Source: Zwartia hollandica
Lineage (GTDB): Bacteria > Pseudomonadota > Gammaproteobacteria > Burkholderiales > Burkholderiaceae_B
Direction: 5' to 3'
NCBI RefSeq assembly: GCF_019923725.1
Contig: NZ_JAHXRI010000006.1
Location: 434,001 to 498,000, forward strand
DNA length: 64,000 bases
The position numbers and the translations under genes were made by a program. Below are positions 1 through 64,000 of this stretch, in pieces (the stretch's first letter is position 1; the number at the start of each line of letters is the position of its first letter). A model generated the notes under the pieces. The model was given only the letters and a program-made list of their open reading frames with translations, had not been told where the DNA came from and did not search any database.

Positions 1-1
1 G

Positions 2-409
2 GTCGGTTGGAATATAGATGTCTTAGTGCGTGCGCTCAAGGCCCACCCAGAGCTAGGCAAGCGCCTGATTTGGTTGCAAGGTGTCAGTGACGAATATCTT
101 GAGCGTATCTACGCCGGCAGTACAGCCTTGATCGCCGCCAGTGAGGGCGAGGGGTTTGGTTTGCCGATTATTGAAGCCGCTCAACACGGCTTGCCCGTTA
201 TTTTGCGCGACATTCCAGTCTTTCGAGAGGTCGCCGGCGAGGCTGGGTTTTATTTCCCCGGCAACACGCCTGAAGATACTGCAGAGTGCCTCAAGGCCTG
301 GTTGCAACTCTATCAGGCCGTTATGCACCCCAAAAGTTCGAGCCTCTCGTATCAGTCTTGGGAGCAAAGCGTGCAACAAATTCGGACTGTGTTGGCACTC
401 CCCCAATAG
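2..409 (+). CDS. Glycosyltransferase family 4, C-terminal part (runs off the left edge)
   Basis: The reading frame is open to the first bases of the window, so this is the C-terminal ~135 residues of a larger gene and the GTG at 26 is not a real start. It shows the GT4 donor-site E-x7-E motif (EGFGLPIIEAA), followed by GLPVI and DIPVFREVAG, as in bacterial mannosyltransferases. It closely resembles the end of the two-domain enzyme at 5092-7653: about 27 of 31 residues match around this motif. Its place before manC/wzm/wzt suggests it elongates the polymer exported by that transporter. The acceptor is unknown. Confidence 0.85.
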   Translation, partial: VGWNIDVLVRALKAHPELGKRLIWLQGVSDEYLERIYAGSTALIAASEGEGFGLPIIEAAQHGLPVILRDIPVFREVAGEAGFYFPGNTPEDTAECLKAWLQLYQAVMHPKSSSLSYQSWEQSVQQIRTVLALPQ

Positions 410-421
410 GGGCTTAGCCCC
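409..421 (+). terminator. Short GC-rich hairpin after the first gene
   Basis: A perfect 5-bp stem (GGGGC/GCCCC) with a TTA loop begins on the last base of the stop codon. There is no T-run after it, so it is at best a weak or Rho-assisted terminator. A GATAAT hexamer at 468-473 could be the -10 box of a promoter for manC, but I see no convincing -35 box. Confidence 0.25.
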
Positions 422-501
422 GTCGTCAAGCTTGCCTCGTCGGAGCACATTCTCGTCCCTGAAATGCGATAATGCCGGAACTCCTGTTTTGACGGTTAAG
501 C

Positions 502-1917
502 ATGAAACTTATCCCTGTGATTCTGTCTGGTGGCGCCGGCACACGCTTGTGGCCTGTTTCGCGCGAGCAGCACCCTAAGCCTTTCATACGCTTGGCCGAT
601 GGCCAGAGCTTGTTGCAGAAGTCTTTCTTGCGTGCCAAGAGCTTGCCCGACGTAGTCGAGGTCTTAACCGTCACCAACCGCGATTTGTTTTTTAAGACAG
701 CGGATGAGTACCGTGAAACCGGCCCCATCCCCATGCCGCTCGGTTTCATCCTTGAGCCCCAGGGCCGTAACACAGCCCCTGCGATTGCCGCGGCAGCGTT
801 GACGATCCATAAACAATACGGCCCCGATGCGGTCATGCTGTTTTTGACGGCTGACCACTTAATCAGTGACTTGAAGGCATTTACCCAAGCCGTACAAACC
901 GCTGTCAAATTGGCAGAGACCGGCAAAGTTACGACTTTCGGTGTCAAACCTGAGGCGCCAGAAACAGGCTACGGCTATATCGAATCCGAAGGCCACACCG
1001 TCAAGCGCTTTGTTGAGAAGCCAGACCTCAAAACTGCACAGTCTTATGTGGACAGCGGTAAATACCTTTGGAACTCCGGCATGTTCTGCATGACGGCCCA
1101 GACCGCGATGACTGAGCTCAAGAGCTTTGCGCCGCAGGTGCTCGACGCCGTTGAAAAAAGCCTTGCCGTCTCGCGTCGTGTTGAAGGTAGTGGTCAGTAC
1201 CAAATCGAACTCGATGCAAATACCTTTGCAGAAGCCGAAAGCATTTCGATTGACTACGCGCTCATGGAAAAAACTACCCATGCTGCAGTTGTAGCCTGTT
1301 CGATTGGTTGGAGCGACATTGGTTCGTGGAACGCGCTCGGTGATTTGATTGCCCCCGATGGTAATGGCAACAGCATCGAAGGCGAAGCCTATCTTCATGA
1401 TGTAACCAACACCTATATACAGTCGACCGATCGTTTGGTTGCTGCTGTCGGTGTTGATAATCTGATTATCATCGATACTGCTGATGCTTTGTTAGTGGCG
1501 AGCAAAGATCGCTCACAAGACGTCAAGCAAATCGTGGGTCAGCTTAAAAAGATTGATCACGAGGCCTACAAGTTGCACCGTACCGTGCATCGTCCTTGGG
1601 GCACCTACACTGTGCTCGAAGAAGGTCCCGGTTTCAAGATGAAACGCATCGTGGTTAAGCCCGGTGCGTCGCTGTCGTTGCAGATGCATCATCACCGCAG
1701 TGAGCACTGGATTGTGGTCGACGGTATGGCCAAGGTCGTAAACGGTGATCAAGACCTACTGATTGCCACGAACGAGTCCACTTTTATTCCAGCGGGCCAT
1801 AAGCATCGTCTTGAGAACCCCGGCAAAATCGATCTGGTGTTGATCGAAGTGCAAAGCGGTGGTTACTTAGGTGAAGACGATATCGTGCGCTTTCAAGACC
1901 ACTACGGTCGGGCCTAA
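502..1917 (+). CDS. manC: Mannose-1-phosphate guanylyltransferase / mannose-6-phosphate isomerase
   Basis: Bifunctional type II enzyme making GDP-mannose from mannose-1-phosphate and GTP, with a phosphomannose isomerase half. At 471 residues it has the usual length. The nucleotidyltransferase signature (LSGGAGTRLWPVSR, residues 8-21, then KPF) and the FVEKPD sugar-binding motif near residue 170 are present. A C-terminal cupin domain begins near HRPWG (about residue 363) and carries the QMHHHRSEHW metal site. It should feed the Wzm/Wzt polymer and, with a dehydratase not found here, the GDP-fucose synthase at 20294. No phosphomannomutase gene is in the window. The next gene starts 25 bases downstream. 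Confidence 0.96.
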   Translation: MKLIPVILSGGAGTRLWPVSREQHPKPFIRLADGQSLLQKSFLRAKSLPDVVEVLTVTNRDLFFKTADEYRETGPIPMPLGFILEPQGRNTAPAIAAAALTIHKQYGPDAVMLFLTADHLISDLKAFTQAVQTAVKLAETGKVTTFGVKPEAPETGYGYIESEGHTVKRFVEKPDLKTAQSYVDSGKYLWNSGMFCMTAQTAMTELKSFAPQVLDAVEKSLAVSRRVEGSGQYQIELDANTFAEAESISIDYALMEKTTHAAVVACSIGWSDIGSWNALGDLIAPDGNGNSIEGEAYLHDVTNTYIQSTDRLVAAVGVDNLIIIDTADALLVASKDRSQDVKQIVGQLKKIDHEAYKLHRTVHRPWGTYTVLEEGPGFKMKRIVVKPGASLSLQMHHHRSEHWIVVDGMAKVVNGDQDLLIATNESTFIPAGHKHRLENPGKIDLVLIEVQSGGYLGEDDIVRFQDHYGRA

Positions 1918-1942
1918 TGCGCATGCCATCGCGAGCCGCCTG

Positions 1943-2734
1943 ATGGGGATGATTCAAGCGCTGTGGGGCTACCGCGGTTTTATCGCGGGTAGCGTGCAGC
2001 GCGAGTTCCAGTCCAATTACAAAAACTCCATGCTGGGCGCAGCCTGGACCGTGATCAAGCCCCTGGCCATGATCATTGTCTACACAGTTGTGTTCTCGCA
2101 AGTCATGCAGTCCAAGCTTCCCGGTCTGGGCAATGAGTTTGCCTACAGCATCTATTTGTGTGCGGGTTTGCTGACGTGGAATTACTTTTCTGAAGCCGTG
2201 AACCGTGGGCAGAATGTTTTTCTTGAAAACGCCAATCTGTTTAAGAAAGTAAATTTCCCGGTGCTGTCGTTGTCAGTGATCGCACTGGCCAACGCAACGG
2301 TGAACTTCGCTATTATCTTTAGCTTGTTCATCGTGTTCTTGGTAGCGTCCGGCAGTTTTCCTGGGCTCGTGTTTTTTGCAATCGTGCCGGTGTTGCTGAT
2401 TCAGGTCTTGCTCGCGTTTGGGCTGGGGCTCACGCTGGGCATCTTGTATGTGTTCTTTCGTGATGTCGGCCAACTGTTTGGCGTGGTGTTGCAGTTCTGG
2501 TTTTGGTTGACGCCTGTCGTCTACCCCTTGTCGATTTTGCCGACCTGGGCACAGCAGCTGATTGCATACAACCCCACGACAAGTATCGCAACGGCTTACC
2601 AAACGATTTTGGTCAACGCGCGGATGCCGGATTGGTACTCGCTTTGGCCGGTTACGCTGTTGGCAGTTGTGTTGTGCGTGCTGGGTTTACGCCTGTATCA
2701 AAAGCATGCCAGCGAAATGGTGGATGAACTCTGA
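1943..2734 (+). CDS. wzm: Polysaccharide ABC exporter, permease subunit
   Basis: Inner-membrane permease of an ABC-2 type exporter for O-polysaccharide or capsule. About 263 residues with six hydrophobic segments and an N-terminal amphipathic stretch, followed by SNYKNSMLGAAW, typical of Wzm/TagG/KpsM-like proteins. I chose ATG 1943 (MGMIQALWGYRGF), which falls just after manC. The longer frame from 1871 would overlap manC by 47 bases and adds residues unlike the family. The stop overlaps the start of wzt (ATGA), so the two subunits are translationally coupled. Confidence 0.93.
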   Translation: MGMIQALWGYRGFIAGSVQREFQSNYKNSMLGAAWTVIKPLAMIIVYTVVFSQVMQSKLPGLGNEFAYSIYLCAGLLTWNYFSEAVNRGQNVFLENANLFKKVNFPVLSLSVIALANATVNFAIIFSLFIVFLVASGSFPGLVFFAIVPVLLIQVLLAFGLGLTLGILYVFFRDVGQLFGVVLQFWFWLTPVVYPLSILPTWAQQLIAYNPTTSIATAYQTILVNARMPDWYSLWPVTLLAVVLCVLGLRLYQKHASEMVDEL

Positions 2735-3957
2735 TGGGTTCGATACAGGTCGCGAATCTAGGCAAAGCCTATAAGCAATATCCCAATCGCTGGTCACGAC
2801 TGGTGGAATGGCTGTCGCCCTTTGGGGGCGTGCGCCATGGTTTGCACTGGGTGCTGCAAGACCTGAACTTCACCGTGAATGCCGGCGAAGCCGTGGGCAT
2901 TGTTGGCATGAACGGTGCGGGCAAAAGCACCTTGCTCAAAATGATTACTGGCACCACGCAACCCACCTCGGGCTCTGTGCAAGTACAAGGCCGTATCGCT
3001 GCGTTACTCGAATTAGGCATGGGCTTTGATCCGGATTTCACCGGCCGACAAAACGCCGTCATGGCCGGTCAGTTGCTTGGTATGACGGCTGATGAAGTCA
3101 AAGCACTGATGCCGCAGATTCAAGAGTTTGCCGAGATCGGTGACTACATCGATCAACCCGTGCGTGTGTACTCGAGCGGGATGCAGATGCGCCTGGCCTT
3201 TAGTGTGGCCACCGTACAGCGCCCCGATATTTTGATCATCGACGAGGCCTTGTCCGTTGGTGACAATTATTTCCAACATAAAAGTTTCGAACGCATTCGT
3301 GCATATAGCAAACTCGGCACCACCTTGCTGATCGTGTCGCACGACAAAGGTGCGGTACAAGGTATTTGTGATCGCGCGATTTTGTTAAACGCAGGACAGA
3401 TTGCGCTGCAAGGCGATCCCGAAGCCGTGATGGATTATTACAATGCCATGCTCGCCGAGCGTGGTGGTGCAACCGTGCAGCAAACAGTAAGCGACGACGG
3501 CAAAACACAGACCGTGTCCGGCACCGGTGAAGCGCGTATCGCCGCTGCACAGCTCTGTGATGAGGCTGGTCGTGCGGTAGAAGTGGTTAAAGTCGGCCAG
3601 CCGCTTGAGTTGCAAGCGACTGTGCAAGCGTTAAAAGAGCTACCCGAGTTAGTCCTGGGCTTTCAGCTTAAAGACCGCCTCGGTCAGGTGATTTACGGTA
3701 CCAATACATTCCACAGCCACCAAATCGTTGAACATGTGCGGGCTGGTGAAAACATTCATTACCGTTTCCGCTTTCCGGCGAACGTCGGGCATGGTTCGTA
3801 CTCGATCTCCTTGTCTCTGCATGACTCCGATTCGCATCTCGGCAAAAATTATGAGTGGCGCGACCGTGCGATTGTGTTCAATGTGGTCAATGTCGACAAG
3901 CAACATTTTGTTGGCATGAACTGGTTGTCTACCGAGGCAGACTACACCCGTGCATGA
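2734..3957 (+). CDS. wzt: Polysaccharide ABC exporter, ATPase with C-terminal substrate-binding domain
   Basis: ATP-binding subunit pairing with Wzm. Walker A is at residues 58-66 (GMNGAGKST), the ABC signature is YSSGMQMRL (146-154), and Walker B is ILIIDE (166-171). After about residue 245 there is a ~160-residue extension of the Wzt C-terminal type. In E. coli O8/O9a this domain binds the modified non-reducing end of the finished glycan and makes export depend on chain termination. Such a domain here implies that the polymer carries a terminal modification. The adjacent methyltransferase-like gene, overlapping by 8 bases, is the obvious candidate to make it. Confidence 0.95.
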   Translation: MGSIQVANLGKAYKQYPNRWSRLVEWLSPFGGVRHGLHWVLQDLNFTVNAGEAVGIVGMNGAGKSTLLKMITGTTQPTSGSVQVQGRIAALLELGMGFDPDFTGRQNAVMAGQLLGMTADEVKALMPQIQEFAEIGDYIDQPVRVYSSGMQMRLAFSVATVQRPDILIIDEALSVGDNYFQHKSFERIRAYSKLGTTLLIVSHDKGAVQGICDRAILLNAGQIALQGDPEAVMDYYNAMLAERGGATVQQTVSDDGKTQTVSGTGEARIAAAQLCDEAGRAVEVVKVGQPLELQATVQALKELPELVLGFQLKDRLGQVIYGTNTFHSHQIVEHVRAGENIHYRFRFPANVGHGSYSISLSLHDSDSHLGKNYEWRDRAIVFNVVNVDKQHFVGMNWLSTEADYTRA

Positions 3958-5095
3958 CGATTTTTATCGTGCGATTCAAGCCAGATTTGAGGGCTCAGCA
4001 GATGCCCAGCGTCAGCGGCTGCTCGGCTACTTACCGTTCGTCTACCCACTCCTACATACCTACCCCCAGGCCCCTGTTCTAGATCTCAACGATGGCGCAT
4101 CGCCTTGGTTGCGGCTGCTGGGTGAGGTTGGGTTCGCCGCTACGAGTCTGAATGTGCATGCGCCTGAGTTACTGACGCAACTGGCGCAGCACCCGGATCA
4201 GAGCCAGGCCATTGTCTCGGCATTTCGTCTAGTTGAGTATCTGCCCTTTGATGATGTGCGGCAAGTCGTGCAAGAGTCCTTGCGGATTTTGAAGCCCGGT
4301 GGCTTGTTATTACTCGAAGCGCCGAACCCCGAGAACATCGTGTTGGGGGCGGGTGGTTATTATGCGATCCCGAATCGCCAACCGCCGGTGATGCCTGAGC
4401 TGTTGGAGTTCGTGCCACATTACTACGGTTACGCCAGAACAAAGCTCGTGCGTCGTCTCGATCGTTTGCAGCTCTGCGGCGAAGCGCCTGTGCAGTTACT
4501 GAACGTACTGAATGCAGTCAGCCCCGCATACGCTGTGATCGCACAAAAGTCGACTGACGGGATGTCGCAAGCGCCCGTCATCCCCGCCTTTACGCACGAC
4601 TACGGTTTAAAGCTTGAAACACTCACCGAGCGGTTTGATCAACAGATCCAACAAATTAAAGCGGACGCTGCAGCGACAGAGTTAAAACTCGAGACCGCCA
4701 TTAAAGAGTTAGAAGACTCCCTGCTTTGGAAGCTGAGTCGACCAATTCGCTGGGCAGACAATCAAGGTAAACGGTTGGCAGACGAAGGCGTGGGCGAACG
4801 CATCAGTGCCTTCAAAGAAAAATTCACAAGGATGATTGTCCAGCGCGTGTTGCGACTGTTCGCCGCCAAACCTGCGTTGCAGCGCTTCTGCCACAAGGTC
4901 TCCAATAAGCTTGGTTTGACGCACTATTTTGTTTCGTTGGGGCGTGTGGTTGAGCCCAAAATCGTGCCGGTTGAGGTCGACCCCGCAGTGCTAAGCGAAG
5001 CCCAGCGCGTGCAAGCGCGCCTTACGACTCTCAGTCCAGAGGCTGTGCAAATCGCAGCTGAACTGCAACGGCAAAAAGAGGCGCCCAAGTCGTGA
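3950..5095 (+). CDS. WbdD-like methyltransferase/coiled-coil protein with degraded SAM site
   Basis: 381 residues. The N-terminal ~200 have a class I methyltransferase layout with a well-kept late motif (LRILKPGGLLLLEAPNPENI, about residues 108-127) and the PELLEF segment typical of O-antigen chain-terminating methyltransferases. Motif I, however, reads VLDLNDGASPW, not the usual DxGCGxGxW, and the acidic ribose-binding residue after it is not evident. Residues ~205-250 look like a coiled coil, as in the WbdD molecular ruler. Position after wzt supports a chain-length or termination role. Catalytic activity is uncertain; it may be structural. A GTGA overlap joins it to the next gene. Confidence 0.75.
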   Translation: MHDDFYRAIQARFEGSADAQRQRLLGYLPFVYPLLHTYPQAPVLDLNDGASPWLRLLGEVGFAATSLNVHAPELLTQLAQHPDQSQAIVSAFRLVEYLPFDDVRQVVQESLRILKPGGLLLLEAPNPENIVLGAGGYYAIPNRQPPVMPELLEFVPHYYGYARTKLVRRLDRLQLCGEAPVQLLNVLNAVSPAYAVIAQKSTDGMSQAPVIPAFTHDYGLKLETLTERFDQQIQQIKADAAATELKLETAIKELEDSLLWKLSRPIRWADNQGKRLADEGVGERISAFKEKFTRMIVQRVLRLFAAKPALQRFCHKVSNKLGLTHYFVSLGRVVEPKIVPVEVDPAVLSEAQRVQARLTTLSPEAVQIAAELQRQKEAPKS

Positions 5096-7653
5096 GGTTC
5101 GTGATCGATTTGCAGGGTGTGCAGAACGAAAGCCGTTACCGCGGTATCGGACGTTACTCGCTTGCGTTTGTTAAAGCGTTGGTTAAAGCACTGATTGATC
5201 GGCGCGCGCAACACGAAGTCATCGTGCTCCTCAGCGATTTATTCCCGGACACCATCGCACCTGTCAAAGCAGCGCTCGGTGAACAGTTGGCAGGCTGTAC
5301 TGTGCGAGTTTGGTCCGGCATTGGCCCGACGGATGAGCGCAAACCACAAAACCGTTGGCGTCAGCAAGTGTCTGAGCTTTTACGCGAAGCCTTCATCGCG
5401 CAGCTTGATGCGGACGTGGTGATTGCCACGAGCGTTGTTGATAGCCCCGGTGACAACACCGTCGTTAGCATTGGACAGCTCACGCCGACCTACACGGTCG
5501 CGATTCTGTACGACTTAATCCCGCTGCTCTATACAAGCGAATACCTAACAGATCCCGTTACGCTAGATTGGTATTACGAGCGCCTGCATCAACTGCGCCG
5601 CGCAGATTACTGGTTGGCGATCTCTGAATCCTCGCGTCGAGATGGAATCGAACAACTCGGCATGCCGCCGGCGTCCGTCACTAATATTTCGGCTGCGATT
5701 GGTGAAGAAACTGTTCCGCGGGACCTAACCGAAACGGAAGCGGTCGCCACACGCGCAAAGTTTTCGATCACCCGCCCTTTCTTGCTTTACACCGGTGCCT
5801 TTGATCCGCGCAAAAATATTGACCGCCTGCTCGCGGCCTATGCAGCCTTGCCGCCAGCAGTGCGCAACGCGCATCAACTCGTTCTTGCCGGGGGCATGAA
5901 CCGACCCCAACGTACTTTGTTAGATCAACAGATTATCGCTGCGGGCTTGGCAGGTGATCATGTGATCGTGACAGGCCGGGTGTCCGATACAGATTTCAGT
6001 GCACTGTATGGCTTGTGTCGCGCCCATATATTGCCAACGTATTGTGAAGGCTTTGGCCTGACTGCACTCGAAGCCATTGCTTGTGGGGCAGTGGTGATTG
6101 GCTCAAACTACTCCAGTGTCCCAGAGGTCATTGGTAACCCCGAAGCCTTGTTTGATCCGTTCTCTGTAACAGCGATTGCACAAAAGATTGAGCAAGCTTT
6201 AACAGATGAAGCGTTTCGCGCGCGCTTGCTCACGCATAGTCGTGAACAGTTAAAACAGTTCTCTTGGGATCAAACCGCACAGCGTGCTTTAGCCGTGTTG
6301 GAACAAATCCAAACCCAACAGGCCTTTGCACCAAGGCGAGCCGCTGCTCGTGCACTCGACTTGCGTCGCATCTTGCCGCAACGTATTGCAGCTCTGCCAC
6401 AGACACCTGAACGTACAGACCTCGAGCTGAGTGAAGTCGCAGCCCTGGTAGCTGCCGTCGTACCGAGTGAAGACCCCCGCCCCGTTTTGTTTGTCGACAT
6501 CACTGAGTTGCATCGCCACGATTCACACTCTGGCATTCAGCGTGTGGTGCGTAGTGTGCTGCACCAGTTATTCAAGTCTGTTGATGCAGCCGGTGGGTCT
6601 GGATATAAGCTGCAATTGGTTTATGCAATCGATCGCTATGGCTACAAGGCTGCACAGGCTTTTACGGCACGCTGGCTCGGCCAGCAAGCGACACCTCAGG
6701 CGGACGGTGCTGGGGACGACTGGATTAACCCGCGCCAGGGCGATGTGTTTTTGGGGCTCGATCTCAATTTCAATATTGACGACGCGCATCAAACCTATTT
6801 TGCAGACCTGCGGCATCGTGGTGTCGGTGTGTATTTTGTTGTCTATGACTTGTTGCCGGTTTTGTTCAAAGAGACCTTCGTCCCAGAACTTGTGCGTCGT
6901 TACGCCTTCTGGCTCAGTGTGGTCGCCCAGCAAGACGGTGTGATTTGTATATCCCAAGCCGTCGCAGCGGAGTTGCGCACATGGTTGCAGGTAAACGCGC
7001 CAGCCTCACTTCACACCTTGAACATTGACTGGTTTGCCTTGGGTGCGGATATTGCAAGTTCAGTACCCACAAAAGGCTTGCCCGAGAACGGCCAGGCGAT
7101 TCTGGCCCAGCTTGCTGCCGCGCCAACGTTTTTAGCGGTTGGCACCCTCGAGCCCCGTAAGCGTCAGGCCCAAATCCTTGAGGCCTTTGAACTGTTATGG
7201 GCGCAAGGGTCACACGCACAGTTGGTTCTCGTGGGCAAGCAGGGCTGGCTGACTGAAGAGCTGGCGGCACGGTTGCGCCAGCACCCCCAGCAAGGTCAGC
7301 AGCTCTTCTGGTTTGAAAACGCCAGTGACGAGTTTCTTGAGCAGCTTTACGCCAGTGCGACCTGCCTAATTGCCGCGAGCGAGGCGGAGGGTTTTGGTCT
7401 GCCGATTGTTGAGGCCGCACGCCATGGCTTGCCCGTGATTGCCCGCGACATTCCGGTTTTTAGGGAAGTGGCCCAAACACATGCTTACTTTTACGCCGGC
7501 GGCAGTGCGGCCGCGTTGGCCGAGGCCGTGCAGGCCTGGCTTGTGCTATTTGCTGACGGCCGCGCCCCAGATTCAAGCCAAATCCATCGAACGAGTTGGG
7601 TTGAAAGCACACGGCAGCTACTTTCCCATGTGTTTCGTGCAGATTTACGCTGA
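5092..7653 (+). CDS. Two-domain GT4 glycosyltransferase (WbdA-like)
   Basis: 853 residues with two complete GT4 (GT-B fold) modules in tandem. The first runs from about 1 to 410 (RGIGRYS near the start, GFGLTALEAIACG at the donor site). The second runs from about 462 to 853 (SGIQRVVRSVL, then EGFGLPIVEAARHGLPVI). Two-domain enzymes of this kind build repeating homopolymers or disaccharide repeats for Wzm/Wzt systems, as WbdA does for mannan. Start is GTG 5092, overlapping the upstream stop. With GDP-mannose made next door, a mannose-containing polymer is likely but not proven. The C-terminal module is a paralogue of the gene at the left edge. Confidence 0.9.
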   Translation: MRFVIDLQGVQNESRYRGIGRYSLAFVKALVKALIDRRAQHEVIVLLSDLFPDTIAPVKAALGEQLAGCTVRVWSGIGPTDERKPQNRWRQQVSELLREAFIAQLDADVVIATSVVDSPGDNTVVSIGQLTPTYTVAILYDLIPLLYTSEYLTDPVTLDWYYERLHQLRRADYWLAISESSRRDGIEQLGMPPASVTNISAAIGEETVPRDLTETEAVATRAKFSITRPFLLYTGAFDPRKNIDRLLAAYAALPPAVRNAHQLVLAGGMNRPQRTLLDQQIIAAGLAGDHVIVTGRVSDTDFSALYGLCRAHILPTYCEGFGLTALEAIACGAVVIGSNYSSVPEVIGNPEALFDPFSVTAIAQKIEQALTDEAFRARLLTHSREQLKQFSWDQTAQRALAVLEQIQTQQAFAPRRAAARALDLRRILPQRIAALPQTPERTDLELSEVAALVAAVVPSEDPRPVLFVDITELHRHDSHSGIQRVVRSVLHQLFKSVDAAGGSGYKLQLVYAIDRYGYKAAQAFTARWLGQQATPQADGAGDDWINPRQGDVFLGLDLNFNIDDAHQTYFADLRHRGVGVYFVVYDLLPVLFKETFVPELVRRYAFWLSVVAQQDGVICISQAVAAELRTWLQVNAPASLHTLNIDWFALGADIASSVPTKGLPENGQAILAQLAAAPTFLAVGTLEPRKRQAQILEAFELLWAQGSHAQLVLVGKQGWLTEELAARLRQHPQQGQQLFWFENASDEFLEQLYASATCLIAASEAEGFGLPIVEAARHGLPVIARDIPVFREVAQTHAYFYAGGSAAALAEAVQAWLVLFADGRAPDSSQIHRTSWVESTRQLLSHVFRADLR
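7381..7473 (+). repeat. Diverged direct repeat of 143-235 (within paralogous GT4 genes)
   Basis: This stretch encodes the donor-site segment of the second GT4 module and aligns without gaps to 143-235 in the truncated first gene. About 27 of 31 codons specify the same residue, while many third positions differ. It reflects an old duplication, or gene conversion, of a GT4 module rather than a recent repeat. Confidence 0.6.
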
Positions 7654-7733
7654 TTACGGTCAGATTTAGCCAAAAAGCCGTCAAATTTCGGCGAAAATGC
7701 CGCTTGTTGTCATTTTGTCCTGAGAATGAAGTC
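7654..7733. other. 80-base spacer before ugd
   Basis: The base composition shifts to A+T-rich here. CGGC/GCCG short inverted repeats lie in the middle, followed by a T-rich stretch. This could be a weak terminator for the Wzm/Wzt unit and the start of a new transcription unit, but I find no promoter with both a good -35 and a good -10 box. Confidence 0.25.
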
Positions 7734-9086
7734 ATGAAAATATTGGTTGTTGGTGCCGGGTATGTTGGACTGGTCACTGCCGCGTGTTTGTCCAGTAAGG
7801 ATAATCAGGTGATCTGTGTCGATACAGACCCCAGCAAAATTGCCCGTCTTGAGAAAGGCATCATCCCAATTTATGAGCCTGGCCTCAAAGAAGTGGTGGA
7901 TGCTTCCATCGCAAGCGGCAATCTCAAGTTCTCAGACAGCATTAAAAATGGCATGACCAAGCTTGGCAGCGATAGCGCAGAGGTCAATCTGATTTTTATC
8001 GCCGTGGGCACCCCCCAGGGCGAAGACGGCTCGGCTGACCTTCGCTACGTGTTGGCGGCAGCTAAAGAAATTGGGCAAAGCTTGAATGGCCCAGCCATCG
8101 TAATCAATAAATCCACTGTACCTGTAGGTACGGCGGACCTTGTCAAAGGCGAGATTGCCTGGCAGCTTTTCCAGCGTAAGTGCTTTATTGATTTTGATGT
8201 GGCGAGCAATCCAGAGTTTCTTAAAGAAGGCGCCGCCATCGACGACTTCTTTAATCCCGATCGCATTGTGATTGGTACCGAAAGTGAGACCACCAAAGCC
8301 CAGCTGATCAAGCTTTATCAGCCTTACGTTAAGCAAGCGAGCCAACTGCTCACGGTCGGCGTCAAAGAGGCTGAGCTGATCAAGTACGCCTCTAACGCCA
8401 TGCTAGCGACGCGCATTTCATTCATGAATGAAATCGCCAACGTCTGCGACCGTTTCGGAATTAACGTCGAAGACGTGCGCGCCGGCATGGGTTCTGACTC
8501 ACGCATTGGCCCTGCTTTTTTGCGCCCAGGCTGCGGTTACGGTGGTTCATGTTTCCCCAAGGACGTACAAGCGCTCGTGCGTATCGCCCAGAGCGTGGGT
8601 GTCGACCCAATCGTGCTCAACGGTGTTGAATCACGCAACAAAAAGCAGAAACAATACCTGTTTGAGCAAATCGTGGCCAAGATGGGTAAAGACCTTGATG
8701 GTCGCAAAATCTGCGTTTGGGGCTTGGCGTTCAAGCCAGATACCGATGATATGCGTGAAGCCTCGTCCATCGACCTCATCCGAGCCTTGTGTCATGCCGG
8801 TGCAGCCGTCACGGCGCACGACCCCGTTGCAAAAGAAGTGGCAGAGCATGTGTTTGCCGACTTGTTGCGTAACGGCAAGCTCAAGATCGAAGACGACGCG
8901 CTTGCCGCAGCGAAAGATGCGGATGCCGTAGTGTTGGTCACCGAGTGGGCCGCCTACAAGCAAATTGATTTTAAGAAGCTTAAAGCAACAGTCAAAGCCC
9001 CCGTGGTATTTGACGGACGCAATCACCTTGACCCCGCAGCCTTAAAAGCGCTTGGGTTCAGTTATGCAGGCGTTGGACGCGCGTAG
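7734..9086 (+). CDS. ugd: UDP-glucose 6-dehydrogenase
   Basis: Oxidises UDP-glucose to UDP-glucuronate with two NAD+. 450 residues from ATG 7734 (MKILVVGAGYVGLV). An upstream start at 7704 would add ten residues before the Rossmann motif and was rejected. The NAD site GAGYVG is at residues 7-12, the STVPVGT motif near 127-133, and the catalytic Cys273 sits in GCGYGGSCFPKD. It is followed three bases later by the decarboxylase that uses its product. UDP-glucuronate may also be the parent of any uronic acid amidated by the AsnB-like protein at 24081. Confidence 0.96.
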   Translation: MKILVVGAGYVGLVTAACLSSKDNQVICVDTDPSKIARLEKGIIPIYEPGLKEVVDASIASGNLKFSDSIKNGMTKLGSDSAEVNLIFIAVGTPQGEDGSADLRYVLAAAKEIGQSLNGPAIVINKSTVPVGTADLVKGEIAWQLFQRKCFIDFDVASNPEFLKEGAAIDDFFNPDRIVIGTESETTKAQLIKLYQPYVKQASQLLTVGVKEAELIKYASNAMLATRISFMNEIANVCDRFGINVEDVRAGMGSDSRIGPAFLRPGCGYGGSCFPKDVQALVRIAQSVGVDPIVLNGVESRNKKQKQYLFEQIVAKMGKDLDGRKICVWGLAFKPDTDDMREASSIDLIRALCHAGAAVTAHDPVAKEVAEHVFADLLRNGKLKIEDDALAAAKDADAVVLVTEWAAYKQIDFKKLKATVKAPVVFDGRNHLDPAALKALGFSYAGVGRA

Positions 9087-9089
9087 ATC

Positions 9090-10046
9090 ATGAAAAAAAT
9101 TCTTGTCACTGGTGGTGCAGGGTTCCTGGGATCACATTTATGTGATCGCCTCGTCGCGCAAGGTCATGAAGTCATTGCGCTCGACAGTCTGTTCACCGGC
9201 AGCGAAAAGAATCTCCAATGTCTCATCGCGAACCCACTTTTTAAGTTCGTTAAGCGCGATGTGGTAGATGCCGTCGATTGCAAAGCCTTAGGTGTCGAAG
9301 GCCTAGACGAAATCTATAACCTTGCTTGCCCCGCCTCGCCCGTTCACTACCAGTACGATCCCATCCATACAATGAAGACGTCGGTGCTTGGGGCAATCAA
9401 TATGCTCGAGCTGGCACGCAGCACTGGTGCCAAGGTGTTCCAAGCGTCAACCTCGGAAGTGTATGGCGACCCGTCTGTGCACCCGCAACCAGAAGATTAC
9501 TGGGGCAATGTGAACACCATCGGTATTCGCAGCTGCTACGACGAAGGCAAGCGCGCGGCCGAGACGCTGTTTTTTGATTACCAGCGTACGTACAAGTTAC
9601 GCATCAAAATGGTTCGGATTTTTAATACCTACGGTCCGCGTATGGCTGCCGATGATGGTCGAGTGGTGAGCAACTTCATCGTCCAAGCCTTGCGTGGACA
9701 AGACCTGACCATTTATGGCGATGGCACACAGACGCGCAGCTTTTGTTACGCCGATGATCTGGTTGAAGGATTTATGCGTTTGATGAACGCAGATGACAGC
9801 GTGGTGGGCCCCATCAATATGGGTAACCCTGGCGAGTTCACCATGATTGAGTTAGCCGAGAAAGTCCTTCGCCTGACGGGCTCTAAGAGCAAACTCATTC
9901 ACATGCCCTTGCCGCAAGACGATCCCAAGCAGCGTCGGCCCGACATCACAAAAGCCAAGCAATATCTTGGCTGGGAGCCTACCGTGGCGCTTGAGCAAGG
10001 CTTAGTGCGCACCATCGCCTACTTCAAAGAGACGTTAGCCGGATGA
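9090..10046 (+). CDS. uxs: UDP-glucuronate decarboxylase (UDP-xylose synthase)
   Basis: Extended short-chain dehydrogenase converting UDP-glucuronate to UDP-xylose through a 4-keto intermediate. 318 residues. The NAD motif GGAGFLG is at residues 8-14, the catalytic pair Y150/K154 sits in [11 protein letters not shown], and [10 protein letters not shown] precedes it, all typical of UXS. It directly follows ugd and overlaps the next gene by four bases, so UDP-xylose is probably a donor in this locus. ArnA-type decarboxylases are larger, which argues against an aminoarabinose role. Confidence 0.92.
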
Positions 10047-11002
10047 TGACCAGTACTAACCTGACCGATCAGCGTTTTGCAGTGGTGATGCCCGTCTATG
10101 AAGACAAAGAGGCCTCGACACGACTGCTTAATGAGTTATTTGCCGAATATGGCAATCGCCCCTATGTTGTGATTGTTGATGACGGTTCTTTGCACCAGCC
10201 CGTTCAGTCAACAGTCTTGAGCGATGCGGGTCTGTCAGGTGTTGTCATCAAATTAAAGCGTAACGTCGGCCATCAGCGTGCAATCGCAATTGGTTTGAAC
10301 TACGTCGCGGATCACCATCCTGACATCGGCTGCACCGTCGTGATGGACTCAGATGGTGAAGATACCCCTCAATCTATCCGACAACTAGTTGCGCCGCTCA
10401 GCAACTCCAACGTTGATGTCGTCGTCGCACAGCGTAAGAGCCGTGTGGAAACACTTCGTTTTAAAGCGTTCTATCTTGTCTACAAAGCGCTATTCCAGTT
10501 ACTAACTGGCCGCAAGATCAGCTTCGGTAATTTCATGGCGATTGCCCCTATTGGCTTAAAGCGCTTGGCTGCGATGCAAGAGCTGTGGATGCATGTGGCT
10601 GGTTGTGTGCTGAGCTCAAAGCTGCGCATTCAGACTTTGGCGCTTGATCGCGGGCCGCGCTATGCCGGTAAAAGCAAGATGAACTTTGTTGGTCTGGCTC
10701 TGCATGGGTTTCGCGCACTAATGGTGTTTGCGGAAGACGTGCTCGTACGCGTGGGAATGATGTGTGCACTTGTGGCAGGCCTCACGATTTCAGCCAGCTT
10801 TTTAGCGATTGGGCTTAAGCTAGCTAACTTTGCAACACCCGGTTGGTTTTCGGTTGCCTTGGGTATCTTGCTGCTTGTGTTACTGCAAACCGGTGCCCTG
10901 ACACTGATGACCTTAATGTTAACGGGCGTGGTGCGCGCAGGTGCTCCAAACCAGATTGACTATCGTGCCTACATTGATGGCGTTGAGCATGTCGGCCAAT
11001 AA
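10043..11002 (+). CDS. GtrB-like polyprenyl-phosphate glycosyltransferase (GT2)
   Basis: 319 residues. The N-terminal GT2 domain has [16 protein letters not shown] and a DSDGEDTP metal/nucleotide motif near residue 110. Two hydrophobic segments lie in the last ~90 residues. This is the GtrB/ArnC/DPM1 layout, in which a sugar is moved from a nucleotide to undecaprenyl phosphate on the cytoplasmic face. It overlaps the GtrA-like flippase gene, the partner usually found with it. Given the two genes upstream, xylose or glucuronate is a possible sugar, but glucose is the usual one in this family. Confidence 0.88.
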
Positions 11003-11435
11003 GGGCGCGGCAGCAGCGCCTGCATCGATTACCAACGAGCACTGGTTAACGTACCTCATGCGGCAGCAGCCGTTTCGGTATTTGGTGAACGGCGGCGTTG
11101 CCACAGTTGTGCACTTTTTAGTGCTGACGTTTAATCTCAAGGTCTTGTTGTGGGAGTCGGCTGGCCTATCGAACATTGTTGCGGCTATTTGCGGCACGAT
11201 CGTATCGTTTCTGGGTAATCGGTACTACGTGTTTCACAGTTCAACCGAACCGCTGTTCAAACAAATCTATCGTTTCGTCTTTGTGTATGTCGCAATCGCA
11301 ATGGGCCACGGTTTGATTCTCTACATCTGGTCCGATGTCTATCGATATAACTACATCTTTGGCTTTATGCTTGCGACGGTGTTTCAAGTTACGTGTAGTT
11401 ATCTGGGTAACAAGTTGATGGTGTTTAAAGCATGA
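10989..11435 (+). CDS. GtrA-like lipid-linked sugar flippase
   Basis: 148 residues from ATG 10989 ([11 protein letters not shown]), which overlaps the end of the GtrB-like gene by 14 bases. Starts further upstream lie inside that gene. Four membrane segments and the FRYLVNGGVATVVHF entry motif identify the GtrA family (PF04138), which flips undecaprenyl-phosphate-sugar across the inner membrane. Together with the preceding gene it forms a side-branch decoration module. The stop overlaps the next start by four bases. Confidence 0.87.
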   Translation: MSANKGAAAAPASITNEHWLTYLMRQQPFRYLVNGGVATVVHFLVLTFNLKVLLWESAGLSNIVAAICGTIVSFLGNRYYVFHSSTEPLFKQIYRFVFVYVAIAMGHGLILYIWSDVYRYNYIFGFMLATVFQVTCSYLGNKLMVFKA

Positions 11436-12028
11436 AGTATCTGAAGCTGTTGGGTGCTACCGCACTGTTTGGATTGTTATTGCTCGTGATTTACGCTGTG
11501 CATGTGCGCTACGTGCCGGTGAATGTCGTTTTCTACAGCGCTATTCTTGACGATGTGTTGGCTACCGGCCTTACCCTGCTGCTGCTTGCCGCAATCGGTT
11601 GGTTGCGCAGTTTTTCTCGGTTTGAAATCGCCCAGATGGTGTGTATCTGGCTATTGCTTGGCTACTCTTTTGCGATTTCTGTGCCAACAGTTATTGATCG
11701 GTCTCTCTCTTTTTATATCCTTGAAAAACTCCAACAACGTGGCGGTGGCATCAAGCTTGATGCATTTGATCAAGTCTTTACGCAGGAATACGTTAAAGAG
11801 CATCGTTTGATGGATGTGCGTTTAACCGAGCAACAGCAATCCGGCACGATCGTTATTCGCAATGGTTGCGTCTTGTTGACAGAATGGGGTCAAACAATTG
11901 CGACTACGAGTCGTTATTTCCGAAATCACTTCTTGCCCAAACAGCGGTTATTGATGGGCGAGTATTCTGATGATCTCACCGACCCGTTTCGCAATAGCGT
12001 GAAACGGTCAGATTATCAGTGCCAGTGA
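11432..12028 (+). CDS. Unknown small membrane protein downstream of gtrA/gtrB
   Basis: 198 residues and not recognised. There are three or four hydrophobic segments within residues 1-100, then a ~95-residue hydrophilic C-terminal part with two cysteines (NGCVLL and the last residues YQCQ). It overlaps gtrA by four bases, in the slot where Gtr clusters usually carry the serotype-specific transferase. That transferase is normally a 400-500 residue GT-C protein, so this one is too short to be a standard example. Its 3' end overlaps the convergent gene by 13 bases. Confidence 0.7.
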   Translation: MKYLKLLGATALFGLLLLVIYAVHVRYVPVNVVFYSAILDDVLATGLTLLLLAAIGWLRSFSRFEIAQMVCIWLLLGYSFAISVPTVIDRSLSFYILEKLQQRGGGIKLDAFDQVFTQEYVKEHRLMDVRLTEQQQSGTIVIRNGCVLLTEWGQTIATTSRYFRNHFLPKQRLLMGEYSDDLTDPFRNSVKRSDYQCQ

Positions 12029-14115
12029 ATCGCTTCGATCTTTACGCCGAGTTTCCTACTGTCTTCGTTCATGGCAAAGTTCCGCGGCGTAAAGCAGCGT
12101 GATAGCTTCAGTTCTACGTGGTAATCGTCCGGCGTAGCGACTGTGCCCGCTGGTAAGTCAAAACTCAATTGCTGTGGCCCTGTTTTCTTTAAGACAAAGT
12201 CCTTTTGAGTTAACTCGCGTTCATCTAGAAAGATTGTTAGCGACCCAGAGATCGGGCGTTGTTCTGCATCTGGTTGAGTCGTGGCGAGTTTGATGGTGAA
12301 TCCGGTAGAGCCCACAGGTACGTCCGTACGGTAGTGCCCCGAGGTCCAGCCGTCTCGATCCAAAGGACGAGACTTAAAGCATTGAGTGTCTACATTAAAA
12401 GGAAACATGGATCGTGATCGCACTGCTTCGTACAACATGAGACTAATTGATATACAAAAAACTGTACTCAGAATGTATTTGTGCTTAAAAAAATTAAGCA
12501 CACCGTGATTATGCGGATGTACGACTACGTCAGGATTTGGTGTTTGAGGTGTCCAGGCATAAAGCAGCGCTATAAAACACGCCGCGATAAGTAAGTTTTC
12601 ACGAACTAACAGAGAGTGTGAAAATAAGTTGCCACACGCAATAGCCAGCAGAGCAAAGAGAGCTGGGAAGAGATGTTTTTTATCGTCCGACTTTATGATC
12701 GGATAAGTGATTAACAGGCCTAAAACACAAAAGCCCAATAGGCCATTCTCAACGAGCACTTGGAGAAAATAGTTGTGGGCATTTTCGCCGTTTTGCTCAA
12801 CACTTAAAAAAAATGATCGTGACAGCTCTGGGTTTGCCGACTGACGATAGAACTCAGCTTGCCCTAGACCAGCAAAAGGAAATAACAAAAGCATATAAAG
12901 CGCTGCTCGATACACCTCTGGACGATAAGAGAGTTTGAGATTTAGCGAAAGTAAGTCTGGTAATCCGAGCTGGATAGCTAATTGGGATAGGCCTTCGTGC
13001 CAAAGAGCTGGAGCCATAGCTGCGCTGATCAACACTGCCACGCATAACGCAATGAATCCTTTTAATACGCTTGTTGGCTTCACCTGTTTGCGCATTAGCC
13101 ATAATATGACTATTGATATTAGGCACATCAGCCCTAACGCGAGGCTGGTTTTAGATTTACTTAAGAACAGTAACCACCAACTCAGTGGCATAACCAACGC
13201 AATAATAGCTAACCAAACCCAATTGGATTTTTTGTAATATGCGTAGCCCGCTAAGCCAATCGCACCTAGCAGCATGTGTGCAGCAAATGCGTGTAAGTCA
13301 GGTTGAAACCCTAGTGCAGCAAAACCGAATCGATCTACCCTGAAGTTTAGAAGGCTATGGCTCAAACCCGCGCCAAAAGCGGACTGTCGCCATCCCACCA
13401 TTGCGGCGATGAGTATGCCAATGATCAGCGGTTGAAAAATGATGTCATTACGATCGGGCAGGCGTCGTAATGCTGGAGCAAATACCGCTAAGGCCGAAAA
13501 AGCCCCACCATACGCGGCCCAGTCCATTAGGGGCCGATAGTCATCGTGCCAATTTAGTGTACGCAAATGCATCACGTTGAATGCTAATGCCTGGAAGCTG
13601 AAAGACGCGCTTGATTGATGCAGGTTGCGCATGATGGCAACAGCCACGGACAGGCTGATGACGATGAAAGCAAGTGCTGCCGGCCAGGGCAGGTTGATTT
13701 CGTCTAGGCGGTGTGCACCAGTACTCTTATGTCGACGAAAAACCTTATTGAAAAGACTGCCGAGTACAACACCAGCAATCAAGTCTAATCCTGCGCCATG
13801 CACGTCTTGAATACGCCCGTACCCAGTGTAAAGCTGAAATTGCCATGCAAATGTAGGTAGTAAAGGCAGCGCAAATATAGCGCCCATGATTGCAATTCGC
13901 GAACTGATTGCTGCCGTAATAAAACCAAATAAAAGGCATAGTGCTGGTGTGTTAATTCTGTAGTAGGGGTTGAGAGTTGATAACGCACCGTACTGATTAA
14001 GGACGATGGCTGCCATAGCGAGTAAGCACAAGCAGATACCAAGCCTAGAGATCCACCGGCCCGTATTCGTATTACAAAATGTGACTTCAGAGCAAGTTGT
14101 CGTTTGCAGTCCCAT
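12016..14115 (-). CDS. O-antigen polymerase/ligase-like membrane protein with C-terminal extracytoplasmic domain
   Basis: 699 residues with about a dozen hydrophobic segments and the Wzy/WaaL family signature GENAHNYFLQVLVENGLLGF in the large-loop region. After the last membrane segment a ~110-residue, beta-rich-looking domain follows (DGWTSGHYRTDVP ... RCFTP ... DSRKLGVKIEAI). The whole protein is paralogous to the one at 38124-40193, including this tail. ATG 14115 is used (TGATG overlap with the rfbC stop). It is probably a polymerase or ligase of lipid-linked glycans on the periplasmic face; sequence alone does not separate the two. Confidence 0.85.
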   Translation of the reverse strand: MGLQTTTCSEVTFCNTNTGRWISRLGICLCLLAMAAIVLNQYGALSTLNPYYRINTPALCLLFGFITAAISSRIAIMGAIFALPLLPTFAWQFQLYTGYGRIQDVHGAGLDLIAGVVLGSLFNKVFRRHKSTGAHRLDEINLPWPAALAFIVISLSVAVAIMRNLHQSSASFSFQALAFNVMHLRTLNWHDDYRPLMDWAAYGGAFSALAVFAPALRRLPDRNDIIFQPLIIGILIAAMVGWRQSAFGAGLSHSLLNFRVDRFGFAALGFQPDLHAFAAHMLLGAIGLAGYAYYKKSNWVWLAIIALVMPLSWWLLFLSKSKTSLALGLMCLISIVILWLMRKQVKPTSVLKGFIALCVAVLISAAMAPALWHEGLSQLAIQLGLPDLLSLNLKLSYRPEVYRAALYMLLLFPFAGLGQAEFYRQSANPELSRSFFLSVEQNGENAHNYFLQVLVENGLLGFCVLGLLITYPIIKSDDKKHLFPALFALLAIACGNLFSHSLLVRENLLIAACFIALLYAWTPQTPNPDVVVHPHNHGVLNFFKHKYILSTVFCISISLMLYEAVRSRSMFPFNVDTQCFKSRPLDRDGWTSGHYRTDVPVGSTGFTIKLATTQPDAEQRPISGSLTIFLDERELTQKDFVLKKTGPQQLSFDLPAGTVATPDDYHVELKLSRCFTPRNFAMNEDSRKLGVKIEAIHWH

Positions 14116-14678
14116 CAATCGAAAACTTCCGCCTGAGATAGCAGGGATCCATTCAAGTCCTTGTTGGTTAGGATTGGATTTGATCCGTTTAGCCGAGATA
14201 GCGGCCAGTCAACCCCAATCAAAGGGTCATTCCACAACAAGCATCGTTCGTTGGCAGGGGAATAATAATCCGTGGTTTTGTATAGAACCTCTGTTTCATT
14301 GCTTAACGCTAAAAAGCCATGCGCAAACCCGGGCGGTACCCATAGTTGTCTTTTATTTTCAGCGCTTAGAAATACGCCAGTCCACATACCGAATTGTGGA
14401 TGACCTTTCTTTAAGTTTACGCATACGTCGAACACCTCGCCCTGCACAGCGCGGATGAGTTTGCCCTGTGGGTGAAGAATTTGGTAATGCAAGCCCCGTA
14501 ACGCACCGGTTTTGCTACGGCTGTGATTATCTTGGACAAAATGCACATTAAGGCCGGTTGCCGAAAAAAAATCACGTTCGTTATAGCTTTCAAAAAAAAA
14601 GCCGCGTTCATCGGTCCATATAGTTGGCTCTAAAATCAATACGTCTGATAGAGCGGTAGGAATAGCTATGAATGGCAA
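14115..14678 (-). CDS. rfbC: dTDP-4-dehydrorhamnose 3,5-epimerase
   Basis: 187-residue cupin enzyme of dTDP-L-rhamnose synthesis, of normal length. The catalytic His64 lies in RGLHYQ (61-66), and the YKTTDYYSP segment supplies the conserved tyrosine region. The only sensible start is TTG 14678, which has a GGAG ribosome-binding site at 14686-14689 on the minus strand, seven bases away. No ATG lies before the conserved core. It is in an operon with rfbA (25-base gap). The dehydratase rfbB and reductase rfbD are not in the window. Confidence 0.93.
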   Translation of the reverse strand: MPFIAIPTALSDVLILEPTIWTDERGFFFESYNERDFFSATGLNVHFVQDNHSRSKTGALRGLHYQILHPQGKLIRAVQGEVFDVCVNLKKGHPQFGMWTGVFLSAENKRQLWVPPGFAHGFLALSNETEVLYKTTDYYSPANERCLLWNDPLIGVDWPLSRLNGSNPILTNKDLNGSLLSQAEVFD

Positions 14679-14685
14679 GAGCTTG

Positions 14686-14689
14686 CTCC
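14686..14689 (-). promoter_or_regulatory. Ribosome-binding site fixing the TTG start of rfbC
   Basis: GGAG on the minus strand, seven bases before TTG 14678. It supports a rare TTG initiation codon for rfbC, since the protein has no upstream or nearby ATG in frame. Confidence 0.6.
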
Positions 14690-14703
14690 AGGTGAAAACT
14701 ACA

Positions 14704-15588
14704 TCAACGGTTCAATAGGTTCAATAAATACTGGCCGTATGCGGTTTTCGCAAGTGGCTGTGCCAAGCGTTGCAGTTCTTCGGCAGTTATCCATTTTTGT
14801 GCGTAGGCAATTTCCTCGGGACAGGCAACTTGCAATCCTTGCCTTTTTTGTAGGGTTGAAATGAAGCTGGCTGCCTCGAGCATGCTGTCGTGCGTTCCTG
14901 TATCGAGCCAAGCAAAACCTCGGCCCATAATTTCGACATTTAGCTGACCGCGCTCAAGGTATTGGTTGTTTATGTCTGTAATTTCAAGCTCGCCTCTTGC
15001 GCTCGGCTTGATGCCGGCAGCAATGTCGCAAACTTGATTGTCGTAAAAGTAAAGTCCTGTTGCCGCATATTGACTTTTAGGCCGCAGAGGCTTCTCCTCG
15101 ATACTAAGGACACGCAGGTGTTCATCGAACTCAATGACGCCATACCTCTCCGGATCAGGAACGTGATAAGCGAAAACCGTTGAAGAATTTGTTTGGGACG
15201 CGGCGGCCCTTAGCTTGGCGACTAGATCGTGCCCGTAAAAAATGTTGTCACCCAAGATCAAGGTGCTCGGATGGTTGTCAATAAAACTTCTGCCTAATAT
15301 AAATGCTTGTGCCAAACCCTCTGGGCGTGGTTGCACGACATACTTTAAGTCCATCCCCCATTGGCTGCCGTCTTTGAGTAACTCTTCAAAACGAAGGGTG
15401 TCTTGTGGCGTGGATATGATCAAAACTTCACGAATGCCCGCGAGCATTAATGTAGACAATGGGTAATAAATCATCGGCTTGTCGTACACCGGCATTAATT
15501 GCTTTGATACGGCTAGCGTGGCAGGATAAAGCCTCGTGCCTGAGCCACCGGCTAAAATCAAGCCCTTGCGAGTTAAAGTCATAGTCAT
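14704..15588 (-). CDS. rfbA: Glucose-1-phosphate thymidylyltransferase
   Basis: 294 residues making dTDP-glucose, the first step to dTDP-rhamnose and dTDP-amino sugars. It has [13 protein letters not shown] near residues 12-24, then [17 protein letters not shown] and [10 protein letters not shown], all diagnostic of the RmlA family. It is the first gene of a minus-strand unit with rfbC and the polymerase/ligase-like gene. Its product could also serve the WecE-type aminotransferase at the right edge, provided an RfbB is encoded elsewhere. Confidence 0.96.
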
Positions 15589-15665
15589 CGTGATTTGTTA
15601 GTGACTTAAATTATAGGCTCTTGGAAGGAAACAAAAGTAATTCCGCTAAATCTTCTTTATATAAA

Positions 15666-16427
15666 ATGATTTATTTAAACAAAGTCCTCCCGATTTTTGT
15701 TTCTCCTCTTGGCTTAGTCCTCATATTACTGATGGTAGCCATTTATCAAAGACGACGGTCTTTGATTATCAGTGCGGTTATCATTTTGTACGTAGCTAGT
15801 GCTCCTTTTACGTCCTACTATTTGCTTAGATCAATCGAGGGTGGGGCAATCAAGTTAATGCCCGAGGATGCACCAGAGTCCGATGCAGTGGTTGTGCTTG
15901 GCGGGATGATTGATTGGGTTCAAACCAGGTCTGGTGTTGCAACGGAATGGGGTGATCCAGACCGATTCTGGGATGGGGTAGCTCTGGTGAAGGCGAATCG
16001 AGCCCCGCTTTTAATTTTTACTGGAAGCAAGTTGCCTTGGCAACTAGGACAGGAAACCGAAGGTGAGGTGCTCAAGAGGTACGCACAGATGTTGCATGTC
16101 CCTAGAGATCGAATTTTGGTGACTGCGCGCGTTGAGAATACTGCGGATGAAGCTAAGGCCGTTTCGCGATTGTTTGATTCAGTCCCGAAAAGGATAATTC
16201 TGGTTACCTCTGCATTTCATATGCCGCGTGCCCAGTATTTGTTTGAACAGATGGGCTTTAATGTTTTTGCATATCCAGTTGATTTTCGAGCGGCGGCTAA
16301 GTTGGATGTTTGGACTGCATTTTTGCCAAGTGCAAACGCTTTAAGTACAACAGATTTTTGTCTTCGGGAATGGCTAGGCCGGATGTACTATCGAATTAAA
16401 TTTCATTTATCTCAATTCTATGTCTGA
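15666..16427 (+). CDS. YdcF/ElyC-family (DUF218) membrane protein
   Basis: About 253 residues from ATG 15666; a TTG at 15621 is an alternative. Two hydrophobic segments precede a DUF218 domain with DAVVVLGG near the start, LIFTGS in the middle, then ENTADEAKAV and VTSAFHMPRA. This is the family of E. coli ElyC, SanA and YdcF, thought to act on lipid carriers or envelope polysaccharide assembly. The biochemical reaction is not established. It lies at the head of the long plus-strand run, divergent from rfbA, and overlaps the next gene by 8 bases. Confidence 0.85.
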   Translation: MIYLNKVLPIFVSPLGLVLILLMVAIYQRRRSLIISAVIILYVASAPFTSYYLLRSIEGGAIKLMPEDAPESDAVVVLGGMIDWVQTRSGVATEWGDPDRFWDGVALVKANRAPLLIFTGSKLPWQLGQETEGEVLKRYAQMLHVPRDRILVTARVENTADEAKAVSRLFDSVPKRIILVTSAFHMPRAQYLFEQMGFNVFAYPVDFRAAAKLDVWTAFLPSANALSTTDFCLREWLGRMYYRIKFHLSQFYV

Positions 16428-17358
16428 TCTTGCCGTCGTTTTCATCGTTTTTAATCGGCCTCGCCATACAAAGGAGTCGTTTCAGTGTATTCGCGCGCAA
16501 AAACCTAGAAAGCTCTTTGTCATTGCAGATGGGCCTAGAAAAGATAGCCTTGATGATTGGCAAAAGTGTTTGGCTGTTCGAGAGATCGTAGAGGGAATTG
16601 ATTGGCCTTGCGAAGTTCATCGTAACTACGCAACAGAAAATATGGGCCTAAAAAAACGTATATCTAGCGGCTTAAATTGGGTTTTTGAGCAGGTTGAGGA
16701 AGCGGTTATTCTTGAAGATGACTGTGTGCCTCATCCCGATTTTTTCTGGTACTGCGAGGACTTGCTCGAGCGCTATAAAAATGATCCTCGAGTTTGGGTG
16801 ATCACGGGAAATAATTTTCAACATGGGCATCAACGCGGTGATGCCTCCTATTATTTTTCAAAGTTTGGGCATTGCTGGGGATGGGCTACTTGGCGACGTG
16901 CTTGGCAGCATTTCGACGGCGCAATTTCATTTTGGCCAGGCTGGAAAGGATCATCAGATTGGAATAAAAAAATGCCCGATCCTTTGGAGCGTAAATATTG
17001 GATCGAAATTTTGGATCGCGTTTATGCGGGTAGGATTGATTCTTGGGGATATCCGTGGCTGGCGACCCTGTGGTTTCACGGTGCGTTAACGGCTATCCCA
17101 CAGGTTAATTTGGTCACAAATATTGGGGTAGGGCCGGATGGTACCCATACTGTCGCGCTAGAGGATGAACCAGGAATTCCGGCAAAGCCACTGGGGCTGC
17201 TGACTCATCCAGTTGAAGTAAAGCAGAATGTTGTTGCCGATCAGTATTTTTTTGATCATGACCTCGGAGGCTTAAACCAGAAGTTTCCCCGCAAGTACTT
17301 GGTATTTCCAAAGCGAGTACTAAACAAGCTAATAAGGCTGTTGAAGGGGCAAGCTTGA
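16420..17358 (+). CDS. GT-A type glycosyltransferase-like protein, HlpA-like family, copy 1
   Basis: 312 residues. It begins with VVFIVFNRPRHTKES, carries ADGPR at 36-40, a GT-A style EDD (99-101) in ILEDDCVPHPDFF, and HCWGWATWRRAW (151-162). This family is often labelled HlpA-like or sugar transferase in polysaccharide loci. Fold and EDD motif suggest a nucleotide-sugar transferase; donor and acceptor are unknown. Two close paralogues lie at 23114 and 29912. The start overlaps the preceding stop by 8 bases, and the end overlaps the next gene by 4. Confidence 0.82.
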   Translation: MSDLAVVFIVFNRPRHTKESFQCIRAQKPRKLFVIADGPRKDSLDDWQKCLAVREIVEGIDWPCEVHRNYATENMGLKKRISSGLNWVFEQVEEAVILEDDCVPHPDFFWYCEDLLERYKNDPRVWVITGNNFQHGHQRGDASYYFSKFGHCWGWATWRRAWQHFDGAISFWPGWKGSSDWNKKMPDPLERKYWIEILDRVYAGRIDSWGYPWLATLWFHGALTAIPQVNLVTNIGVGPDGTHTVALEDEPGIPAKPLGLLTHPVEVKQNVVADQYFFDHDLGGLNQKFPRKYLVFPKRVLNKLIRLLKGQA

Positions 17359-18185
17359 TACCTAAACAGGCTGTTGTCGTGCCCCTTTATAAGCCGTCGT
17401 TAACCGCAACTGAGCGGTTTTCGCTGGAGCGGACGATTGCCTTACTGTCTCAGCACGACATTTTTATAGTGGGACCGGAACGACTTAAGCCCTTTTTTTT
17501 CACTTTACAACAGCGATACCCAGGGAGCTTGAAGACCCAACTATTTGCGGATCATTTTTTTATGGGTGTTGCAGGCTACAACAAACTATTGATCTCTGAG
17601 CGTTTTTATGCTGTGTTCGAGGAGTATGAGTATTTATTAGTGGCACAAACGGATACGCTAGTTTTGAGGGATGATCTTTCAGCTTGGTGCGAGAAAGGCT
17701 ATTCCTATATCGGCGCTCCGATGTTTAAGGGATTTACAACTCCGCAACAACCTCTTAACTTGCTTTGTGTTGGTAATGGTGGTTTCTCGTTGCGTAAGGT
17801 CGCGGATTTTCTAAAGGTACTTCGACGGCCATATTTCTTTAGAAACAAACTCATGGATGACTGGCCTGGTCAGTGGTGGTCTACCGCTTACAGATACCTT
17901 AAAGACTATTGGTGTTATTCGTATAAGAACACCCAGATCAATGTTGCCGTAAACGAGGACCTTTTTTGGGGATTATTTGTTTCAGCACGATGCGATTATT
18001 TTTTGGTACCTGATCTTGATGAAGCGCTTAAATTTTCGTTTGAAACAGAGCCGGAATATCTATATGCAAGGAACCATAACCAACTGCCCTTTGGTTGCCA
18101 CGCATGGGAACGCTACGGCCTAAGTTTCTGGGAGCGGGTTTTACCTGAACATCAGATTGATATTTCTCCCATAAAATCTAAATAG
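17355..18185 (+). CDS. DUF5672-type GT-like protein
   Basis: 276 residues starting at TTG 17355 (MIPKQAVVVPLYKP), with a TTGA overlap on the upstream stop and no closer in-frame ATG. Features are YEYLLVAQTDTLVL near residue 93, where QTDT resembles a GT-A DxD, then YIGAPMFKG and NGGFSLRKV. These are hallmarks of the DUF5672 family found among O-antigen glycosyltransferases. Probably a transferase; sugar unknown. Confidence 0.8.
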   Translation: MIPKQAVVVPLYKPSLTATERFSLERTIALLSQHDIFIVGPERLKPFFFTLQQRYPGSLKTQLFADHFFMGVAGYNKLLISERFYAVFEEYEYLLVAQTDTLVLRDDLSAWCEKGYSYIGAPMFKGFTTPQQPLNLLCVGNGGFSLRKVADFLKVLRRPYFFRNKLMDDWPGQWWSTAYRYLKDYWCYSYKNTQINVAVNEDLFWGLFVSARCDYFLVPDLDEALKFSFETEPEYLYARNHNQLPFGCHAWERYGLSFWERVLPEHQIDISPIKSK

Positions 18186-18328
18186 ATCAATAACTTAACT
18201 AATATACTGCTCAAAATATTTAACATTGGGCGTGGTATGATTGACTCCGTTTAGCCGAACATCTTGGCGGCAAAGAGGCGATTGAGATTTCTCCAGGGTT
18301 TAGCCTTTATAACGAGTCAAAATATATA
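18186..18328. other. 143-base A+T-rich spacer with an open frame leading into the next gene
   Basis: A TATACT hexamer at 18203-18208 could be a -10 box, but no -35 box is seen. From 18245 the frame is open through to GTG 18329, with no ATG, GTG or TTG in between. The 28 codons read like real protein (LAEHLGGKEAIEISPGF within them). This may be a remnant of another gene's end or an unrecognised N-terminal extension. Confidence 0.35.
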
Positions 18329-19444
18329 GTGTTTTTTGTCATTCCTCATATAGCTCTCGCCGCCGCGGGGTTTGCATCATTGGTTATTTGTTTAGCCATT
18401 GTTTGGACGGCGCGCTGGCATGGTGCACACACACTTGACTCTAGTGCTGGCGTCCAGAAGGTACACCATACCCCTACCCCACGCATTGGTGGGGTAGCAA
18501 TTTTGATTGGCTGCTGGATTGGCTGGTATTTTGCCCCGCCAGAGATATCTGTAATGCTAGGGCCCATCATGGTTGCGGCCACGCCGGCATTTGTGGCGGG
18601 AGCCGTTGAGGACACGCTAAAACGAGGCCGAGTCACCGAAAGATTAATTGCGACCTTCGCCAGTGGTGTTTTGGCGTGGTGGTTAACCGGCGACAGTTTG
18701 ACCCGTGTTGGTATTGGGGGTGTGGATTGGCTTTTAACGATTACGCCTGTGTCGGTGCTATTCACGGCATTCGCTGTTGGCGGCGTTGCGAACGCAATCA
18801 ACATTATTGATGGACTTAATGGATTAGCTGCCAGTACTGTGCTGGTGTGTTTGTCTGGCCTGGGAATGTTAGCGTTCCTTAATGGCGATGCCGAGATGGC
18901 CAAGATTAGTTTTATTTTAGGCGGTGCGACTCTGGGTTTTCTTCTAGTTAACTATCCTTCAGGAAAGATTTTCCTCGGCGATGGAGGCGCATACTTACTG
19001 GGGTTTCTTTTGGGCTGGGTGGCAGTGATGGTTGCAATGCGAAATCCAGCCATGTCTCCTTGGGCACCGCTGCTAGCGTGTGGTTATCCGATTTTAGAGG
19101 TGTTGTTTTCGATGGCACGTCGCACAGCCCGCACTTTAAAACTAGGGCACCCGGACAGGCTGCATTTGCACAGCCTTGTTTGGTCGCGTATTGCTCGTAA
19201 GTGGTTAGTAGGGGCTTCAGGTTTACGACAGAACTCTAGCGTTATGCCGATGATGCTCGCGTATGCCTGCATCCCGGTTGTACTGTCGATCTGGTTTCGA
19301 AAAAATACGATAGGGTTAATGTTCGCTTTTATCGCTTGCGCCTTCCTTTATGCTTTCATCTACGCGCGGCTAATACACTTTCGTTGGACCATGCCCAAGC
19401 TTCGTCTCACAAGCCGTGATACGAAGAGGCGTAGTGATCGCTAG
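18329..19444 (+). CDS. WecA/MraY-type undecaprenyl-phosphate sugar-1-phosphate transferase
   Basis: 371 residues, about ten membrane segments, GTG start. It carries the family landmarks KVHHTPTPRIGGVAI near residue 46, NAINIIDGLNGLAAS (metal/catalytic aspartate) near 155, FLGDGGAYLLG near 215 and the HPDRLHLHSLV loop near 275. Members start lipid-linked glycans by moving HexNAc-1-phosphate to undecaprenyl phosphate. The sequence is of the WecA/WbpL side of the family rather than MraY. It is one of two initiating transferases here (the other is at 43122), so it probably belongs to a separate glycan or acts on a different N-acetylated sugar. Confidence 0.92.
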   Translation: MFFVIPHIALAAAGFASLVICLAIVWTARWHGAHTLDSSAGVQKVHHTPTPRIGGVAILIGCWIGWYFAPPEISVMLGPIMVAATPAFVAGAVEDTLKRGRVTERLIATFASGVLAWWLTGDSLTRVGIGGVDWLLTITPVSVLFTAFAVGGVANAINIIDGLNGLAASTVLVCLSGLGMLAFLNGDAEMAKISFILGGATLGFLLVNYPSGKIFLGDGGAYLLGFLLGWVAVMVAMRNPAMSPWAPLLACGYPILEVLFSMARRTARTLKLGHPDRLHLHSLVWSRIARKWLVGASGLRQNSSVMPMMLAYACIPVVLSIWFRKNTIGLMFAFIACAFLYAFIYARLIHFRWTMPKLRLTSRDTKRRSDR

Positions 19445-19457
19445 CGGATACAAAAAT

Positions 19458-20285
19458 ATGTCGACTGTTTTTTTTAATGAGCTTATTAAACAGTGTATTG
19501 AGCAGAAGCGCCCGATGTCCTTCGGCAAGTTGGGCGCTGTCGAAACGGACTGTATCGCAAACAGTTTTGCAAATAACCAAGTTATTTGGGGAGACAATTT
19601 AGGCATCAACGCAGGGGTTTTCCCGTTGACGCAAAAAATCGTTGGCAAATGGATAAAGGAATACATCGACGCTATTCGCACGCTAGATGGATGTGTTGAA
19701 TGGTGGCACGGCAAAGATACCGATTTACTCAACAAATACAATCCGACACGATTTATATCTAGAGAAATAGATGACTTATTGCCATTTCATCTTGGGTCGG
19801 ATGCTTGGCATTATCAGCTAGCGGACAAAACGGTGTTGGTTGTCCACCCAATGGTTGACTCAATTCAAGCTCAGGCGGATCGCTTTTCGTCCATCTGGCC
19901 AGGGGCGGCAATAAAGAAATTGATTTGTATTCGGTCCTATTATCCGCCATGGGTAATGGCAGCGCACCCTTACAAAACCTATTTTGATTGCCTAGCGGCT
20001 ATAAAAAAACAAATTGCCAAGCAGCATTTTGATTTTGCGGTTGTGGGTGCTGGTGCCTTTTCACTGCCACTATTGCGCTTTATTAAACAAATGGGTCTCC
20101 CATGTGTACATTTGGGGGGGCAAACCCAATTACTATTTGGGATACGTGGCCTGAGATGGGAAACTGAGTATTCCGAGTTATGGCGGCAGGCAAATTTTTA
20201 TAACAACTCTTCTTTTTGGATAAAGCCACTACCCACAGACGTACCAGACAACAAAGCTTTAGTTGAGAATGGATGTTACTGGTAG
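19458..20285 (+). CDS. Unknown protein, possible GT-D-like transferase
   Basis: 275 residues from ATG 19458 ([13 protein letters not shown]); a GTG at 19416 inside the preceding gene is less likely. There is no signal peptide or membrane segment. The [13 protein letters not shown] stretch near residue 21 and the closing [12 protein letters not shown], then [12 protein letters not shown], resemble proteins with a GT-D fold. I cannot confirm that family by eye. It sits between the WecA-like and fucose synthase genes, with a 12-base 3' extent past the preceding intergenic boundary and only 8 bases before the next start. Confidence 0.6.
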
Positions 20286-20288
20286 GAG
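20283..20288 (+). promoter_or_regulatory. Ribosome-binding site of fcl
   Basis: TAGGAG spaced five bases before ATG 20294. It overlaps the last codons of the preceding gene and decides between two in-frame ATG codons of fcl. Confidence 0.6.
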
Positions 20289-20293
20289 TAGAA

Positions 20294-21277
20294 ATGGTGA
20301 AAAATACGTATATGCCTAAAATTTACGTCGCAGGTCACCGAGGGATGGTTGGCTCGGCCATCGTGCGCCAACTCATTGCGCAAGGACATCAACCCACTCA
20401 AATCGTCGGCCGTACCCATGCCGAACTCGACTTAACCGATCAGGCTGCAGTAAGAGCATTTTTTGCCTCAGAGAAGCCTGATCAAGTCTATCTGGCAGCC
20501 GCGAGAGTTGGTGGTATTCATGCCAACAACACATACCCTGCAGAATTTATTTATGACAATTTGATGGTTCAGGCCAATGTTATTGATGCTGCGTTTCGCC
20601 AGGGTGTTAAGAAATTGCTGTTTCTAGGCAGTAGTTGCATATATCCTAAGCTTGCACCACAGCCGATGTCTGAGAATGCCCTGTTAACAGGGTTTTTAGA
20701 GCCGACGAATGAGCCGTACGCCGTAGCAAAAATTGCGGGCATCAAGATTTGTGAAAGCTATAACCGACAGTATGGCAAGGAGCATGGAGTTGACTACCGC
20801 TCTGTGATGCCGACTAATCTATATGGCCCCGGGGATAACTACCATCCAGAAAATTCTCATGTTATCCCGGCACTGATTAGGCGCTTTCACGAAGCGAAAG
20901 CCTCCAATGCAAAATCGGTTTCAATTTGGGGATCTGGAAAGCCTTATCGCGAGTTTCTATTCGTCGATGACATGGCTGCTGCAAGTGTCTATGTGATGAA
21001 TTTAGAAAAAGGGGTCTATGAGCAGTACACGACGCCCATGCAGAGTCACATTAATGTGGGATATGGATCAGACATTACGATTGCACAATTAGCGCAAACG
21101 ATCGGCGCAGTTGTTGGCTATTCAGGGGAGATTGTGTTTGATTCCACAAAGCCCGATGGCGCACCGCGCAAGCTGATGGACAGCACGTTGCTGAAGAATT
21201 TAGGCTGGCAGGCGCAAGTAGGCATTCAGGATGGATTGAAACAGGCCTATGCAGATTTCTTAAACCACTATCGCTAA
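20294..21277 (+). CDS. fcl: GDP-L-fucose synthase
   Basis: 327 residues; NADPH-dependent 3,5-epimerase/4-reductase turning GDP-4-keto-6-deoxymannose into GDP-L-fucose. The Rossmann motif GHRGMVG is at 14-20, SSCIYP at 113-118, and the catalytic Y142/K146 sits in [14 protein letters not shown] 20294 was chosen because a TAGGAG ribosome-binding site precedes it by five bases. ATG 20312 would also retain the fold. Its usual partner gmd is absent from the window. The fucosyltransferase at 53613 is a plausible consumer. Confidence 0.94.
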
Positions 21278-21286
21278 GGCATAAAC

Positions 21287-23110
21287 GTGAGTATTGTTTC
21301 GGGCGTACTTGAGCCTTTCAAAAGGCTCTATGAAATATTGCCTGTCACAAGTAAGCGCGGCCTTACGCTTGTAGTGATCCTTAGCCTAGTAGCGTCCCTC
21401 TTTGAAACAGCCAGCGTAGCCTCTATCCTGCCTTTCATGGCAATTGTGATGGATCCCAGCATACTGACTGAATATCGGTGGGCAGAGGAGTTGCTGGCCT
21501 CCTTGGGCCTTCACACGCAACAAGCTGCGATTATCGCGGCAGGCGTGCTGACCGTATTGGTATTGGGGATTGGTAATGTGGTCACTGCAGCCAACCTATG
21601 GCTACAAACTCGTTACCTCGCATCGGCTAGACGTGACTTGGCGACCGAGTTATTTACGGGTTACCTTTATTTACCTTATTCATTTCACATACAGCGTGAC
21701 ACTAGCTCTCTTGGACGAGTATTAGGAGGTGACGTTGAGTCAGCAATTGGAGGTTTTTTAGCATCACTTCTAAGCGTTATATCAAAGGGTTTGAGTGGAA
21801 TAGTCCTTATTACATTGATCGTCGTTGTAGATCCCCTAGTTGCGTTGGGCACGGTCTTGGTTTTAGGCTGCGGATACATGTTGGTTTACCGATTGATTCG
21901 TATCAAGCAGGTGACCCTCGGCGCAAAAATGGTGCAGGCGAGTACGACTGTTGGACGTACAGCTCTAGAAGGACTCTCTGGAATTAAAGAATTGCGGGTG
22001 CTGGGACGAGAGAATGCGTCGACAGTCGAATACAACAAGTCCATGACTGAGTTGATGGCAACACAAGCATCTAATTCGCTAGCCTCAGCAATGCCGCGGT
22101 ATGTAATTGAAGTGTTTGCCTATGCAGGGATTGTAGCTGTGACGCTAGCCTTTGTACTTAAGGGTGAAGGTACCGCAGCGATACCCTCTTTGGCCCTTTA
22201 TGCGCTTGCTGGAAATCGTTTGGTGCCGATCTTTCAACAGCTGTTCGCGGCAGCGATCACCATCAAATATCACACAAGGGCAGTTGAGTCACTCGAAGCC
22301 GATTTAGCAATCGTTCGCAACAGACAGACGGACACAGACGAAAATCAGATTGGTGCTCTAGCATTTAAGACACAAATTCAACTCACTGGTTTGAGTTTCA
22401 AATACCCCAGTGCTGATCGTTTAGCCTTGAACAACATCACACTCACAATTCCTCAGAATCAAAGTATCGGTTTGGTAGGTAAGACCGGGTCTGGGAAGAC
22501 GACGCTAGCCGATGTTTTGCTTGGTTTGTATTCCCCAGCTAGCGGCGAAATCAAGATTGATGGCGTTCCGTTAAATAGTCAAAATGAGCGAGCGTGGCGA
22601 AAGCGTGTCGGATACGTGCCCCAAACGGTATTTTTGACAAATGCATCTATTGAAAAAAATATCGCGCTAGGCATGGCAGAGGAACAGATTGATATTGAAG
22701 CGGTAAAGCGTGCGGCGAGAATGGCACAGGCCGAAGAATTCATTAACCAATTACCTGATGGATACGGCACCATCGTGGGCGAGCGAGGTGTGAAGCTATC
22801 AGGAGGGCAGCGACAGCGACTAGGTATTGCAAGGGCGCTGTATCACAACCCGGATGTGCTGGTTTTTGATGAAGCAACCAGCGCACTTGATGGAATGACT
22901 GAAGACGCGGTGATGCAAGCAGTGCAGGACTTAAGTCAGGAGCGCACGATGATCTTAATCGCCCACAGATTGCGCACAGTGCAAGCGTGCGACCGTATCG
23001 TCATGTTAGACAGTGGCGTGATTGTTGCTGATGGAACTTACGAGGAGCTCGTGAGCACATCCGAGCCGTTTCAGCGGCTTGCAGGTAATGGGCTGAGGGA
23101 AGTGCAATAA
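21287..23110 (+). CDS. PglK-type ABC flippase, copy 1
   Basis: 607 residues, GTG start. The membrane domain (residues ~1-330) has about six segments. The nucleotide-binding domain has Walker A GKTGSGKTT near residue 400, the signature LSGGQRQRLGIARAL near 504 and Walker B VLVFDEATSALD. The closest known type is PglK of Campylobacter, which flips whole lipid-linked oligosaccharides by ATP hydrolysis. No MATE-like Wzx is in the window, so PglK-type proteins probably take that role. A paralogue lies at 58463. Confidence 0.88.
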   Translation: MSIVSGVLEPFKRLYEILPVTSKRGLTLVVILSLVASLFETASVASILPFMAIVMDPSILTEYRWAEELLASLGLHTQQAAIIAAGVLTVLVLGIGNVVTAANLWLQTRYLASARRDLATELFTGYLYLPYSFHIQRDTSSLGRVLGGDVESAIGGFLASLLSVISKGLSGIVLITLIVVVDPLVALGTVLVLGCGYMLVYRLIRIKQVTLGAKMVQASTTVGRTALEGLSGIKELRVLGRENASTVEYNKSMTELMATQASNSLASAMPRYVIEVFAYAGIVAVTLAFVLKGEGTAAIPSLALYALAGNRLVPIFQQLFAAAITIKYHTRAVESLEADLAIVRNRQTDTDENQIGALAFKTQIQLTGLSFKYPSADRLALNNITLTIPQNQSIGLVGKTGSGKTTLADVLLGLYSPASGEIKIDGVPLNSQNERAWRKRVGYVPQTVFLTNASIEKNIALGMAEEQIDIEAVKRAARMAQAEEFINQLPDGYGTIVGERGVKLSGGQRQRLGIARALYHNPDVLVFDEATSALDGMTEDAVMQAVQDLSQERTMILIAHRLRTVQACDRIVMLDSGVIVADGTYEELVSTSEPFQRLAGNGLREVQ

Positions 23111-23113
23111 ACA

Positions 23114-24079
23114 ATGATAGGTACTCCGATCGCCTTCATTATTTTTAATCGCCCGCGGCATACACGCCAAAGTTTTGCGCTTATTCGCGAGCAAAGGCCG
23201 AGTAAATTATTAATTATTGCGGATGGACCTCGATTGGGACATCCAACAGATGGCGAACGGTGCCGTGAGACACGCGAGATTGTTGAAAACATCGATTGGC
23301 CCTGTGAAGTTTTGAGAAACTATGCGGACATTAACTTAGGCTGTAAAAATCGTGTTAGCTCTGGACTTGACTGGGTATTTACCCAAGTGGACAAAGCGAT
23401 AATTATTGAAGACGATTGTCTGCCAAACAAAGATTTTTTCTCTTTCTGCGATGAGCTCCTAGTCCGCTATGAAAACGACCCTCGGGTTTGGGTTGTGACT
23501 GGGAACAATTTTCAAAATGGTGTGCGGCGTGGAGATGCCGCTTATTACTTTTCGAAGTTTAATCACTGTTGGGGTTGGGCAAGCTGGCGACGAGCTTGGC
23601 AGCACTATCGTGTTGACATTCCATTTTGGCCTGCCTGGAAAGACACTGAAGACTGGCATACAAAGCTACCCGATCCCGTTGAACGTAAGATTTGGTCCAA
23701 GTTGCTCGATGATGTGCAGCGTGGTGGTATCGACACTTGGGATTATCAGTGGACCGCCACGACTTGGTACTTTGGGGGGTTGACAGCCACACCGCAAGTA
23801 AATTTAGTCACGAATATCGGGATCGGCCCAGATGCGACGCATACGGTAGCGTCGGAAGAGCAAGCAGGGCTCCCTGCGCTATCGCTTGGACCACTAACGC
23901 ATCCGCGAGTTGTTAAACAGGATCTTGCTGCAGATCGATACGTTTTAAATCACAATTTTGGTGGAAGGGATCATCCCGACCGTTTGCATAATCGACTCGT
24001 TAAGCGGTGGTCTCAACTTTTACGGTCTCCAAAGTGGCTCGCAAAGAAGCTTAAACAGTATCTTCCCCTAAGGTTCTGA
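23114..24079 (+). CDS. GT-A type glycosyltransferase-like protein, HlpA-like family, copy 2
   Basis: 321 residues; paralogue of 16420 and 29912. It repeats the landmarks IAFIIFNRPRHTRQS, IADGPR, IIEDDCLPNKDFF, HCWGWASWRRAWQHY and, near the end, NLVTNIGIGPDATHT. Similarity to copy 1 runs along the whole length and is higher than to copy 3. It lies three bases after the flippase gene and one base before asnB, so it is co-transcribed with them. Reaction unknown. Confidence 0.82.
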   Translation: MIGTPIAFIIFNRPRHTRQSFALIREQRPSKLLIIADGPRLGHPTDGERCRETREIVENIDWPCEVLRNYADINLGCKNRVSSGLDWVFTQVDKAIIIEDDCLPNKDFFSFCDELLVRYENDPRVWVVTGNNFQNGVRRGDAAYYFSKFNHCWGWASWRRAWQHYRVDIPFWPAWKDTEDWHTKLPDPVERKIWSKLLDDVQRGGIDTWDYQWTATTWYFGGLTATPQVNLVTNIGIGPDATHTVASEEQAGLPALSLGPLTHPRVVKQDLAADRYVLNHNFGGRDHPDRLHNRLVKRWSQLLRSPKWLAKKLKQYLPLRF

Positions 24080-24080
24080 C

Positions 24081-26015
24081 ATGTGCGGCATACTTGGACT
24101 ATTTCATCGTGTTTCCTCGCCACGTCCGGTCCTGGCCGATCAATTAGTGGCGAACCTGTTGCACCGCGGCCCTGATGACCACGGTGCCTATAGCGACGAC
24201 CACGTCCAGTTTGGCCACACACGATTGTCCATTATCGATCTAACCAAAGCTGGCCATCAGCCGATGGTGAGTCATCAAGGGCGATACGTGGTTACCTATA
24301 ATGGCGAAATTTATAACCATATTGAGTTGCGCGCTGAACTCGCGTTGCTAGGCTCACTATTTTCTACGCGATCTGATACCGAAGTCCTGTTGGAGACCTA
24401 TCACGTATGGGGCCGTGATTGTGTAAAGAAATTCGTCGGCATGTTTGCTTTTGTAATTTGGGATACACAAGCGAAAGAAATATTTATTGCACGAGATCGT
24501 TGTGGTGAAAAACCTTTTTTCTATCACTTCAATGGTGAACAGTTTGTGTTCGCCTCAGAACTCAAAGGCTTACTCCCGCTATTACCCGAGCGTCCATTGC
24601 TCGACCCCATCATTGTCGACCAGTATTTACATTACCAGTATGTCCCTGAGCCCAGGACTCTATTACAAGGGATTCAAAAGCTTGCGGCTGGGCATTCGAT
24701 GCTGATAACGCTTGCTGATTGGAAAGCAGAGCCTAAGCAGTATTGGAGCGTTGAAACCACTTCATTTCCGATTCAGCCGCAACAGAATAAAGGCGATATT
24801 CTGACTCAAATCAAAGACACGTTTGAGTCAGCAGTAAAAATGACGTTACGAGCCGATGTGCCTGTTGGTGTTGCCTTGTCTGGTGGAATTGATTCAAGTG
24901 CAATTGCTGCGTTCGCACAAAAAAATACTCAACAGCCACTCCATGCCTTTTGCGTTGGATATCCTGGGCGCCCACAATATGATGAGCGAGCACAAGCGCG
25001 GGAGTTGGCGACCTCTCTCGGAATGATTGTTCATGAAGTCGAGCTACCAGTAGATAGTTTTGTCGATTTTTTCCCGAAACTAGTCGATATTATGGATGAG
25101 CCGATTGCAGACCCCGCTGCATTTGGTCACTATTCTGTCCCTAAGGCCGCAGCCGATCAAGGTATTAAAGTTTTGTTGTCCGGCATAGGTGGCGACGAAG
25201 TATTCTGGGGCTACTCGTATGTAACGGAGGCTGTAGCACTGAATCAGTTGATGCTTGATCGGCCAGCGCTTTATAAGTTCGCGCACTGGTTAGGATCTGT
25301 TGGGGGGCGCGAGTTTTTGTTAAGGGTGGCGCATTATCCGCATGCTCACCCCGCAATTAGGCGTTGCGCAGACGTCTTGCAAAAGCTTGGCGATGTGCGT
25401 CAGCCGCCAGATCAGTACCTTTACTACCTTCTCCATCCAGATTTTTCAGGTGCGTACCTCGTTGCGTCACAATACTATGGCGATGCAATGGGAGCCGCGA
25501 CCCGGGAGACACTTTTCCGTCCTACGGCAAGTAGAAAAAGTGAGCAACAACGTATACCTAGCGCGATCATTAAGTTGCTGTTTGAAACTTGGCTGACGTC
25601 TAACTGTCTCTCATTAGGAGATCGTGTTGGTATGGCGGTTGGCGTAGAAACGCGAATGCCGTTTCTTGACGTAAATCTCATCGAAAAAGTGATGGCGTTG
25701 CGTGCATACCATCCTGACAATGCCTTAGGCCAAAAGGCTTGGCTACGCGCTGCCCTAAAGGGCGTCTTGCCAGATCAAGTATTGGCTCGCCCCAAAGCGG
25801 GATTCCAACCGCCGATTAAGGAGTGGCTATGGGGTGTCATAAAGAAATATGGCGATAGTTTGCATGACGGACAGCTTGTAAAGGCGGGCATCATTAACGC
25901 TAACAAAATTCATCTATTGCTGGGTGAAAAGGCCACACAAGATTGGCACACACTATTTTTAGCCTATAAATTGGTGTTACTTGAAACGTGGTACCAGAGA
26001 GTGGTTCACGCATGA
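24081..26015 (+). CDS. asnB: Asparagine synthase-like glutamine amidotransferase
   Basis: 644 residues. The N-terminal glutaminase domain starts with the nucleophile Cys2 (MCGILGLF), and NGEIYNH is present. The ATP-PPase domain has the PP-loop SGGIDSS at 267-273, then LSGIGGDEVFWGY. All key residues look intact. In O-antigen loci such proteins (for example WbpS of Pseudomonas aeruginosa) amidate the carboxyl of uronic acids, a better fit here than free asparagine synthesis. The substrate could derive from UDP-glucuronate or a HexNAc-uronate. The stop overlaps the next start (ATGA). Confidence 0.93.
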   Translation: MCGILGLFHRVSSPRPVLADQLVANLLHRGPDDHGAYSDDHVQFGHTRLSIIDLTKAGHQPMVSHQGRYVVTYNGEIYNHIELRAELALLGSLFSTRSDTEVLLETYHVWGRDCVKKFVGMFAFVIWDTQAKEIFIARDRCGEKPFFYHFNGEQFVFASELKGLLPLLPERPLLDPIIVDQYLHYQYVPEPRTLLQGIQKLAAGHSMLITLADWKAEPKQYWSVETTSFPIQPQQNKGDILTQIKDTFESAVKMTLRADVPVGVALSGGIDSSAIAAFAQKNTQQPLHAFCVGYPGRPQYDERAQARELATSLGMIVHEVELPVDSFVDFFPKLVDIMDEPIADPAAFGHYSVPKAAADQGIKVLLSGIGGDEVFWGYSYVTEAVALNQLMLDRPALYKFAHWLGSVGGREFLLRVAHYPHAHPAIRRCADVLQKLGDVRQPPDQYLYYLLHPDFSGAYLVASQYYGDAMGAATRETLFRPTASRKSEQQRIPSAIIKLLFETWLTSNCLSLGDRVGMAVGVETRMPFLDVNLIEKVMALRAYHPDNALGQKAWLRAALKGVLPDQVLARPKAGFQPPIKEWLWGVIKKYGDSLHDGQLVKAGIINANKIHLLLGEKATQDWHTLFLAYKLVLLETWYQRVVHA

Positions 26016-27271
26016 AAAGAAGTCTACCAACAATTTTGATTTACAACCCGATCTCTGGACATGGGCATCTAGACTCGTGGAATGCCCTATTTGTATCGAT
26101 TCTACTCGAGGCAGGATGGTCGGTTTGCGCTGCGACCCCAAACGCCCCAGATCTCATTGCTCGATTGAGGAAAAAAGGACTAGCCGAATCTCCCAATCTA
26201 CAAGTGCTTAATTGGGAAGTGCCACGTCGTACCCTTGCTGCAAGAATTGGAAATCGACTACTACGGGTTTTAAAGAGTCTTTACGGTCAAGCAACCACAG
26301 AACATCAACATGATCCGCGCTTTCTTCGCGTAGATGAATTTTTTAATCGACTACGTTATTTGCGCAGGCAGTGTAAATGGAAGGTTGCCATGACGCTCAA
26401 TATGTATATGGATATGTATCCGACGAGTCGAGACGATTGGAAAGTGTTTCTAAAGTCCAACGAGCTACCGTGGTCGGGAATTCGATTTGTCCCGACCCCG
26501 GGAGCCGAAGAAGGTTATTACCAACTACCGTCCTTGGCCGGGATGTGTTTTTTGGATCAAAGAGTCAGTGATGCCTATCAAAATTTTTTACCCCATAAAA
26601 ATTTTGAGTATTTGCCTGACATAACCGACAACACTCTTCCGATTGAGCAGACCCAATTATTATCTGAAATAAGGGGTAAGGCAGGCACGAGAAAAATAGT
26701 CTTTCTTGGGGGTACTCTTGGTGGTACTAAAAACTTAAGTTGTTGGTATCAATTGATTGCGCGGATGGATGCAACGCGCTGGTACTTTGTACAGATTGGC
26801 GAGTTGTTTGAAGATACTTTATCGGATGAAGACTTATACGAACTGAACAAAATCAGGGCACGCTGTCCTGAGAACTTATTCATTAAGCAAATGTACTTGC
26901 CAGATGAATCACAATTCAATGAAATAATTAACGGCTGTGATGCAATCTTTGCGGTGTATCGCAATTTTTCGATTAGTAGCAACATGCTAGGGAAAGCAGC
27001 TGCATTTGGCAAACCGATTCTTGTCGCACATGGGCAGCTCATGGGCGAGCGAGTTCTTCAATATGGAATCGGTACGACAGTGGTGGAAAATGATGTATCT
27101 GGGATGGAAATAGCCTTAAAGAGTTTAGTTGGTAGCCCTCAACCCCGACATGATAGTTTTGAAGCCTATCGCCGGGACTTCGGAGTTATAGAGTTGAGTA
27201 CGCGGCTATGCCATTTTTTGGCGGCATGTATCGAGCGAAAATCTGATAAAAACCGACCCCTCCCTTTATGA
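26012..27271 (+). CDS. Unrecognised GT-B-like protein with YNPISxxGHLDSW motif, copy 1
   Basis: 419 residues from ATG 26012. I do not recognise the family. It opens with ILIYNPISGHGHLDSWNALF (residues 8-27) and has a central NMYMDMY. The C-terminal half shows GGTLGGTKNL, FVQIGE and FNEIINGCDAIFAVYRNF. It ends with a donor-site-like stretch (SNMLGKAAAFGKPILV) reminiscent of GT-B enzymes. No membrane segments are seen. A paralogue with the same landmarks lies at 28551, one gene downstream. Context and C-terminal pattern suggest a cytoplasmic glycosyltransferase. Confidence 0.72.
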   Translation: MKRSLPTILIYNPISGHGHLDSWNALFVSILLEAGWSVCAATPNAPDLIARLRKKGLAESPNLQVLNWEVPRRTLAARIGNRLLRVLKSLYGQATTEHQHDPRFLRVDEFFNRLRYLRRQCKWKVAMTLNMYMDMYPTSRDDWKVFLKSNELPWSGIRFVPTPGAEEGYYQLPSLAGMCFLDQRVSDAYQNFLPHKNFEYLPDITDNTLPIEQTQLLSEIRGKAGTRKIVFLGGTLGGTKNLSCWYQLIARMDATRWYFVQIGELFEDTLSDEDLYELNKIRARCPENLFIKQMYLPDESQFNEIINGCDAIFAVYRNFSISSNMLGKAAAFGKPILVAHGQLMGERVLQYGIGTTVVENDVSGMEIALKSLVGSPQPRHDSFEAYRRDFGVIELSTRLCHFLAACIERKSDKNRPLPL

Positions 27272-28551
27272 AAGTATTACATTTATCAACCGATGATTTT
27301 AGCGGTGGTGCTTCGCGCGCCGCTTATCGACTACATACTGCACTGCTGCAGTGTGGAGTCGATAGCTCCATGCGCGTGTTAGTTCATCAGACCGCAAATG
27401 CAAAAGTCATCGCAGGTAAGGGACCCCGCAGTTACATAACAAAAATAAAAGACAAACTTGCTCAAAAAGGGCGTGCCGTGTATCGGCGCAACTTCCGCGG
27501 CAGTAGCCCCATCATGCATTCCTTTGGTGATGTCAGTGCGGGAATTGTCAACGAAGTTAACGCCAGCGATGCTGATGTCGTCCACCTACATTGGATCGCG
27601 AACTTACTGTCAATCAGAGACATCGGTAAGATTACAAAGCCAATCGTATGGACACTGCATGATATGTGGGCTTTCTGTGGAGGAGAGCACGTTGTTTTTG
27701 ACTTTGATGTCAGTGCGCGCTTTAGGACAGGATATAGATCGGATAACCGACCAATTGGTGAGTCTGGCCCTGACCTCAACCGCCTAAGTTGGGAGTCCAA
27801 GCGACGCGAGTGGTCCAATCAACGATTTGAGTTTATTGCACCTGGCAAATGGATGGCAGATTGCGTCGCGGCTAGCGCTTTATTGAAGCACCATCCAACA
27901 CACACCATCCCAAACCCCATCGAGTTGAATCACCTTTGGCAGCCTATCGATAAGAGTTTTGCACGCGCTGTCTTGGGATTAGACCAGCAAAAGAAGTATG
28001 TATTGTCTGGCTCTGCCGGCGGTATGGCGCACTTGAAGGGCGAGGACTTGCTGAACGAGTCACTCACGAAGCTATCTGCACACAGCTCTGATGCATTTGA
28101 GTTGTTGATATTTGGACAATCACAGCCTTTAGCGAAAATTGAGACTCCTTTTAAGACGCGCTGGTTGGGGCGTGTAAATGATGACCATGTGATGCGACTG
28201 ATTTACTCTGCGTCTGATGTGATGGCTGTTCCGTCTCGAATCGATAATTTGCCGAACACCGCTATTGAAGCTCATGCGTGTGGTGTTCCAGTGGTTGCTT
28301 TTGATGTTGGCGGTCTTTCGGATATTGTTGATCATCTTCAAAGCGGTTGGCTAGCCCCTGCTTTTGATACAGATAACATTGCACATGGAATTTTTTGGGT
28401 CCTTCAAGACAGTGCCCGTTGGGCGCAGCTCTCATCCCATGCTCGTAAGATCGCTGAACAGCGATTTGCACCAAAACTTATCACTGAAAAGCATCTGGAG
28501 ATTTATCAGAAAGCTATTGCGAAACAGCTCACAACGTCACAGGATGTGTGA
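27268..28551 (+). CDS. Glycosyltransferase family 4
   Basis: 427 residues, GT-B fold. The N terminus is MKVLHLSTDDFSGGASRAAYRL, with a glycine-rich acceptor-side loop as in WcaC-like enzymes. HLHWIANLL and WTLHDMWAFCGG follow. The donor-site segment is PSRIDNLPNTAIEAHACGVPVVAFDVGG. It is inserted between the two copies of the unrecognised GT-B-like family, overlapping one neighbour by ATGA and the other by TGATG. It probably adds one sugar of the same repeat unit. Confidence 0.9.
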   Translation: MKVLHLSTDDFSGGASRAAYRLHTALLQCGVDSSMRVLVHQTANAKVIAGKGPRSYITKIKDKLAQKGRAVYRRNFRGSSPIMHSFGDVSAGIVNEVNASDADVVHLHWIANLLSIRDIGKITKPIVWTLHDMWAFCGGEHVVFDFDVSARFRTGYRSDNRPIGESGPDLNRLSWESKRREWSNQRFEFIAPGKWMADCVAASALLKHHPTHTIPNPIELNHLWQPIDKSFARAVLGLDQQKKYVLSGSAGGMAHLKGEDLLNESLTKLSAHSSDAFELLIFGQSQPLAKIETPFKTRWLGRVNDDHVMRLIYSASDVMAVPSRIDNLPNTAIEAHACGVPVVAFDVGGLSDIVDHLQSGWLAPAFDTDNIAHGIFWVLQDSARWAQLSSHARKIAEQRFAPKLITEKHLEIYQKAIAKQLTTSQDV

Positions 28552-29915
28552 TGAAAGAGTCTGGCTATATCCTCGTATATAACCCAATCTCAAATGAAGG
28601 CCATCTAGACTCGTGGCACGTTCTGTTTATCCAGATGCTGCGCTCAGAGGGATGGAAGGTTATCGCGGTATCGAAAGAATCGCTAGCCCTCAAGGCGAAA
28701 CTTGTAGCGAAAGGCCTTGAGTTGTCGGAAAACTTAATTGTCTATCCCGTCGTGCCACCTCCTAGAACGATACGCTCTCAAGTGCGCCGAATATCCGAGG
28801 CCTTGAGAATAAAAGGTGATTTGTTACGTCATCAAAGCAACTCAAAAAGCAGTTATGCATTCGCGATGCGTACCATTGTCTTAAGTGCCTGCGCCGCGAT
28901 GAATGGCGCTGAACGACTTTATCGAGGGTTAAAGAAACGAGGAGTGAGTCGGCCCGAAGTCGAGCAAGTAACTGAGTCAGTGGTTAACCCGACGGAGTTC
29001 TCGCATACCTTAAATGAAGTGATTTTGAATTACCCAGGTCAGGTTTCTGTTGTTTTGAATATGTATATGGATCTGTATCGAGTTGATACAGATGCGTGGA
29101 AAGACTTTCAGTTCGTTGAGGCAATTCCTTGGTTCGGCGTATGTATCACCCCATCTACCGAGTCGCCACCCGCGTATTATCGGCTAGGTGACTTTAAAGG
29201 TGCATTTTTTCTAGATGAATTGATTTGTGAGCGCTATCAGTCGCTCTTGCCAAGTAAAAGTTTTGGCTACATGCCTGATATCGCAGATACAGATCTGCCT
29301 CCCCATCGTACATCCTTAGTCGGCGAAATCCTAAGGCGTGCCGCAGGCCGAAAAGTCGTTTTTATGGGCGGCTCAATTGGTAAACAAAAAAATCTTGTAG
29401 CTTGGTATGGGCTGATACGAGAGGCTGACTGCAGCAACTGGTATTTTGTTCAAATTGGACGGATTAATCGAAATAATCTAACACCACTCGATAAAACGGT
29501 ATTGAATAACGCTTTAGCTGAGCCCATCGAGAATCTGACGATTTATCCAGATTATTTGGCTGATGAACGTGAATTTAACGAAATAATTTCAGTCGCAGAT
29601 GTGATTTTTGCGGTGTATCGGGACTTCGAGCGAAGTAGCAACATGCTCTCTAAAGCTGCTTATTTTGAGAAGCCGATTCTCGTATCTGATGCGCACTTGA
29701 TGGGCGAACGAGTCCGGCGTTATAAAATCGGAGTAGGCGTTAAAGAAGATAACGCTGCGAGCATTTATGCTGGACTAAACCTAATAAATGCTAACCCAGT
29801 TGGCAGTCAAAATTTCGAGCTATATCGCCGAGATTTTAATGTTCAGAATGCCTCTCAACGACTATCAAGCTTCATCCGCGCTGCCCTCACTGATAACCCA
29901 TGTAAAAGTGCATGA
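28551..29915 (+). CDS. Unrecognised GT-B-like protein with YNPISxxGHLDSW motif, copy 2
   Basis: 454 residues from ATG 28551 (a GTG at 28548 is also possible). Paralogue of 26012: YNPISNEGHLDSWHVLF near the start, NMYMDLYR in the middle, then GGSIGKQKNL, FVQIGR and FNEIISVADVIFAVYRDF, and SNMLSKAAYFEKPILV. It carries about 35 extra residues between the N-terminal and central motifs. Family not recognised; probably a transferase of the same repeat unit as its twin. Confidence 0.72.
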   Translation: MKESGYILVYNPISNEGHLDSWHVLFIQMLRSEGWKVIAVSKESLALKAKLVAKGLELSENLIVYPVVPPPRTIRSQVRRISEALRIKGDLLRHQSNSKSSYAFAMRTIVLSACAAMNGAERLYRGLKKRGVSRPEVEQVTESVVNPTEFSHTLNEVILNYPGQVSVVLNMYMDLYRVDTDAWKDFQFVEAIPWFGVCITPSTESPPAYYRLGDFKGAFFLDELICERYQSLLPSKSFGYMPDIADTDLPPHRTSLVGEILRRAAGRKVVFMGGSIGKQKNLVAWYGLIREADCSNWYFVQIGRINRNNLTPLDKTVLNNALAEPIENLTIYPDYLADEREFNEIISVADVIFAVYRDFERSSNMLSKAAYFEKPILVSDAHLMGERVRRYKIGVGVKEDNAASIYAGLNLINANPVGSQNFELYRRDFNVQNASQRLSSFIRAALTDNPCKSA

Positions 29916-30838
29916 TGTCTGAATTTCAGCTAAACACCCCAGTTGCTCTTATCATATTCAATCGACCTGATACGACAGAGCGAGTGTTTGCCGAAATTGC
30001 AAAAGCTAAACCTCCTGTTCTCTTGGTTGTGGCAGACGGACCGCGTGAAAATCGTCAAGGAGAGGCTCAGAGGTGTGAGCAAGCTCGTGCTGTTGTAGCC
30101 CGCGTTGATTGGCCGTGCCAGGTGCTAACCAACTATGCCGACGTAAATATGGGCTGCAAACTCCGTGTGGCAAGTGGGATTGATTGGATTTTTGAGATGG
30201 TTGAGTACGCAATCATTTTGGAAGATGACTGTCTGCCGGAACCTACCTTCTTTAGGTTTTGCGAAGAGATGCTGATACGTTACCGTGATGACGAACGTAT
30301 AAGCATGGTTTCAGGAGGTAACTTACAGTTTGGGCAGCGCCGGGGCCTAGGAAGTTACTATTTTTCGCGATACACCCATATTTGGGGTTGGGCGACCTGG
30401 CGCAGGGCTTGGCGACATTACGATCGAGATATAAGTCTGTGGCCTCAGCTGAGAGCTCAGGGGTGGATCGAATCAACATTCAAAAACAAAGGCGAACGGC
30501 AATACTGGAGCAGCTCTTTTGATGCCGTTCACAGTGGCGCGCTTGATACGTGGGACTGTTCATGGACGTTCGCATGTATGTTGCGAGATATGTTGCAGAT
30601 TTCCCCAAATGTGAACTTGATCTCTAATATAGGCTTTGGTCCCGGCGCCACCCACACACAGACAGTTGGTATACATGCGAACATGGCAACCGAACCTATG
30701 GAATTTCCATTAGTCCATCCAGAAGTCGTTGTGCCTAGTAAAGAGGGAGACGATTTTATTTCTAATGACCAAATCGCACCGTCCTTTATTAAAAGGCAGT
30801 GGCGTCGAATAAAAAGTTATCTATCTTGGGCGAAATAG
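29912..30838 (+). CDS. GT-A type glycosyltransferase-like protein, HlpA-like family, copy 3
   Basis: 308 residues; third member of the family at 16420 and 23114 and the most diverged. Landmarks: VALIIFNRPDTTERV, VADGPRENRQGEAQRCEQAR, ILEDDCLPEPTFFRF, SGGNLQFG and HIWGWATWRRAWRHY. Start ATG 29912 overlaps the previous stop, and the stop abuts the next GTG start directly. Reaction unknown; the EDD motif is intact. Confidence 0.82.
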   Translation: MMSEFQLNTPVALIIFNRPDTTERVFAEIAKAKPPVLLVVADGPRENRQGEAQRCEQARAVVARVDWPCQVLTNYADVNMGCKLRVASGIDWIFEMVEYAIILEDDCLPEPTFFRFCEEMLIRYRDDERISMVSGGNLQFGQRRGLGSYYFSRYTHIWGWATWRRAWRHYDRDISLWPQLRAQGWIESTFKNKGERQYWSSSFDAVHSGALDTWDCSWTFACMLRDMLQISPNVNLISNIGFGPGATHTQTVGIHANMATEPMEFPLVHPEVVVPSKEGDDFISNDQIAPSFIKRQWRRIKSYLSWAK

Positions 30839-31993
30839 GTGCGTATTGCATTTGATCATCAAGCATTTTGCTTACAGCGCACGGGTGGCATATCGCGATA
30901 TTTTTGTGAATTAGCGAATGCTATTTTGTTGGCGCATGAAGAGCTACGTATTTTTGCCCCGCTATATCGCAATATATATTTACGGAAAGTGCAGCAATCA
31001 AAAGTAGAGGGGTTTTGGATCAAGGATTACCCACCCTACACGGCAGGGTTATGTACTAACTTAGTCGGTGCTTGGGCTAACTCAAAGATTAAGCACTGGC
31101 GCCCTGATGTACTGCATGAGACTTATTACAGTCCAACAATGAGCGGCAACAAAAAATTTCCTGTTGTGTTGTCAGTATTTGACATGATCGGAGAATTAAA
31201 CTTGATGGGCAACGCACATCAAGTTGGTGACAAAAAAAATTCGCCGAAGTACCGTGCTGTCAAACGCGCTGATCACATAATCTGCATTTCTAAATCGACA
31301 CAGCGTGACTTAGTTGAACTATATGATGTCCCGGCATCGAAGACTTCGGTTATTTATTTGGGTGGTGATGCGTTACACAGTAATGCAACAGACTGTTTGA
31401 CTAGTAATGCACCATTAAGCATTGACCTACATACGCCGAATAGAAATGAGAAGCCCTATCTTTTATATGTGGGATTGCGTGAGGGGTATAAAAATTTCGT
31501 TGCCCTGCTCGGCGCTTACGCTAAGTCGACACGGTTATCGACGGATTTTGATCTCGTTTCGTTTGGTGCAGAACCCTTTAATGCTCACGAACAAGCTGAA
31601 ATTACTAGGTTAGGTTTGTCTCAGGACCAAGTGCGTCACGTTCATGGCGCGGATGATGTCTTGATTGATCTTTACCGCCATGCATCGGCATTTGTATATC
31701 CATCAAAATATGAGGGTTTCGGCTTGCCGCCGCTCGAGGCGATGGGGCAAAGCTGTCCTGTCGTAAGTAGCAATACGAGTTCTATGCCTGAAGTTATTGG
31801 AGATGCTGCAGAATACTTCGATCCCAACAACATCGATGACATGATTTATGCAATGGAGCAAGTCGTGTATTCGCCTAGCCGAACCAGAGATTTGATAGAT
31901 AGAGGACGTGTTCGAGCCAAGATATTTACTTGGAATAGGTGCGCAGCCGAAACCTTGCTCTCATATCGGGCCGTTAGCTCAAGAGCTGGATAA
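30839..31993 (+). CDS. Glycosyltransferase family 4 (mannosyltransferase-like)
   Basis: 384 residues, GTG start directly after the preceding TAG. It begins RIAFDHQAFCLQRTGGISRYFCELA. VICISKSTQRDL-like and YVGLREGYKNF elements follow, and the donor site is PSKYEGFGLPPLEAMGQSCPVV. This N-terminal form, with the GGISRYF loop, is common in GT4 enzymes using GDP-mannose or related donors. The exact sugar cannot be told from sequence. Confidence 0.9.
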   Translation: MRIAFDHQAFCLQRTGGISRYFCELANAILLAHEELRIFAPLYRNIYLRKVQQSKVEGFWIKDYPPYTAGLCTNLVGAWANSKIKHWRPDVLHETYYSPTMSGNKKFPVVLSVFDMIGELNLMGNAHQVGDKKNSPKYRAVKRADHIICISKSTQRDLVELYDVPASKTSVIYLGGDALHSNATDCLTSNAPLSIDLHTPNRNEKPYLLYVGLREGYKNFVALLGAYAKSTRLSTDFDLVSFGAEPFNAHEQAEITRLGLSQDQVRHVHGADDVLIDLYRHASAFVYPSKYEGFGLPPLEAMGQSCPVVSSNTSSMPEVIGDAAEYFDPNNIDDMIYAMEQVVYSPSRTRDLIDRGRVRAKIFTWNRCAAETLLSYRAVSSRAG

Positions 31994-31995
31994 AA

Positions 31996-33078
31996 ATGAA
32001 CATACTATATTTGTATACCGAGGTCATGGGCTACAACTTATCCGTTTTTGATCATCTGGCAGATGATTATGGGGCGATGGTTCATGTCGTGAGGTGGACG
32101 CATAAAAACAATACGCCTTTTCAGCCTAACCCGACCAGTCGAGTTAAGTATTACGATCGATCGCTCTATTCGACAGAGGAGCTTTGCAAATTAGCCAAGG
32201 TGCTAAATCCAGCAGTCGCTTACATCTCCGGATGGCAAGACAAGGGCTATCTGCCCGTAGCCCGTGAGCTAAAAGCCAGTGGTATCCCCGTTGTGATGGG
32301 ACTAGATAGCCAGTGGGTTGGAAGTATCCGACAGCGTATTGGCGCTCAGCTTATAAGACGCGTCTATAAAAAGCGATATTTTTCGTTCGCATGGGTACCT
32401 GGCCCATTGCAATACGAGTATGCGTCACGGATAGGTTTTTTGAAATCTGAAATTATTTGTAATCTTTTGTCAGGTAACACGGACTTATTCTCGCATAGCG
32501 ATTCTGCCTTAGACGGCGATAAAAGTAATCGATATCCGAAGCAGTTTTTATATGTGGGTCGATTTGTGGAGGCCAAAGGAATCGACATACTGATAGCGGC
32601 CTATCTAAGATACCGAAATGTATTTAGAGGTGACTGGAAACTAAAGTGCGTGGGTAATGGGCCGATGGAGAAGCATCTTTTAAAGGCACAGCAAGATAAT
32701 CACGAAATTTCTGTTGAGCCGTTTGCGGATCAGTCAGTTCTTGTTCGCTACGCAAAGGAGTCAGGAGCTTTTATCTTGCCAAGTCGCTACGAGCCTTGGG
32801 GCGTTGTTGCTCATGAATTCGCATCAGCTGGATTGCCTTTAATTCTTTCTGATGCAGTTGGATCTAAACAGCAGTTCTTAGTTAATGGCTACAACGGGTA
32901 CGAGTATCCGAGTCATTCAGCAGAAAGTCTTGCATTAGTCATGCATCGCCTCTCCCAGAAGTCTGAAGAGAATTTACGTGAAATGGGGAGGCGAAGCACC
33001 CACCTTGGCTTGAGCCTATGTCCGAAAATTTCGGCTGCAAGTTTGATTTCCGTTAGCAAGGTGTCTCGAGATGAGTGA
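31996..33078 (+). CDS. Glycosyltransferase family 4
   Basis: 360 residues. The N-terminal half is less conserved (ILYLYTEVMGYNLSVFDHLA). The C-terminal half has FLYVGRFVEAKGIDILIAAY, then LPSRYEPWGVVAHEFASAGLPLILSD, a GT4 donor site with E-x7-E. It lies two bases after the previous gene and overlaps the next by eight. Sugar and linkage unknown. Confidence 0.88.
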   Translation: MNILYLYTEVMGYNLSVFDHLADDYGAMVHVVRWTHKNNTPFQPNPTSRVKYYDRSLYSTEELCKLAKVLNPAVAYISGWQDKGYLPVARELKASGIPVVMGLDSQWVGSIRQRIGAQLIRRVYKKRYFSFAWVPGPLQYEYASRIGFLKSEIICNLLSGNTDLFSHSDSALDGDKSNRYPKQFLYVGRFVEAKGIDILIAAYLRYRNVFRGDWKLKCVGNGPMEKHLLKAQQDNHEISVEPFADQSVLVRYAKESGAFILPSRYEPWGVVAHEFASAGLPLILSDAVGSKQQFLVNGYNGYEYPSHSAESLALVMHRLSQKSEENLREMGRRSTHLGLSLCPKISAASLISVSKVSRDE

Positions 33079-34234
33079 GATTGTCGTGGCAGTTGACGCG
33101 TCTCGGATCCGGTCGGGTGGAGGTGTGGCGCACTTAATTGGGATTTTGAATGTCAGTCAAATTGATGTTTTTGGTTTCAAAGAGATTCACGTTTGGAGCT
33201 ATCAAAAACTACTTGATGCCATTCCTGATAAATCATGGCTGCATAAGCATTATGTGGTGGAGTCTGAACAATCCATCATTGCGCAGCTCAGGTGGCAGGC
33301 CAATAAGTTACCCCAAGAGATTCGAGCTCATGGATGCGATATCTTGTTTTCAGCCGACGCTGGTACCGTATGTAGATTTGCACCAATGATTGTGCTTAAT
33401 CAAAACATGCTCCCTTATGATGAGGGGGTGCTCCGTTTATTTGGATTGAGCAGAGACCGAATACAGCAAAAGATAATCTATTATGTACAGAAGCGAGCTT
33501 TTTTGTCGGCGACAGCTTCCATTTTTCTTACGCAACACGCAGCAGATCAAGTTCAACGCCACACCGGAAAGTTAAAACATACGCAGATTATTCCGCACGG
33601 TGTAGGACAAATTTTTAAAGATACTCGACACCGAGCGCAGTGGCCCCAAGACAGCTCAGCAGCTATCAGATGCTTATATGTATCACCGATACTAGAATAT
33701 AAGTATCAATGGGTTGTTGTACGAGCGATTGAATTACTGCGCAATCGTGGACATAACCTAACGCTCACTCTTGTAGGGGGTGGTGGTAGACGAGCCAAGA
33801 AAATGCTTGATAGACAACTCGATATTTCAGACCCAAAGCGAGAGTTTGTTGAAGTCCTTGAGTTTTTACCTCACGCCAAAATTCCTGAATATATTGCCGA
33901 TGCGAATATTTTTATTTTCGCTTCAGGCTGTGAAACGTTTGGAATCTCTTTGCTCGAAGCAATGGCGGTGGGTGCGCCAATCGCCAGCTCTAATCGCAGC
34001 AGTCTGCCCGAGACATTAAAAGATGGGGGCATTTACTTTGACCCAAGAGACTATTTGTCTATTGCACAATCTATACAAGAACTGATGGACAATCCAGAGC
34101 TACGGGCTGATATAGCAAAGCGTGCAGCCAATCTTTCTGGACATTACTCTTGGGAACGGTGCGCTGACGAGACTTGGCGGTTCGTGAATCAAACATACAA
34201 AGCGTATGTCTCTGCTAGTCTGGTAAAAAACTAA
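33071..34234 (+). CDS. Glycosyltransferase family 4
   Basis: 387 residues. Landmarks: VAVDASRIRSGGGVAHL at the N terminus, IFLTQHAADQV before the domain linker, and GCETFGISLLEAMAVGAPIASSN at the donor site, then SSLPETL. The N-terminal SGGGVAHL loop is typical of GT4 enzymes such as rhamnosyl/mannosyl transferases. It starts inside the end of the preceding gene and ends 13 bases before the next. Confidence 0.89.
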   Translation: MSEIVVAVDASRIRSGGGVAHLIGILNVSQIDVFGFKEIHVWSYQKLLDAIPDKSWLHKHYVVESEQSIIAQLRWQANKLPQEIRAHGCDILFSADAGTVCRFAPMIVLNQNMLPYDEGVLRLFGLSRDRIQQKIIYYVQKRAFLSATASIFLTQHAADQVQRHTGKLKHTQIIPHGVGQIFKDTRHRAQWPQDSSAAIRCLYVSPILEYKYQWVVVRAIELLRNRGHNLTLTLVGGGGRRAKKMLDRQLDISDPKREFVEVLEFLPHAKIPEYIADANIFIFASGCETFGISLLEAMAVGAPIASSNRSSLPETLKDGGIYFDPRDYLSIAQSIQELMDNPELRADIAKRAANLSGHYSWERCADETWRFVNQTYKAYVSASLVKN

Positions 34235-34247
34235 AGATAGCATCCTG

Positions 34248-35030
34248 ATGAAAATTTCAATTGTGACGATTTCTTTTAATCAGCGAGAGTACTTGAAGGC
34301 AAGTATTGAGTCAGTCTTGTCGCAACAGGGCTGCTCGCTTGAATATATCGTCGTAGATCCTGGCAGTACGGACGGGAGTCTTGAACTAATTAACTCTTAT
34401 GGCGACCGGATCATCAAAGTGTTTCAGCCAGATCTCGGCCCAGCGGATGGTCTGAATCAAGGCTTCAAGATCGCCTCTGGCGATATCTATGGCTTCATTA
34501 ATTCGGATGACTATCTTTTGCCCAATGCCTTGGCTGCAATTGCGCGTTTTTTTGATAGTTCGGGTGCGGATACATTTGTCAGCGGAATGGGGTTTACTCA
34601 GTTTCCAGACGGACGTAGACAGTTGGTTAGCCCCAGTGTGCTGAGTAGGCGTTCGATGCTTTGGCGATCAGCAGTTATTTTTCAGCAAGCAACGTTTTTT
34701 CCAGCTGAACTATTTAAGGGAGTTGGTGGATTTAATGTTAAAAACAAAACTTGCTGGGATTATGAGTTGTATCTTAAGTTTTTGATGAATGGCGCATCGC
34801 ATAAACTTATTGACGATGAGTTGGCGGTATTTCGGCTACATGATCAGTCAATTTCTGGGACTGGTCGCTTAAACGACTTGTATCGAGAAGAGTTAGACAG
34901 TCTATTTCAACAGTATGTCGGTCGAAAACGAAACTGGACAGACGGGTTGACCACTACTTATTTACGTGCGGAGAGGGAGCTAAGGCGGCGTATGGCGCAA
35001 ATCCTTTTTCCGCCCAAGAGATCTACTTGA
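34248..35030 (+). CDS. Glycosyltransferase family 2
   Basis: 260 residues, single GT-A domain: ISIVTISFNQREYLKASIESVLSQ, YIVVDPGSTDGS, NSDDYLLPNAL (the DxD-like NSDDY near residue 85) and a WDYELYLKFL acceptor-side motif. This is the WcaA/WbbX-like form of GT2, usually cytoplasmic. It overlaps the next gene by four bases if the TTG start of that gene is used. Confidence 0.9.
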   Translation: MKISIVTISFNQREYLKASIESVLSQQGCSLEYIVVDPGSTDGSLELINSYGDRIIKVFQPDLGPADGLNQGFKIASGDIYGFINSDDYLLPNALAAIARFFDSSGADTFVSGMGFTQFPDGRRQLVSPSVLSRRSMLWRSAVIFQQATFFPAELFKGVGGFNVKNKTCWDYELYLKFLMNGASHKLIDDELAVFRLHDQSISGTGRLNDLYREELDSLFQQYVGRKRNWTDGLTTTYLRAERELRRRMAQILFPPKRST

Positions 35031-35041
35031 TTTCCTCTAGT

Positions 35042-36865
35042 ATGCTCCTCGGCAATGCCATCTCGGATTTGATCATCCTATCGACAGTACTTTTTTTAGC
35101 TGCATTAACCGCAGATGGTTGGGGCAGGCTAACTTTTAGGCTCGTTGGGCTGATTCCTCCAAAAGCAATTGACACCAGTTCAGTGTGGTTAGGCTTCGCA
35201 GTCCTGTGTGCTCTAGCAGAGCTTATACAACTATTTGTGCGACTCGATGCGTACGTAACGTTAATCATCGTCATTATTGGAATAGGAAGCTATTCCATCG
35301 ATAGACATTTTTCGATTGCCTCCTGTATCCGTAATGGAATTTCCATTTGCAAAAAGCATATTTTTTTATTTTCACTTGTTCTGATCGTAACGATAGTGTG
35401 GTGCCTCCGCGCCATGGGTTCGCCCAATAACGTAGATTCAGGGCTGTATCATTTTCAAACGATCCGTTGGCTGAATGAGCATCCATTAATTTTTGGACTG
35501 GCAAATGTGCATTGGCGCTTTGCTTTTAATCAAAGCTACTTTGGCTTTCTTGCGTTATTAAATCTTTATCCGTTCTGGGGTAAAGGCTACGCCGCAGGGG
35601 GGATCTTTCTCCTGACACTATCAATGTGTACATTAATTGAAGTCGGCGCGCGACAAACTAAGTTGTGGCGATGGACGGTCGGTGGGGTGTTGTTTGTATA
35701 TTTTGGCTATGTAGCCGGCACCTTATCGAGCCCAGCTCCTGACATCGCGATTGGATTGGTCGAAATTGCAATTGCGTTACTGTTGATGCGGATTGCATTG
35801 TCTGGACCGGGTACGGAACAAACTGACCGTGACTTCTTGGTTGTAGCCGTTCTTTGCTTTACAGCCGTGACGATAAAACTTAGCGGTGTGGCGTTCAGCG
35901 CGATTAGTATTTTTTGCGGGCTGATTTATCTAAAATTTAAGCTGCATACTGGTGCGTCAGTATTATTGCGGCTGGCTGCACTGATTATGTTTGCAACGGT
36001 TGTTCACAGCATCAGAAGCTATATATTGTCTGGCACAATCATGTTTCCGAGCACGGCACTTGCTCTGGTTGATAAGGAATGGTCGCTACAGCTTTCTCAA
36101 ATTCTGTTTGAGAAAGATTTAATTCTAAGCTTTGCGAGACGACCTGATATTTTAAATCCTGCAATCGTTCTTGGTAATTGGGAATGGTTTCCTGAATGGT
36201 TTGCTCGGATGGCCGTCGATGTGATTAGTATTTTTGTCGTTTCTTTTTTTGCAATGGTAGTAAGTATCGCTGGTTCGATTTTTATTGCACAAAAAAAAGA
36301 GGTAAAGCGTCTTAACGTACTGTACTTGCCACTCGTTGGTAGTGTAACTTTTTGGTTTTTAACCGCACCAGACATAAGATTTTTAGGTGCAGTACTGCCA
36401 CTGTTTCTCGCAACCGGGCTCTGGTTGGCAATTAGGCAAATTCAACTGACTCAGTTTGGACAAAAACTAGAGTCGTATACGTTGCCCAAGGGCAGCGAGG
36501 TGGCGCTTGCCTGCGGCCTACTTGTCTTATCCACAAAGTTGATGGGTATCCGAGCGATTTCATTAGAGGGCTGGCAACCGATCCCTCAAGTACACGCAGA
36601 GCTCCGTCGCACTGACTCTGGGTTCTATATTTTTGTCCCTGGCGGTGGTGGATTTTGTTGGGATCACCCCTTGCCCTGCGCTCCTATATTTCATCCTAAT
36701 TTACGTTTCAAGGACGCTCCGTGGACGATTGTTGGAACAGACCTCGAAATAGAGAGGAAGTACTTCACGACCAAAACAAATCCTGATCCTACAAAAAATC
36801 AAATTTATCGATTTGTTCCGAATAGCGATAGTCAGGCCCCCGCTAACGATCCCGTTTCTAAATGA
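35042..36865 (+). CDS. LIC_10190-like multi-spanning membrane protein (GT-C-like)
   Basis: About 608 residues from ATG 35042; TTG 35027 overlapping the previous stop is possible. Around twelve hydrophobic segments are present. The stretch NNVDSGLYHFQTIRWLNEHP, then FAFNQSYFGFLAL after about 130 residues resembles the LIC_10190 family of predicted membrane glycosyltransferases. The acidic residue in the first large loop and a C-terminal soluble tail (~100 residues) fit a GT-C plan using a lipid-linked donor in the periplasm. This function is inferred, not shown. Confidence 0.75.
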   Translation: MLLGNAISDLIILSTVLFLAALTADGWGRLTFRLVGLIPPKAIDTSSVWLGFAVLCALAELIQLFVRLDAYVTLIIVIIGIGSYSIDRHFSIASCIRNGISICKKHIFLFSLVLIVTIVWCLRAMGSPNNVDSGLYHFQTIRWLNEHPLIFGLANVHWRFAFNQSYFGFLALLNLYPFWGKGYAAGGIFLLTLSMCTLIEVGARQTKLWRWTVGGVLFVYFGYVAGTLSSPAPDIAIGLVEIAIALLLMRIALSGPGTEQTDRDFLVVAVLCFTAVTIKLSGVAFSAISIFCGLIYLKFKLHTGASVLLRLAALIMFATVVHSIRSYILSGTIMFPSTALALVDKEWSLQLSQILFEKDLILSFARRPDILNPAIVLGNWEWFPEWFARMAVDVISIFVVSFFAMVVSIAGSIFIAQKKEVKRLNVLYLPLVGSVTFWFLTAPDIRFLGAVLPLFLATGLWLAIRQIQLTQFGQKLESYTLPKGSEVALACGLLVLSTKLMGIRAISLEGWQPIPQVHAELRRTDSGFYIFVPGGGGFCWDHPLPCAPIFHPNLRFKDAPWTIVGTDLEIERKYFTTKTNPDPTKNQIYRFVPNSDSQAPANDPVSK

Positions 36866-38121
36866 GAAAGATGGCACATCTTCTTCAGTGCATAGGCAAT
36901 AAAGTAAGGCGTATGGCGTTATGGCCGTTTCGCAGAATTAAGAGCATATTCAACCAGATAATTGATCGAATTTTTTACCTGATGTTTGATGAGAAATGGT
37001 TTATTGATCATTTCTTCCGTGGTCGATCAGGCAGCAGGTCCGTATTACTAGTTAGGCTCGACTTAATTGGCGACTTTACGCTTTGGCTGGATAGCGCGGC
37101 TGCGTACCGTCAGATCTATCCAGAGCGAAAATTAGTACTGTGTGCGAACCGTTTGTGGGCAGAGCTTGCTAGGCAGCAGCCTTACTGGGATGAAGTGATT
37201 GAGGTAGACGTTGCTCGACTTCGTGCCGATCATATGTATGGTTTGAAGTTAATGCTTAGCTTGTATTGGCGAGGCTTTGAGATCGCTATTCAACCGACTT
37301 ATTCGCGTGAGATTGCCGTTGATCGACTGGTGAGGGCAACAGTTGCGCTTGAGCGAATCGGGCAAGAGGGAGATACAAGCAATCTTCATGCGACGGACAA
37401 GAGGATAACTGACACCTGGTACACCAGGCTGATCCCTGTAGGCGCGCCCCAGTCTATGGAAATCCAAAAAAATGCTGAATTTGTTAGAGTCCTTGGAGCC
37501 TCGAATTTTCGGAGTAGTGTTGGCCGCTTAATTTGGTCGCCGCCGCCGACTGCTTTTTTTCATTCTGATAGACCATATGTTGTGCTCTCTCCTGGCGCGT
37601 CGTGGCTGCCAAAGGCTTGGCCAGCAGAGAAATTTGCGTATTTGGCGCAGGAGCTCTACTTAAAACAAAACATGAGAATTGTATTGTGCGGTGCGCCAGC
37701 AGACCATGCCGTGTGCGAACGCATTATTCGTGCGACGATGATACCCATCGATAATCTCGCAGGACAGACATCTCTCACACAGCTGTTAGAAGTGATAGCG
37801 GGGGCTAGTTTAGTAATCTCTAATGACTCGGGCAATATTCATTTAGCCGCTGCGCTTCGAATACCGTCGGTATGTATTGTCGGCGGTGGGCACGTATCGA
37901 GATTTCTGCCCTATATCGTTGATAGTGAACAAGACTGCGTGCTCCCCAGGGTTGCCGTACATCACATGGAGTGTTTTGGTTGTGGTTGGCAGTGCAAGTA
38001 CCCAATCAATGCAGGAGATCCAGTGCCATGCGTATCCAACATTGAATTGTCAGCCGTTACGGCTCTGTGTCGGGACGCGCTGATAGGTACGCCGCCTAGC
38101 GTGCGAACGGTAGAGTCTTGA
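36862..38121 (+). CDS. GT9 heptosyltransferase-like protein with N-terminal extension
   Basis: 419 residues. The GT9 core begins near residue 61 with VLLVRLDLIGDFTLWL. It continues with VLSPGASWLPKAWPAEKFAYLA and ends with NDSGNIHLAAALRIPSVCIVGGG. The ~55 residues before it are basic and amphipathic (WPFRRIKSIF and similar), which is unusual and may hold the enzyme on the membrane. A CFGCGWQCKY segment near the C terminus is often seen in this family. It could add heptose from the GDP-heptose made at 49148-53612, but GT9 normally uses ADP-heptose. Confidence 0.88.
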   Translation: MRKMAHLLQCIGNKVRRMALWPFRRIKSIFNQIIDRIFYLMFDEKWFIDHFFRGRSGSRSVLLVRLDLIGDFTLWLDSAAAYRQIYPERKLVLCANRLWAELARQQPYWDEVIEVDVARLRADHMYGLKLMLSLYWRGFEIAIQPTYSREIAVDRLVRATVALERIGQEGDTSNLHATDKRITDTWYTRLIPVGAPQSMEIQKNAEFVRVLGASNFRSSVGRLIWSPPPTAFFHSDRPYVVLSPGASWLPKAWPAEKFAYLAQELYLKQNMRIVLCGAPADHAVCERIIRATMIPIDNLAGQTSLTQLLEVIAGASLVISNDSGNIHLAAALRIPSVCIVGGGHVSRFLPYIVDSEQDCVLPRVAVHHMECFGCGWQCKYPINAGDPVPCVSNIELSAVTALCRDALIGTPPSVRTVES

Positions 38122-38123
38122 AT

Positions 38124-40193
38124 ATGAGCAGACTAAATATGCTGGCAAGCGAAAGGTCGTTGACTGAAAGGCTGCAAGGGCTTGTGGGTTTTACGGCACT
38201 AGCGCTTGGCTGTGGGGCAGTGCTAGTAGTTATCGGTAGTTATCTTTATGGATATCTTCAGCCAGTCCGATGGCCAACGTTATTTTATTTCTGGCTAGCC
38301 TTCTTTGTGACACTCTATTCGGAGCGGAAGGGGGTCATATTATTGGTGTTCTTGCTGCCTCTCGTGCCCCAGCTACATTGGCAGTTTCAATTCTTTTTCC
38401 GCCCTGCAGTGCCCTACTTTGTAACCAGCGCGGGTATTGACTTGGTCGTTGGCCTTATGACGGCGTTTCTTGTTCGGCATATAGCATTTATAAAAAAGAA
38501 TGGTATTAAAAAAATTACGATCCCTCTTCCTGTTGCGATCCTGACGGTATGCATTTTTCTATCAACGGTATTAGCAATATCCCGAAACCTTTGGCAATCT
38601 ACAAGCGAATTTCTCGTTGTCCCGTTAATGAATCAAGCACTACGATTCAAGCTATTTGCACGGGGAAATGATTTTTCTCCGATCGCGGACTGGCTGGCAA
38701 TCTCGATCGGATTATTTCTATTATTGATTCTGGCTAACTGGCTGAAAGGGAGGAAGGATAAAGACGAGCTAATTTTTAAGCCAACAATTCTCTCATTGGG
38801 CATTTCAGCTTCATATGGAATCTTCCAAGCGCTTACTGCAATAGGCCTGCCGATAGCGGCAGCTGAGTATCGTCCAGAAAGTTTTGGATATAGTGCGTTT
38901 GGTTTTCAGCCAGATATACACGCATATGCTGCACACATGATGCTCGGAGCGGTTGGGCTGTTTGGTGTGTTGAGCCGGCTAACATCTAATCACTGGTGGC
39001 GCTTTACATGCGCAGTCATTGTTTTGTGTTGGATTGCGCTCTTTTTGAGCAAGTCGCGGGCATCGCTAGTGTTTAGCCTTGTTGTATTACTGGTCATTGC
39101 CTTTTTTTCTATTCGTCGTACTTTCCAAAGGCAAGAAAGAAACACTCTGATTATGTTCACGACTCTCGGATTCGGCTGCGCTGCAGTCATACTTTGGCTG
39201 AGTCCATGGCTAAGCGACTTAGTTGTTCAGGTTTCAAATGTGAAATCTTTGACCTTTGATCAAATTAATCTGCTGTCTAGTCGACGCCTAGAACTCTTTA
39301 TTAGCGCGATTAGGATGTTTTTAGAATATCCGCTTTTAGGTCTTGGACAAGGAAATTTTCTACTTAGCTCGGCAGTTGTGCCCTTTAGTCATTCAGCATG
39401 GATGGCTCAGTCGGGGGGCGAGAACGCGCACAATTATTTTTTACAAGCACTTGCGGATACAGGAGTGATTGGGTTTATTTGTTACGTTGCGCTTTTATTG
39501 TGGCCCCTGTGTCGTGCTCGCCAGCTAAGCGTTCTTGTACCTGTAAGCATGGCAATCATAAGTCTCTTTTTAGGTAACGTATATTCACACTCGTTCCTCA
39601 TTCGTGAAAATCTACTGCTGCTATGCGTTTTTATGGCGCTTGCTTATTCTTATGCACTGCCCTCAGTGGAACGCTTGGTGGTTGAACCCCCGCATACATT
39701 TTCGCGTTGCAGAGTATCCGGAATATCAGTCGTTCTAATTGGTCTGGGTATTGTTTCTGTGACCCCATTCGCTGTTCGGGAAATTGTTGGCTCATTTGGC
39801 CGAGTTCCATTTGAAAGAGGGAGCATGTGCATACGTCCGATGCCGATTCGGGGGGACGGATGGACAACTGGCCTCGTGACGATTCCTTTGGCCGCAGACC
39901 AAAATGGTGTCCGAATTTCAGCGGATGTTAACGGTATACCCGAGTCGTACTCACCTCAAAGTATTAATGCAGTTCTTGAAGATGATATTGGTGCTGTGCT
40001 GTTGAGCCAGAAATTTTCTGTATTGAACGGACGAGTTGAAATGGAAATAGCTATACCTAGTGCTTATAAGAACTTGGCAAAATCATCACGTGTCCGCTTG
40101 AGTGTTGATCGATGCTATACGCCTAGTAACTTAAGCGTGAGTGAAGACAACACCCGCTTGGGAATCCATATCAATAAGATTGAACGATACTAA
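38124..40193 (+). CDS. O-antigen polymerase/ligase-like membrane protein with C-terminal extracytoplasmic domain, copy 2
   Basis: 689 residues from ATG 38124. A paralogue of 12016-14115 over its full length: LHWQFQFF near the start, FGFQPDIHAYAAHMMLGA in the middle, FLSKSRASL, and GGENAHNYFLQALADTGVIGF as family signature. The same ~110-residue tail follows (GDGWTTGLVTIP ... RCYTPSNLSVSEDNTRLGIHI). It closes the plus-strand glycosyltransferase run, a usual place for a polymerase. The tail lies after the last membrane segment and is probably periplasmic. Confidence 0.86.
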   Translation: MSRLNMLASERSLTERLQGLVGFTALALGCGAVLVVIGSYLYGYLQPVRWPTLFYFWLAFFVTLYSERKGVILLVFLLPLVPQLHWQFQFFFRPAVPYFVTSAGIDLVVGLMTAFLVRHIAFIKKNGIKKITIPLPVAILTVCIFLSTVLAISRNLWQSTSEFLVVPLMNQALRFKLFARGNDFSPIADWLAISIGLFLLLILANWLKGRKDKDELIFKPTILSLGISASYGIFQALTAIGLPIAAAEYRPESFGYSAFGFQPDIHAYAAHMMLGAVGLFGVLSRLTSNHWWRFTCAVIVLCWIALFLSKSRASLVFSLVVLLVIAFFSIRRTFQRQERNTLIMFTTLGFGCAAVILWLSPWLSDLVVQVSNVKSLTFDQINLLSSRRLELFISAIRMFLEYPLLGLGQGNFLLSSAVVPFSHSAWMAQSGGENAHNYFLQALADTGVIGFICYVALLLWPLCRARQLSVLVPVSMAIISLFLGNVYSHSFLIRENLLLLCVFMALAYSYALPSVERLVVEPPHTFSRCRVSGISVVLIGLGIVSVTPFAVREIVGSFGRVPFERGSMCIRPMPIRGDGWTTGLVTIPLAADQNGVRISADVNGIPESYSPQSINAVLEDDIGAVLLSQKFSVLNGRVEMEIAIPSAYKNLAKSSRVRLSVDRCYTPSNLSVSEDNTRLGIHINKIERY

Positions 40194-40211
40194 TTTGTAG
40201 GTTAGAAAACT

Positions 40212-41165
40212 ATGGATACAGTTTTGGTAACGGGTGCTAACGGGTTCATTGGTTCCGCCATTCTGACCAAACTACAGCTGAACCAACAGTACCGGGTCCG
40301 GGTCGCAGTTCGACAGTCTTCACGCCCTTATCCTGATGATATTCATGTGTATGATGGTTTAGAACTTGCACTTAACACGGATTGGACGAGTGCACTTTCC
40401 TCGGTGGATGTGGTGATCCATTGTGCGGCGCGTGCGCATTTATTGAGAGATACCTCGGCAGACCCGCTGGCCGACTTCAGACGTGTAAACACAGAAGGAA
40501 CGCTCACACTTGCGTTTCAAGCAGCGCAGGCTGGAGTAAAACGGTTCATTTTTTTGAGTAGCCTAGGTGTGAATGGAGCGGAGACAACCTCTCAACCTTT
40601 CACGGCGAGCGATATTCCTAGCCCCCATTCCCCTTATGCGCAGTCGAAGCTCGAGGCTGAAGTCGCGTTATTGAAGCTCGCCCAAAGGACAGGCATGTCG
40701 GTGGTTATTGTGCGTCCGCCGCTTGTTTATGGACCGAATGCGCCAGGGAATTTTGGTGCATTATGTCGGCTGGTACAGAAAGGGCTACCACTCCCCTTGG
40801 GCTGGATAAACAATAGACGTAGCTTTATTTCTGTAGATAATTTAGTCGACTTAATATGTCGGTGCATCGACCATCCAAATGCAGTAAATCAAGTATTGTT
40901 AGCTTCTGACGGTGAGGACTTATCCACAACTGAACTACTTAAAAAAATGGGTGTCGCTTTTGAGCAAAGATTGCTCTTGGTGCCAATGCCTGTTCCCGTT
41001 CTTAAGCTTGGCGCCCAACTTTTAGGCAAGAGCAAGCAGGCGCAACAGTTGTTGGGATCGTTACAGGTGGATATAGAAAAAACTAAGTTGATGCTTGATT
41101 GGAGGCCGCCCTTTAGCGTTGAGCAGGGACTTCGTAAGACAGCAGAATACTGGCAGAAAGCGTAG
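40212..41165 (+). CDS. WbpV-like NDP-4-keto-6-deoxy-HexNAc reductase/epimerase
   Basis: 317-residue extended short-chain dehydrogenase with GANGFIGSA (8-16), a VIHCAARAH strand, LSSLGVNG, and the catalytic YAQSK motif (Y-x3-K) in SPYAQSKLEAE. It is most like WbpV/Fcf2-type proteins, which act with a WbpM dehydratase to give UDP-D-FucNAc or UDP-D-QuiNAc. The WbpM-like gene is convergent and only 23 bases away, supporting this pairing. A plain UDP-glucose 4-epimerase role is the alternative. Confidence 0.82.
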   Translation: MDTVLVTGANGFIGSAILTKLQLNQQYRVRVAVRQSSRPYPDDIHVYDGLELALNTDWTSALSSVDVVIHCAARAHLLRDTSADPLADFRRVNTEGTLTLAFQAAQAGVKRFIFLSSLGVNGAETTSQPFTASDIPSPHSPYAQSKLEAEVALLKLAQRTGMSVVIVRPPLVYGPNAPGNFGALCRLVQKGLPLPLGWINNRRSFISVDNLVDLICRCIDHPNAVNQVLLASDGEDLSTTELLKKMGVAFEQRLLLVPMPVPVLKLGAQLLGKSKQAQQLLGSLQVDIEKTKLMLDWRPPFSVEQGLRKTAEYWQKA

Positions 41166-41188
41166 TAGAGTCCAGCACCTTAGATGAA

Positions 41189-43138
41189 TTAGCTCTTTTG
41201 CGCTTGCGCCAACGTTAACCAGTCTACGATGGGGCCATCTGGCTGATAGCCAGACACTAGCTCTAGCAGCAGTGATCTAACCTGTGACACATCATTTGAA
41301 TCCAAAGCACTTTGTAGCGTGTTCAGTTTATTTTCGAATACATTCCATGGAAGAAATGTTTCGTTTGCCGTCAATATGCGGGGATGAATCGTAGATTGGG
41401 GATTATCACCAATCAACAGTTCTTCGAAAAGTTTTTCGCCCGGCCGTAAGCCGGTGATTTCAATTTCAATATCACCGTCCTCATTGTCTGTATCCTTGAG
41501 CGTCAACCCAGAGAGTTCGATCATCCGCTTGGCGAGATCAATGATTTTTACTGGCTCGCCCATATCAAGAACAAATAAATCGCCACCACGAGACATTGCC
41601 GCTGCTTGTAATACTAGCTGCGCCGCCTCCGGTATCGTCATGAAATAGCGAGTAATCTCTGGGTGCGTCAAAGTAATAGGGCCGCCATTTTTAATCTGTT
41701 CGCGAAACTTTGGGACCACTGAGCCCGAAGAGCCTAAGACATTCCCGAAGCGAACCATCGAAAAAATAGTCTGGCCGTGGACATGTCCGGCTAACCCCTG
41801 CAACACCATTTCAGCCAGTCGTTTGCTGGCACCCATAATATTTGTTGGTCGAACGGCCTTGTCGGTGCTGATTAATACGAATTTTGCAACTTTGCCTGTA
41901 GCTGCTTTCGCGACTTGTAATGTTCCGATCAGGTTGTTTTTTATGCCTTCAATGGGGTTGTGCTCGACTAAAGGCACGTGCTTATAAGCGGCTGCGTGAT
42001 AAACCGAATAGGGCTGCCAAGTAGAGATGATTTCACACATTCGAGGATAGTCTTGGACCGAGCAAAGCAGTGGAACAAGAGTCGTTTCAGTTTCGGCGGC
42101 AATGGGAGTCAGCTCTTGATGAATTTCATACAGCGCAAACTCGCTTAGTTCTATAAGCAAGAGGGTCTTGGGTTTAAGACGTAGGAGCTGTCGACATAGC
42201 TCACTACCGATTGAGCCACCCGCACCCGTCACAAGAATGACCTTGCCTTCAGTATGCGCAAGAAGAAGCGAATCATCCGAATGAACCATTTCTCGGCCGA
42301 GCAAATCGTCAATATCAAGCTCTCTTAAATCAGAGGTGCTGATTTTCCCTTGAGCAAGCTCAGTGACGCTCGGTAGTGTGCGCACAGAGACTCGAGCAGC
42401 CAACATAGTGTTGATAATTTCGTTTCGGCGTTTGCGTGAAATTGATGGCAACGCAAGCAAGACGTCACTGATCGCTAAAGAGCCGACTAAATTAGACAGA
42501 TCAACGGGGCTATGGATGCGCAAGCCATTGATGACGTGCCCTTGTAGTCTGACATCGTCATCAAGAAAACCGACTACCCGCATATCGTGACTGTGCGCCA
42601 TAGCAGCTGCAAGCTGCTGCCCAGAATTGCCAGCCCCGTAGACTAATACTTTGGGTAGGGTTGATCGCTTGAGAAGATTTTTATAGGCCCCACCCAACCA
42701 ATAGCCCGCCGCCGCGCGCGAGATTCCAATCGCTAGTAAAAGCAAAATTGGTTGGATCAAACCGACCGTACGGGGTACTCCGTCAAAACTGTAGGCGGTG
42801 AATAGTGCCGCATAAAGCAATCCATAAATTGCTGTTGCGCGGGTAATTGCCATCAACGCCGGGCCACCCGAGTATCTAAAAATTGCTCTGTAAAGACCCC
42901 CGATCATAAAAATTGGTAAGGCCAGGGCGATCGAATACAGAACAGCCTTTGACGGTGGACCCGAAAGAGATACAAAATCGCCGAGTCGCAAATAAAAGGC
43001 TAGCCAAACCGTCAACACACACAAACTGGCATCAGTGGCAAGAACCACTAATCTCTTTGCCACCCTAGGCAAATTCAGTATCGTAGAAGCGGTTCTACCA
43101 GTTGTCATAGAAAAAAATTCACTAATGCGACACGCCAT
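41189..43138 (-). CDS. wbpM: WbpM/CapD-type UDP-GlcNAc C6 dehydratase (membrane form)
   Basis: About 649 residues. There are four N-terminal membrane segments, then a first nucleotide-binding domain (VLVYGAGNSGQQLA) and a second, catalytic Rossmann domain (VTGAGGSIGSELCRQLL). STDKAVRPTNIMGASK carries the Ser/Met/Lys set that replaces the usual Tyr-x3-Lys in this family. It makes UDP-2-acetamido-2,6-dideoxy-D-xylo-hexos-4-ulose. The start is ATG 43138 or ATG 43108; the former overlaps the upstream stop by 17 bases, and neither has a clear ribosome-binding site. WbpV-like 40212 is the likely next enzyme. Confidence 0.93.
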   Translation of the reverse strand: MACRISEFFSMTTGRTASTILNLPRVAKRLVVLATDASLCVLTVWLAFYLRLGDFVSLSGPPSKAVLYSIALALPIFMIGGLYRAIFRYSGGPALMAITRATAIYGLLYAALFTAYSFDGVPRTVGLIQPILLLLAIGISRAAAGYWLGGAYKNLLKRSTLPKVLVYGAGNSGQQLAAAMAHSHDMRVVGFLDDDVRLQGHVINGLRIHSPVDLSNLVGSLAISDVLLALPSISRKRRNEIINTMLAARVSVRTLPSVTELAQGKISTSDLRELDIDDLLGREMVHSDDSLLLAHTEGKVILVTGAGGSIGSELCRQLLRLKPKTLLLIELSEFALYEIHQELTPIAAETETTLVPLLCSVQDYPRMCEIISTWQPYSVYHAAAYKHVPLVEHNPIEGIKNNLIGTLQVAKAATGKVAKFVLISTDKAVRPTNIMGASKRLAEMVLQGLAGHVHGQTIFSMVRFGNVLGSSGSVVPKFREQIKNGGPITLTHPEITRYFMTIPEAAQLVLQAAAMSRGGDLFVLDMGEPVKIIDLAKRMIELSGLTLKDTDNEDGDIEIEITGLRPGEKLFEELLIGDNPQSTIHPRILTANETFLPWNVFENKLNTLQSALDSNDVSQVRSLLLELVSGYQPDGPIVDWLTLAQAQKS

Positions 43139-43682
43139 CACGGTGGATGACTTTTAAAACGGTTAACCACAAAATTCTAATATCGAAAAACAAAGATTGC
43201 TTGGCCAAGTATTGGGTGTCAAAGACTACCTTTTGTTCTATCGGGATCTCGTCGCGACCATTGACCTGGGCCCAGCCTGTTAGGCCAGGCGCTAATACAT
43301 CTATGCCTTTTTCAGTCCGTAAAGAAATTAGATCATATTGATTAAACAATGCTGGACGGGGACCAACTAAGGACATATCACCTTTTAGGATACTCCATAA
43401 TTGTGGCAATTCATCCAGGCTAGTTTTACGAAGAAAAGAACCGATAGGCGTTAAAAATGCTGAAGGGTTCGTGAGCAGGTGCGTAGCAACTGCCGGGGTA
43501 CCCACAAGCATGCTTCTAAACTTGGGCATCCGAAAGATTTTGTTGTGTCTGCCGACGCGATCACTCCAGTAAAGTACAGGGCCTTTCGACGTGAGTTTGA
43601 CTGCGATACTGACCAGCAAAATGGGTAGCGCCAAGACGATCAAAGCTAACAGACTACATAGCAGATCAAGTATTCGCTTCAT
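43122..43682 (-). CDS. PglC/WcaJ-type initiating sugar-phosphate transferase
   Basis: 186 residues from ATG 43682 (MKRILDLLCSLLALIVL). The longer frame starting at 43871 runs 140 bases into the preceding gene and adds unrelated sequence. One re-entrant hydrophobic helix is followed by RVGRHNKIFRMPKFRSM, TSLDELPQLWSILKGDMSLVGPRP and GLTGWAQVNGRD, the full bacterial sugar transferase signature. At this size it is the monotopic small PglC form. It should load the D-QuiNAc/D-FucNAc-type sugar, or another N-acetylated sugar, onto undecaprenyl phosphate. Confidence 0.93.
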   Translation of the reverse strand: MKRILDLLCSLLALIVLALPILLVSIAVKLTSKGPVLYWSDRVGRHNKIFRMPKFRSMLVGTPAVATHLLTNPSAFLTPIGSFLRKTSLDELPQLWSILKGDMSLVGPRPALFNQYDLISLRTEKGIDVLAPGLTGWAQVNGRDEIPIEQKVVFDTQYLAKQSLFFDIRILWLTVLKVIHRDGVSH

Positions 43683-43731
43683 ATTGCTATTCTGAGCCGG
43701 TGAGGGCGGTTTGATTTGACACAGCAAACAT

Positions 43732-44862
43732 TCAAGACTTTCGCCAGACCCTACGGTTGACAAAGTCTGTGTAGCTTTGAATGATACGTACGACCTTGTC
43801 CGATACATTATCTGGTGCGTAATCATGCACCAGATGCAGACCGCGACTATCACCGCGCGGCTGATCGGCAAGAATGGCTAGCCCTTGTTCAACTCGTTCG
43901 ATACTCATTCCAACCATCATCACCGCTGCTTGCTCAAATCCTTCAGGCCTTTCGTGTACTTCGCGAAGATTCAATGCAGGAAAATTCAAGATTGAAGACT
44001 CTTCGGTAATCGTCCCACTGTCTGACAACACCGCACGAGCCTCAACTTGCAGCTTAACGTAATCAGTGAAACCAAACGGCTTTTCAAATCTGACTAAGGG
44101 GTCTGCAACCAAGCCTGCATCAACGATACGCTTTTTTGTTCGCGGATGCGTCGAGACAAGTATAGGTTGTCCATGCGTACGCACTAGATGATCTAGTAGA
44201 TCGAAGAGCTTTTGTAACTGAGTCGGCGAGTCTACGTTTTCTTCACGGTGGGCACTCAACACAAAATATTGATTTTTCTTTAAACCCAGAGTGCCCAAGA
44301 TCTCCGACTCATCGATGTGTTTGCGATAGAACTCGATGACCTCACGCATAGGACTGCCAGTTTTGATCACCTGGTCTGAGGGTAAGCCCTCTCGTAACAA
44401 GTATTCACGGGCGATTTCACTGTAGGTCAAATTAATATCGGAGATGTGGTCGACGATGCGGCGATTGATCTCTTCAGGCACCCGAAAATCAAAACAGCGA
44501 TTACCGGCTTCCATATGAAAAATCGGTACTTTACGGCGCTTCGCAGAAATAGCTGACAAGGCGCTATTGGTATCGCCCAACAGCAAAAGAGCCTCGGGTT
44601 GATATCTTGCGATCATCTCATCGGCTGCGATAATGATCTGACCAATTGTTTGTGCGGCAGTTTCGCCTGCAGCTCCCATGAAGGCATCAGGCTTACGGAT
44701 CCCGAGATCGCTGAAAAAGATCTCATTTAGTTCGTAATCGTAGTTTTGCCCCGTATGTATCAATACATGATCGCAGAACTGATCCAACTTATTAATCGTA
44801 CGGGATAGCCGGATAATTTCCGGCCGAGTCCCGACAATAGTCATGACTTTGAGTTTACGCAT
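43732..44862 (-). CDS. fnlC: UDP-HexNAc 2-epimerase of the FnlC/WbjD type
   Basis: 376 residues of the non-hydrolysing 2-epimerase family: MTIVGTRPEIIRLSRT near residues 7-22, then LIHTGQNYD, LLLGDTNSAL, HMEAGNRCFD, SAHREENV and SDSGTITEE. It has the WbjD/CapG features (RPEIIRLS and HTGQNYDYELNEIFF) rather than those of the WecB housekeeping enzyme. It acts third in the L-FucNAc or L-QuiNAc pathway. Its start overlaps the stop of the fnlA-like gene by 8 bases. Confidence 0.9.
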   Translation of the reverse strand: MRKLKVMTIVGTRPEIIRLSRTINKLDQFCDHVLIHTGQNYDYELNEIFFSDLGIRKPDAFMGAAGETAAQTIGQIIIAADEMIARYQPEALLLLGDTNSALSAISAKRRKVPIFHMEAGNRCFDFRVPEEINRRIVDHISDINLTYSEIAREYLLREGLPSDQVIKTGSPMREVIEFYRKHIDESEILGTLGLKKNQYFVLSAHREENVDSPTQLQKLFDLLDHLVRTHGQPILVSTHPRTKKRIVDAGLVADPLVRFEKPFGFTDYVKLQVEARAVLSDSGTITEESSILNFPALNLREVHERPEGFEQAAVMMVGMSIERVEQGLAILADQPRGDSRGLHLVHDYAPDNVSDKVVRIIQSYTDFVNRRVWRKS

Positions 44863-45865
44863 TGAGCGCCTCGCGAATCACATCGAGGCTCAAGAGAACC
44901 TCTTTCACTTGATCAACTGTAAGTCGTCGCGTGTTGTGTGAAGTGTAATCGTCAAAATTAGCAATTTGCATTTCGCCGTTTACGAAGTACTTGTCGTAAT
45001 TTAAATCGCGCGCGTCTGCAGGAATGCGGTAGTAATTACCCAGATCTTCCGCGCGTGCCATTTCTTCACGCGAAACAAGAGATTCATATAGTTTCTCGCC
45101 GTGGCGGGTCCCAATTACTTTGACTTCACTTTTACCGACAAAAAGTGAGGTCATCGCTTGGGCTAGGTCACCAATCGTAGAGGCCGGTGCTTTTTGAACA
45201 AAAATATCGCCAGGCCTAGCGTGCCCGAACGCATATAAAACCAGATCGACCGATTCTTCAAGTGACATTAAAAAACGCGTCATATTGGGATCGGTGACAG
45301 TGAGCGCCTTACCTTGTTGCAGTTGTTCCAGGAAAAGGGGGATGACAGACCCTCGGGAGGCCATGACGTTGCCATATCGAGTGGCAGATAAGACGGTTTT
45401 GTTGGGGTCGCACAGCCGGGATTTGGCGACCATGACTTTTTCCATCATGGCCTTGGAAATACCCATAGCGTTGATGGGATAAACGGCCTTATCGGTGCTA
45501 AGCAGGACACAGCGGCTGACCGATTGCGCGATCGCCGCGCGCATGACGTTTTCGGCACCCAGCACGTTGGTGCGAACAGCTTCCATCGGGTAAAACTCAC
45601 AAGATGGCACTTGCTTTAGTGCTGCTGCATGAAACACAAAGTCAACGCCGTGCAGAGCGTCATGCACGCTGTCGTATTCGCGTACATCGCCGATATAAAA
45701 CTTAAGTTTGTCGCTATTATGCTTAAGCCGCATATCTTCTTGCTTTTTCTCGTCTCGACTAAAGACGCGAATTTCAGCCAGCTCAGAGTCAAGCAACCTG
45801 GTTAACACTGTATTGCCAAACGAGCCAGTTCCGCCAGTAATCAAAAGGACTTTGTTTTTTAGCAT
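44855..45865 (-). CDS. fnlA: UDP-GlcNAc 4,6-dehydratase/5-epimerase, FnlA/WbjB type
   Basis: 336 residues. GGTGSFGN is at 11-18, and STDKAVYPINAMGISK carries S123, M134 and K138 as catalytic set in the FlaA1/CapE manner. ATKQVPSCE-type AALKQVPSCE and RYGNVMASRGSVIP are family landmarks. It converts UDP-GlcNAc to the L-arabino 4-keto-6-deoxy intermediate. I chose ATG 45865 (MLKNKVLLITGG); a GTG two codons earlier is equally usable. It heads the reductase and 2-epimerase steps on the same strand. Confidence 0.92.
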   Translation of the reverse strand: MLKNKVLLITGGTGSFGNTVLTRLLDSELAEIRVFSRDEKKQEDMRLKHNSDKLKFYIGDVREYDSVHDALHGVDFVFHAAALKQVPSCEFYPMEAVRTNVLGAENVMRAAIAQSVSRCVLLSTDKAVYPINAMGISKAMMEKVMVAKSRLCDPNKTVLSATRYGNVMASRGSVIPLFLEQLQQGKALTVTDPNMTRFLMSLEESVDLVLYAFGHARPGDIFVQKAPASTIGDLAQAMTSLFVGKSEVKVIGTRHGEKLYESLVSREEMARAEDLGNYYRIPADARDLNYDKYFVNGEMQIANFDDYTSHNTRRLTVDQVKEVLLSLDVIREALNA

Positions 45866-45885
45866 TTTCACTACTCACAAGAAGT

Positions 45886-46758
45886 CTATCTATAAGCGTG
45901 CATCTGTCGGATAAGCTCAGGCCATGTCGCAGGTTTATATCCAGTAGCGAGTTTAAAGCGCGCCGAAGTTAAAGCCCGATTAATTGTCAGATTATCATCT
46001 GGCACAATCGCAATAGACTTGTTATAGACATCGGCGACAAGCTTAAGCAGCTCGTATTTATTAATTGGTGAGGCTGAAACATGATAAGTGCCATGCAACG
46101 TTGAGTTCGGAATCACAAAGTCCCTAATAACTCTTGCTAGCTCAACCGTCGGTAATCCCGAGAAAACCGCTTTTCGGTAGCCCTTCACTTCGCCTGTCTG
46201 AGACAAGAACCAATCAACTAGGCCATGATGACTGTTGATTTCGTGTCCAATGATCGAAGTTCTTAGCGTGATCGCATTGTCGTAATCGACCTCGCCCAGC
46301 AGTTTGCTGCGGCCGTACAGGTCTTGGGCATCCGGCAAATCTTGCTCTGTATACATTCCTTTTGCACCACTAAATACGCAGTCTGTGCTGACATGAATAA
46401 GCCGAGCGTTAACTTGTTTGCAGTGCCTGGCCAGTTGGTGTGGTAACAGGGCGTTGATTTTGATTGCCGCGATCGCATCGTTGGCCTCGGCAAGTTGTTT
46501 GACCAAACCAACGCAATTGACAACAACGTTGGGCCGGATGCGTGACAATAGTTCAGTCACGCTTGATTCGTTTTCTACGTTAATATCTTGTATAAGATTC
46601 TGTTGTAGCTTAGCGGGTAACAGCTCAGATAGGCTCAACGATCGGCAGGTGCCATACGTCACATAGTTTTCGCTGGTACTAAAAAAGCGATACAAAGCAT
46701 TACCTAGCATGCCAGAAGCGCCAAGAATCAAAATCCTAATTTGTGGCGTGGTTTTCAA
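45886..46758 (-). CDS. RmlD-like NDP-sugar reductase (WbvR-like)
   Basis: 290 residues: GASGMLG (13-19), STDCVFSG starting near 124, and catalytic Y148/K152 in YGRSK. It resembles dTDP-4-dehydrorhamnose reductase. Its position between a WbuB-like transferase and fnlA marks it as the 4-reductase of this UDP-sugar pathway. FnlB/WbjC/CapF proteins of the L-FucNAc route are ~370 residues because they add a cupin 3-epimerase domain. That domain is missing here, so the WbvR-type reaction giving UDP-L-RhaNAc, then L-QuiNAc, is more likely. It overlaps the upstream gene by four bases. Confidence 0.82.
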   Translation of the reverse strand: MKTTPQIRILILGASGMLGNALYRFFSTSENYVTYGTCRSLSLSELLPAKLQQNLIQDINVENESSVTELLSRIRPNVVVNCVGLVKQLAEANDAIAAIKINALLPHQLARHCKQVNARLIHVSTDCVFSGAKGMYTEQDLPDAQDLYGRSKLLGEVDYDNAITLRTSIIGHEINSHHGLVDWFLSQTGEVKGYRKAVFSGLPTVELARVIRDFVIPNSTLHGTYHVSASPINKYELLKLVADVYNKSIAIVPDDNLTINRALTSARFKLATGYKPATWPELIRQMHAYR

Positions 46759-48011
46759 AACTTGACATCCTTTGCTGTGAAACTCGGGTCACTGGCAAGT
46801 AACGTTGAGAAATACTCACGTAGTCGTCTTGCCAACATGGCCGGTTCAAAATGTTGTTGATAGTATTCAATACCTTTTCGACCCATTAATTCAAGCTCGT
46901 TTGTTGGCAATGCGTGCAGCTTCAGTATTGCGTGCGCTAACGCTGTAGAGTTTCCGGCGGAGCATCCTATACCAGCACCTGATTCCTCGACGACGCGAGC
47001 GCCTTCGCCATCAAGTGACGCGATGATAGGTTTTCCAGCAGCGAGATACACTTGAATCTTACTCGGGATTGTTTTGCTAATAATCGGATCACGGCACAGA
47101 CTCACGAGTAACGCTGATGCCTGGCCAAGAATACTTGGCATTGCCTCAACAGGAAATCGACCGGGCATGCTCACATTTCGCAGATTTCGGCGTCTAATCT
47201 CGGATTCGAGCCATGTTGTCAGGCTGCCACTGCCGATAAGCACGATATTGATGTCCGCATGTTCTTTTATTTGCTCTGCGGCGTCCAAGACTGTGTCGAG
47301 CGCCTGAACAGTACCCAGATTGCCCGCAAAGACAATGTTAAACCCATTGTTAAACGAGACAGCCGAGGCATGTCGTGTGTCACTGGCTGTGTGGTTAAAC
47401 GCCAGTTCGCCGGGATTGGGGTGATACTTGATCGGGGTGCTGCCCGCTTTGTTTTGAACTGAGGAAATAAACCCCTTGGACTGCACAAGCAACAAATCCG
47501 AGTGGCGATAAATCCAACTTACGACCGCCGCCACGGCACTCAGCACGGTTTTGTTTTTAACAAAGCCGGTCGCCTCGAGGCTTTCAGGCCAAAGATCTTG
47601 TACCCAAACAACAACTTTCGCCTTCTTTAGTTTGCCAAGCCAAATAGCGCTGACTGACTGCGTAAAAGGTGACATCCCGCAAACAAAAATCAGATCAAAC
47701 TTCTGGCCGCGGAGCACAAATGGTCCGATTAGTGCACTGCTTAGAACAAAAGAAAGATAGTTAAAAAAGAGCCCGACTGCTTTTGCTTTACCACGAGGTA
47801 TCAGGGGAACCCGATGAATGATGTATCCTTTGGCATGCATTTCTTGGCTAATCTGCGAGGCGCGATAGCCTTCAAAGGTCTTGCCGTGCGGGTAATTTGG
47901 CTGACCAGTGAGTACAGTTACCTCGCAACCTACCGCTTGTAATGATTCGGCTACTTCGTTGATACGAAACGATTCAGGCCAAAAATATTGGCTAAAAACT
48001 AAGACCTTCAT
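46755..48011 (-). CDS. WbuB-like glycosyltransferase (GT4)
   Basis: 418 residues with VFSQYFWPESFRINEVAESL at the N terminus and TGQPNYPHGKTFEGYRA, then VWVQDLWPESLEATG. These are hallmarks of WbuB-type transferases that use L-FucNAc or its isomers. The C-terminal half is GT4-like, with AAGKPIIASLDGEGARVVEESGAG as donor-site region. It sits next to the three UDP-L-sugar enzymes, as wbuB does next to fnlABC in E. coli O26. It probably adds that L-sugar as the second residue of the unit. Confidence 0.9.
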   Translation of the reverse strand: MKVLVFSQYFWPESFRINEVAESLQAVGCEVTVLTGQPNYPHGKTFEGYRASQISQEMHAKGYIIHRVPLIPRGKAKAVGLFFNYLSFVLSSALIGPFVLRGQKFDLIFVCGMSPFTQSVSAIWLGKLKKAKVVVWVQDLWPESLEATGFVKNKTVLSAVAAVVSWIYRHSDLLLVQSKGFISSVQNKAGSTPIKYHPNPGELAFNHTASDTRHASAVSFNNGFNIVFAGNLGTVQALDTVLDAAEQIKEHADINIVLIGSGSLTTWLESEIRRRNLRNVSMPGRFPVEAMPSILGQASALLVSLCRDPIISKTIPSKIQVYLAAGKPIIASLDGEGARVVEESGAGIGCSAGNSTALAHAILKLHALPTNELELMGRKGIEYYQQHFEPAMLARRLREYFSTLLASDPSFTAKDVKF

Positions 48012-49024
48012 GGCGCGACCTCAGAAGGTGTTTGCGCTGATGCCCATTCTTTGGCAAATTTCGGCGCTACTCGTTCACCAAACAACTGAAAATCGATCAG
48101 CCAAAAAACAAAAAATGGCTTAGTAATGGCTAGCTTCACAAGTAACCAAAGCAGACCCCATTTTGTGCGTTTATTGGTAAATCGTGACGTTAATCTGTCT
48201 CGTTCAAGATGGCGTTGAAAGTACTTCGCATATTTCTTAGTTACAAACGCCCTAAACAACTGATACTGAGGATGTTCAAACCGGCTGGCATCAGAGACGC
48301 CATTTCGTCTTAGCCAGTAGCCCACCATGGCTACCCGTGCATCAATGACTTGGGGTGTACCACCCTCAAAATTAGATGTCTGGTTAGCATGTTTGCGATA
48401 GCGCACCAAACATTGTGGGACGGATCCCAATTCGCCTAGCTCGGACAGGCGTAACCATAGATCTAGATCTTCAGCCCGTTTGATTTCGGTTCGGTACCCA
48501 CCTGCTTTTTTAACAATACTTGTACGATAAAACGCCGACGAATGTGGCGGAAACCTCTTGAAACGCAGAAGGTTATTGAGCAATCGACTGCTTTGTTCAG
48601 GATAAAGAAAGGATTTTCCTGTGGTACTGCATTCGTCAATTTCCGTTAAGCCGCTACCTAAAAATACCAGCCTTGGATTTTGAATGGAGGCGTCTAATTG
48701 CAATGCCAGCCTTTGGGGCTCAGACAGGTCGTCCGCATCTAGTCTTGCAATCCATTCCCCTCGCGCAGTTTCAATGCCGAGGTTTAGCGAGGCGGATAAT
48801 CCCAAGCCTGGTCTTTCGAGCAAAATGATCCGAGAGTCTCTTTCAATATATCGTTTGATAATATCAATTGAGCCATCTGAGCTACCCCCGTCGACGATAA
48901 TTAATTCAAAGGCAGTCAGGGTCTGATTTAGAACACTGTCAATAGATTCTGCAATCCAACGCGCACCGTTGAAGCATGGCATGAGGACTGAAATTACTGG
49001 CACGGCGGCATTCTGGTCATTCAT
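48008..49024 (-). CDS. Glycosyltransferase family 2
   Basis: 338 residues. GT-A domain: ISVLMPCFNGARWIAESIDSVL, LIIVDGGSSDGS, and RLDADDLSEPQRL with the DxD-type DADD near residue 97. EDLDLWLRL follows and QCLVRYRKHANQTS is typical of the WfaP/WcaA-like type. A hydrophobic stretch near residue 290 may associate with the membrane. It is the first gene of the minus-strand unit 49024-41189 and overlaps the next by four bases. Confidence 0.9.
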   Translation of the reverse strand: MNDQNAAVPVISVLMPCFNGARWIAESIDSVLNQTLTAFELIIVDGGSSDGSIDIIKRYIERDSRIILLERPGLGLSASLNLGIETARGEWIARLDADDLSEPQRLALQLDASIQNPRLVFLGSGLTEIDECSTTGKSFLYPEQSSRLLNNLLRFKRFPPHSSAFYRTSIVKKAGGYRTEIKRAEDLDLWLRLSELGELGSVPQCLVRYRKHANQTSNFEGGTPQVIDARVAMVGYWLRRNGVSDASRFEHPQYQLFRAFVTKKYAKYFQRHLERDRLTSRFTNKRTKWGLLWLLVKLAITKPFFVFWLIDFQLFGERVAPKFAKEWASAQTPSEVAP

Positions 49025-49147
49025 TCCCAGATTGTATTTCAGAATGAATGCCTTACCCAGAGTCCGCGCATGGCGCTATGCCTAATATAATGTTGAACGC
49101 AATGCTGAATGCGCCTAAAGACGCTGCAAAACCTTGGGATATTCCGG
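49025..49147. promoter_or_regulatory. Divergent intergenic region with candidate promoter for the heptose unit
   Basis: A perfect TATAAT is at 49086-49091 on the plus strand, with a start site expected near 49098, about 50 bases before ATG 49148. No good -35 box lies 16-18 bases upstream, so an activator or another site may be needed. On the minus strand TACAAT (49031-49036) is a possible -10, but it lies almost at the start codon. Assignment is tentative. Confidence 0.4.
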
Positions 49148-50116
49148 ATGTCGATTCTAATTACAGGCGTGGCAGGATTTATTGGTTGTAACTTGGCTAA
49201 ACGACTCATGAACGAGGGACATATTGTCGTTGGTGTGGATAATTTAAGTCGAGGCACTCTGCGGAATCTGTCTGAAGTCAAAAATGCGGCAAACTTTCAT
49301 TTTATAGAGACTGATTGTGCCGATAGACCACGTTTTTTAGCCGAGACTGCTACTTTTCATGAGAGATTCCCTATTACAGAGGTCTGGCATCTAGCGGCTA
49401 ATTCTGACATCCCAGCGGGGGTTAGTGACGCAACTGTTGATCTAAAAGACACCTTTATGACGACCTTTAACGTACTAGAAGTCATGAAAGCGTTAGACAT
49501 CAAGGTGCTGGCGTTTGCGTCAAGCTCGGCCGTGTATGGTGATCACGGCGATCGAAGCATTTCAGAAGTCTCCGGTCCGCTGTTGCCGCTGTCGAATTAC
49601 GGGGCAATGAAGCTGGCTTCAGAGGCTTCAATTAGTGCGGCTGCCGAGAGCTTCTTAAATAAGGCATTTATTTATAGATTTCCGAATGTAATTGGTGTGC
49701 CGGCCACGCATGGGGTATTACTGGACTTTGTGAACAAGCTCAAAGCTAACCCAAGCCGGTTAGACGTTCTGGGTGATGGCACGCAACAAAAAGCATATCT
49801 TCACGTGGATGACTTGATTGAAGGGATGTTAGAAATTCAAAGTAATGCCAGTGAAAAACTAGCCGTGTACAACTTAGGGGCTGAAGATGAGGGGGTTTCG
49901 GTTCGTAATATCGCCGAAGCGGTTGTTGCTAGTGTGTCCCCCAATGCAGATATTGTTTATGGAGTTGAAAAGCGCGGTTGGGTTGGCGACGTTCCTAAGT
50001 TTCAATATTGTCTTGATAAGTTGAAGAAGTTGGGTTGGACTCCTAAGCTAGACTCAAAGGCGGCTATAAAAAGAGCGATAGCCGACATTGTCGAACAAGA
50101 GATCACCCTTAAATGA
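49148..50116 (+). CDS. NAD-dependent NDP-sugar epimerase/dehydratase
   Basis: 322 residues from ATG 49148 (MSILITGVAGFIGCNLAKRL). The frame extends to 49109, but that would add 13 residues before the Rossmann strand. GVAGFIG is at 7-13, FASSSAVYGDH is the serine motif, and SNYGAMKLASE carries Tyr-x3-Lys. GalE-like. At the head of a GDP-heptose operon it may act on GDP-D-glycero-D-manno-heptose (epimerisation or 4,6-dehydration), or it may be a UDP-hexose 4-epimerase. The substrate cannot be read from the sequence. ATGA overlap with the next gene. Confidence 0.85.
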   Translation: MSILITGVAGFIGCNLAKRLMNEGHIVVGVDNLSRGTLRNLSEVKNAANFHFIETDCADRPRFLAETATFHERFPITEVWHLAANSDIPAGVSDATVDLKDTFMTTFNVLEVMKALDIKVLAFASSSAVYGDHGDRSISEVSGPLLPLSNYGAMKLASEASISAAAESFLNKAFIYRFPNVIGVPATHGVLLDFVNKLKANPSRLDVLGDGTQQKAYLHVDDLIEGMLEIQSNASEKLAVYNLGAEDEGVSVRNIAEAVVASVSPNADIVYGVEKRGWVGDVPKFQYCLDKLKKLGWTPKLDSKAAIKRAIADIVEQEITLK

Positions 50117-52038
50117 GGCAAGTTGTCATTCTGGCTGGTGGTAAGGGGACGCGTCTAAAAGAGAGATTAGGCGACTTACCCAAGCCCCTCATCGATGTCT
50201 CTGGTACCCCACTGCTCGAGCATCAGATTTTGTTGGTAAAGCGTTATGGTTTTGACCGAATTTTGATTCTCGTCAATCATAAAGCGCAGCAAATTGTTGA
50301 TTTTTGTGAGAGCAGAGGCAACTGGGGTATTACGGTCCAATGTATTGATGACCAAGTGCCGCTTGGCACTGCGGGTGCAGTGCTAAACGTATTTGATCTA
50401 CTGGAAGAGCAGTTCTTGGTTATGTACGGTGACACCATGCTCGAAGTAGATTTAAATCGTTTTTGTAAGGCGCATGAGCGGTTACCGGCAACGGGTGCTA
50501 CGCTTTTTCTTCATCCAAATGATCATCCCCAAGACTCTGATTTGGTCGAAATGGCTGAGTCTGGTGCAATTACCCAATTCCACCCCTATCCACACAAAGC
50601 TGACAGGTACTATCCTAATCTAGTGAATGCAGCGCTCTATTGTTTAAGCAAAGCGGCGCTGATCGCCTATCGACGTGACAGCAAGACCCAACTTGATTTT
50701 GGTAAGCAACTGTTTCCGCAGATGATTCGTGACGGAGTGGTGTTACGAGGCTATAACAGCCCCGAATACATCAAAGATTGCGGAACTCCTGACCGCATCG
50801 ACAAGGTTAGGGCCGACTTTATTAGCGGGAAAATAGTTAAAGCATCATTGGTCAACAAGCAATCAGCCATTTTTCTCGATCGAGATGGCACGCTGCTTGA
50901 AGAGGTTGATCACCTTAAGGCTGTTGACCAAGTCCGGCTCCTTGATGGCGCTGCACAAGCGATACGTCGTTTTAACCGCAAAGGCTATAAGACCTGTCTC
51001 GTCACAAATCAACCCGTCATCGCTCGGGGAGAGTGCACTTTTGACGACCTCACTGAAATCCATCGTAAGTTAGAAACGTTGCTTGGCCGTGAGGCTGCTT
51101 ATTTAGATCGGATTTATTACTGTCCGCACCATCCTGATAAAGGCTTTGTTGGAGAAAGGGCCGATTTGAAGATTGCCTGCCAGTGTCGAAAACCGAACAC
51201 TGGAATGATCGATCAGGCTGCGATAGATTTGAATATTGATCGCGGACAGTCTTGGATGATTGGTGACACCTCGACAGACGTTGCAACGGCAAAACGCGCA
51301 GGCTTGAAGTCAATACTGGTTGAAACTGGGTATGCTGGGAAAGATTACAAATACCCTGTCGTTGCCGATTTTATTGCTCCCGATCTTGAAACTGCGGCGG
51401 CCTTGATACTCGACGTCTACCCTCTTGTCTTAGAAAAATATGCTGCTGATCTAACCGGAATTGAACCGGGCGGACTCGTTTTTATTGGGGGACAAGCGCG
51501 TAGCGGGAAAAGCACCTTTGCCAACATTTTAAAGTACGCCTTGCTAGGGATGGGGCGCCAGTGTCATGTGCTCTCGACTGATCGCTGGATATTGTCTGAG
51601 ACCGAGCGCTCTTCTGGCGTGCTTGGACGACACGCCATGACTTCGCTTAACCAGTGCCTAGCCGAACTTGACTTGAGAGGCGAGCAACCGCTCACCTTAT
51701 CATTGCCTGTCTATTTGAAACACACCCGCCAACAGCAGAAAGACGCAGAGAGCCTTTTCATTAAGCGGGATGACATCGTAATTATCGAGGGTGTAGCAGC
51801 TTTAGCAACGGATACGGCAAAGCATGCTGCTCGGCGTTTTTATGTCGAAATCGAAGAAGAAGAGCGCCGCAATCGGATTCTTACTGAATATATACGACGC
51901 GGTTATGCTCCGGAGGCCGCAAATTCAATTTACCGTGAGCGCCTGCTAGATGAAGTTCCCACAATAGATGGTCTTAAGCTAGACGCCACCAAGGTTAAAC
52001 TACCCTTGAAGACTCCGCAGAATATTACTCACACATGA
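50113..52038 (+). CDS. Three-domain fusion: HddC-like guanylyltransferase, GmhB-like phosphatase, P-loop kinase
   Basis: 641 residues. Domain 1 (1-235) is a sugar-phosphate nucleotidyltransferase (ILAGGKGTRLKERLGDLPKPL). Domain 2 (250-440) is a HAD phosphatase of GmhB type with D256-R-D258-G-T, TNQPVIARG, a CPHHPD...CQCRKPNTGM zinc site and MIGDTSTDV. Domain 3 (455-641) is a P-loop kinase with Walker A GQARSGKST (460-468) and VIIEGVAALA, uridine-kinase-like. Domains 1 and 2 are the last two steps to GDP-D-glycero-alpha-D-manno-heptose. The third has no place in the known pathway. There is no internal stop or frameshift, and it overlaps genes on both sides by four bases. Confidence 0.9.
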   Translation: MRQVVILAGGKGTRLKERLGDLPKPLIDVSGTPLLEHQILLVKRYGFDRILILVNHKAQQIVDFCESRGNWGITVQCIDDQVPLGTAGAVLNVFDLLEEQFLVMYGDTMLEVDLNRFCKAHERLPATGATLFLHPNDHPQDSDLVEMAESGAITQFHPYPHKADRYYPNLVNAALYCLSKAALIAYRRDSKTQLDFGKQLFPQMIRDGVVLRGYNSPEYIKDCGTPDRIDKVRADFISGKIVKASLVNKQSAIFLDRDGTLLEEVDHLKAVDQVRLLDGAAQAIRRFNRKGYKTCLVTNQPVIARGECTFDDLTEIHRKLETLLGREAAYLDRIYYCPHHPDKGFVGERADLKIACQCRKPNTGMIDQAAIDLNIDRGQSWMIGDTSTDVATAKRAGLKSILVETGYAGKDYKYPVVADFIAPDLETAAALILDVYPLVLEKYAADLTGIEPGGLVFIGGQARSGKSTFANILKYALLGMGRQCHVLSTDRWILSETERSSGVLGRHAMTSLNQCLAELDLRGEQPLTLSLPVYLKHTRQQQKDAESLFIKRDDIVIIEGVAALATDTAKHAARRFYVEIEEEERRNRILTEYIRRGYAPEAANSIYRERLLDEVPTIDGLKLDATKVKLPLKTPQNITHT

Positions 52039-53018
52039 TTATTAGTCGAACACCCCTAAGAATGAGCCTAGTGGGCGGCGGCAGTGACCTACCCGCGTTC
52101 TATCAGCGCGAAGAAATCGGTGCGGTTGTCAGCTCGGCTATCGATAAGTATATCTATGTCACCGTGAACAAGAAATTCGATGATGGCATTAGAGTTGGCT
52201 ATTCGATTAACGAAGAAGTAAATACTGTTGCCGATATTAAACACCCGCTTGTTAAAGCCGGTATGCAATATTTAGGGTTGAAGGGTGGCATTGAGATCAC
52301 AACGATTGCTGATATTCCGTCTAAAGGCACTGGGCTTGGATCATCAAGTTCTTTCACTGTTGGCTTACTGCACGCCTTAAATGCTTATATGGGTAAGTAC
52401 AGTTCTGCCGAAGTGCTTGGCAGAGACGCTTGCCACATCGAAATTGATCTTTGTAAAGAGCCCATCGGTAAACAAGACCAGTATGCCGCTGCTTACGGCG
52501 GGTTTAACTTAATTGAATTTAGGCCTGACGAATCTGTAATCGTATCGCCATTGATCTGCAAGGCGTCTACCCTACAGTCACTGCAGTCAAGCTTATTGAT
52601 GTTTTACACTGGCACCACTCGTAACGCGGCTAGCATCTTAAAAGAACAGTCAGAATCACTTGCTCACAATCAAAGCAAACTAGACGCACTCAGAAGGATG
52701 GTGCGACTCGCCTACAATCTAAGAGATGAACTTCAGGCGAATAATCTGGATGCGTTCGGAGAGATTTTGCATGAAAACTGGATGCTCAAAAAAGGTCTTG
52801 TTACCAATATTAGTAGTCAAGCGATTGATCAGTGGTATGACATCGCTTTAAAGGCCGGAGCCAAAGGCGGCAAGATTCTAGGTGCGGGTGCTGGCGGATT
52901 TTTGTTGTTGTTTGCGCCACCCGAGAGGCATGACGCTATCAAGAAGGCGCTATCAAACCTAAGAGCCATACCGATAGGGCTTGATCCTCTTGGCAGCAGG
53001 ATAATTTTTTATACATAA
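52035..53018 (+). CDS. hddA: D-glycero-alpha-D-manno-heptose 7-phosphate kinase (GHMP family)
   Basis: 327 residues. RTPLRMSLVGGGSDLPAFY is the N-terminal substrate motif of the HddA group. GTGLGSSSSFTVGLLHAL (about 97-114) is the GHMP phosphate-binding loop, and KILGAGAGGFLLLF closes the site. It phosphorylates heptose 7-phosphate at C1 in the alpha configuration, giving the bisphosphate for the GmhB-like domain of the preceding protein. ATGA overlap with that gene; 27 bases to the isomerase. Confidence 0.93.
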   Translation: MIISRTPLRMSLVGGGSDLPAFYQREEIGAVVSSAIDKYIYVTVNKKFDDGIRVGYSINEEVNTVADIKHPLVKAGMQYLGLKGGIEITTIADIPSKGTGLGSSSSFTVGLLHALNAYMGKYSSAEVLGRDACHIEIDLCKEPIGKQDQYAAAYGGFNLIEFRPDESVIVSPLICKASTLQSLQSSLLMFYTGTTRNAASILKEQSESLAHNQSKLDALRRMVRLAYNLRDELQANNLDAFGEILHENWMLKKGLVTNISSQAIDQWYDIALKAGAKGGKILGAGAGGFLLLFAPPERHDAIKKALSNLRAIPIGLDPLGSRIIFYT

Positions 53019-53045
53019 AGATCGTATTCGATCAGGAACAATACT

Positions 53046-53612
53046 ATGGCGTTGGGTAAAGGTATTGCAAGCTTGTATCTAGATAAGCTGATACGGCTAC
53101 TGTCAGCCGTTGACCGTGAACAGATTGATCATGGCGTTCAAGTGGTCGCAGATGCATGGCTTGGGGGCAAACAAATTATTACCCTAGGTAATGGCGGCAG
53201 TTCGATGACGGCCTTACATTTTATTAACGACTGGAATAAAACGATTCCGATGCATACGCAACGCAGCTTTCGAGGGCGTTCGTTGGTCGACAACATTGGC
53301 CTAATGATGAGCTATGCAAACGATCTTTCTTTTGAGGATATTTTCGTCGGGCAGCTAAAAAATATTTTGCAGCCGGGCGATCTGGTATTGGCAATATCTG
53401 GAAGTGGAAACTCAGAGAACGTTATTCGAGCTGTCGAGTATGCGAACCAAAACGGCGCAGTTACTCTGGGCTTGTGTGGCTACAGTGGCGGAAAATTAAA
53501 GCAAGCTGCGCAACACGTTGTTTGGGCTGAAATCGATGACATGCAGCTAGCAGAAGATTTTCACTTTATGTTTGGGCACATGGTGATGCAACGTTTAGCT
53601 GGGTATTGCTAG
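53046..53612 (+). CDS. gmhA: Sedoheptulose 7-phosphate isomerase (SIS domain)
   Basis: 188-residue SIS protein with ITLGNGGSSMTALHF (about 41-55) and LAISGSGNSENVI near 110. AEDFHFMFGHMVMQ in the C-terminal helix corresponds to the metal-binding His region of GmhA. It makes D-glycero-D-manno-heptose 7-phosphate for the kinase encoded just upstream. Some active-site positions differ from E. coli GmhA (for example ALHFINDW where QHFAAEL is usual). This is probably a variant dedicated to the GDP-heptose route. Its stop shares the palindrome TAGCTA with the convergent gene. Confidence 0.87.
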   Translation: MALGKGIASLYLDKLIRLLSAVDREQIDHGVQVVADAWLGGKQIITLGNGGSSMTALHFINDWNKTIPMHTQRSFRGRSLVDNIGLMMSYANDLSFEDIFVGQLKNILQPGDLVLAISGSGNSENVIRAVEYANQNGAVTLGLCGYSGGKLKQAAQHVVWAEIDDMQLAEDFHFMFGHMVMQRLAGYC

Positions 53613-54497
53613 CTAAATTTTGATCCAACTATCTGGCAACAGGCCATCAAAGCCCCATGCGGTTTTGCTCCCTTGTATGACAAAACCTGGCGCAATTACG
53701 ATTTTATCTTGGTACGCTGAAAGCCAGGCTCCCCACCAACTGAAGGTACTGTTGGCGATTATGAAGTGCTTGCACTGCGTCATTAGCCAAAGATCCGCGT
53801 AGGCGGTTGCATCGCTAGGATTGTGTGACACGACTGTGATCTGATGCTCAGATAGGTCAATCAAAGCTCTCGCGGCCACGATATCGTCAGAAAATAAGAA
53901 ATAATGCGCGGTGGGCACACGCTCTTGCATCGCGGCGAGTGCTTTCTTGTAGTACTCACTCGTAGCATTATTTCCACCGACTATGTCGGGGCTGTCGAAG
54001 AATCGTACATGTAGAGCAATAGCATCGCAACTACGAATGTTTTCAGACATCTGGATATTTTCGTTATCTTCGGGGGACTGGATATTGAGGTCGACCCGAA
54101 TGACATCCTCAATATCTTGAAAATAGCGCTCACTTTGCCAGTACCCTTCGAGGTGTAAATCGCCTCGAGGGCGTATGGTCAAGAGGCGCGGATCAAACGC
54201 ATTACCTTGCTGTTGAATGTAACGACGCTTTTCGAACGGGATTCTTCGGTTGATCCAGCGCTTTACGTAGCGCCGCACCTTCGAAAACGGCTCAAAACGG
54301 TCTTGTGGAGATGCCAGTGCCGCTTTGATATTGAAGCGATCGAGGTGATATTGTTGCTGATAAGTGTGGTCGTACTTAAAGCCACTCACATTGTCGAGAA
54401 CTAATTCAGCATTATTCACTAAGGCTATACGCCGCGCAGCCGCATAGGCAAAGAGTTGATTGCCAAGCCCGCCACGAATACGCGGTATGACCTTCAT
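53613..54497 (-). CDS. Alpha-1,2-fucosyltransferase-like protein (GT11)
   Basis: 294 residues. RGGLGNQLFAYAAARRIA at the N terminus, an ALHVRFFD segment in the middle (family consensus HxRRGDY) and NSTFSWWGAWLS near residue 250 are the three GT11 landmarks. It transfers L-fucose, or galactose in some members, from GDP-sugar. The atypical HVRFFD lacks the second Arg and the Gly-Asp, which could mean altered donor use. GDP-fucose could come from the fcl product at 20294. The start overlaps the preceding gene by four bases. Confidence 0.87.
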   Translation of the reverse strand: MKVIPRIRGGLGNQLFAYAAARRIALVNNAELVLDNVSGFKYDHTYQQQYHLDRFNIKAALASPQDRFEPFSKVRRYVKRWINRRIPFEKRRYIQQQGNAFDPRLLTIRPRGDLHLEGYWQSERYFQDIEDVIRVDLNIQSPEDNENIQMSENIRSCDAIALHVRFFDSPDIVGGNNATSEYYKKALAAMQERVPTAHYFLFSDDIVAARALIDLSEHQITVVSHNPSDATAYADLWLMTQCKHFIIANSTFSWWGAWLSAYQDKIVIAPGFVIQGSKTAWGFDGLLPDSWIKI

Positions 54498-55237
54498 ATG
54501 CGGATGAGTAGCTGGTATTCGTGCGCGAGGATTGTGCCGCGCCCCGTCGTCTCTATCAGTTGTTTTATAAGTGCGCCTTTGCCCGGAGCAAAGCCGAAAC
54601 GCTCATAAAACTGTTCGTATGGAGTTGCTAACAGAGGTTGCACGACTCGAATATTCTCAACGGATTTAGGAGTGTCATCAATGAGCACCAATGAACCAGT
54701 TTTCAAGTTTTTTGTTGCTGCAAGGTATTCGTTTAGTCCATGAATCGCGCTGGGCATTGGGTCATCCCAATTGACATCCCATGAGTCTAAATAAAGCAAG
54801 TCGATTCTATCTCCTTCGAGAGATAGTTTATTTAGAAATGAAACTGAGTCGTCGCAGTAAAGTTTGGTGTGCGAGGTGGCTAAGGGCTGGAGGGTGAGTA
54901 ACGGTTCAAGCCGAATGTCGACGCTACGACATTCCCCGCCAAAGCTATTGCAGTACGAGTCAAAGAGCATCGTGCTATTAGTTCCCCATGCGGATGAGCC
55001 AGTCTCGATAATCAGGGCGGGTCGCTCGCCCAAGAGACTCAAAGCCGTTGATAGCGTTTCACGGCACGGATGGTGGGGCTGAGAGATAGCTAAAAAATGG
55101 CGATCAAGCAGAGTCTGCAAGTTTGTTTCTTTCTCGCGGTTTTTCAAGCCCGACGCGCTGAGCTTTCCCCGGACAATCTTTTCGCCGAGGTCGAGGGCGC
55201 CTAGGTGACGAAGTAGTTTGATAGCGGTGGGGTTCAT
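54494..55237 (-). CDS. Putative class I SAM-dependent methyltransferase
   Basis: 247 residues from ATG 55237 (MNPTAIKLLRHLG); a TTG four codons upstream is possible. A soluble protein with LIIETGSSAWGTNST as a motif I-like stretch, a SVDIRLEP acidic strand, IDLLYLDSWDV and GSLVLIDDTP. That order fits methyltransferases of the cephalosporin hydroxylase-like or class I group. Substrate unknown; it may methylate the glycan built by its neighbours. Two-thirds of the N terminus has no recognisable motif beyond this. Confidence 0.65.
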   Translation of the reverse strand: MNPTAIKLLRHLGALDLGEKIVRGKLSASGLKNREKETNLQTLLDRHFLAISQPHHPCRETLSTALSLLGERPALIIETGSSAWGTNSTMLFDSYCNSFGGECRSVDIRLEPLLTLQPLATSHTKLYCDDSVSFLNKLSLEGDRIDLLYLDSWDVNWDDPMPSAIHGLNEYLAATKNLKTGSLVLIDDTPKSVENIRVVQPLLATPYEQFYERFGFAPGKGALIKQLIETTGRGTILAHEYQLLIRI

Positions 55238-55283
55238 TAAAATGATCAATCCTGAAGTCTATTGAGCGAGGTAAACGGACCGG

Positions 55284-56309
55284 TTACGGGACGGCAACCA
55301 TACGTAGCAGTTTGTGCCATCCAGCAACAATTTTCTTGAACAGAAAATTGTTGTGTAGGTTTAGTGTCATCAAGGTTTTATCGCCATTATTCGCACTATT
55401 TAAAATCTGGGCGACTCGAGGCGGATTGCTCAATTGTTTGAAAAGCTTACTATGAATGTGCAAGTTATAAAGATTCACGCGTAACCCGTCAGCCTTACGA
55501 ATCAACGCAAATGATTTTTTGGTCGCGTTAATTTCGTAACTTAACGCTTTCAAATCATAGCCGCAGTTTTCATTTTCAAAGTGATTGAACAATAGAGGCC
55601 CTGTATTTCGGGGATCTATGCCAAATAAAAACTGTCCAATTGCAGCCGCGTCGAAAATGCCTCCCACTGATACTGAGTTGACACAGGTCCAGTCCGTGCT
55701 CCCTCGCTCAGCAAAAACATTTTCGGTTGGCAATGAAAAAAATGTAGCCGAGGTTTGCAACAAATGGCCCAGCAAGTACATATCATTGTTTAACGAATGG
55801 CCTTTGTCAGCAGCAAGTGACAGTAACTCGTTGAGCCCCTCTTTTTCGTTTATGTAGACGAGCGAAGCCACACCGCGATCAATCGCGTCTCTGGGGCAAA
55901 AGAAGCCCCTACCAATTTCGTCAGCAGCTACCGCTAATTTCGATATGTCAAAAATTAAATTATCTATCTCAGCGTGAAAACAAGCAGAAATAGAAAACTT
56001 GTCCATAAATTGCTTTAAGACAAAAAAGCGCTCTGTCGTTTTGCTCCAAAAACCCCCGCGAAACCGGGGATTCAGCCCTGCTAAACGAACGTTCAATGCT
56101 GCAGGAGGAGTATAGAAGTCTTCGAGAAAAATTTGATGCTTGAACCCTAAGACATGACCAGCTGCAGAGTTTGAGATCAGTATGGTGTCGATTGCGCACA
56201 GGTTTTGGTTCATCAGCAAAGCCGATTTCATCCATCCTGGAAATTTCTCCCCCAGCCACACGAAGATGAGAGGAGGTGTCGATAGTTTTGAAAAGGTATC
56301 GAAAATCAT
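55284..56309 (-). CDS. Unknown protein, possible GT-A type transferase
   Basis: 341 residues, no signal peptide or clear membrane segment. I do not recognise the family. LIFVWLGEKFPGWMKSAL at the start and ACFHAEIDNLIFD near residue 112 (E-x-D in the position of a DxD motif) suggest a nucleotide-sugar transferase fold. NNDMYLLGHLL near 175 and NHFENENCGYDL near 240 might be acceptor-side elements. Its place among GT and methyltransferase genes supports a glycan role. 46 bases lie between it and the methyltransferase start downstream. Confidence 0.55.
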   Translation of the reverse strand: MIFDTFSKLSTPPLIFVWLGEKFPGWMKSALLMNQNLCAIDTILISNSAAGHVLGFKHQIFLEDFYTPPAALNVRLAGLNPRFRGGFWSKTTERFFVLKQFMDKFSISACFHAEIDNLIFDISKLAVAADEIGRGFFCPRDAIDRGVASLVYINEKEGLNELLSLAADKGHSLNNDMYLLGHLLQTSATFFSLPTENVFAERGSTDWTCVNSVSVGGIFDAAAIGQFLFGIDPRNTGPLLFNHFENENCGYDLKALSYEINATKKSFALIRKADGLRVNLYNLHIHSKLFKQLSNPPRVAQILNSANNGDKTLMTLNLHNNFLFKKIVAGWHKLLRMVAVP

Positions 56310-56330
56310 GGCGCCCAGAGCGATAGCTAA

Positions 56331-57314
56331 TTACGAGGAGGTGATTAGCAGATCCGTGAATCCCCCATTTGAACCGATCTTGTCATATAGGCCATCTAGG
56401 TTGCTCGAACTCAGTCGCTCTGGCAAGCCCGAACCACCAAGGTCAATGAACTGCGTGTATTGACCACTCAGCAATGCCTCTTTAAATAATTGAAATGAAC
56501 CGAGGCGATTCATGCCGTAAGGCCAAAATTCAACAATTAGTGGGACGCCGATGGCCAACGCATTTTTTGCCCCAGACAGGATATAACCCTCATAACCTTG
56601 AGTGTCCATCCAAATCACCGCATCATTTTTGTCTAGTTCGGTACATATTGTGTCGAACGGCTGTGACGGGACCACGATGGTCGATCGGCTAACCTCGCCA
56701 TGCAAACCGGGCTCGGCCGAAAGACGGACCCGATGATCTCCGTAGTTCGATTCGGATAATTCAAATACGAGCTCTTCGTTGGCCTTGGCGCCCAAGGCAA
56801 TATTGAAAGTTGAGATTCGTTGGTCAAGACCGTTGAGGTGGATGTTGGCTTTCAGGATTGAGTAATTGAAAGGTTCAGGCTCAATTGCAATTGCCGCTTT
56901 AAACATCCCGCGCTTAATCGCAGGGATGCACACTGTGCCAATATTCGCACCAATATCGATCAGTAAAGATCTTGTATGGTTCGGTCCGAGTAGTTCGATG
57001 ACCTGCGCAACATTATCAGCATCTTTTAAACCCTGGGCGTACACCATTCGACCAATCGTTCGGTCGTGCGAAGAGACAACAAACGTTTCTTGTCCAGTGT
57101 TGGCCGCCAGCACGCCGTGCGTTTGTGTGGTGTCGAACACAAGTTTTTTAACTAACTCTGTTCGGAAGAGAGGCTCCCATAGAACAACTCTCAGAGATTT
57201 GAATATAAGTTTAAGCCCGATATAACTGAACGCAGTTAATCGCCGCTTAATTTGAACGATAAACGGAACTTTTTTTAGTAGCGACTTTATGGATTTCATT
57301 GGTGAACGATGCAT
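56331..57314 (-). CDS. FkbM family methyltransferase
   Basis: About 327 residues from ATG 57314. The C-terminal ~220 residues form an FkbM domain: LLIDIGANIGTVCIPAIKRG (motif I), AIEPEPFNYSILKANIHLNGL, and DAVIWMDTQGYEGYILSGA. FkbM proteins O-methylate sugars in several surface glycans. The ~75 basic N-terminal residues lack a known domain. Probably caps or decorates the glycan made by this minus-strand unit. Confidence 0.88.
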   Translation of the reverse strand: MHRSPMKSIKSLLKKVPFIVQIKRRLTAFSYIGLKLIFKSLRVVLWEPLFRTELVKKLVFDTTQTHGVLAANTGQETFVVSSHDRTIGRMVYAQGLKDADNVAQVIELLGPNHTRSLLIDIGANIGTVCIPAIKRGMFKAAIAIEPEPFNYSILKANIHLNGLDQRISTFNIALGAKANEELVFELSESNYGDHRVRLSAEPGLHGEVSRSTIVVPSQPFDTICTELDKNDAVIWMDTQGYEGYILSGAKNALAIGVPLIVEFWPYGMNRLGSFQLFKEALLSGQYTQFIDLGGSGLPERLSSSNLDGLYDKIGSNGGFTDLLITSS

Positions 57315-57322
57315 ATTCAATA

Positions 57323-58255
57323 TTAAGACTTGGGTAAAGAGGGTGCCGTTCGAATTTTCAATTTTTGTCTATAAAACTCTTTTAGCGTAAAGGCTAAAAG
57401 TTTGAACCAGCCTTGTTTCTGGTGGAGAATCGAATCAACATTTTCGTACGTAAGGTGGTTAAAGCCCAGTAGTGTCACCCAAAAAATCTGCGCGGAGCCG
57501 AGGATACCTTCAAAGCCCCAGCGAAGGTACGCGAGCGGTCTTTGCGGCTGACCCGAGCAAAGTATATTTGATAAGCCGACCAGTTCTTGCTCGCTGAAAA
57601 GGGATACGTCAAAATCTCCATGGGTGTCAATGACGGCTTTAATAACAACATCTGCGATCCACTGAGCAGAAGGGGTGTTCTGCGAGCGTGACATATATTG
57701 ATTTAATTTGCTAATCAAGAACGCCTGCTCAGCCTTTGTGCACGAAAAAAATTGAACAGTGAAGGCTTTAAATCCTGCTGGCAAAACTCCTAAAATAGGA
57801 GTTAACGACTGAAAGTAGGGTTGATGAAACTCTAACAGTGATCCATAGAGAACGGAGTGATTTTTATTAAAAAACTCGATCTTCGACAGCATGATCGTAT
57901 CAGCATCCCACATCACAATGGGAAGGGTAACGGACTGTTGCTCAATGAGGAATGAAATTTTTAAAACTTGTTGGTAATACCAGCCTAAACGTGTGCCAGT
58001 GTAAGTTTTACCGGTTTTTTCCGTGTAATACGCATTTGCTCTGATGAAAAATTTATCGAAACTAATCAGGGTGTTTTCCGGAATTATTTTTATATTTGGA
58101 AAAATTTGAAACTCTTTAGAAAATAATTCAACGTCCGAGCTAGGACATATTATTGAAAACTCGGGGTGATCATAAAATCGATTAATCTGTGGTATTGATC
58201 TTTTTAGAACGGGGATGTTGTTGGCGAGGGAAACAGTAAAAAAATTATGACGCAT
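57323..58255 (-). CDS. DUF6492-type GT-like protein
   Basis: About 310 residues from ATG 58255 (MRHNFFTVSLANNIPVLKRS), chosen because the family begins with this strand. A TTG at 58333 would add 26 residues. The stretch LGWYYQQVLKISFLI, then PIVMWDADTIMLSKIEFF (WDADT as DxD-like motif, near residue 120) fits the DUF6492 family of predicted transferases. It is the first gene of the minus-strand unit that ends with the GT11 gene at 53613. Reaction unknown. Confidence 0.72.
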   Translation of the reverse strand: MRHNFFTVSLANNIPVLKRSIPQINRFYDHPEFSIICPSSDVELFSKEFQIFPNIKIIPENTLISFDKFFIRANAYYTEKTGKTYTGTRLGWYYQQVLKISFLIEQQSVTLPIVMWDADTIMLSKIEFFNKNHSVLYGSLLEFHQPYFQSLTPILGVLPAGFKAFTVQFFSCTKAEQAFLISKLNQYMSRSQNTPSAQWIADVVIKAVIDTHGDFDVSLFSEQELVGLSNILCSGQPQRPLAYLRWGFEGILGSAQIFWVTLLGFNHLTYENVDSILHQKQGWFKLLAFTLKEFYRQKLKIRTAPSLPKS

Positions 58256-58462
58256 ATCTGTTTTTATAATGACACTAGTTTGCAAGGTATCGGATGTAAT
58301 TGTTTTTGGTGACACATCGGGGTTTTCTCGCAAGAGAGCCTCTCGACCCTAAAAGCAGTGATTAAAATACTACAACAAGTCGTTTGGTAGGATGTGATGA
58401 CCGGCACATTGCGCGCCACAGTACTTTGCCTTCAAGGAAAATGTGAATTCAGCTACTAAAGC
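58256..58462. promoter_or_regulatory. 207-base divergent region between two units
   Basis: Both the minus-strand unit (58255 to 53613) and the flippase gene at 58463 must start from here. A TAAAAT hexamer at 58363-58368 (plus strand) is a possible -10 box about 95 bases before the flippase start. TATAAT at 58265-58270 (plus strand) is a perfect -10 match but lies far from the gene. Neither has a convincing -35 box. Part of the interval could instead code for an N-terminal extension of the minus-strand gene. Confidence 0.3.
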
Positions 58463-60268
58463 ATGTTCGGGATGAAAGAGCAACCAACCCAATCGCTATT
58501 GCCTTTACTGTATCGCCTTTGGCCACATATCAGTTTACGTCGGCGTAGACAGTTTGCCTTGTTGTTTCTATTGATGGTTGTTTGTTCAATCGGTGAAATC
58601 GTAAGTATAGGCACGATCCTACCATTTCTGGCGGTGCTGATTTCACCAGAGAGATTGTTCGATATCCAGTTTGTAAAAATTGCAGCGACATACTTTGGCG
58701 TGACAGAACCGAGGGACTTACTGTTTCCCTTAACGGTTTTATTTGCATCTGCGGCATTATTATCTGGCGCCCTACGACTATCTCTATTGTGGGCTCAAAC
58801 TCGGCTGAGCCAAGCGCTGGGCGCCGATCTAAGTATTAGCATTTATCGAAGAAGCCTGTTTCAGCCTTATGAGGTTCAGATCGCGAGAAATAGCAGTGAC
58901 TTGATTGCGGGTATTTCAGGCAAAGCTAGTAACGTCGTGAATTGCGCAATCGTTCCAATCCTAGTGATTGCGAGCTCCTGCTTGATGTTGTTTGCGATTA
59001 TTTCGACGTTGGTTGCACTCGAGCCCAAAGTTGCGCTAATGGCTTTTACTGGGTTCGGGTTGATCTATGGGGTAGTGAGCTTAGTTGTAAAAAAACAGCT
59101 GAAGGCGAGTGGCGAAAGAGTCAATCGAGAATCGACACAAGTCATTAAAGCCTTGCAGGAAGGACTAGGAGGCATAAGGGATGTTTTGATTGATGGCACG
59201 CAAAATGTCTATTGCGATGTGTATCGAAAGGCGGACGTTTCGCTTAGGTTGGCTCATGCAAGCATCAGTACTACTAGTAATAGCCCACGATTTGTAATTG
59301 AAGCCCTTGGCATTGTGTTGATCGCCCTGCTTGCCTATGGCTTGGCAAGCAGGGATGAAGGTGTCGCCGGTGCTGTGCCTTTACTAGGCGCCCTGGCACT
59401 TGGTGCGCAACGGCTACTACCAATCCTACAGCAGACGTATTCAAGTTGGGCAGGTATGGTTGGAGGGCAAGCGTTGTTAGCAGAAGCGCTTGATCTGCTT
59501 GAGCAACCCCTTCCGGCCTACGCAGATGAGCCTGTGCCAAGCGCGATGCCGTTTCGAAACGCCATCAGCGCTGTGGCGCTATCCTTTCGCTACACCACTA
59601 AACCTGTAAACGTACTTGAGAATATCAGTTTCACCATACCTAGGGGAGCCCGAGTTGGGATTATTGGCTCAACGGGTAGCGGTAAAAGTACACTGCTAGA
59701 TATCATGATGGGGTTACTAATACCAACTTCAGGTAGCTTAAAAATAGATGACATAACTGTGACAGAAGAAAATTATCGATCCTGGCAGGCACATATTGCA
59801 CATGTGCCACAAGTGATATTTCTTGCTGATATCTCGATCGCTGAGAATATTGCTTTTGGCCTTCCCGCCGCCAAAATTGATATGAATAGAGTGAAACTGT
59901 GCGCACGGCAAGCTCAGATCGCCGATACGATTGAGTCTTGGGATGAGGGTTATGACACTCGAGTAGGAGAGCGCGGTGTGAAGTTGTCGGGCGGCCAGCG
60001 CCAAAGAATTGGCATCGCGCGCGCCCTCTACAAGCAAGCAGACGTCATCATTTTTGACGAAGCGACAAGTGCCTTAGACAATGAGACAGAAACTGCAGTG
60101 ATGCATTCGATTAACAGTCTATCAGCCGAGCTGACGCTGATTCTGGTTGCCCATCGTTTAAGTACGCTGAAAAATTGCACTCATATTATTGAGGTCGCTA
60201 ATGGGCGCATCGAGCGCTTTGGATCCTACACTGACATCATCGGTGAGCGGGAGTCCTTTAGAACCTAA
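58463..60268 (+). CDS. PglK-type ABC flippase, copy 2
   Basis: 601 residues. About six membrane segments are followed by a nucleotide-binding domain with GSTGSGKST near residue 400, LSGGQRQRIGIARAL near 508 and VIIFDEATSALD. It is paralogous to 21287-23110 along the full length but clearly diverged. Probably flips a second lipid-linked oligosaccharide, perhaps the one started by the PglC-type transferase. It is alone on this strand, ending three bases before a convergent gene. Confidence 0.88.
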   Translation: MFGMKEQPTQSLLPLLYRLWPHISLRRRRQFALLFLLMVVCSIGEIVSIGTILPFLAVLISPERLFDIQFVKIAATYFGVTEPRDLLFPLTVLFASAALLSGALRLSLLWAQTRLSQALGADLSISIYRRSLFQPYEVQIARNSSDLIAGISGKASNVVNCAIVPILVIASSCLMLFAIISTLVALEPKVALMAFTGFGLIYGVVSLVVKKQLKASGERVNRESTQVIKALQEGLGGIRDVLIDGTQNVYCDVYRKADVSLRLAHASISTTSNSPRFVIEALGIVLIALLAYGLASRDEGVAGAVPLLGALALGAQRLLPILQQTYSSWAGMVGGQALLAEALDLLEQPLPAYADEPVPSAMPFRNAISAVALSFRYTTKPVNVLENISFTIPRGARVGIIGSTGSGKSTLLDIMMGLLIPTSGSLKIDDITVTEENYRSWQAHIAHVPQVIFLADISIAENIAFGLPAAKIDMNRVKLCARQAQIADTIESWDEGYDTRVGERGVKLSGGQRQRIGIARALYKQADVIIFDEATSALDNETETAVMHSINSLSAELTLILVAHRLSTLKNCTHIIEVANGRIERFGSYTDIIGERESFRT

Positions 60269-60271
60269 GGG

Positions 60272-61006
60272 CTAGATTTTTGAAGCAATGACGTGATATC
60301 CCATGCATAAAGTATTTACTGACACGGTTGATTTTTTTCTAGTGGAATAAAACAAAAAAGCGGGTAATAGCAAGATTTTTGCGAAGAATGAATGAGTTGA
60401 AAGCGTGCGCGCCAATTCAACAGCCAACCAACTGTTGTAGTCACCCACTGGAGAGATACTTTCGATCTTCAGACCGTGCTCTGTCAAAACTTTTTCATAC
60501 CAGCGATCGCTAAAGCCAGTGTAAAAAAAATACGGATCCATATGCCTGAGGCAATTGCTTGGCGCCGTAAGGATCAACTTGCCATTTTTCGAGAGTAACC
60601 GCGAGAATTCTTTAACGGTCTCATTGGGATATGGAATATGCTCAAAAACTTCCGTACACAAAATCACATCAAAAGATTGATCTGCAGCTTCAATATTCCA
60701 AATATCGCCAACGTAGTCAATCTGCCCGTATTGGTATTCTGCGCGGCTATCTGGCCCCAGATTACTGATGACTTGTTTCTCGTCAGTTGTGTATTGACCG
60801 AAATCTTGGCTCTTGTAGATTAGATGATCACAATACTTTCTGTATCGCTGGCTGCCACAGCCGGCATCTAGAATCTTGCTCTTTTCTGGCAACTGAGTCA
60901 GCTGCGCGGTAATGAAGTCATCTCTTTCAAATTGGTTATTCAGTCGCCGCTGCATTTTTTTGTAAAAAGAGCGAGACTTCACTACGTTAGCCAGCAGCTT
61001 TAACAT
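60272..61006 (-). CDS. Class I SAM-dependent methyltransferase
   Basis: 244 residues. KILDAGCGSQRYRKY is a clean motif I near residue 40. SFDVILCTEVFEHIPYPNETVKEF and LLSKNGKLILTAPS are the following Methyltransf_11 motifs. A hydrophobic stretch near residue 210 (FFAKILLLPAFLFY) may touch the membrane. Similar proteins accompany O-antigen clusters and may methylate a sugar or a lipid-linked intermediate. Substrate unknown. Confidence 0.85.
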   Translation of the reverse strand: MLKLLANVVKSRSFYKKMQRRLNNQFERDDFITAQLTQLPEKSKILDAGCGSQRYRKYCDHLIYKSQDFGQYTTDEKQVISNLGPDSRAEYQYGQIDYVGDIWNIEAADQSFDVILCTEVFEHIPYPNETVKEFSRLLSKNGKLILTAPSNCLRHMDPYFFYTGFSDRWYEKVLTEHGLKIESISPVGDYNSWLAVELARTLSTHSFFAKILLLPAFLFYSTRKKSTVSVNTLCMGYHVIASKI

Positions 61007-61044
61007 GGTTATCCTTTTTTCGTTCGAGCTAGAAACCGCTCGAT

Positions 61045-62700
61045 TTATTTGACTCGACAGGTTTCAGGCACCATCAGCATGAGCGTGTGATTAACCGGCA
61101 CAAAGACCATGCTCGGTGTCAAATATTTCTTGTAAATAAAGTAACCCATCGGGGCGGTAAAGGCGTCGACCTCCTCATTCGGAATCAAGCGCATAATCAT
61201 CACATCGAGGTCTTTTTGCTTTTCTTCAATGGGCAGAAGTTCAGGGCGGATTATTTTAAAAGCTGGATGCATCAACGGGTTATCAAATGGAAGAACTTGA
61301 TACTTCCGAAAAGGGCTTATCACATGAAGAAACACATCAATCGAGTAATTGAAGTGGTATGTAACACCGCAATTGAGCTCTTTTATTGCTGTCATATCTT
61401 TAGACACTTTGCTGTAATAATCTGAAACAGGCTCTGGCCAAAGCTGATATTTAAAAATTACCGGATCGTGCACGAACTTGGCCACCGAAATGGTCTGTCT
61501 TGTTGGGAAAAAATAATTGCCGGAATCAACTGTTATTGGGGGAGAAATGAAAATCCAAAAAAAACTAGTAGTAAAGAAAAAACCCCCCGCTAATTTTATT
61601 TTTTTTAATAAAGTATAGAAAGTAATAAGTCCAATGATAGACCCAGTTGCCATCCTAAAGATTTCAGGCAAATGCAATAATTGACCAACCAATAACAACG
61701 ATATCAATGAGACTTTAAATAAAGAAGGATGGCTATCTAACCTGAATCGTTTTATGATGTAAGCTAAACAATATATAATATTAAGTAAAATCATTAAGTA
61801 AATAATGATTAATCTCAAATTGAATTGAGAAGCCCCCCAAATACCGATTCGAATAAAACTATCAAAAATACTAAAGCCGTGCATATGGGCGAAGAGTTTT
61901 GGGGTCACCAGCATCGGCAATGTAAATGCGTTGTCGACCCAATACCCGACTAGACCGTTGCGGATCAGATAAAAGGCGAAACCACACAACGGGATAACGA
62001 GTCCCAAAAATGAACAAAATAATCGCGTAAAGACATTTAGCCAGGATGCACGTTTTATAAAAAGGTCAACAGTAGGGGATAAAAATAAAATAAATACTGC
62101 AAGAGGTATATATTCCGTTCGTGCGAGGGTTCCGAAGGACAGAAGCAAACCACCGGTAAAACAGTCGAATTTGTTTGGCGCATCCAATATCGAAAGCCAG
62201 ATGCCGCCAATTAGAAATGGAAACGCAACATAGTTTGGCCAAGGGTAAATTACGATTGGGTGCACTAGGACGCAACTACATAAAATATAAAAAGAAAGTT
62301 TGCTGTCCTGAGTTGTGGTGTAAGCCAATCGGAACAAAAGGAATAGCCCCAGTCCGTAGAGTGCTACTGTTGTAGCCTGTATTGAGATAATACTTTGCGA
62401 TGTGAGGTTGAATACTGTGCCCTGTAGGAGGGGTGTCAGTACGCCGTAAAATAAACCGACATCATGATTCGGGTGTAGGCCATCTAGCAATTCTTTTGCG
62501 TTGCTCACCATTAGCCCCCAATGGTGAGGGTCGACAGAGAAGAGGCCCTGCCAAATAGAAAGCGCGCTCGACGTAAAAATGACTAGCATCACGGCTAGTT
62601 GGTATTTGAAATCTACATTGGTAGGTATCTTCTCGCGATTTGTAGGTTTGTTTGCAACGGGATCTGTGCGATCAAAAATCGACGATGCTCTATGTTGCAT
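61045..62700 (-). CDS. Multi-spanning GT-C-like membrane protein
   Basis: 551 residues, about ten to twelve hydrophobic segments. The first extracytoplasmic loop contains SVDPHHWGLMVSNAKELLDG, with an acidic residue early in the loop as expected for GT-C enzymes, then HPNHDVGLFYG. A hydrophilic C-terminal part (~150 residues) follows the last segment. Probably transfers a sugar from a lipid-linked donor in the periplasm; not assigned to a named family. The gene is markedly A+T-rich with many A and T runs, unlike its neighbours, suggesting recent transfer. Confidence 0.75.
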   Translation of the reverse strand: MQHRASSIFDRTDPVANKPTNREKIPTNVDFKYQLAVMLVIFTSSALSIWQGLFSVDPHHWGLMVSNAKELLDGLHPNHDVGLFYGVLTPLLQGTVFNLTSQSIISIQATTVALYGLGLFLLFRLAYTTTQDSKLSFYILCSCVLVHPIVIYPWPNYVAFPFLIGGIWLSILDAPNKFDCFTGGLLLSFGTLARTEYIPLAVFILFLSPTVDLFIKRASWLNVFTRLFCSFLGLVIPLCGFAFYLIRNGLVGYWVDNAFTLPMLVTPKLFAHMHGFSIFDSFIRIGIWGASQFNLRLIIIYLMILLNIIYCLAYIIKRFRLDSHPSLFKVSLISLLLVGQLLHLPEIFRMATGSIIGLITFYTLLKKIKLAGGFFFTTSFFWIFISPPITVDSGNYFFPTRQTISVAKFVHDPVIFKYQLWPEPVSDYYSKVSKDMTAIKELNCGVTYHFNYSIDVFLHVISPFRKYQVLPFDNPLMHPAFKIIRPELLPIEEKQKDLDVMIMRLIPNEEVDAFTAPMGYFIYKKYLTPSMVFVPVNHTLMLMVPETCRVK

Positions 62701-63844
62701 GGCTCGTTGTCGCGAGAAGATTAACGATTTGCTCTTGGCGCTCGTCAGTCAGTCCTATAAATAATGGAAGTCTAACTAGTCGGTCCGATTGTAAGTTGGT
62801 CGTTTCCAATGATCCGTGGCATCTGCCGTAACGAATCCCAGCTGGCGAGGAATGTAACGGGACGTAGTGAAAAACTGCGCCTATTGAGTGCCTTTTAAAT
62901 TTGTTGAGGGTAGTTAATCGAGCACGTGCTGTCGGCAACAGCACGTAATAAAGGTGTCCGTTGTGAGTGCAGTCTGCTGGCACTATCGGTCTACGCAAAA
63001 TTCCCGCAGCCTCAAGCGGTTCTAGCATTGCATGATAGCGCTGCCAGATCGCTAGCCTCTTGTCTGTGATGTTACGAGCTTCCTCAAGCTGTGCCCACAA
63101 AAACGCCGCAATCAACTCGCCTGGCAAGAAAGATGAGCCAACATCTTGCCAAGTATATTTGTCAACTTGCCCCCTAAAAAAACGACTTCTGTCAGTGCCC
63201 TTCTCACGAATGATCTCTGCGCGTTGGACTAATTTACTATCGTTGACAAGAAGAGCCCCTCCCTCACCAGAAACTATGTTTTTTGTTTCATGAAAGCTGA
63301 GAGTCCCTAAATCACCAATGCTACCAAGCGGCCTGCCGCAGTATCTCGCCATCATGCCTTGTGCCGCATCTTCGACTACAAAAAGCCCATGAATGCGTGC
63401 GATCATAAGCAGACGATCCATATTGCAAGCAACGCCTGCGTAGTGGACTGCTACGATCGCCCTCGTACGCGATGTGATCGCGGCCTCGACTTTTTCCTCG
63501 TCGAGATTTAGGGTATCTTCTCGAATATCAACAAAAACGGGAACGGCACCGCGAAGGACGAAGGCGTTTGCAGTTGATACAAAGGTGTACGATGGCATGA
63601 TGATTTCGTCCCCCGCTCTGATATCGAGCAGAAGTGCGGTCATCTCAAGGGCTGCAGTGCAGCTGTGAGTCAGTAGCGCTTGCACGCAACCAGAATTGTC
63701 CTTCAACCATTCATGACAGCGCTTAGTGAAGGGACCGTCTCCGGCTAATTGTCCGTTGAGTTGTGCCTCTGCGATGTACGCTAGCTCTTTTCCCGTCATG
63801 TGAGGAAAGTTGAAAGGAGTGCTCTTAACGGGCGGAGTGTTCAT
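62690..63844 (-). CDS. wecE: WecE-type dTDP-4-keto-6-deoxyhexose aminotransferase (DegT/DnrJ/EryC1/StrS)
   Basis: 384 residues. FNFPHMTGKELAYIAEA near the start and GDGPFTKRCHEWL, then PSYTFVSTANAFVLRGA, EDAAQGM and SFHETKNIVSGEGGAL, with the PLP-binding lysine in HETKN. These match RffA/WecE enzymes, which make dTDP-4-amino-4,6-dideoxygalactose from the 4-keto sugar. RfbA (14704) could start that path, but the RfbB dehydratase is not in the window. Some related enzymes use UDP-sugars instead. Overlaps the next gene by 11 bases. Confidence 0.93.
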   Translation of the reverse strand: MNTPPVKSTPFNFPHMTGKELAYIAEAQLNGQLAGDGPFTKRCHEWLKDNSGCVQALLTHSCTAALEMTALLLDIRAGDEIIMPSYTFVSTANAFVLRGAVPVFVDIREDTLNLDEEKVEAAITSRTRAIVAVHYAGVACNMDRLLMIARIHGLFVVEDAAQGMMARYCGRPLGSIGDLGTLSFHETKNIVSGEGGALLVNDSKLVQRAEIIREKGTDRSRFFRGQVDKYTWQDVGSSFLPGELIAAFLWAQLEEARNITDKRLAIWQRYHAMLEPLEAAGILRRPIVPADCTHNGHLYYVLLPTARARLTTLNKFKRHSIGAVFHYVPLHSSPAGIRYGRCHGSLETTNLQSDRLVRLPLFIGLTDERQEQIVNLLATTSHAT

Positions 63845-63930
63845 TGATTTATATTCCTTGCCAAAACAGGTTGCGATTGACTGAATGGCAGCGTGAAGTC
63901 TAATTTAATGAAGGCGTGCTCGACAGACAT
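63841..63930 (-). other. Possible 29-codon ORF coupled to wecE
   Basis: ATG 63930 opens a frame that ends in a TGA overlapping the wecE ATG (ATGA). The frame is open for a further 14 codons upstream to a TAA. The overlap is the same translational-coupling arrangement seen throughout the locus. It has no recognisable motif, so it may be a chance frame or the remnant of a truncated gene. Confidence 0.25.
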
Positions 63931-64000
63931 AATAGGGTAGGGCAGGTTACCCAACGTAAGGTGCGGATTCAATTAAGCAGCTCTCTTATTGTTTTGATTA
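63931..64000. other. Right edge, no gene recognised
   Basis: The last 70 bases show no frame with recognisable protein sequence on either strand. The transcription unit that contains wecE probably begins or continues beyond the window. Confidence 0.4.

Follow-up and report, generated by a model that had tools for sequence, protein, structure and literature searches.

What would a kinase do in a protein whose other two domains already complete a sugar-nucleotide pathway? The question is raised by a gene of Zwartia hollandica found in the 64,000-nucleotide stretch of DNA analysed here (the window). In C. jejuni GDP-heptose is made in four steps by separate enzymes and, in the parts of the published account that cover the pathway, HddA is the sole kinase (PMC10680097), in keeping with the preliminary description of our locus, which saw no use for another.

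A three-domain gene in a heptose locus

The gene is a single open frame on the forward strand (50113-52038, 641 residues) that begins with the ATG at 50113, ends with a stop codon at 52038 and has no internal stops, as had been claimed. It overlaps the SDR frame on its 5' side and the HddA-like frame on its 3' side by 4 bp each (Table 1). The three domains first read from the letters alone, a nucleotidyltransferase, a zinc-site GmhB-like HAD phosphatase and a P-loop domain, were borne out by Pfam and NCBIfam and by profile and fold matches, and the Walker A motif lies at residues 459-467. An assembly accident or a frameshift as the source of the fusion was rejected given the intact frame, the constraint described below and the aligned loci: the fusion is not an assembly accident because 12 full-length loci share the three-domain frame, and no frameshift sets the third domain apart.

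Table 1 Coordinates of the fusion gene domains, motifs and neighbouring genes in the window
Feature	Position	Strand	Basis
SDR, GalE-like NAD-dependent epimerase	49109..50116	+	Pfam Epimerase 149 bits; 8rdg
HddC-like sugar-1-phosphate nucleotidyltransferase, fusion residues 1-235, GGxGTR signature	50113..50817	+	NTP_transferase
GmhB-like HAD phosphatase, fusion residues 250-430, D256/D258 and zinc-site C337, H339, C356, C358	50860..51402	+	TIGR01656; 2gmw
Divergent P-loop kinase domain, fusion residues 453-641, PRK/uridine kinase/pantothenate kinase superfamily	51469..52035	+	Profile, AlphaFold2, Foldseek
Walker A, residues 459-467, GGQARSGKS	51487..51513	+	Sequence
D490-R-W492, acceptor-site Asp and clade-specific Trp	51580..51588	+	Alignment
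Lid segment R588...G597	51874..51903	+	Alignment
HddA-like GHMP kinase (heptose-7-phosphate 1-kinase)	52035..53018	+	Pfam, NCBIfam, PDB matches
GmhA-like SIS isomerase (sedoheptulose-7-phosphate isomerase)	53046..53612	+	Pfam, NCBIfam

The flanking genes had been assigned to GDP-heptose synthesis, and their best relatives agree with this, although the curated cut-offs are not reached. The HddA-like protein scores 169 bits against the cut-off of 600 for NF049969, which is still its top NCBIfam match; its best PDB matches are 4usm/4usk ('putative sugar kinase'), followed by 3k85 and 4n3o, which are named heptose-phosphate kinases. The GmhA-like protein scores 84 bits with TIGR00441 (cut-off 209). 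The SDR is likewise under the NCBIfam cut-off for galE (TIGR01179, 132 bits versus 262), and the alignment with its best PDB match (8rdg, 1.9e-66) begins at residue 14. As homologues align from that residue, its true start is probably 49148. A GT11 neighbour considered as a user of GDP-heptose was dropped because a gmd gene sits just beyond the window.

The nucleotidyltransferase and phosphatase domains

The first domain matches Pfam NTP_transferase (residues 4-229, 93 bits) and scores 71 bits with the HddC equivalog NF049965, below the required 300; its best nucleotidyltransferase PDB matches are 6jq8 and 5xhw ('putative 6-deoxy-D-mannoheptose pathway protein'). The GGxGTR signature (residues 9-14) is kept in 11 of the 12 full-length proteins and lost in that of Nitrospirillum (L014). 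The phosphatase domain matches Pfam Hydrolase_like (358-427, 64 bits) and exceeds the cut-off of TIGR01656 (252-402, 121.6 bits versus 84.15), whereas it falls below those of PRK08942 (GmhB; 250-429, 145.5 versus 178) and TIGR00213 (111.5 versus 149.6). Its PDB match is the heptose bisphosphate phosphatase 2gmw (1.3e-26), and the HAD D-x-D and zinc-site C-x-H...C-x-C residues (D256, D258, C337, H339, C356 and C358) are kept in all 12 proteins. These domains are predicted to carry out the known last two steps of GDP-heptose synthesis: the phosphatase would remove the 7-phosphate from heptose-1,7-bisphosphate and the nucleotidyltransferase would couple heptose-1-phosphate with GTP.

Family, fold and constraint of the kinase domain

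Pfam finds little in the C-terminal part: a weak AAA_18 match (17.9 bits) that falls short of the cut-off. It is not listed by PF00485 (gathering score 22 bits), a cut-off that five of the six relatives scanned exceed, the unlisted one being L014. With APS_kinase (cut-off 21.1 bits) it scores 17.9, and two relatives just pass (L006, 22.1; L007, 22.5) over the P-loop stretch only. A CysNC (APS kinase) identity was rejected: of the 12 loci with weak family-level matches, 11 have CysN and/or CysC motifs, and L027 was left unassigned. A five-row profile of the kinase domain found 1rz3 (4.9e-14) and UCK1 (1.5e-9) in the PDB, with D490 aligned to the UCK1 Asp. The best of five AlphaFold2 models of the domain had a pLDDT of 85.3 (range 85.3 to 48.2), and a Foldseek search with the model gave a uridine-cytidine kinase fold (UCK2, E 8.1e-10, TM 0.67/0.65); 3c8u had the highest TM-score among the matches listed (0.76/0.74). 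The model of the whole protein was poor (best pLDDT 71), so the arrangement of the domains is not readable from it.

Judged from profile matches and the predicted fold, the domain is a member of the PRK/uridine kinase/pantothenate kinase superfamily with a clade of its own. The preliminary description had called it uridine-kinase-like, which holds for superfamily and fold. It is not a uridine kinase proper because its score with the udk equivalog is far under the cut-off (23.6 versus 220.3 bits), the Udk D-H-P motif is lacking and window-type domains form a separate clade in the kinase tree. D-H-P is also absent from two new fusion loci (L045 and L046) and present in 20 of the 24 other kinase loci screened.

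The domain keeps the Walker A motif, the acceptor-site Asp, the Tyr of P-x-Y and the lid residues. Invariant in 13 of 13 kinase sequences are G460, R463, G465, K466, S467, D490, W492, R499, R506, Y534, G560, G597, R610 and E614, and R588 is invariant in the 12 full-length proteins. Among orthologues of the window genus dN/dS over residues 453-620 was 0.13-0.15 where computable, indicating purifying selection on the kinase domain, compared with 0.05-0.08 in the nucleotidyltransferase and phosphatase domains. No such constraint is seen in the final 21 codons (621-641), where the values were 0.46-0.65 and, with very few synonymous changes, 2.5.

This pattern bears on whether the domain is a regulatory or structural ATP sensor that transfers no phosphate. 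Its faster evolution relative to the other two domains and the replacement of E559 by D in four Rhizobium-like sequences would fit a sensor; the invariance of K466, D490 and the lid residues, together with an intact kinase in Nitrospirillum despite loss of the nucleotidyltransferase motif, would not, and we consider a sensor improbable.

Distribution and genomic context

The fusion recurs in distantly related bacteria, and 12 full-length copies, representing roughly six lineages, were aligned. Within what was searched the kinase is not a standard, already described fusion partner, and we found no description of the fusion in the open-licence PMC literature (titles and abstract openings). Domain trees were built to ask whether the three domains have a shared inheritance. 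L077 groups with the window genus in the nucleotidyltransferase and HAD trees and in the kinase tree of 41 rows (support 0.99), but beside the long Rhizobium branch in that of 12 rows (0.93). Searching 339 genomes of the class with residues 1-441 (E 1e-60) gave two matches, both three-domain proteins, and hence no two-domain controls. Heptose clusters that lack the kinase domain do exist.

No stand-alone intact orthologue of the kinase domain was found in the samples searched. One genome (G065, 88% complete) has a related kinase frame only (L003/L010), behind a HAD remnant in a broken gene; as no HddA match was found there at 1e-10, that relative may not serve the heptose pathway. Four further candidates, named by eye as FrcK-like (L040), phosphoribulokinase-like (L041 and L004) and pantothenate-kinase-like (L005), were rejected as generic superfamily members. 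A search for a phage origin matched none of 50,697 phage records, and none of 22 candidate stretches on viral contigs was confirmed.

In 11 of the 12 loci the gene immediately 5' of the fusion is the SDR. The HddA-like gene adjoins the fusion in 10 loci and shares the locus in an eleventh; in the remaining one it lies at a distance of about 18 kb. SDR and HddA genes are both in the locus in 11 of 12. On plasmids, near relatives of the SDR (E up to 1e-50) were found in 59 records (55 Rhizobium, 1 Methylovirgula and 3 Lawsonia), which is nearly the set carrying the fusion. In Rhizobium, carbohydrate ABC transporter genes are found close to the clusters and are separated from them by toxin-antitoxin genes; this is no proof of heptose uptake. 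In the Nitrospirillum fusion the nucleotidyltransferase motif has decayed, with the phosphatase and kinase residues preserved; about 18 kb away HddA- and GmhA-like genes are accompanied by a separate HddC-like gene, and there is no SDR beside the fusion or in the HddA stretch. The kinase thus seems to go with the sugar-phosphate end and not with the nucleotidyltransferase.

Possible functions of the kinase domain

In characterised members of the superfamily the phosphate acceptor is a primary hydroxyl (uridine 5', pantothenate 4', ribulose-5-phosphate C1 and glycerate C3), and an aldoheptose has one primary hydroxyl, at C7. We tentatively favour an entry or repair role in which the domain, a putatively active ATP-dependent small-molecule kinase, would phosphorylate the C7 hydroxyl of unphosphorylated heptose or sedoheptulose. 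The product would return to the 7-phosphate pool used by GmhA and HddA, for example by recapture of free heptose released through premature action of the fused phosphatase. Catalytic residues invariant in 13 of 13 sequences, the dN/dS of 0.13-0.15, linkage to SDR and HddA in 11 of 12 loci and the Nitrospirillum pattern together suggest this role. Counting against it, we know of no free-heptose uptake system here, and the SDR linkage would better fit a step after GDP-heptose. Moreover R499 and R506, invariant and outside the Walker A and lid segments, would suit an anionic acceptor (a sugar phosphate or GDP-sugar) no less than a neutral sugar.

These arginines, the upstream SDR and the near coincidence of plasmid SDR relatives with fusion carriers would all suit the strongest competing reading, in which GDP-heptose, or a form of it modified by the SDR, is phosphorylated at C7 (or elsewhere) and the phosphoheptose is transferred into a surface glycan. 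Such an exit-side step seems rather unlikely: Nitrospirillum retains the kinase with no SDR at either place, the kinase domain is absent in Lawsonia although SDR and heptose genes are present, one polypeptide would strip and then restore the C7 phosphate, and no enzyme using a phosphoheptose donor was identified. We likewise regard as unlikely the specific proposal of a new sugar-nucleotide kinase clade acting on GDP-heptose (or its SDR-epimerised form) before, not after, transfer into surface polysaccharide.

A nucleoside or nucleotide kinase for housekeeping salvage, tethered by chance or for GMP/GDP recycling, is doubtful. Among profiled families, uridine kinases rank with the closest, and no PF00485 match at E 0.001 was found in the window genome, so the place of a uridine kinase appears to be unfilled there. 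Against this reading stand the absent D-H-P motif and low udk score, the separate clade and the location of 11 of the 12 full-length copies in a heptose locus, Nitrospirillum being the exception. Replacement of HddA as the C1 kinase, a form of the kinase-step replacement proposed earlier, is very improbable: kinase-nucleotidyltransferase fusions (HldE and FKP) supply sugar-1-phosphates elsewhere, but an HddA-like gene accompanies the fusion as described above.

Under the favoured entry or repair role the domain would be a heptose salvage enzyme; the exit-side alternative would give a phosphorylated GDP-sugar. Either, if true, would change how GDP-heptose clusters are read. A kinase that the pathway does not need, recurring as a fusion in distantly related bacteria, indicates that the pathway may have an undescribed step. 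The fusion ties an unassigned clade of P-loop kinases to heptose chemistry, in a sugar-nucleotide pathway that has been studied well, and it is carried on plasmids in relatives of Rhizobium leguminosarum and R. etli, which are tractable organisms.

Comparison with known systems

Relatives of all four C. jejuni pathway enzymes are encoded in the window, but the HddC- and GmhB-like parts form one polypeptide with an extra kinase domain. Closer in architecture is a two-domain HddC-GmhB protein (428 residues) on plasmid 1 of Lawsonia intracellularis N343, which is 39% identical over 418 residues and encoded beside a GHMP kinase. It lacks the kinase domain, and no SDR relative was found at E 1e-12 within the 18.6-kb stretch examined. 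The Lawsonia heptose-type cluster encodes its own transaldolase, which by analogy may be a precedent for an added precursor-supply step.

With the PF00485 superfamily (uridine-cytidine kinase, PRK and type I pantothenate kinase) the window domain shares the P-loop, acceptor Asp, P-x-Y and lid, whereas it scores under the cut-off and has D-x-W and no D-H-P. The FrcK-type 'fructose transport system kinase' 3c8u is its nearest structure by TM-score among the matches listed, but is encoded apart from sugar-nucleotide enzymes. In the account of S. meliloti FrcK, of the same superfamily, no substrate is established (PMC10433430).

As in the window protein, HldE and FKP combine a kinase and a nucleotidyltransferase in one chain; their kinases, PfkB- or GHMP-type, phosphorylate C1.

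The fusion gene and its neighbours

The preliminary description had reported an intact three-domain frame, and its coordinates proved correct, with no break along the frame (table). The Walker A motif and the identities of the neighbouring genes likewise hold, the names HddC, GmhB, HddA and GmhA being given by best relative because none of these assignments reached an NCBIfam equivalog or TIGR00213 cut-off. The best relatives of the nucleotidyltransferase (NTase) were PDB 6jq8/5xhw, named 6-deoxy-D-mannoheptose pathway proteins, that of the HAD domain was 2gmw, a heptose bisphosphate phosphatase, and those of the HddA-like GHMP kinase were 4usm/4usk, 3k85 and 4n3o. Elsewhere in the window a set of minus-strand genes may point to an L-FucNAc-type 6-deoxy-amino sugar as part of the same glycan. 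An RfaE domain I match (L099) suggests that the genome would also have an ADP-heptose route, separate from this one.

Coordinates of the features of the window and of related loci
Feature	Position	Strand	Content
Fusion gene	window 50113-52038	+	641 residues, open frame unbroken
NTase domain	residues 4-229		Pfam, NCBIfam
GmhB/histidinol-phosphatase-type HAD	residues ~250-429		Pfam, NCBIfam
Third domain	residues 453-641		weak matches in Pfam, NCBIfam
Upstream SDR frame	end 50116		shares 4 bp with fusion gene
HddA-like frame	start 52035		shares 4 bp with fusion gene; GmhA-like gene follows
Sugar genes	window 43732-46758	-	presumably UDP-sugar 2-epimerase-, CapD/FnlA-like SDR- and RmlD/FnlB-like reductase-type
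RfaE domain I (HldE kinase) match, L099	G000:C20:34567-35475		above cut-off; one in-frame TGA reported
Rhizobium plasmid cluster, L007 (also L008, L081, L103, L075)	2191-13662		GmhA-like, GT2, 656-aa protein without Pfam match, LPG_synthase_TM, SDR, fusion, HddA-like, second SDR, FAD (GMC-type) oxidoreductase
Nitrospirillum iridis stretch with the fusion, L014	4380-10555		adjoins CRISPR-Cas9 locus by eye (1025-aa Cas9-like frame, repeat-rich stretches)
Kinase-domain frame of genome G065, L010	8476-12489		behind HAD remnant, frames apparently broken; upstream, ABC-type export genes (by eye) and glycosyltransferase-like pieces
Lawsonia intracellularis plasmid 3, L084	6605-23172		transaldolase between HAD/SIS genes and LPG_synthase_TM gene

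Family and fold of the third domain

As a single sequence the third domain gave nothing significant in a search of PDB (best E 0.39). A five-row profile matched 1rz3 at 4.9e-14 and human UCK1 and UCK2 at ~2e-9, together with phosphoribulokinase and pantothenate kinase; APS kinase was a weaker match. AlphaFold2 models based on five sequences (the window and related loci) had mean pLDDT values from 85.3, for the best of the five, to 48.2. The PF00485 cut-off was exceeded by five of the six relatives scanned, the window domain falling below it. By use of FastTree, the 13 fusion-type kinases formed one clade against 28 superfamily members, a set free of APS kinases, with local support of 0.97. The fusion-type kinases have D-x-W in common, and D-H-P, present in 20 of 24 other kinase loci of the phylum sample, was absent from the window domain and from two new fusion loci screened. 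We assign the domain to the PRK/uridine kinase/pantothenate kinase superfamily as a divergent member. Hence, the earlier label of uridine-kinase-like stands for the superfamily relationship, seen in profile and fold, but not for a uridine kinase, as the domain also fails the udk cut-offs. The view of it as an extra kinase outside standard fusions agrees with the searches made: run alone, it received only a superfamily-level relationship and no name from the curated profiles used, and the annotations seen of the fusion loci ('HAD-IIIA family hydrolase') leave it equally unnamed. The protein is a heptose-activation enzyme plus an extra, putative kinase of known fold.

Distribution of the fusion

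The three-domain fusion was found in 4 of 32 genomes of the window's genus, one gammaproteobacterial MAG (G332, the same as L009 and L013), G1314 of the window's order, G1189 of its phylum, Methylovirgula plasmid pHY1, Nitrospirillum iridis and Rhizobium plasmids. Loci L011 and L012 coincide with G495 and G541. The MAG with L011 bears the name 'Bordetella parapertussis', probably a mislabelling, since by placement it belongs to the window's genus, and the other MAG there is called Burkholderiaceae. In alignment searches with the third domain, which may miss divergent copies because only 8 or 16 candidates were scored per genome, matches came from 5 of 369 genomes of the class (the window's own fusion, G332, the G065 kinase frame, one phosphoribulokinase-like and one pantothenate-kinase-like protein), 13 of 200 of the family (four fusions, nine weak only), 3 of 385 alphaproteobacteria (Nitrospirillum, the search centre itself, as the only fusion) and 27 of 398 of the phylum (three fusions, own included). 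The weak family matches were nearly all CysNC and were set apart from the fusions. Among 72,556 plasmid records, 54 contained one site that spans 80% or more of the fusion protein; the first 54 rows of the listing comprise 53 Rhizobium and one Methylovirgula. A tblastn search of the plasmids with the third domain returned 28 Rhizobium records plus Methylovirgula, a weak negative for other organisms because roughly half of the Rhizobium copies already known escaped it. The fusion is real and conserved.

Conservation and gene neighbourhood

Residues G460, R463, G465, K466, S467, A470, L477, D490, W492, R499, R506, Y534, G560, G597, R610 and E614 were invariant in all 13 kinase rows (12 full-length and one partial), which represent about six lineages, four rows being from the window's genus and four Rhizobium or Rhizobium-like. 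Catalytic-type positions that differ are E559 (D in Rhizobium-like rows) and R539 (Q in Nitrospirillum). Between orthologues of the window's genus dN/dS was 0.13-0.15 over residues 453-620, against 0.05-0.07 in the NTase and 0.07-0.08 in the HAD domain, comparisons with the aligned fusion locus L077 being mostly saturated; the final 21 codons lacked constraint. Residue conservation and dN/dS argue for a third domain that would be functional under less constraint than the other two.

The SDR lay directly upstream of the fusion in 11 of the 12 full-length loci, and GmhA was in the same stretch in 11; HddA followed the fusion directly in 10, lay upstream of it in Methylovirgula and was ~18 kb off in Nitrospirillum. 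Identity to the window's copies was 43-87% for SDR, 45-93% for HddA and 27-97% for GmhA, the most exchangeable partner. Close SDR relatives occurred in 59 plasmid records (55 Rhizobium, 1 Methylovirgula, 3 Lawsonia), a set nearly coinciding with that of the fusion in a comparison of lists, not of single records; two Rhizobium records outside the 54 begin with the kinase part. HddA relatives were broader (76 records, with six Azospirillum and six Lawsonia among the 60 matches listed). The Rhizobium cluster is conserved and looks like a complete heptoside pathway, of which we found no description. In the four loci lacking the kinase domain that we inspected (L078, L079, L080, L084), where several genes are hypothetical, the annotations name no small-molecule P-loop kinase, uridine-kinase-like or otherwise; L080 lists a CpsD/CapB tyrosine kinase.

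Possible role of the third domain

Characterised superfamily members phosphorylate primary hydroxyls, that is, C7 of an aldoheptose and C1 or C7 of sedoheptulose. The known GDP-heptose pathway needs a single kinase, HddA, acting at C1 (PMC10680097), which agrees with the earlier claim that it has no role for an extra ATP-dependent domain. These points favour the third domain as a putative 7-kinase of free heptose or sedoheptulose, providing an entry or repair step. The main rival is that it would act at the exit, with GDP-heptose as acceptor; this reading is favoured by the linkage to the SDR and by R499 and R506, both invariant. The SDR itself, whose closest solved relative is 8rdg, is more likely a GalE-like epimerase than a dehydratase, as it has S-S-S...Y-x-x-x-K and lacks T-D-E, the motif of 4,6-dehydratases.

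Pathway economy speaks against GDP-heptose as acceptor, as does Nitrospirillum, where the NTase signature GGxGTR of the fusion is lost (GDTDHA) with HAD and kinase residues intact. About 18 kb away are an HddA-GmhA-like pair and a separate HddC-like NTase gene with intact signature (NTP_transferase, 75 bits), so the fused NTase was apparently no longer needed and degenerated, phosphatase and kinase being retained. In this one case the kinase goes with sugar-phosphate chemistry and not with nucleotide transfer, which, together with pathway economy, favours the entry step. Genome G065 (88% complete) counts against a strict tie of the kinase to the pathway: it contains a GmhA-like match and, within a broken gene, a related kinase frame, yet a search for HddA at 1e-10 found none.

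Comparison with Lawsonia

Lawsonia plasmid 3 lacks the kinase domain yet has a relative of the SDR (38%), together with HAD-, SIS-, NTase- and GHMP-type genes, and hence the SDR does not require that domain. The transaldolase there may be an added supply step for sedoheptulose-7-phosphate. The protein on Lawsonia plasmid L078 is of the HddC-GmhB type with two domains, whereas the window fusion has three.
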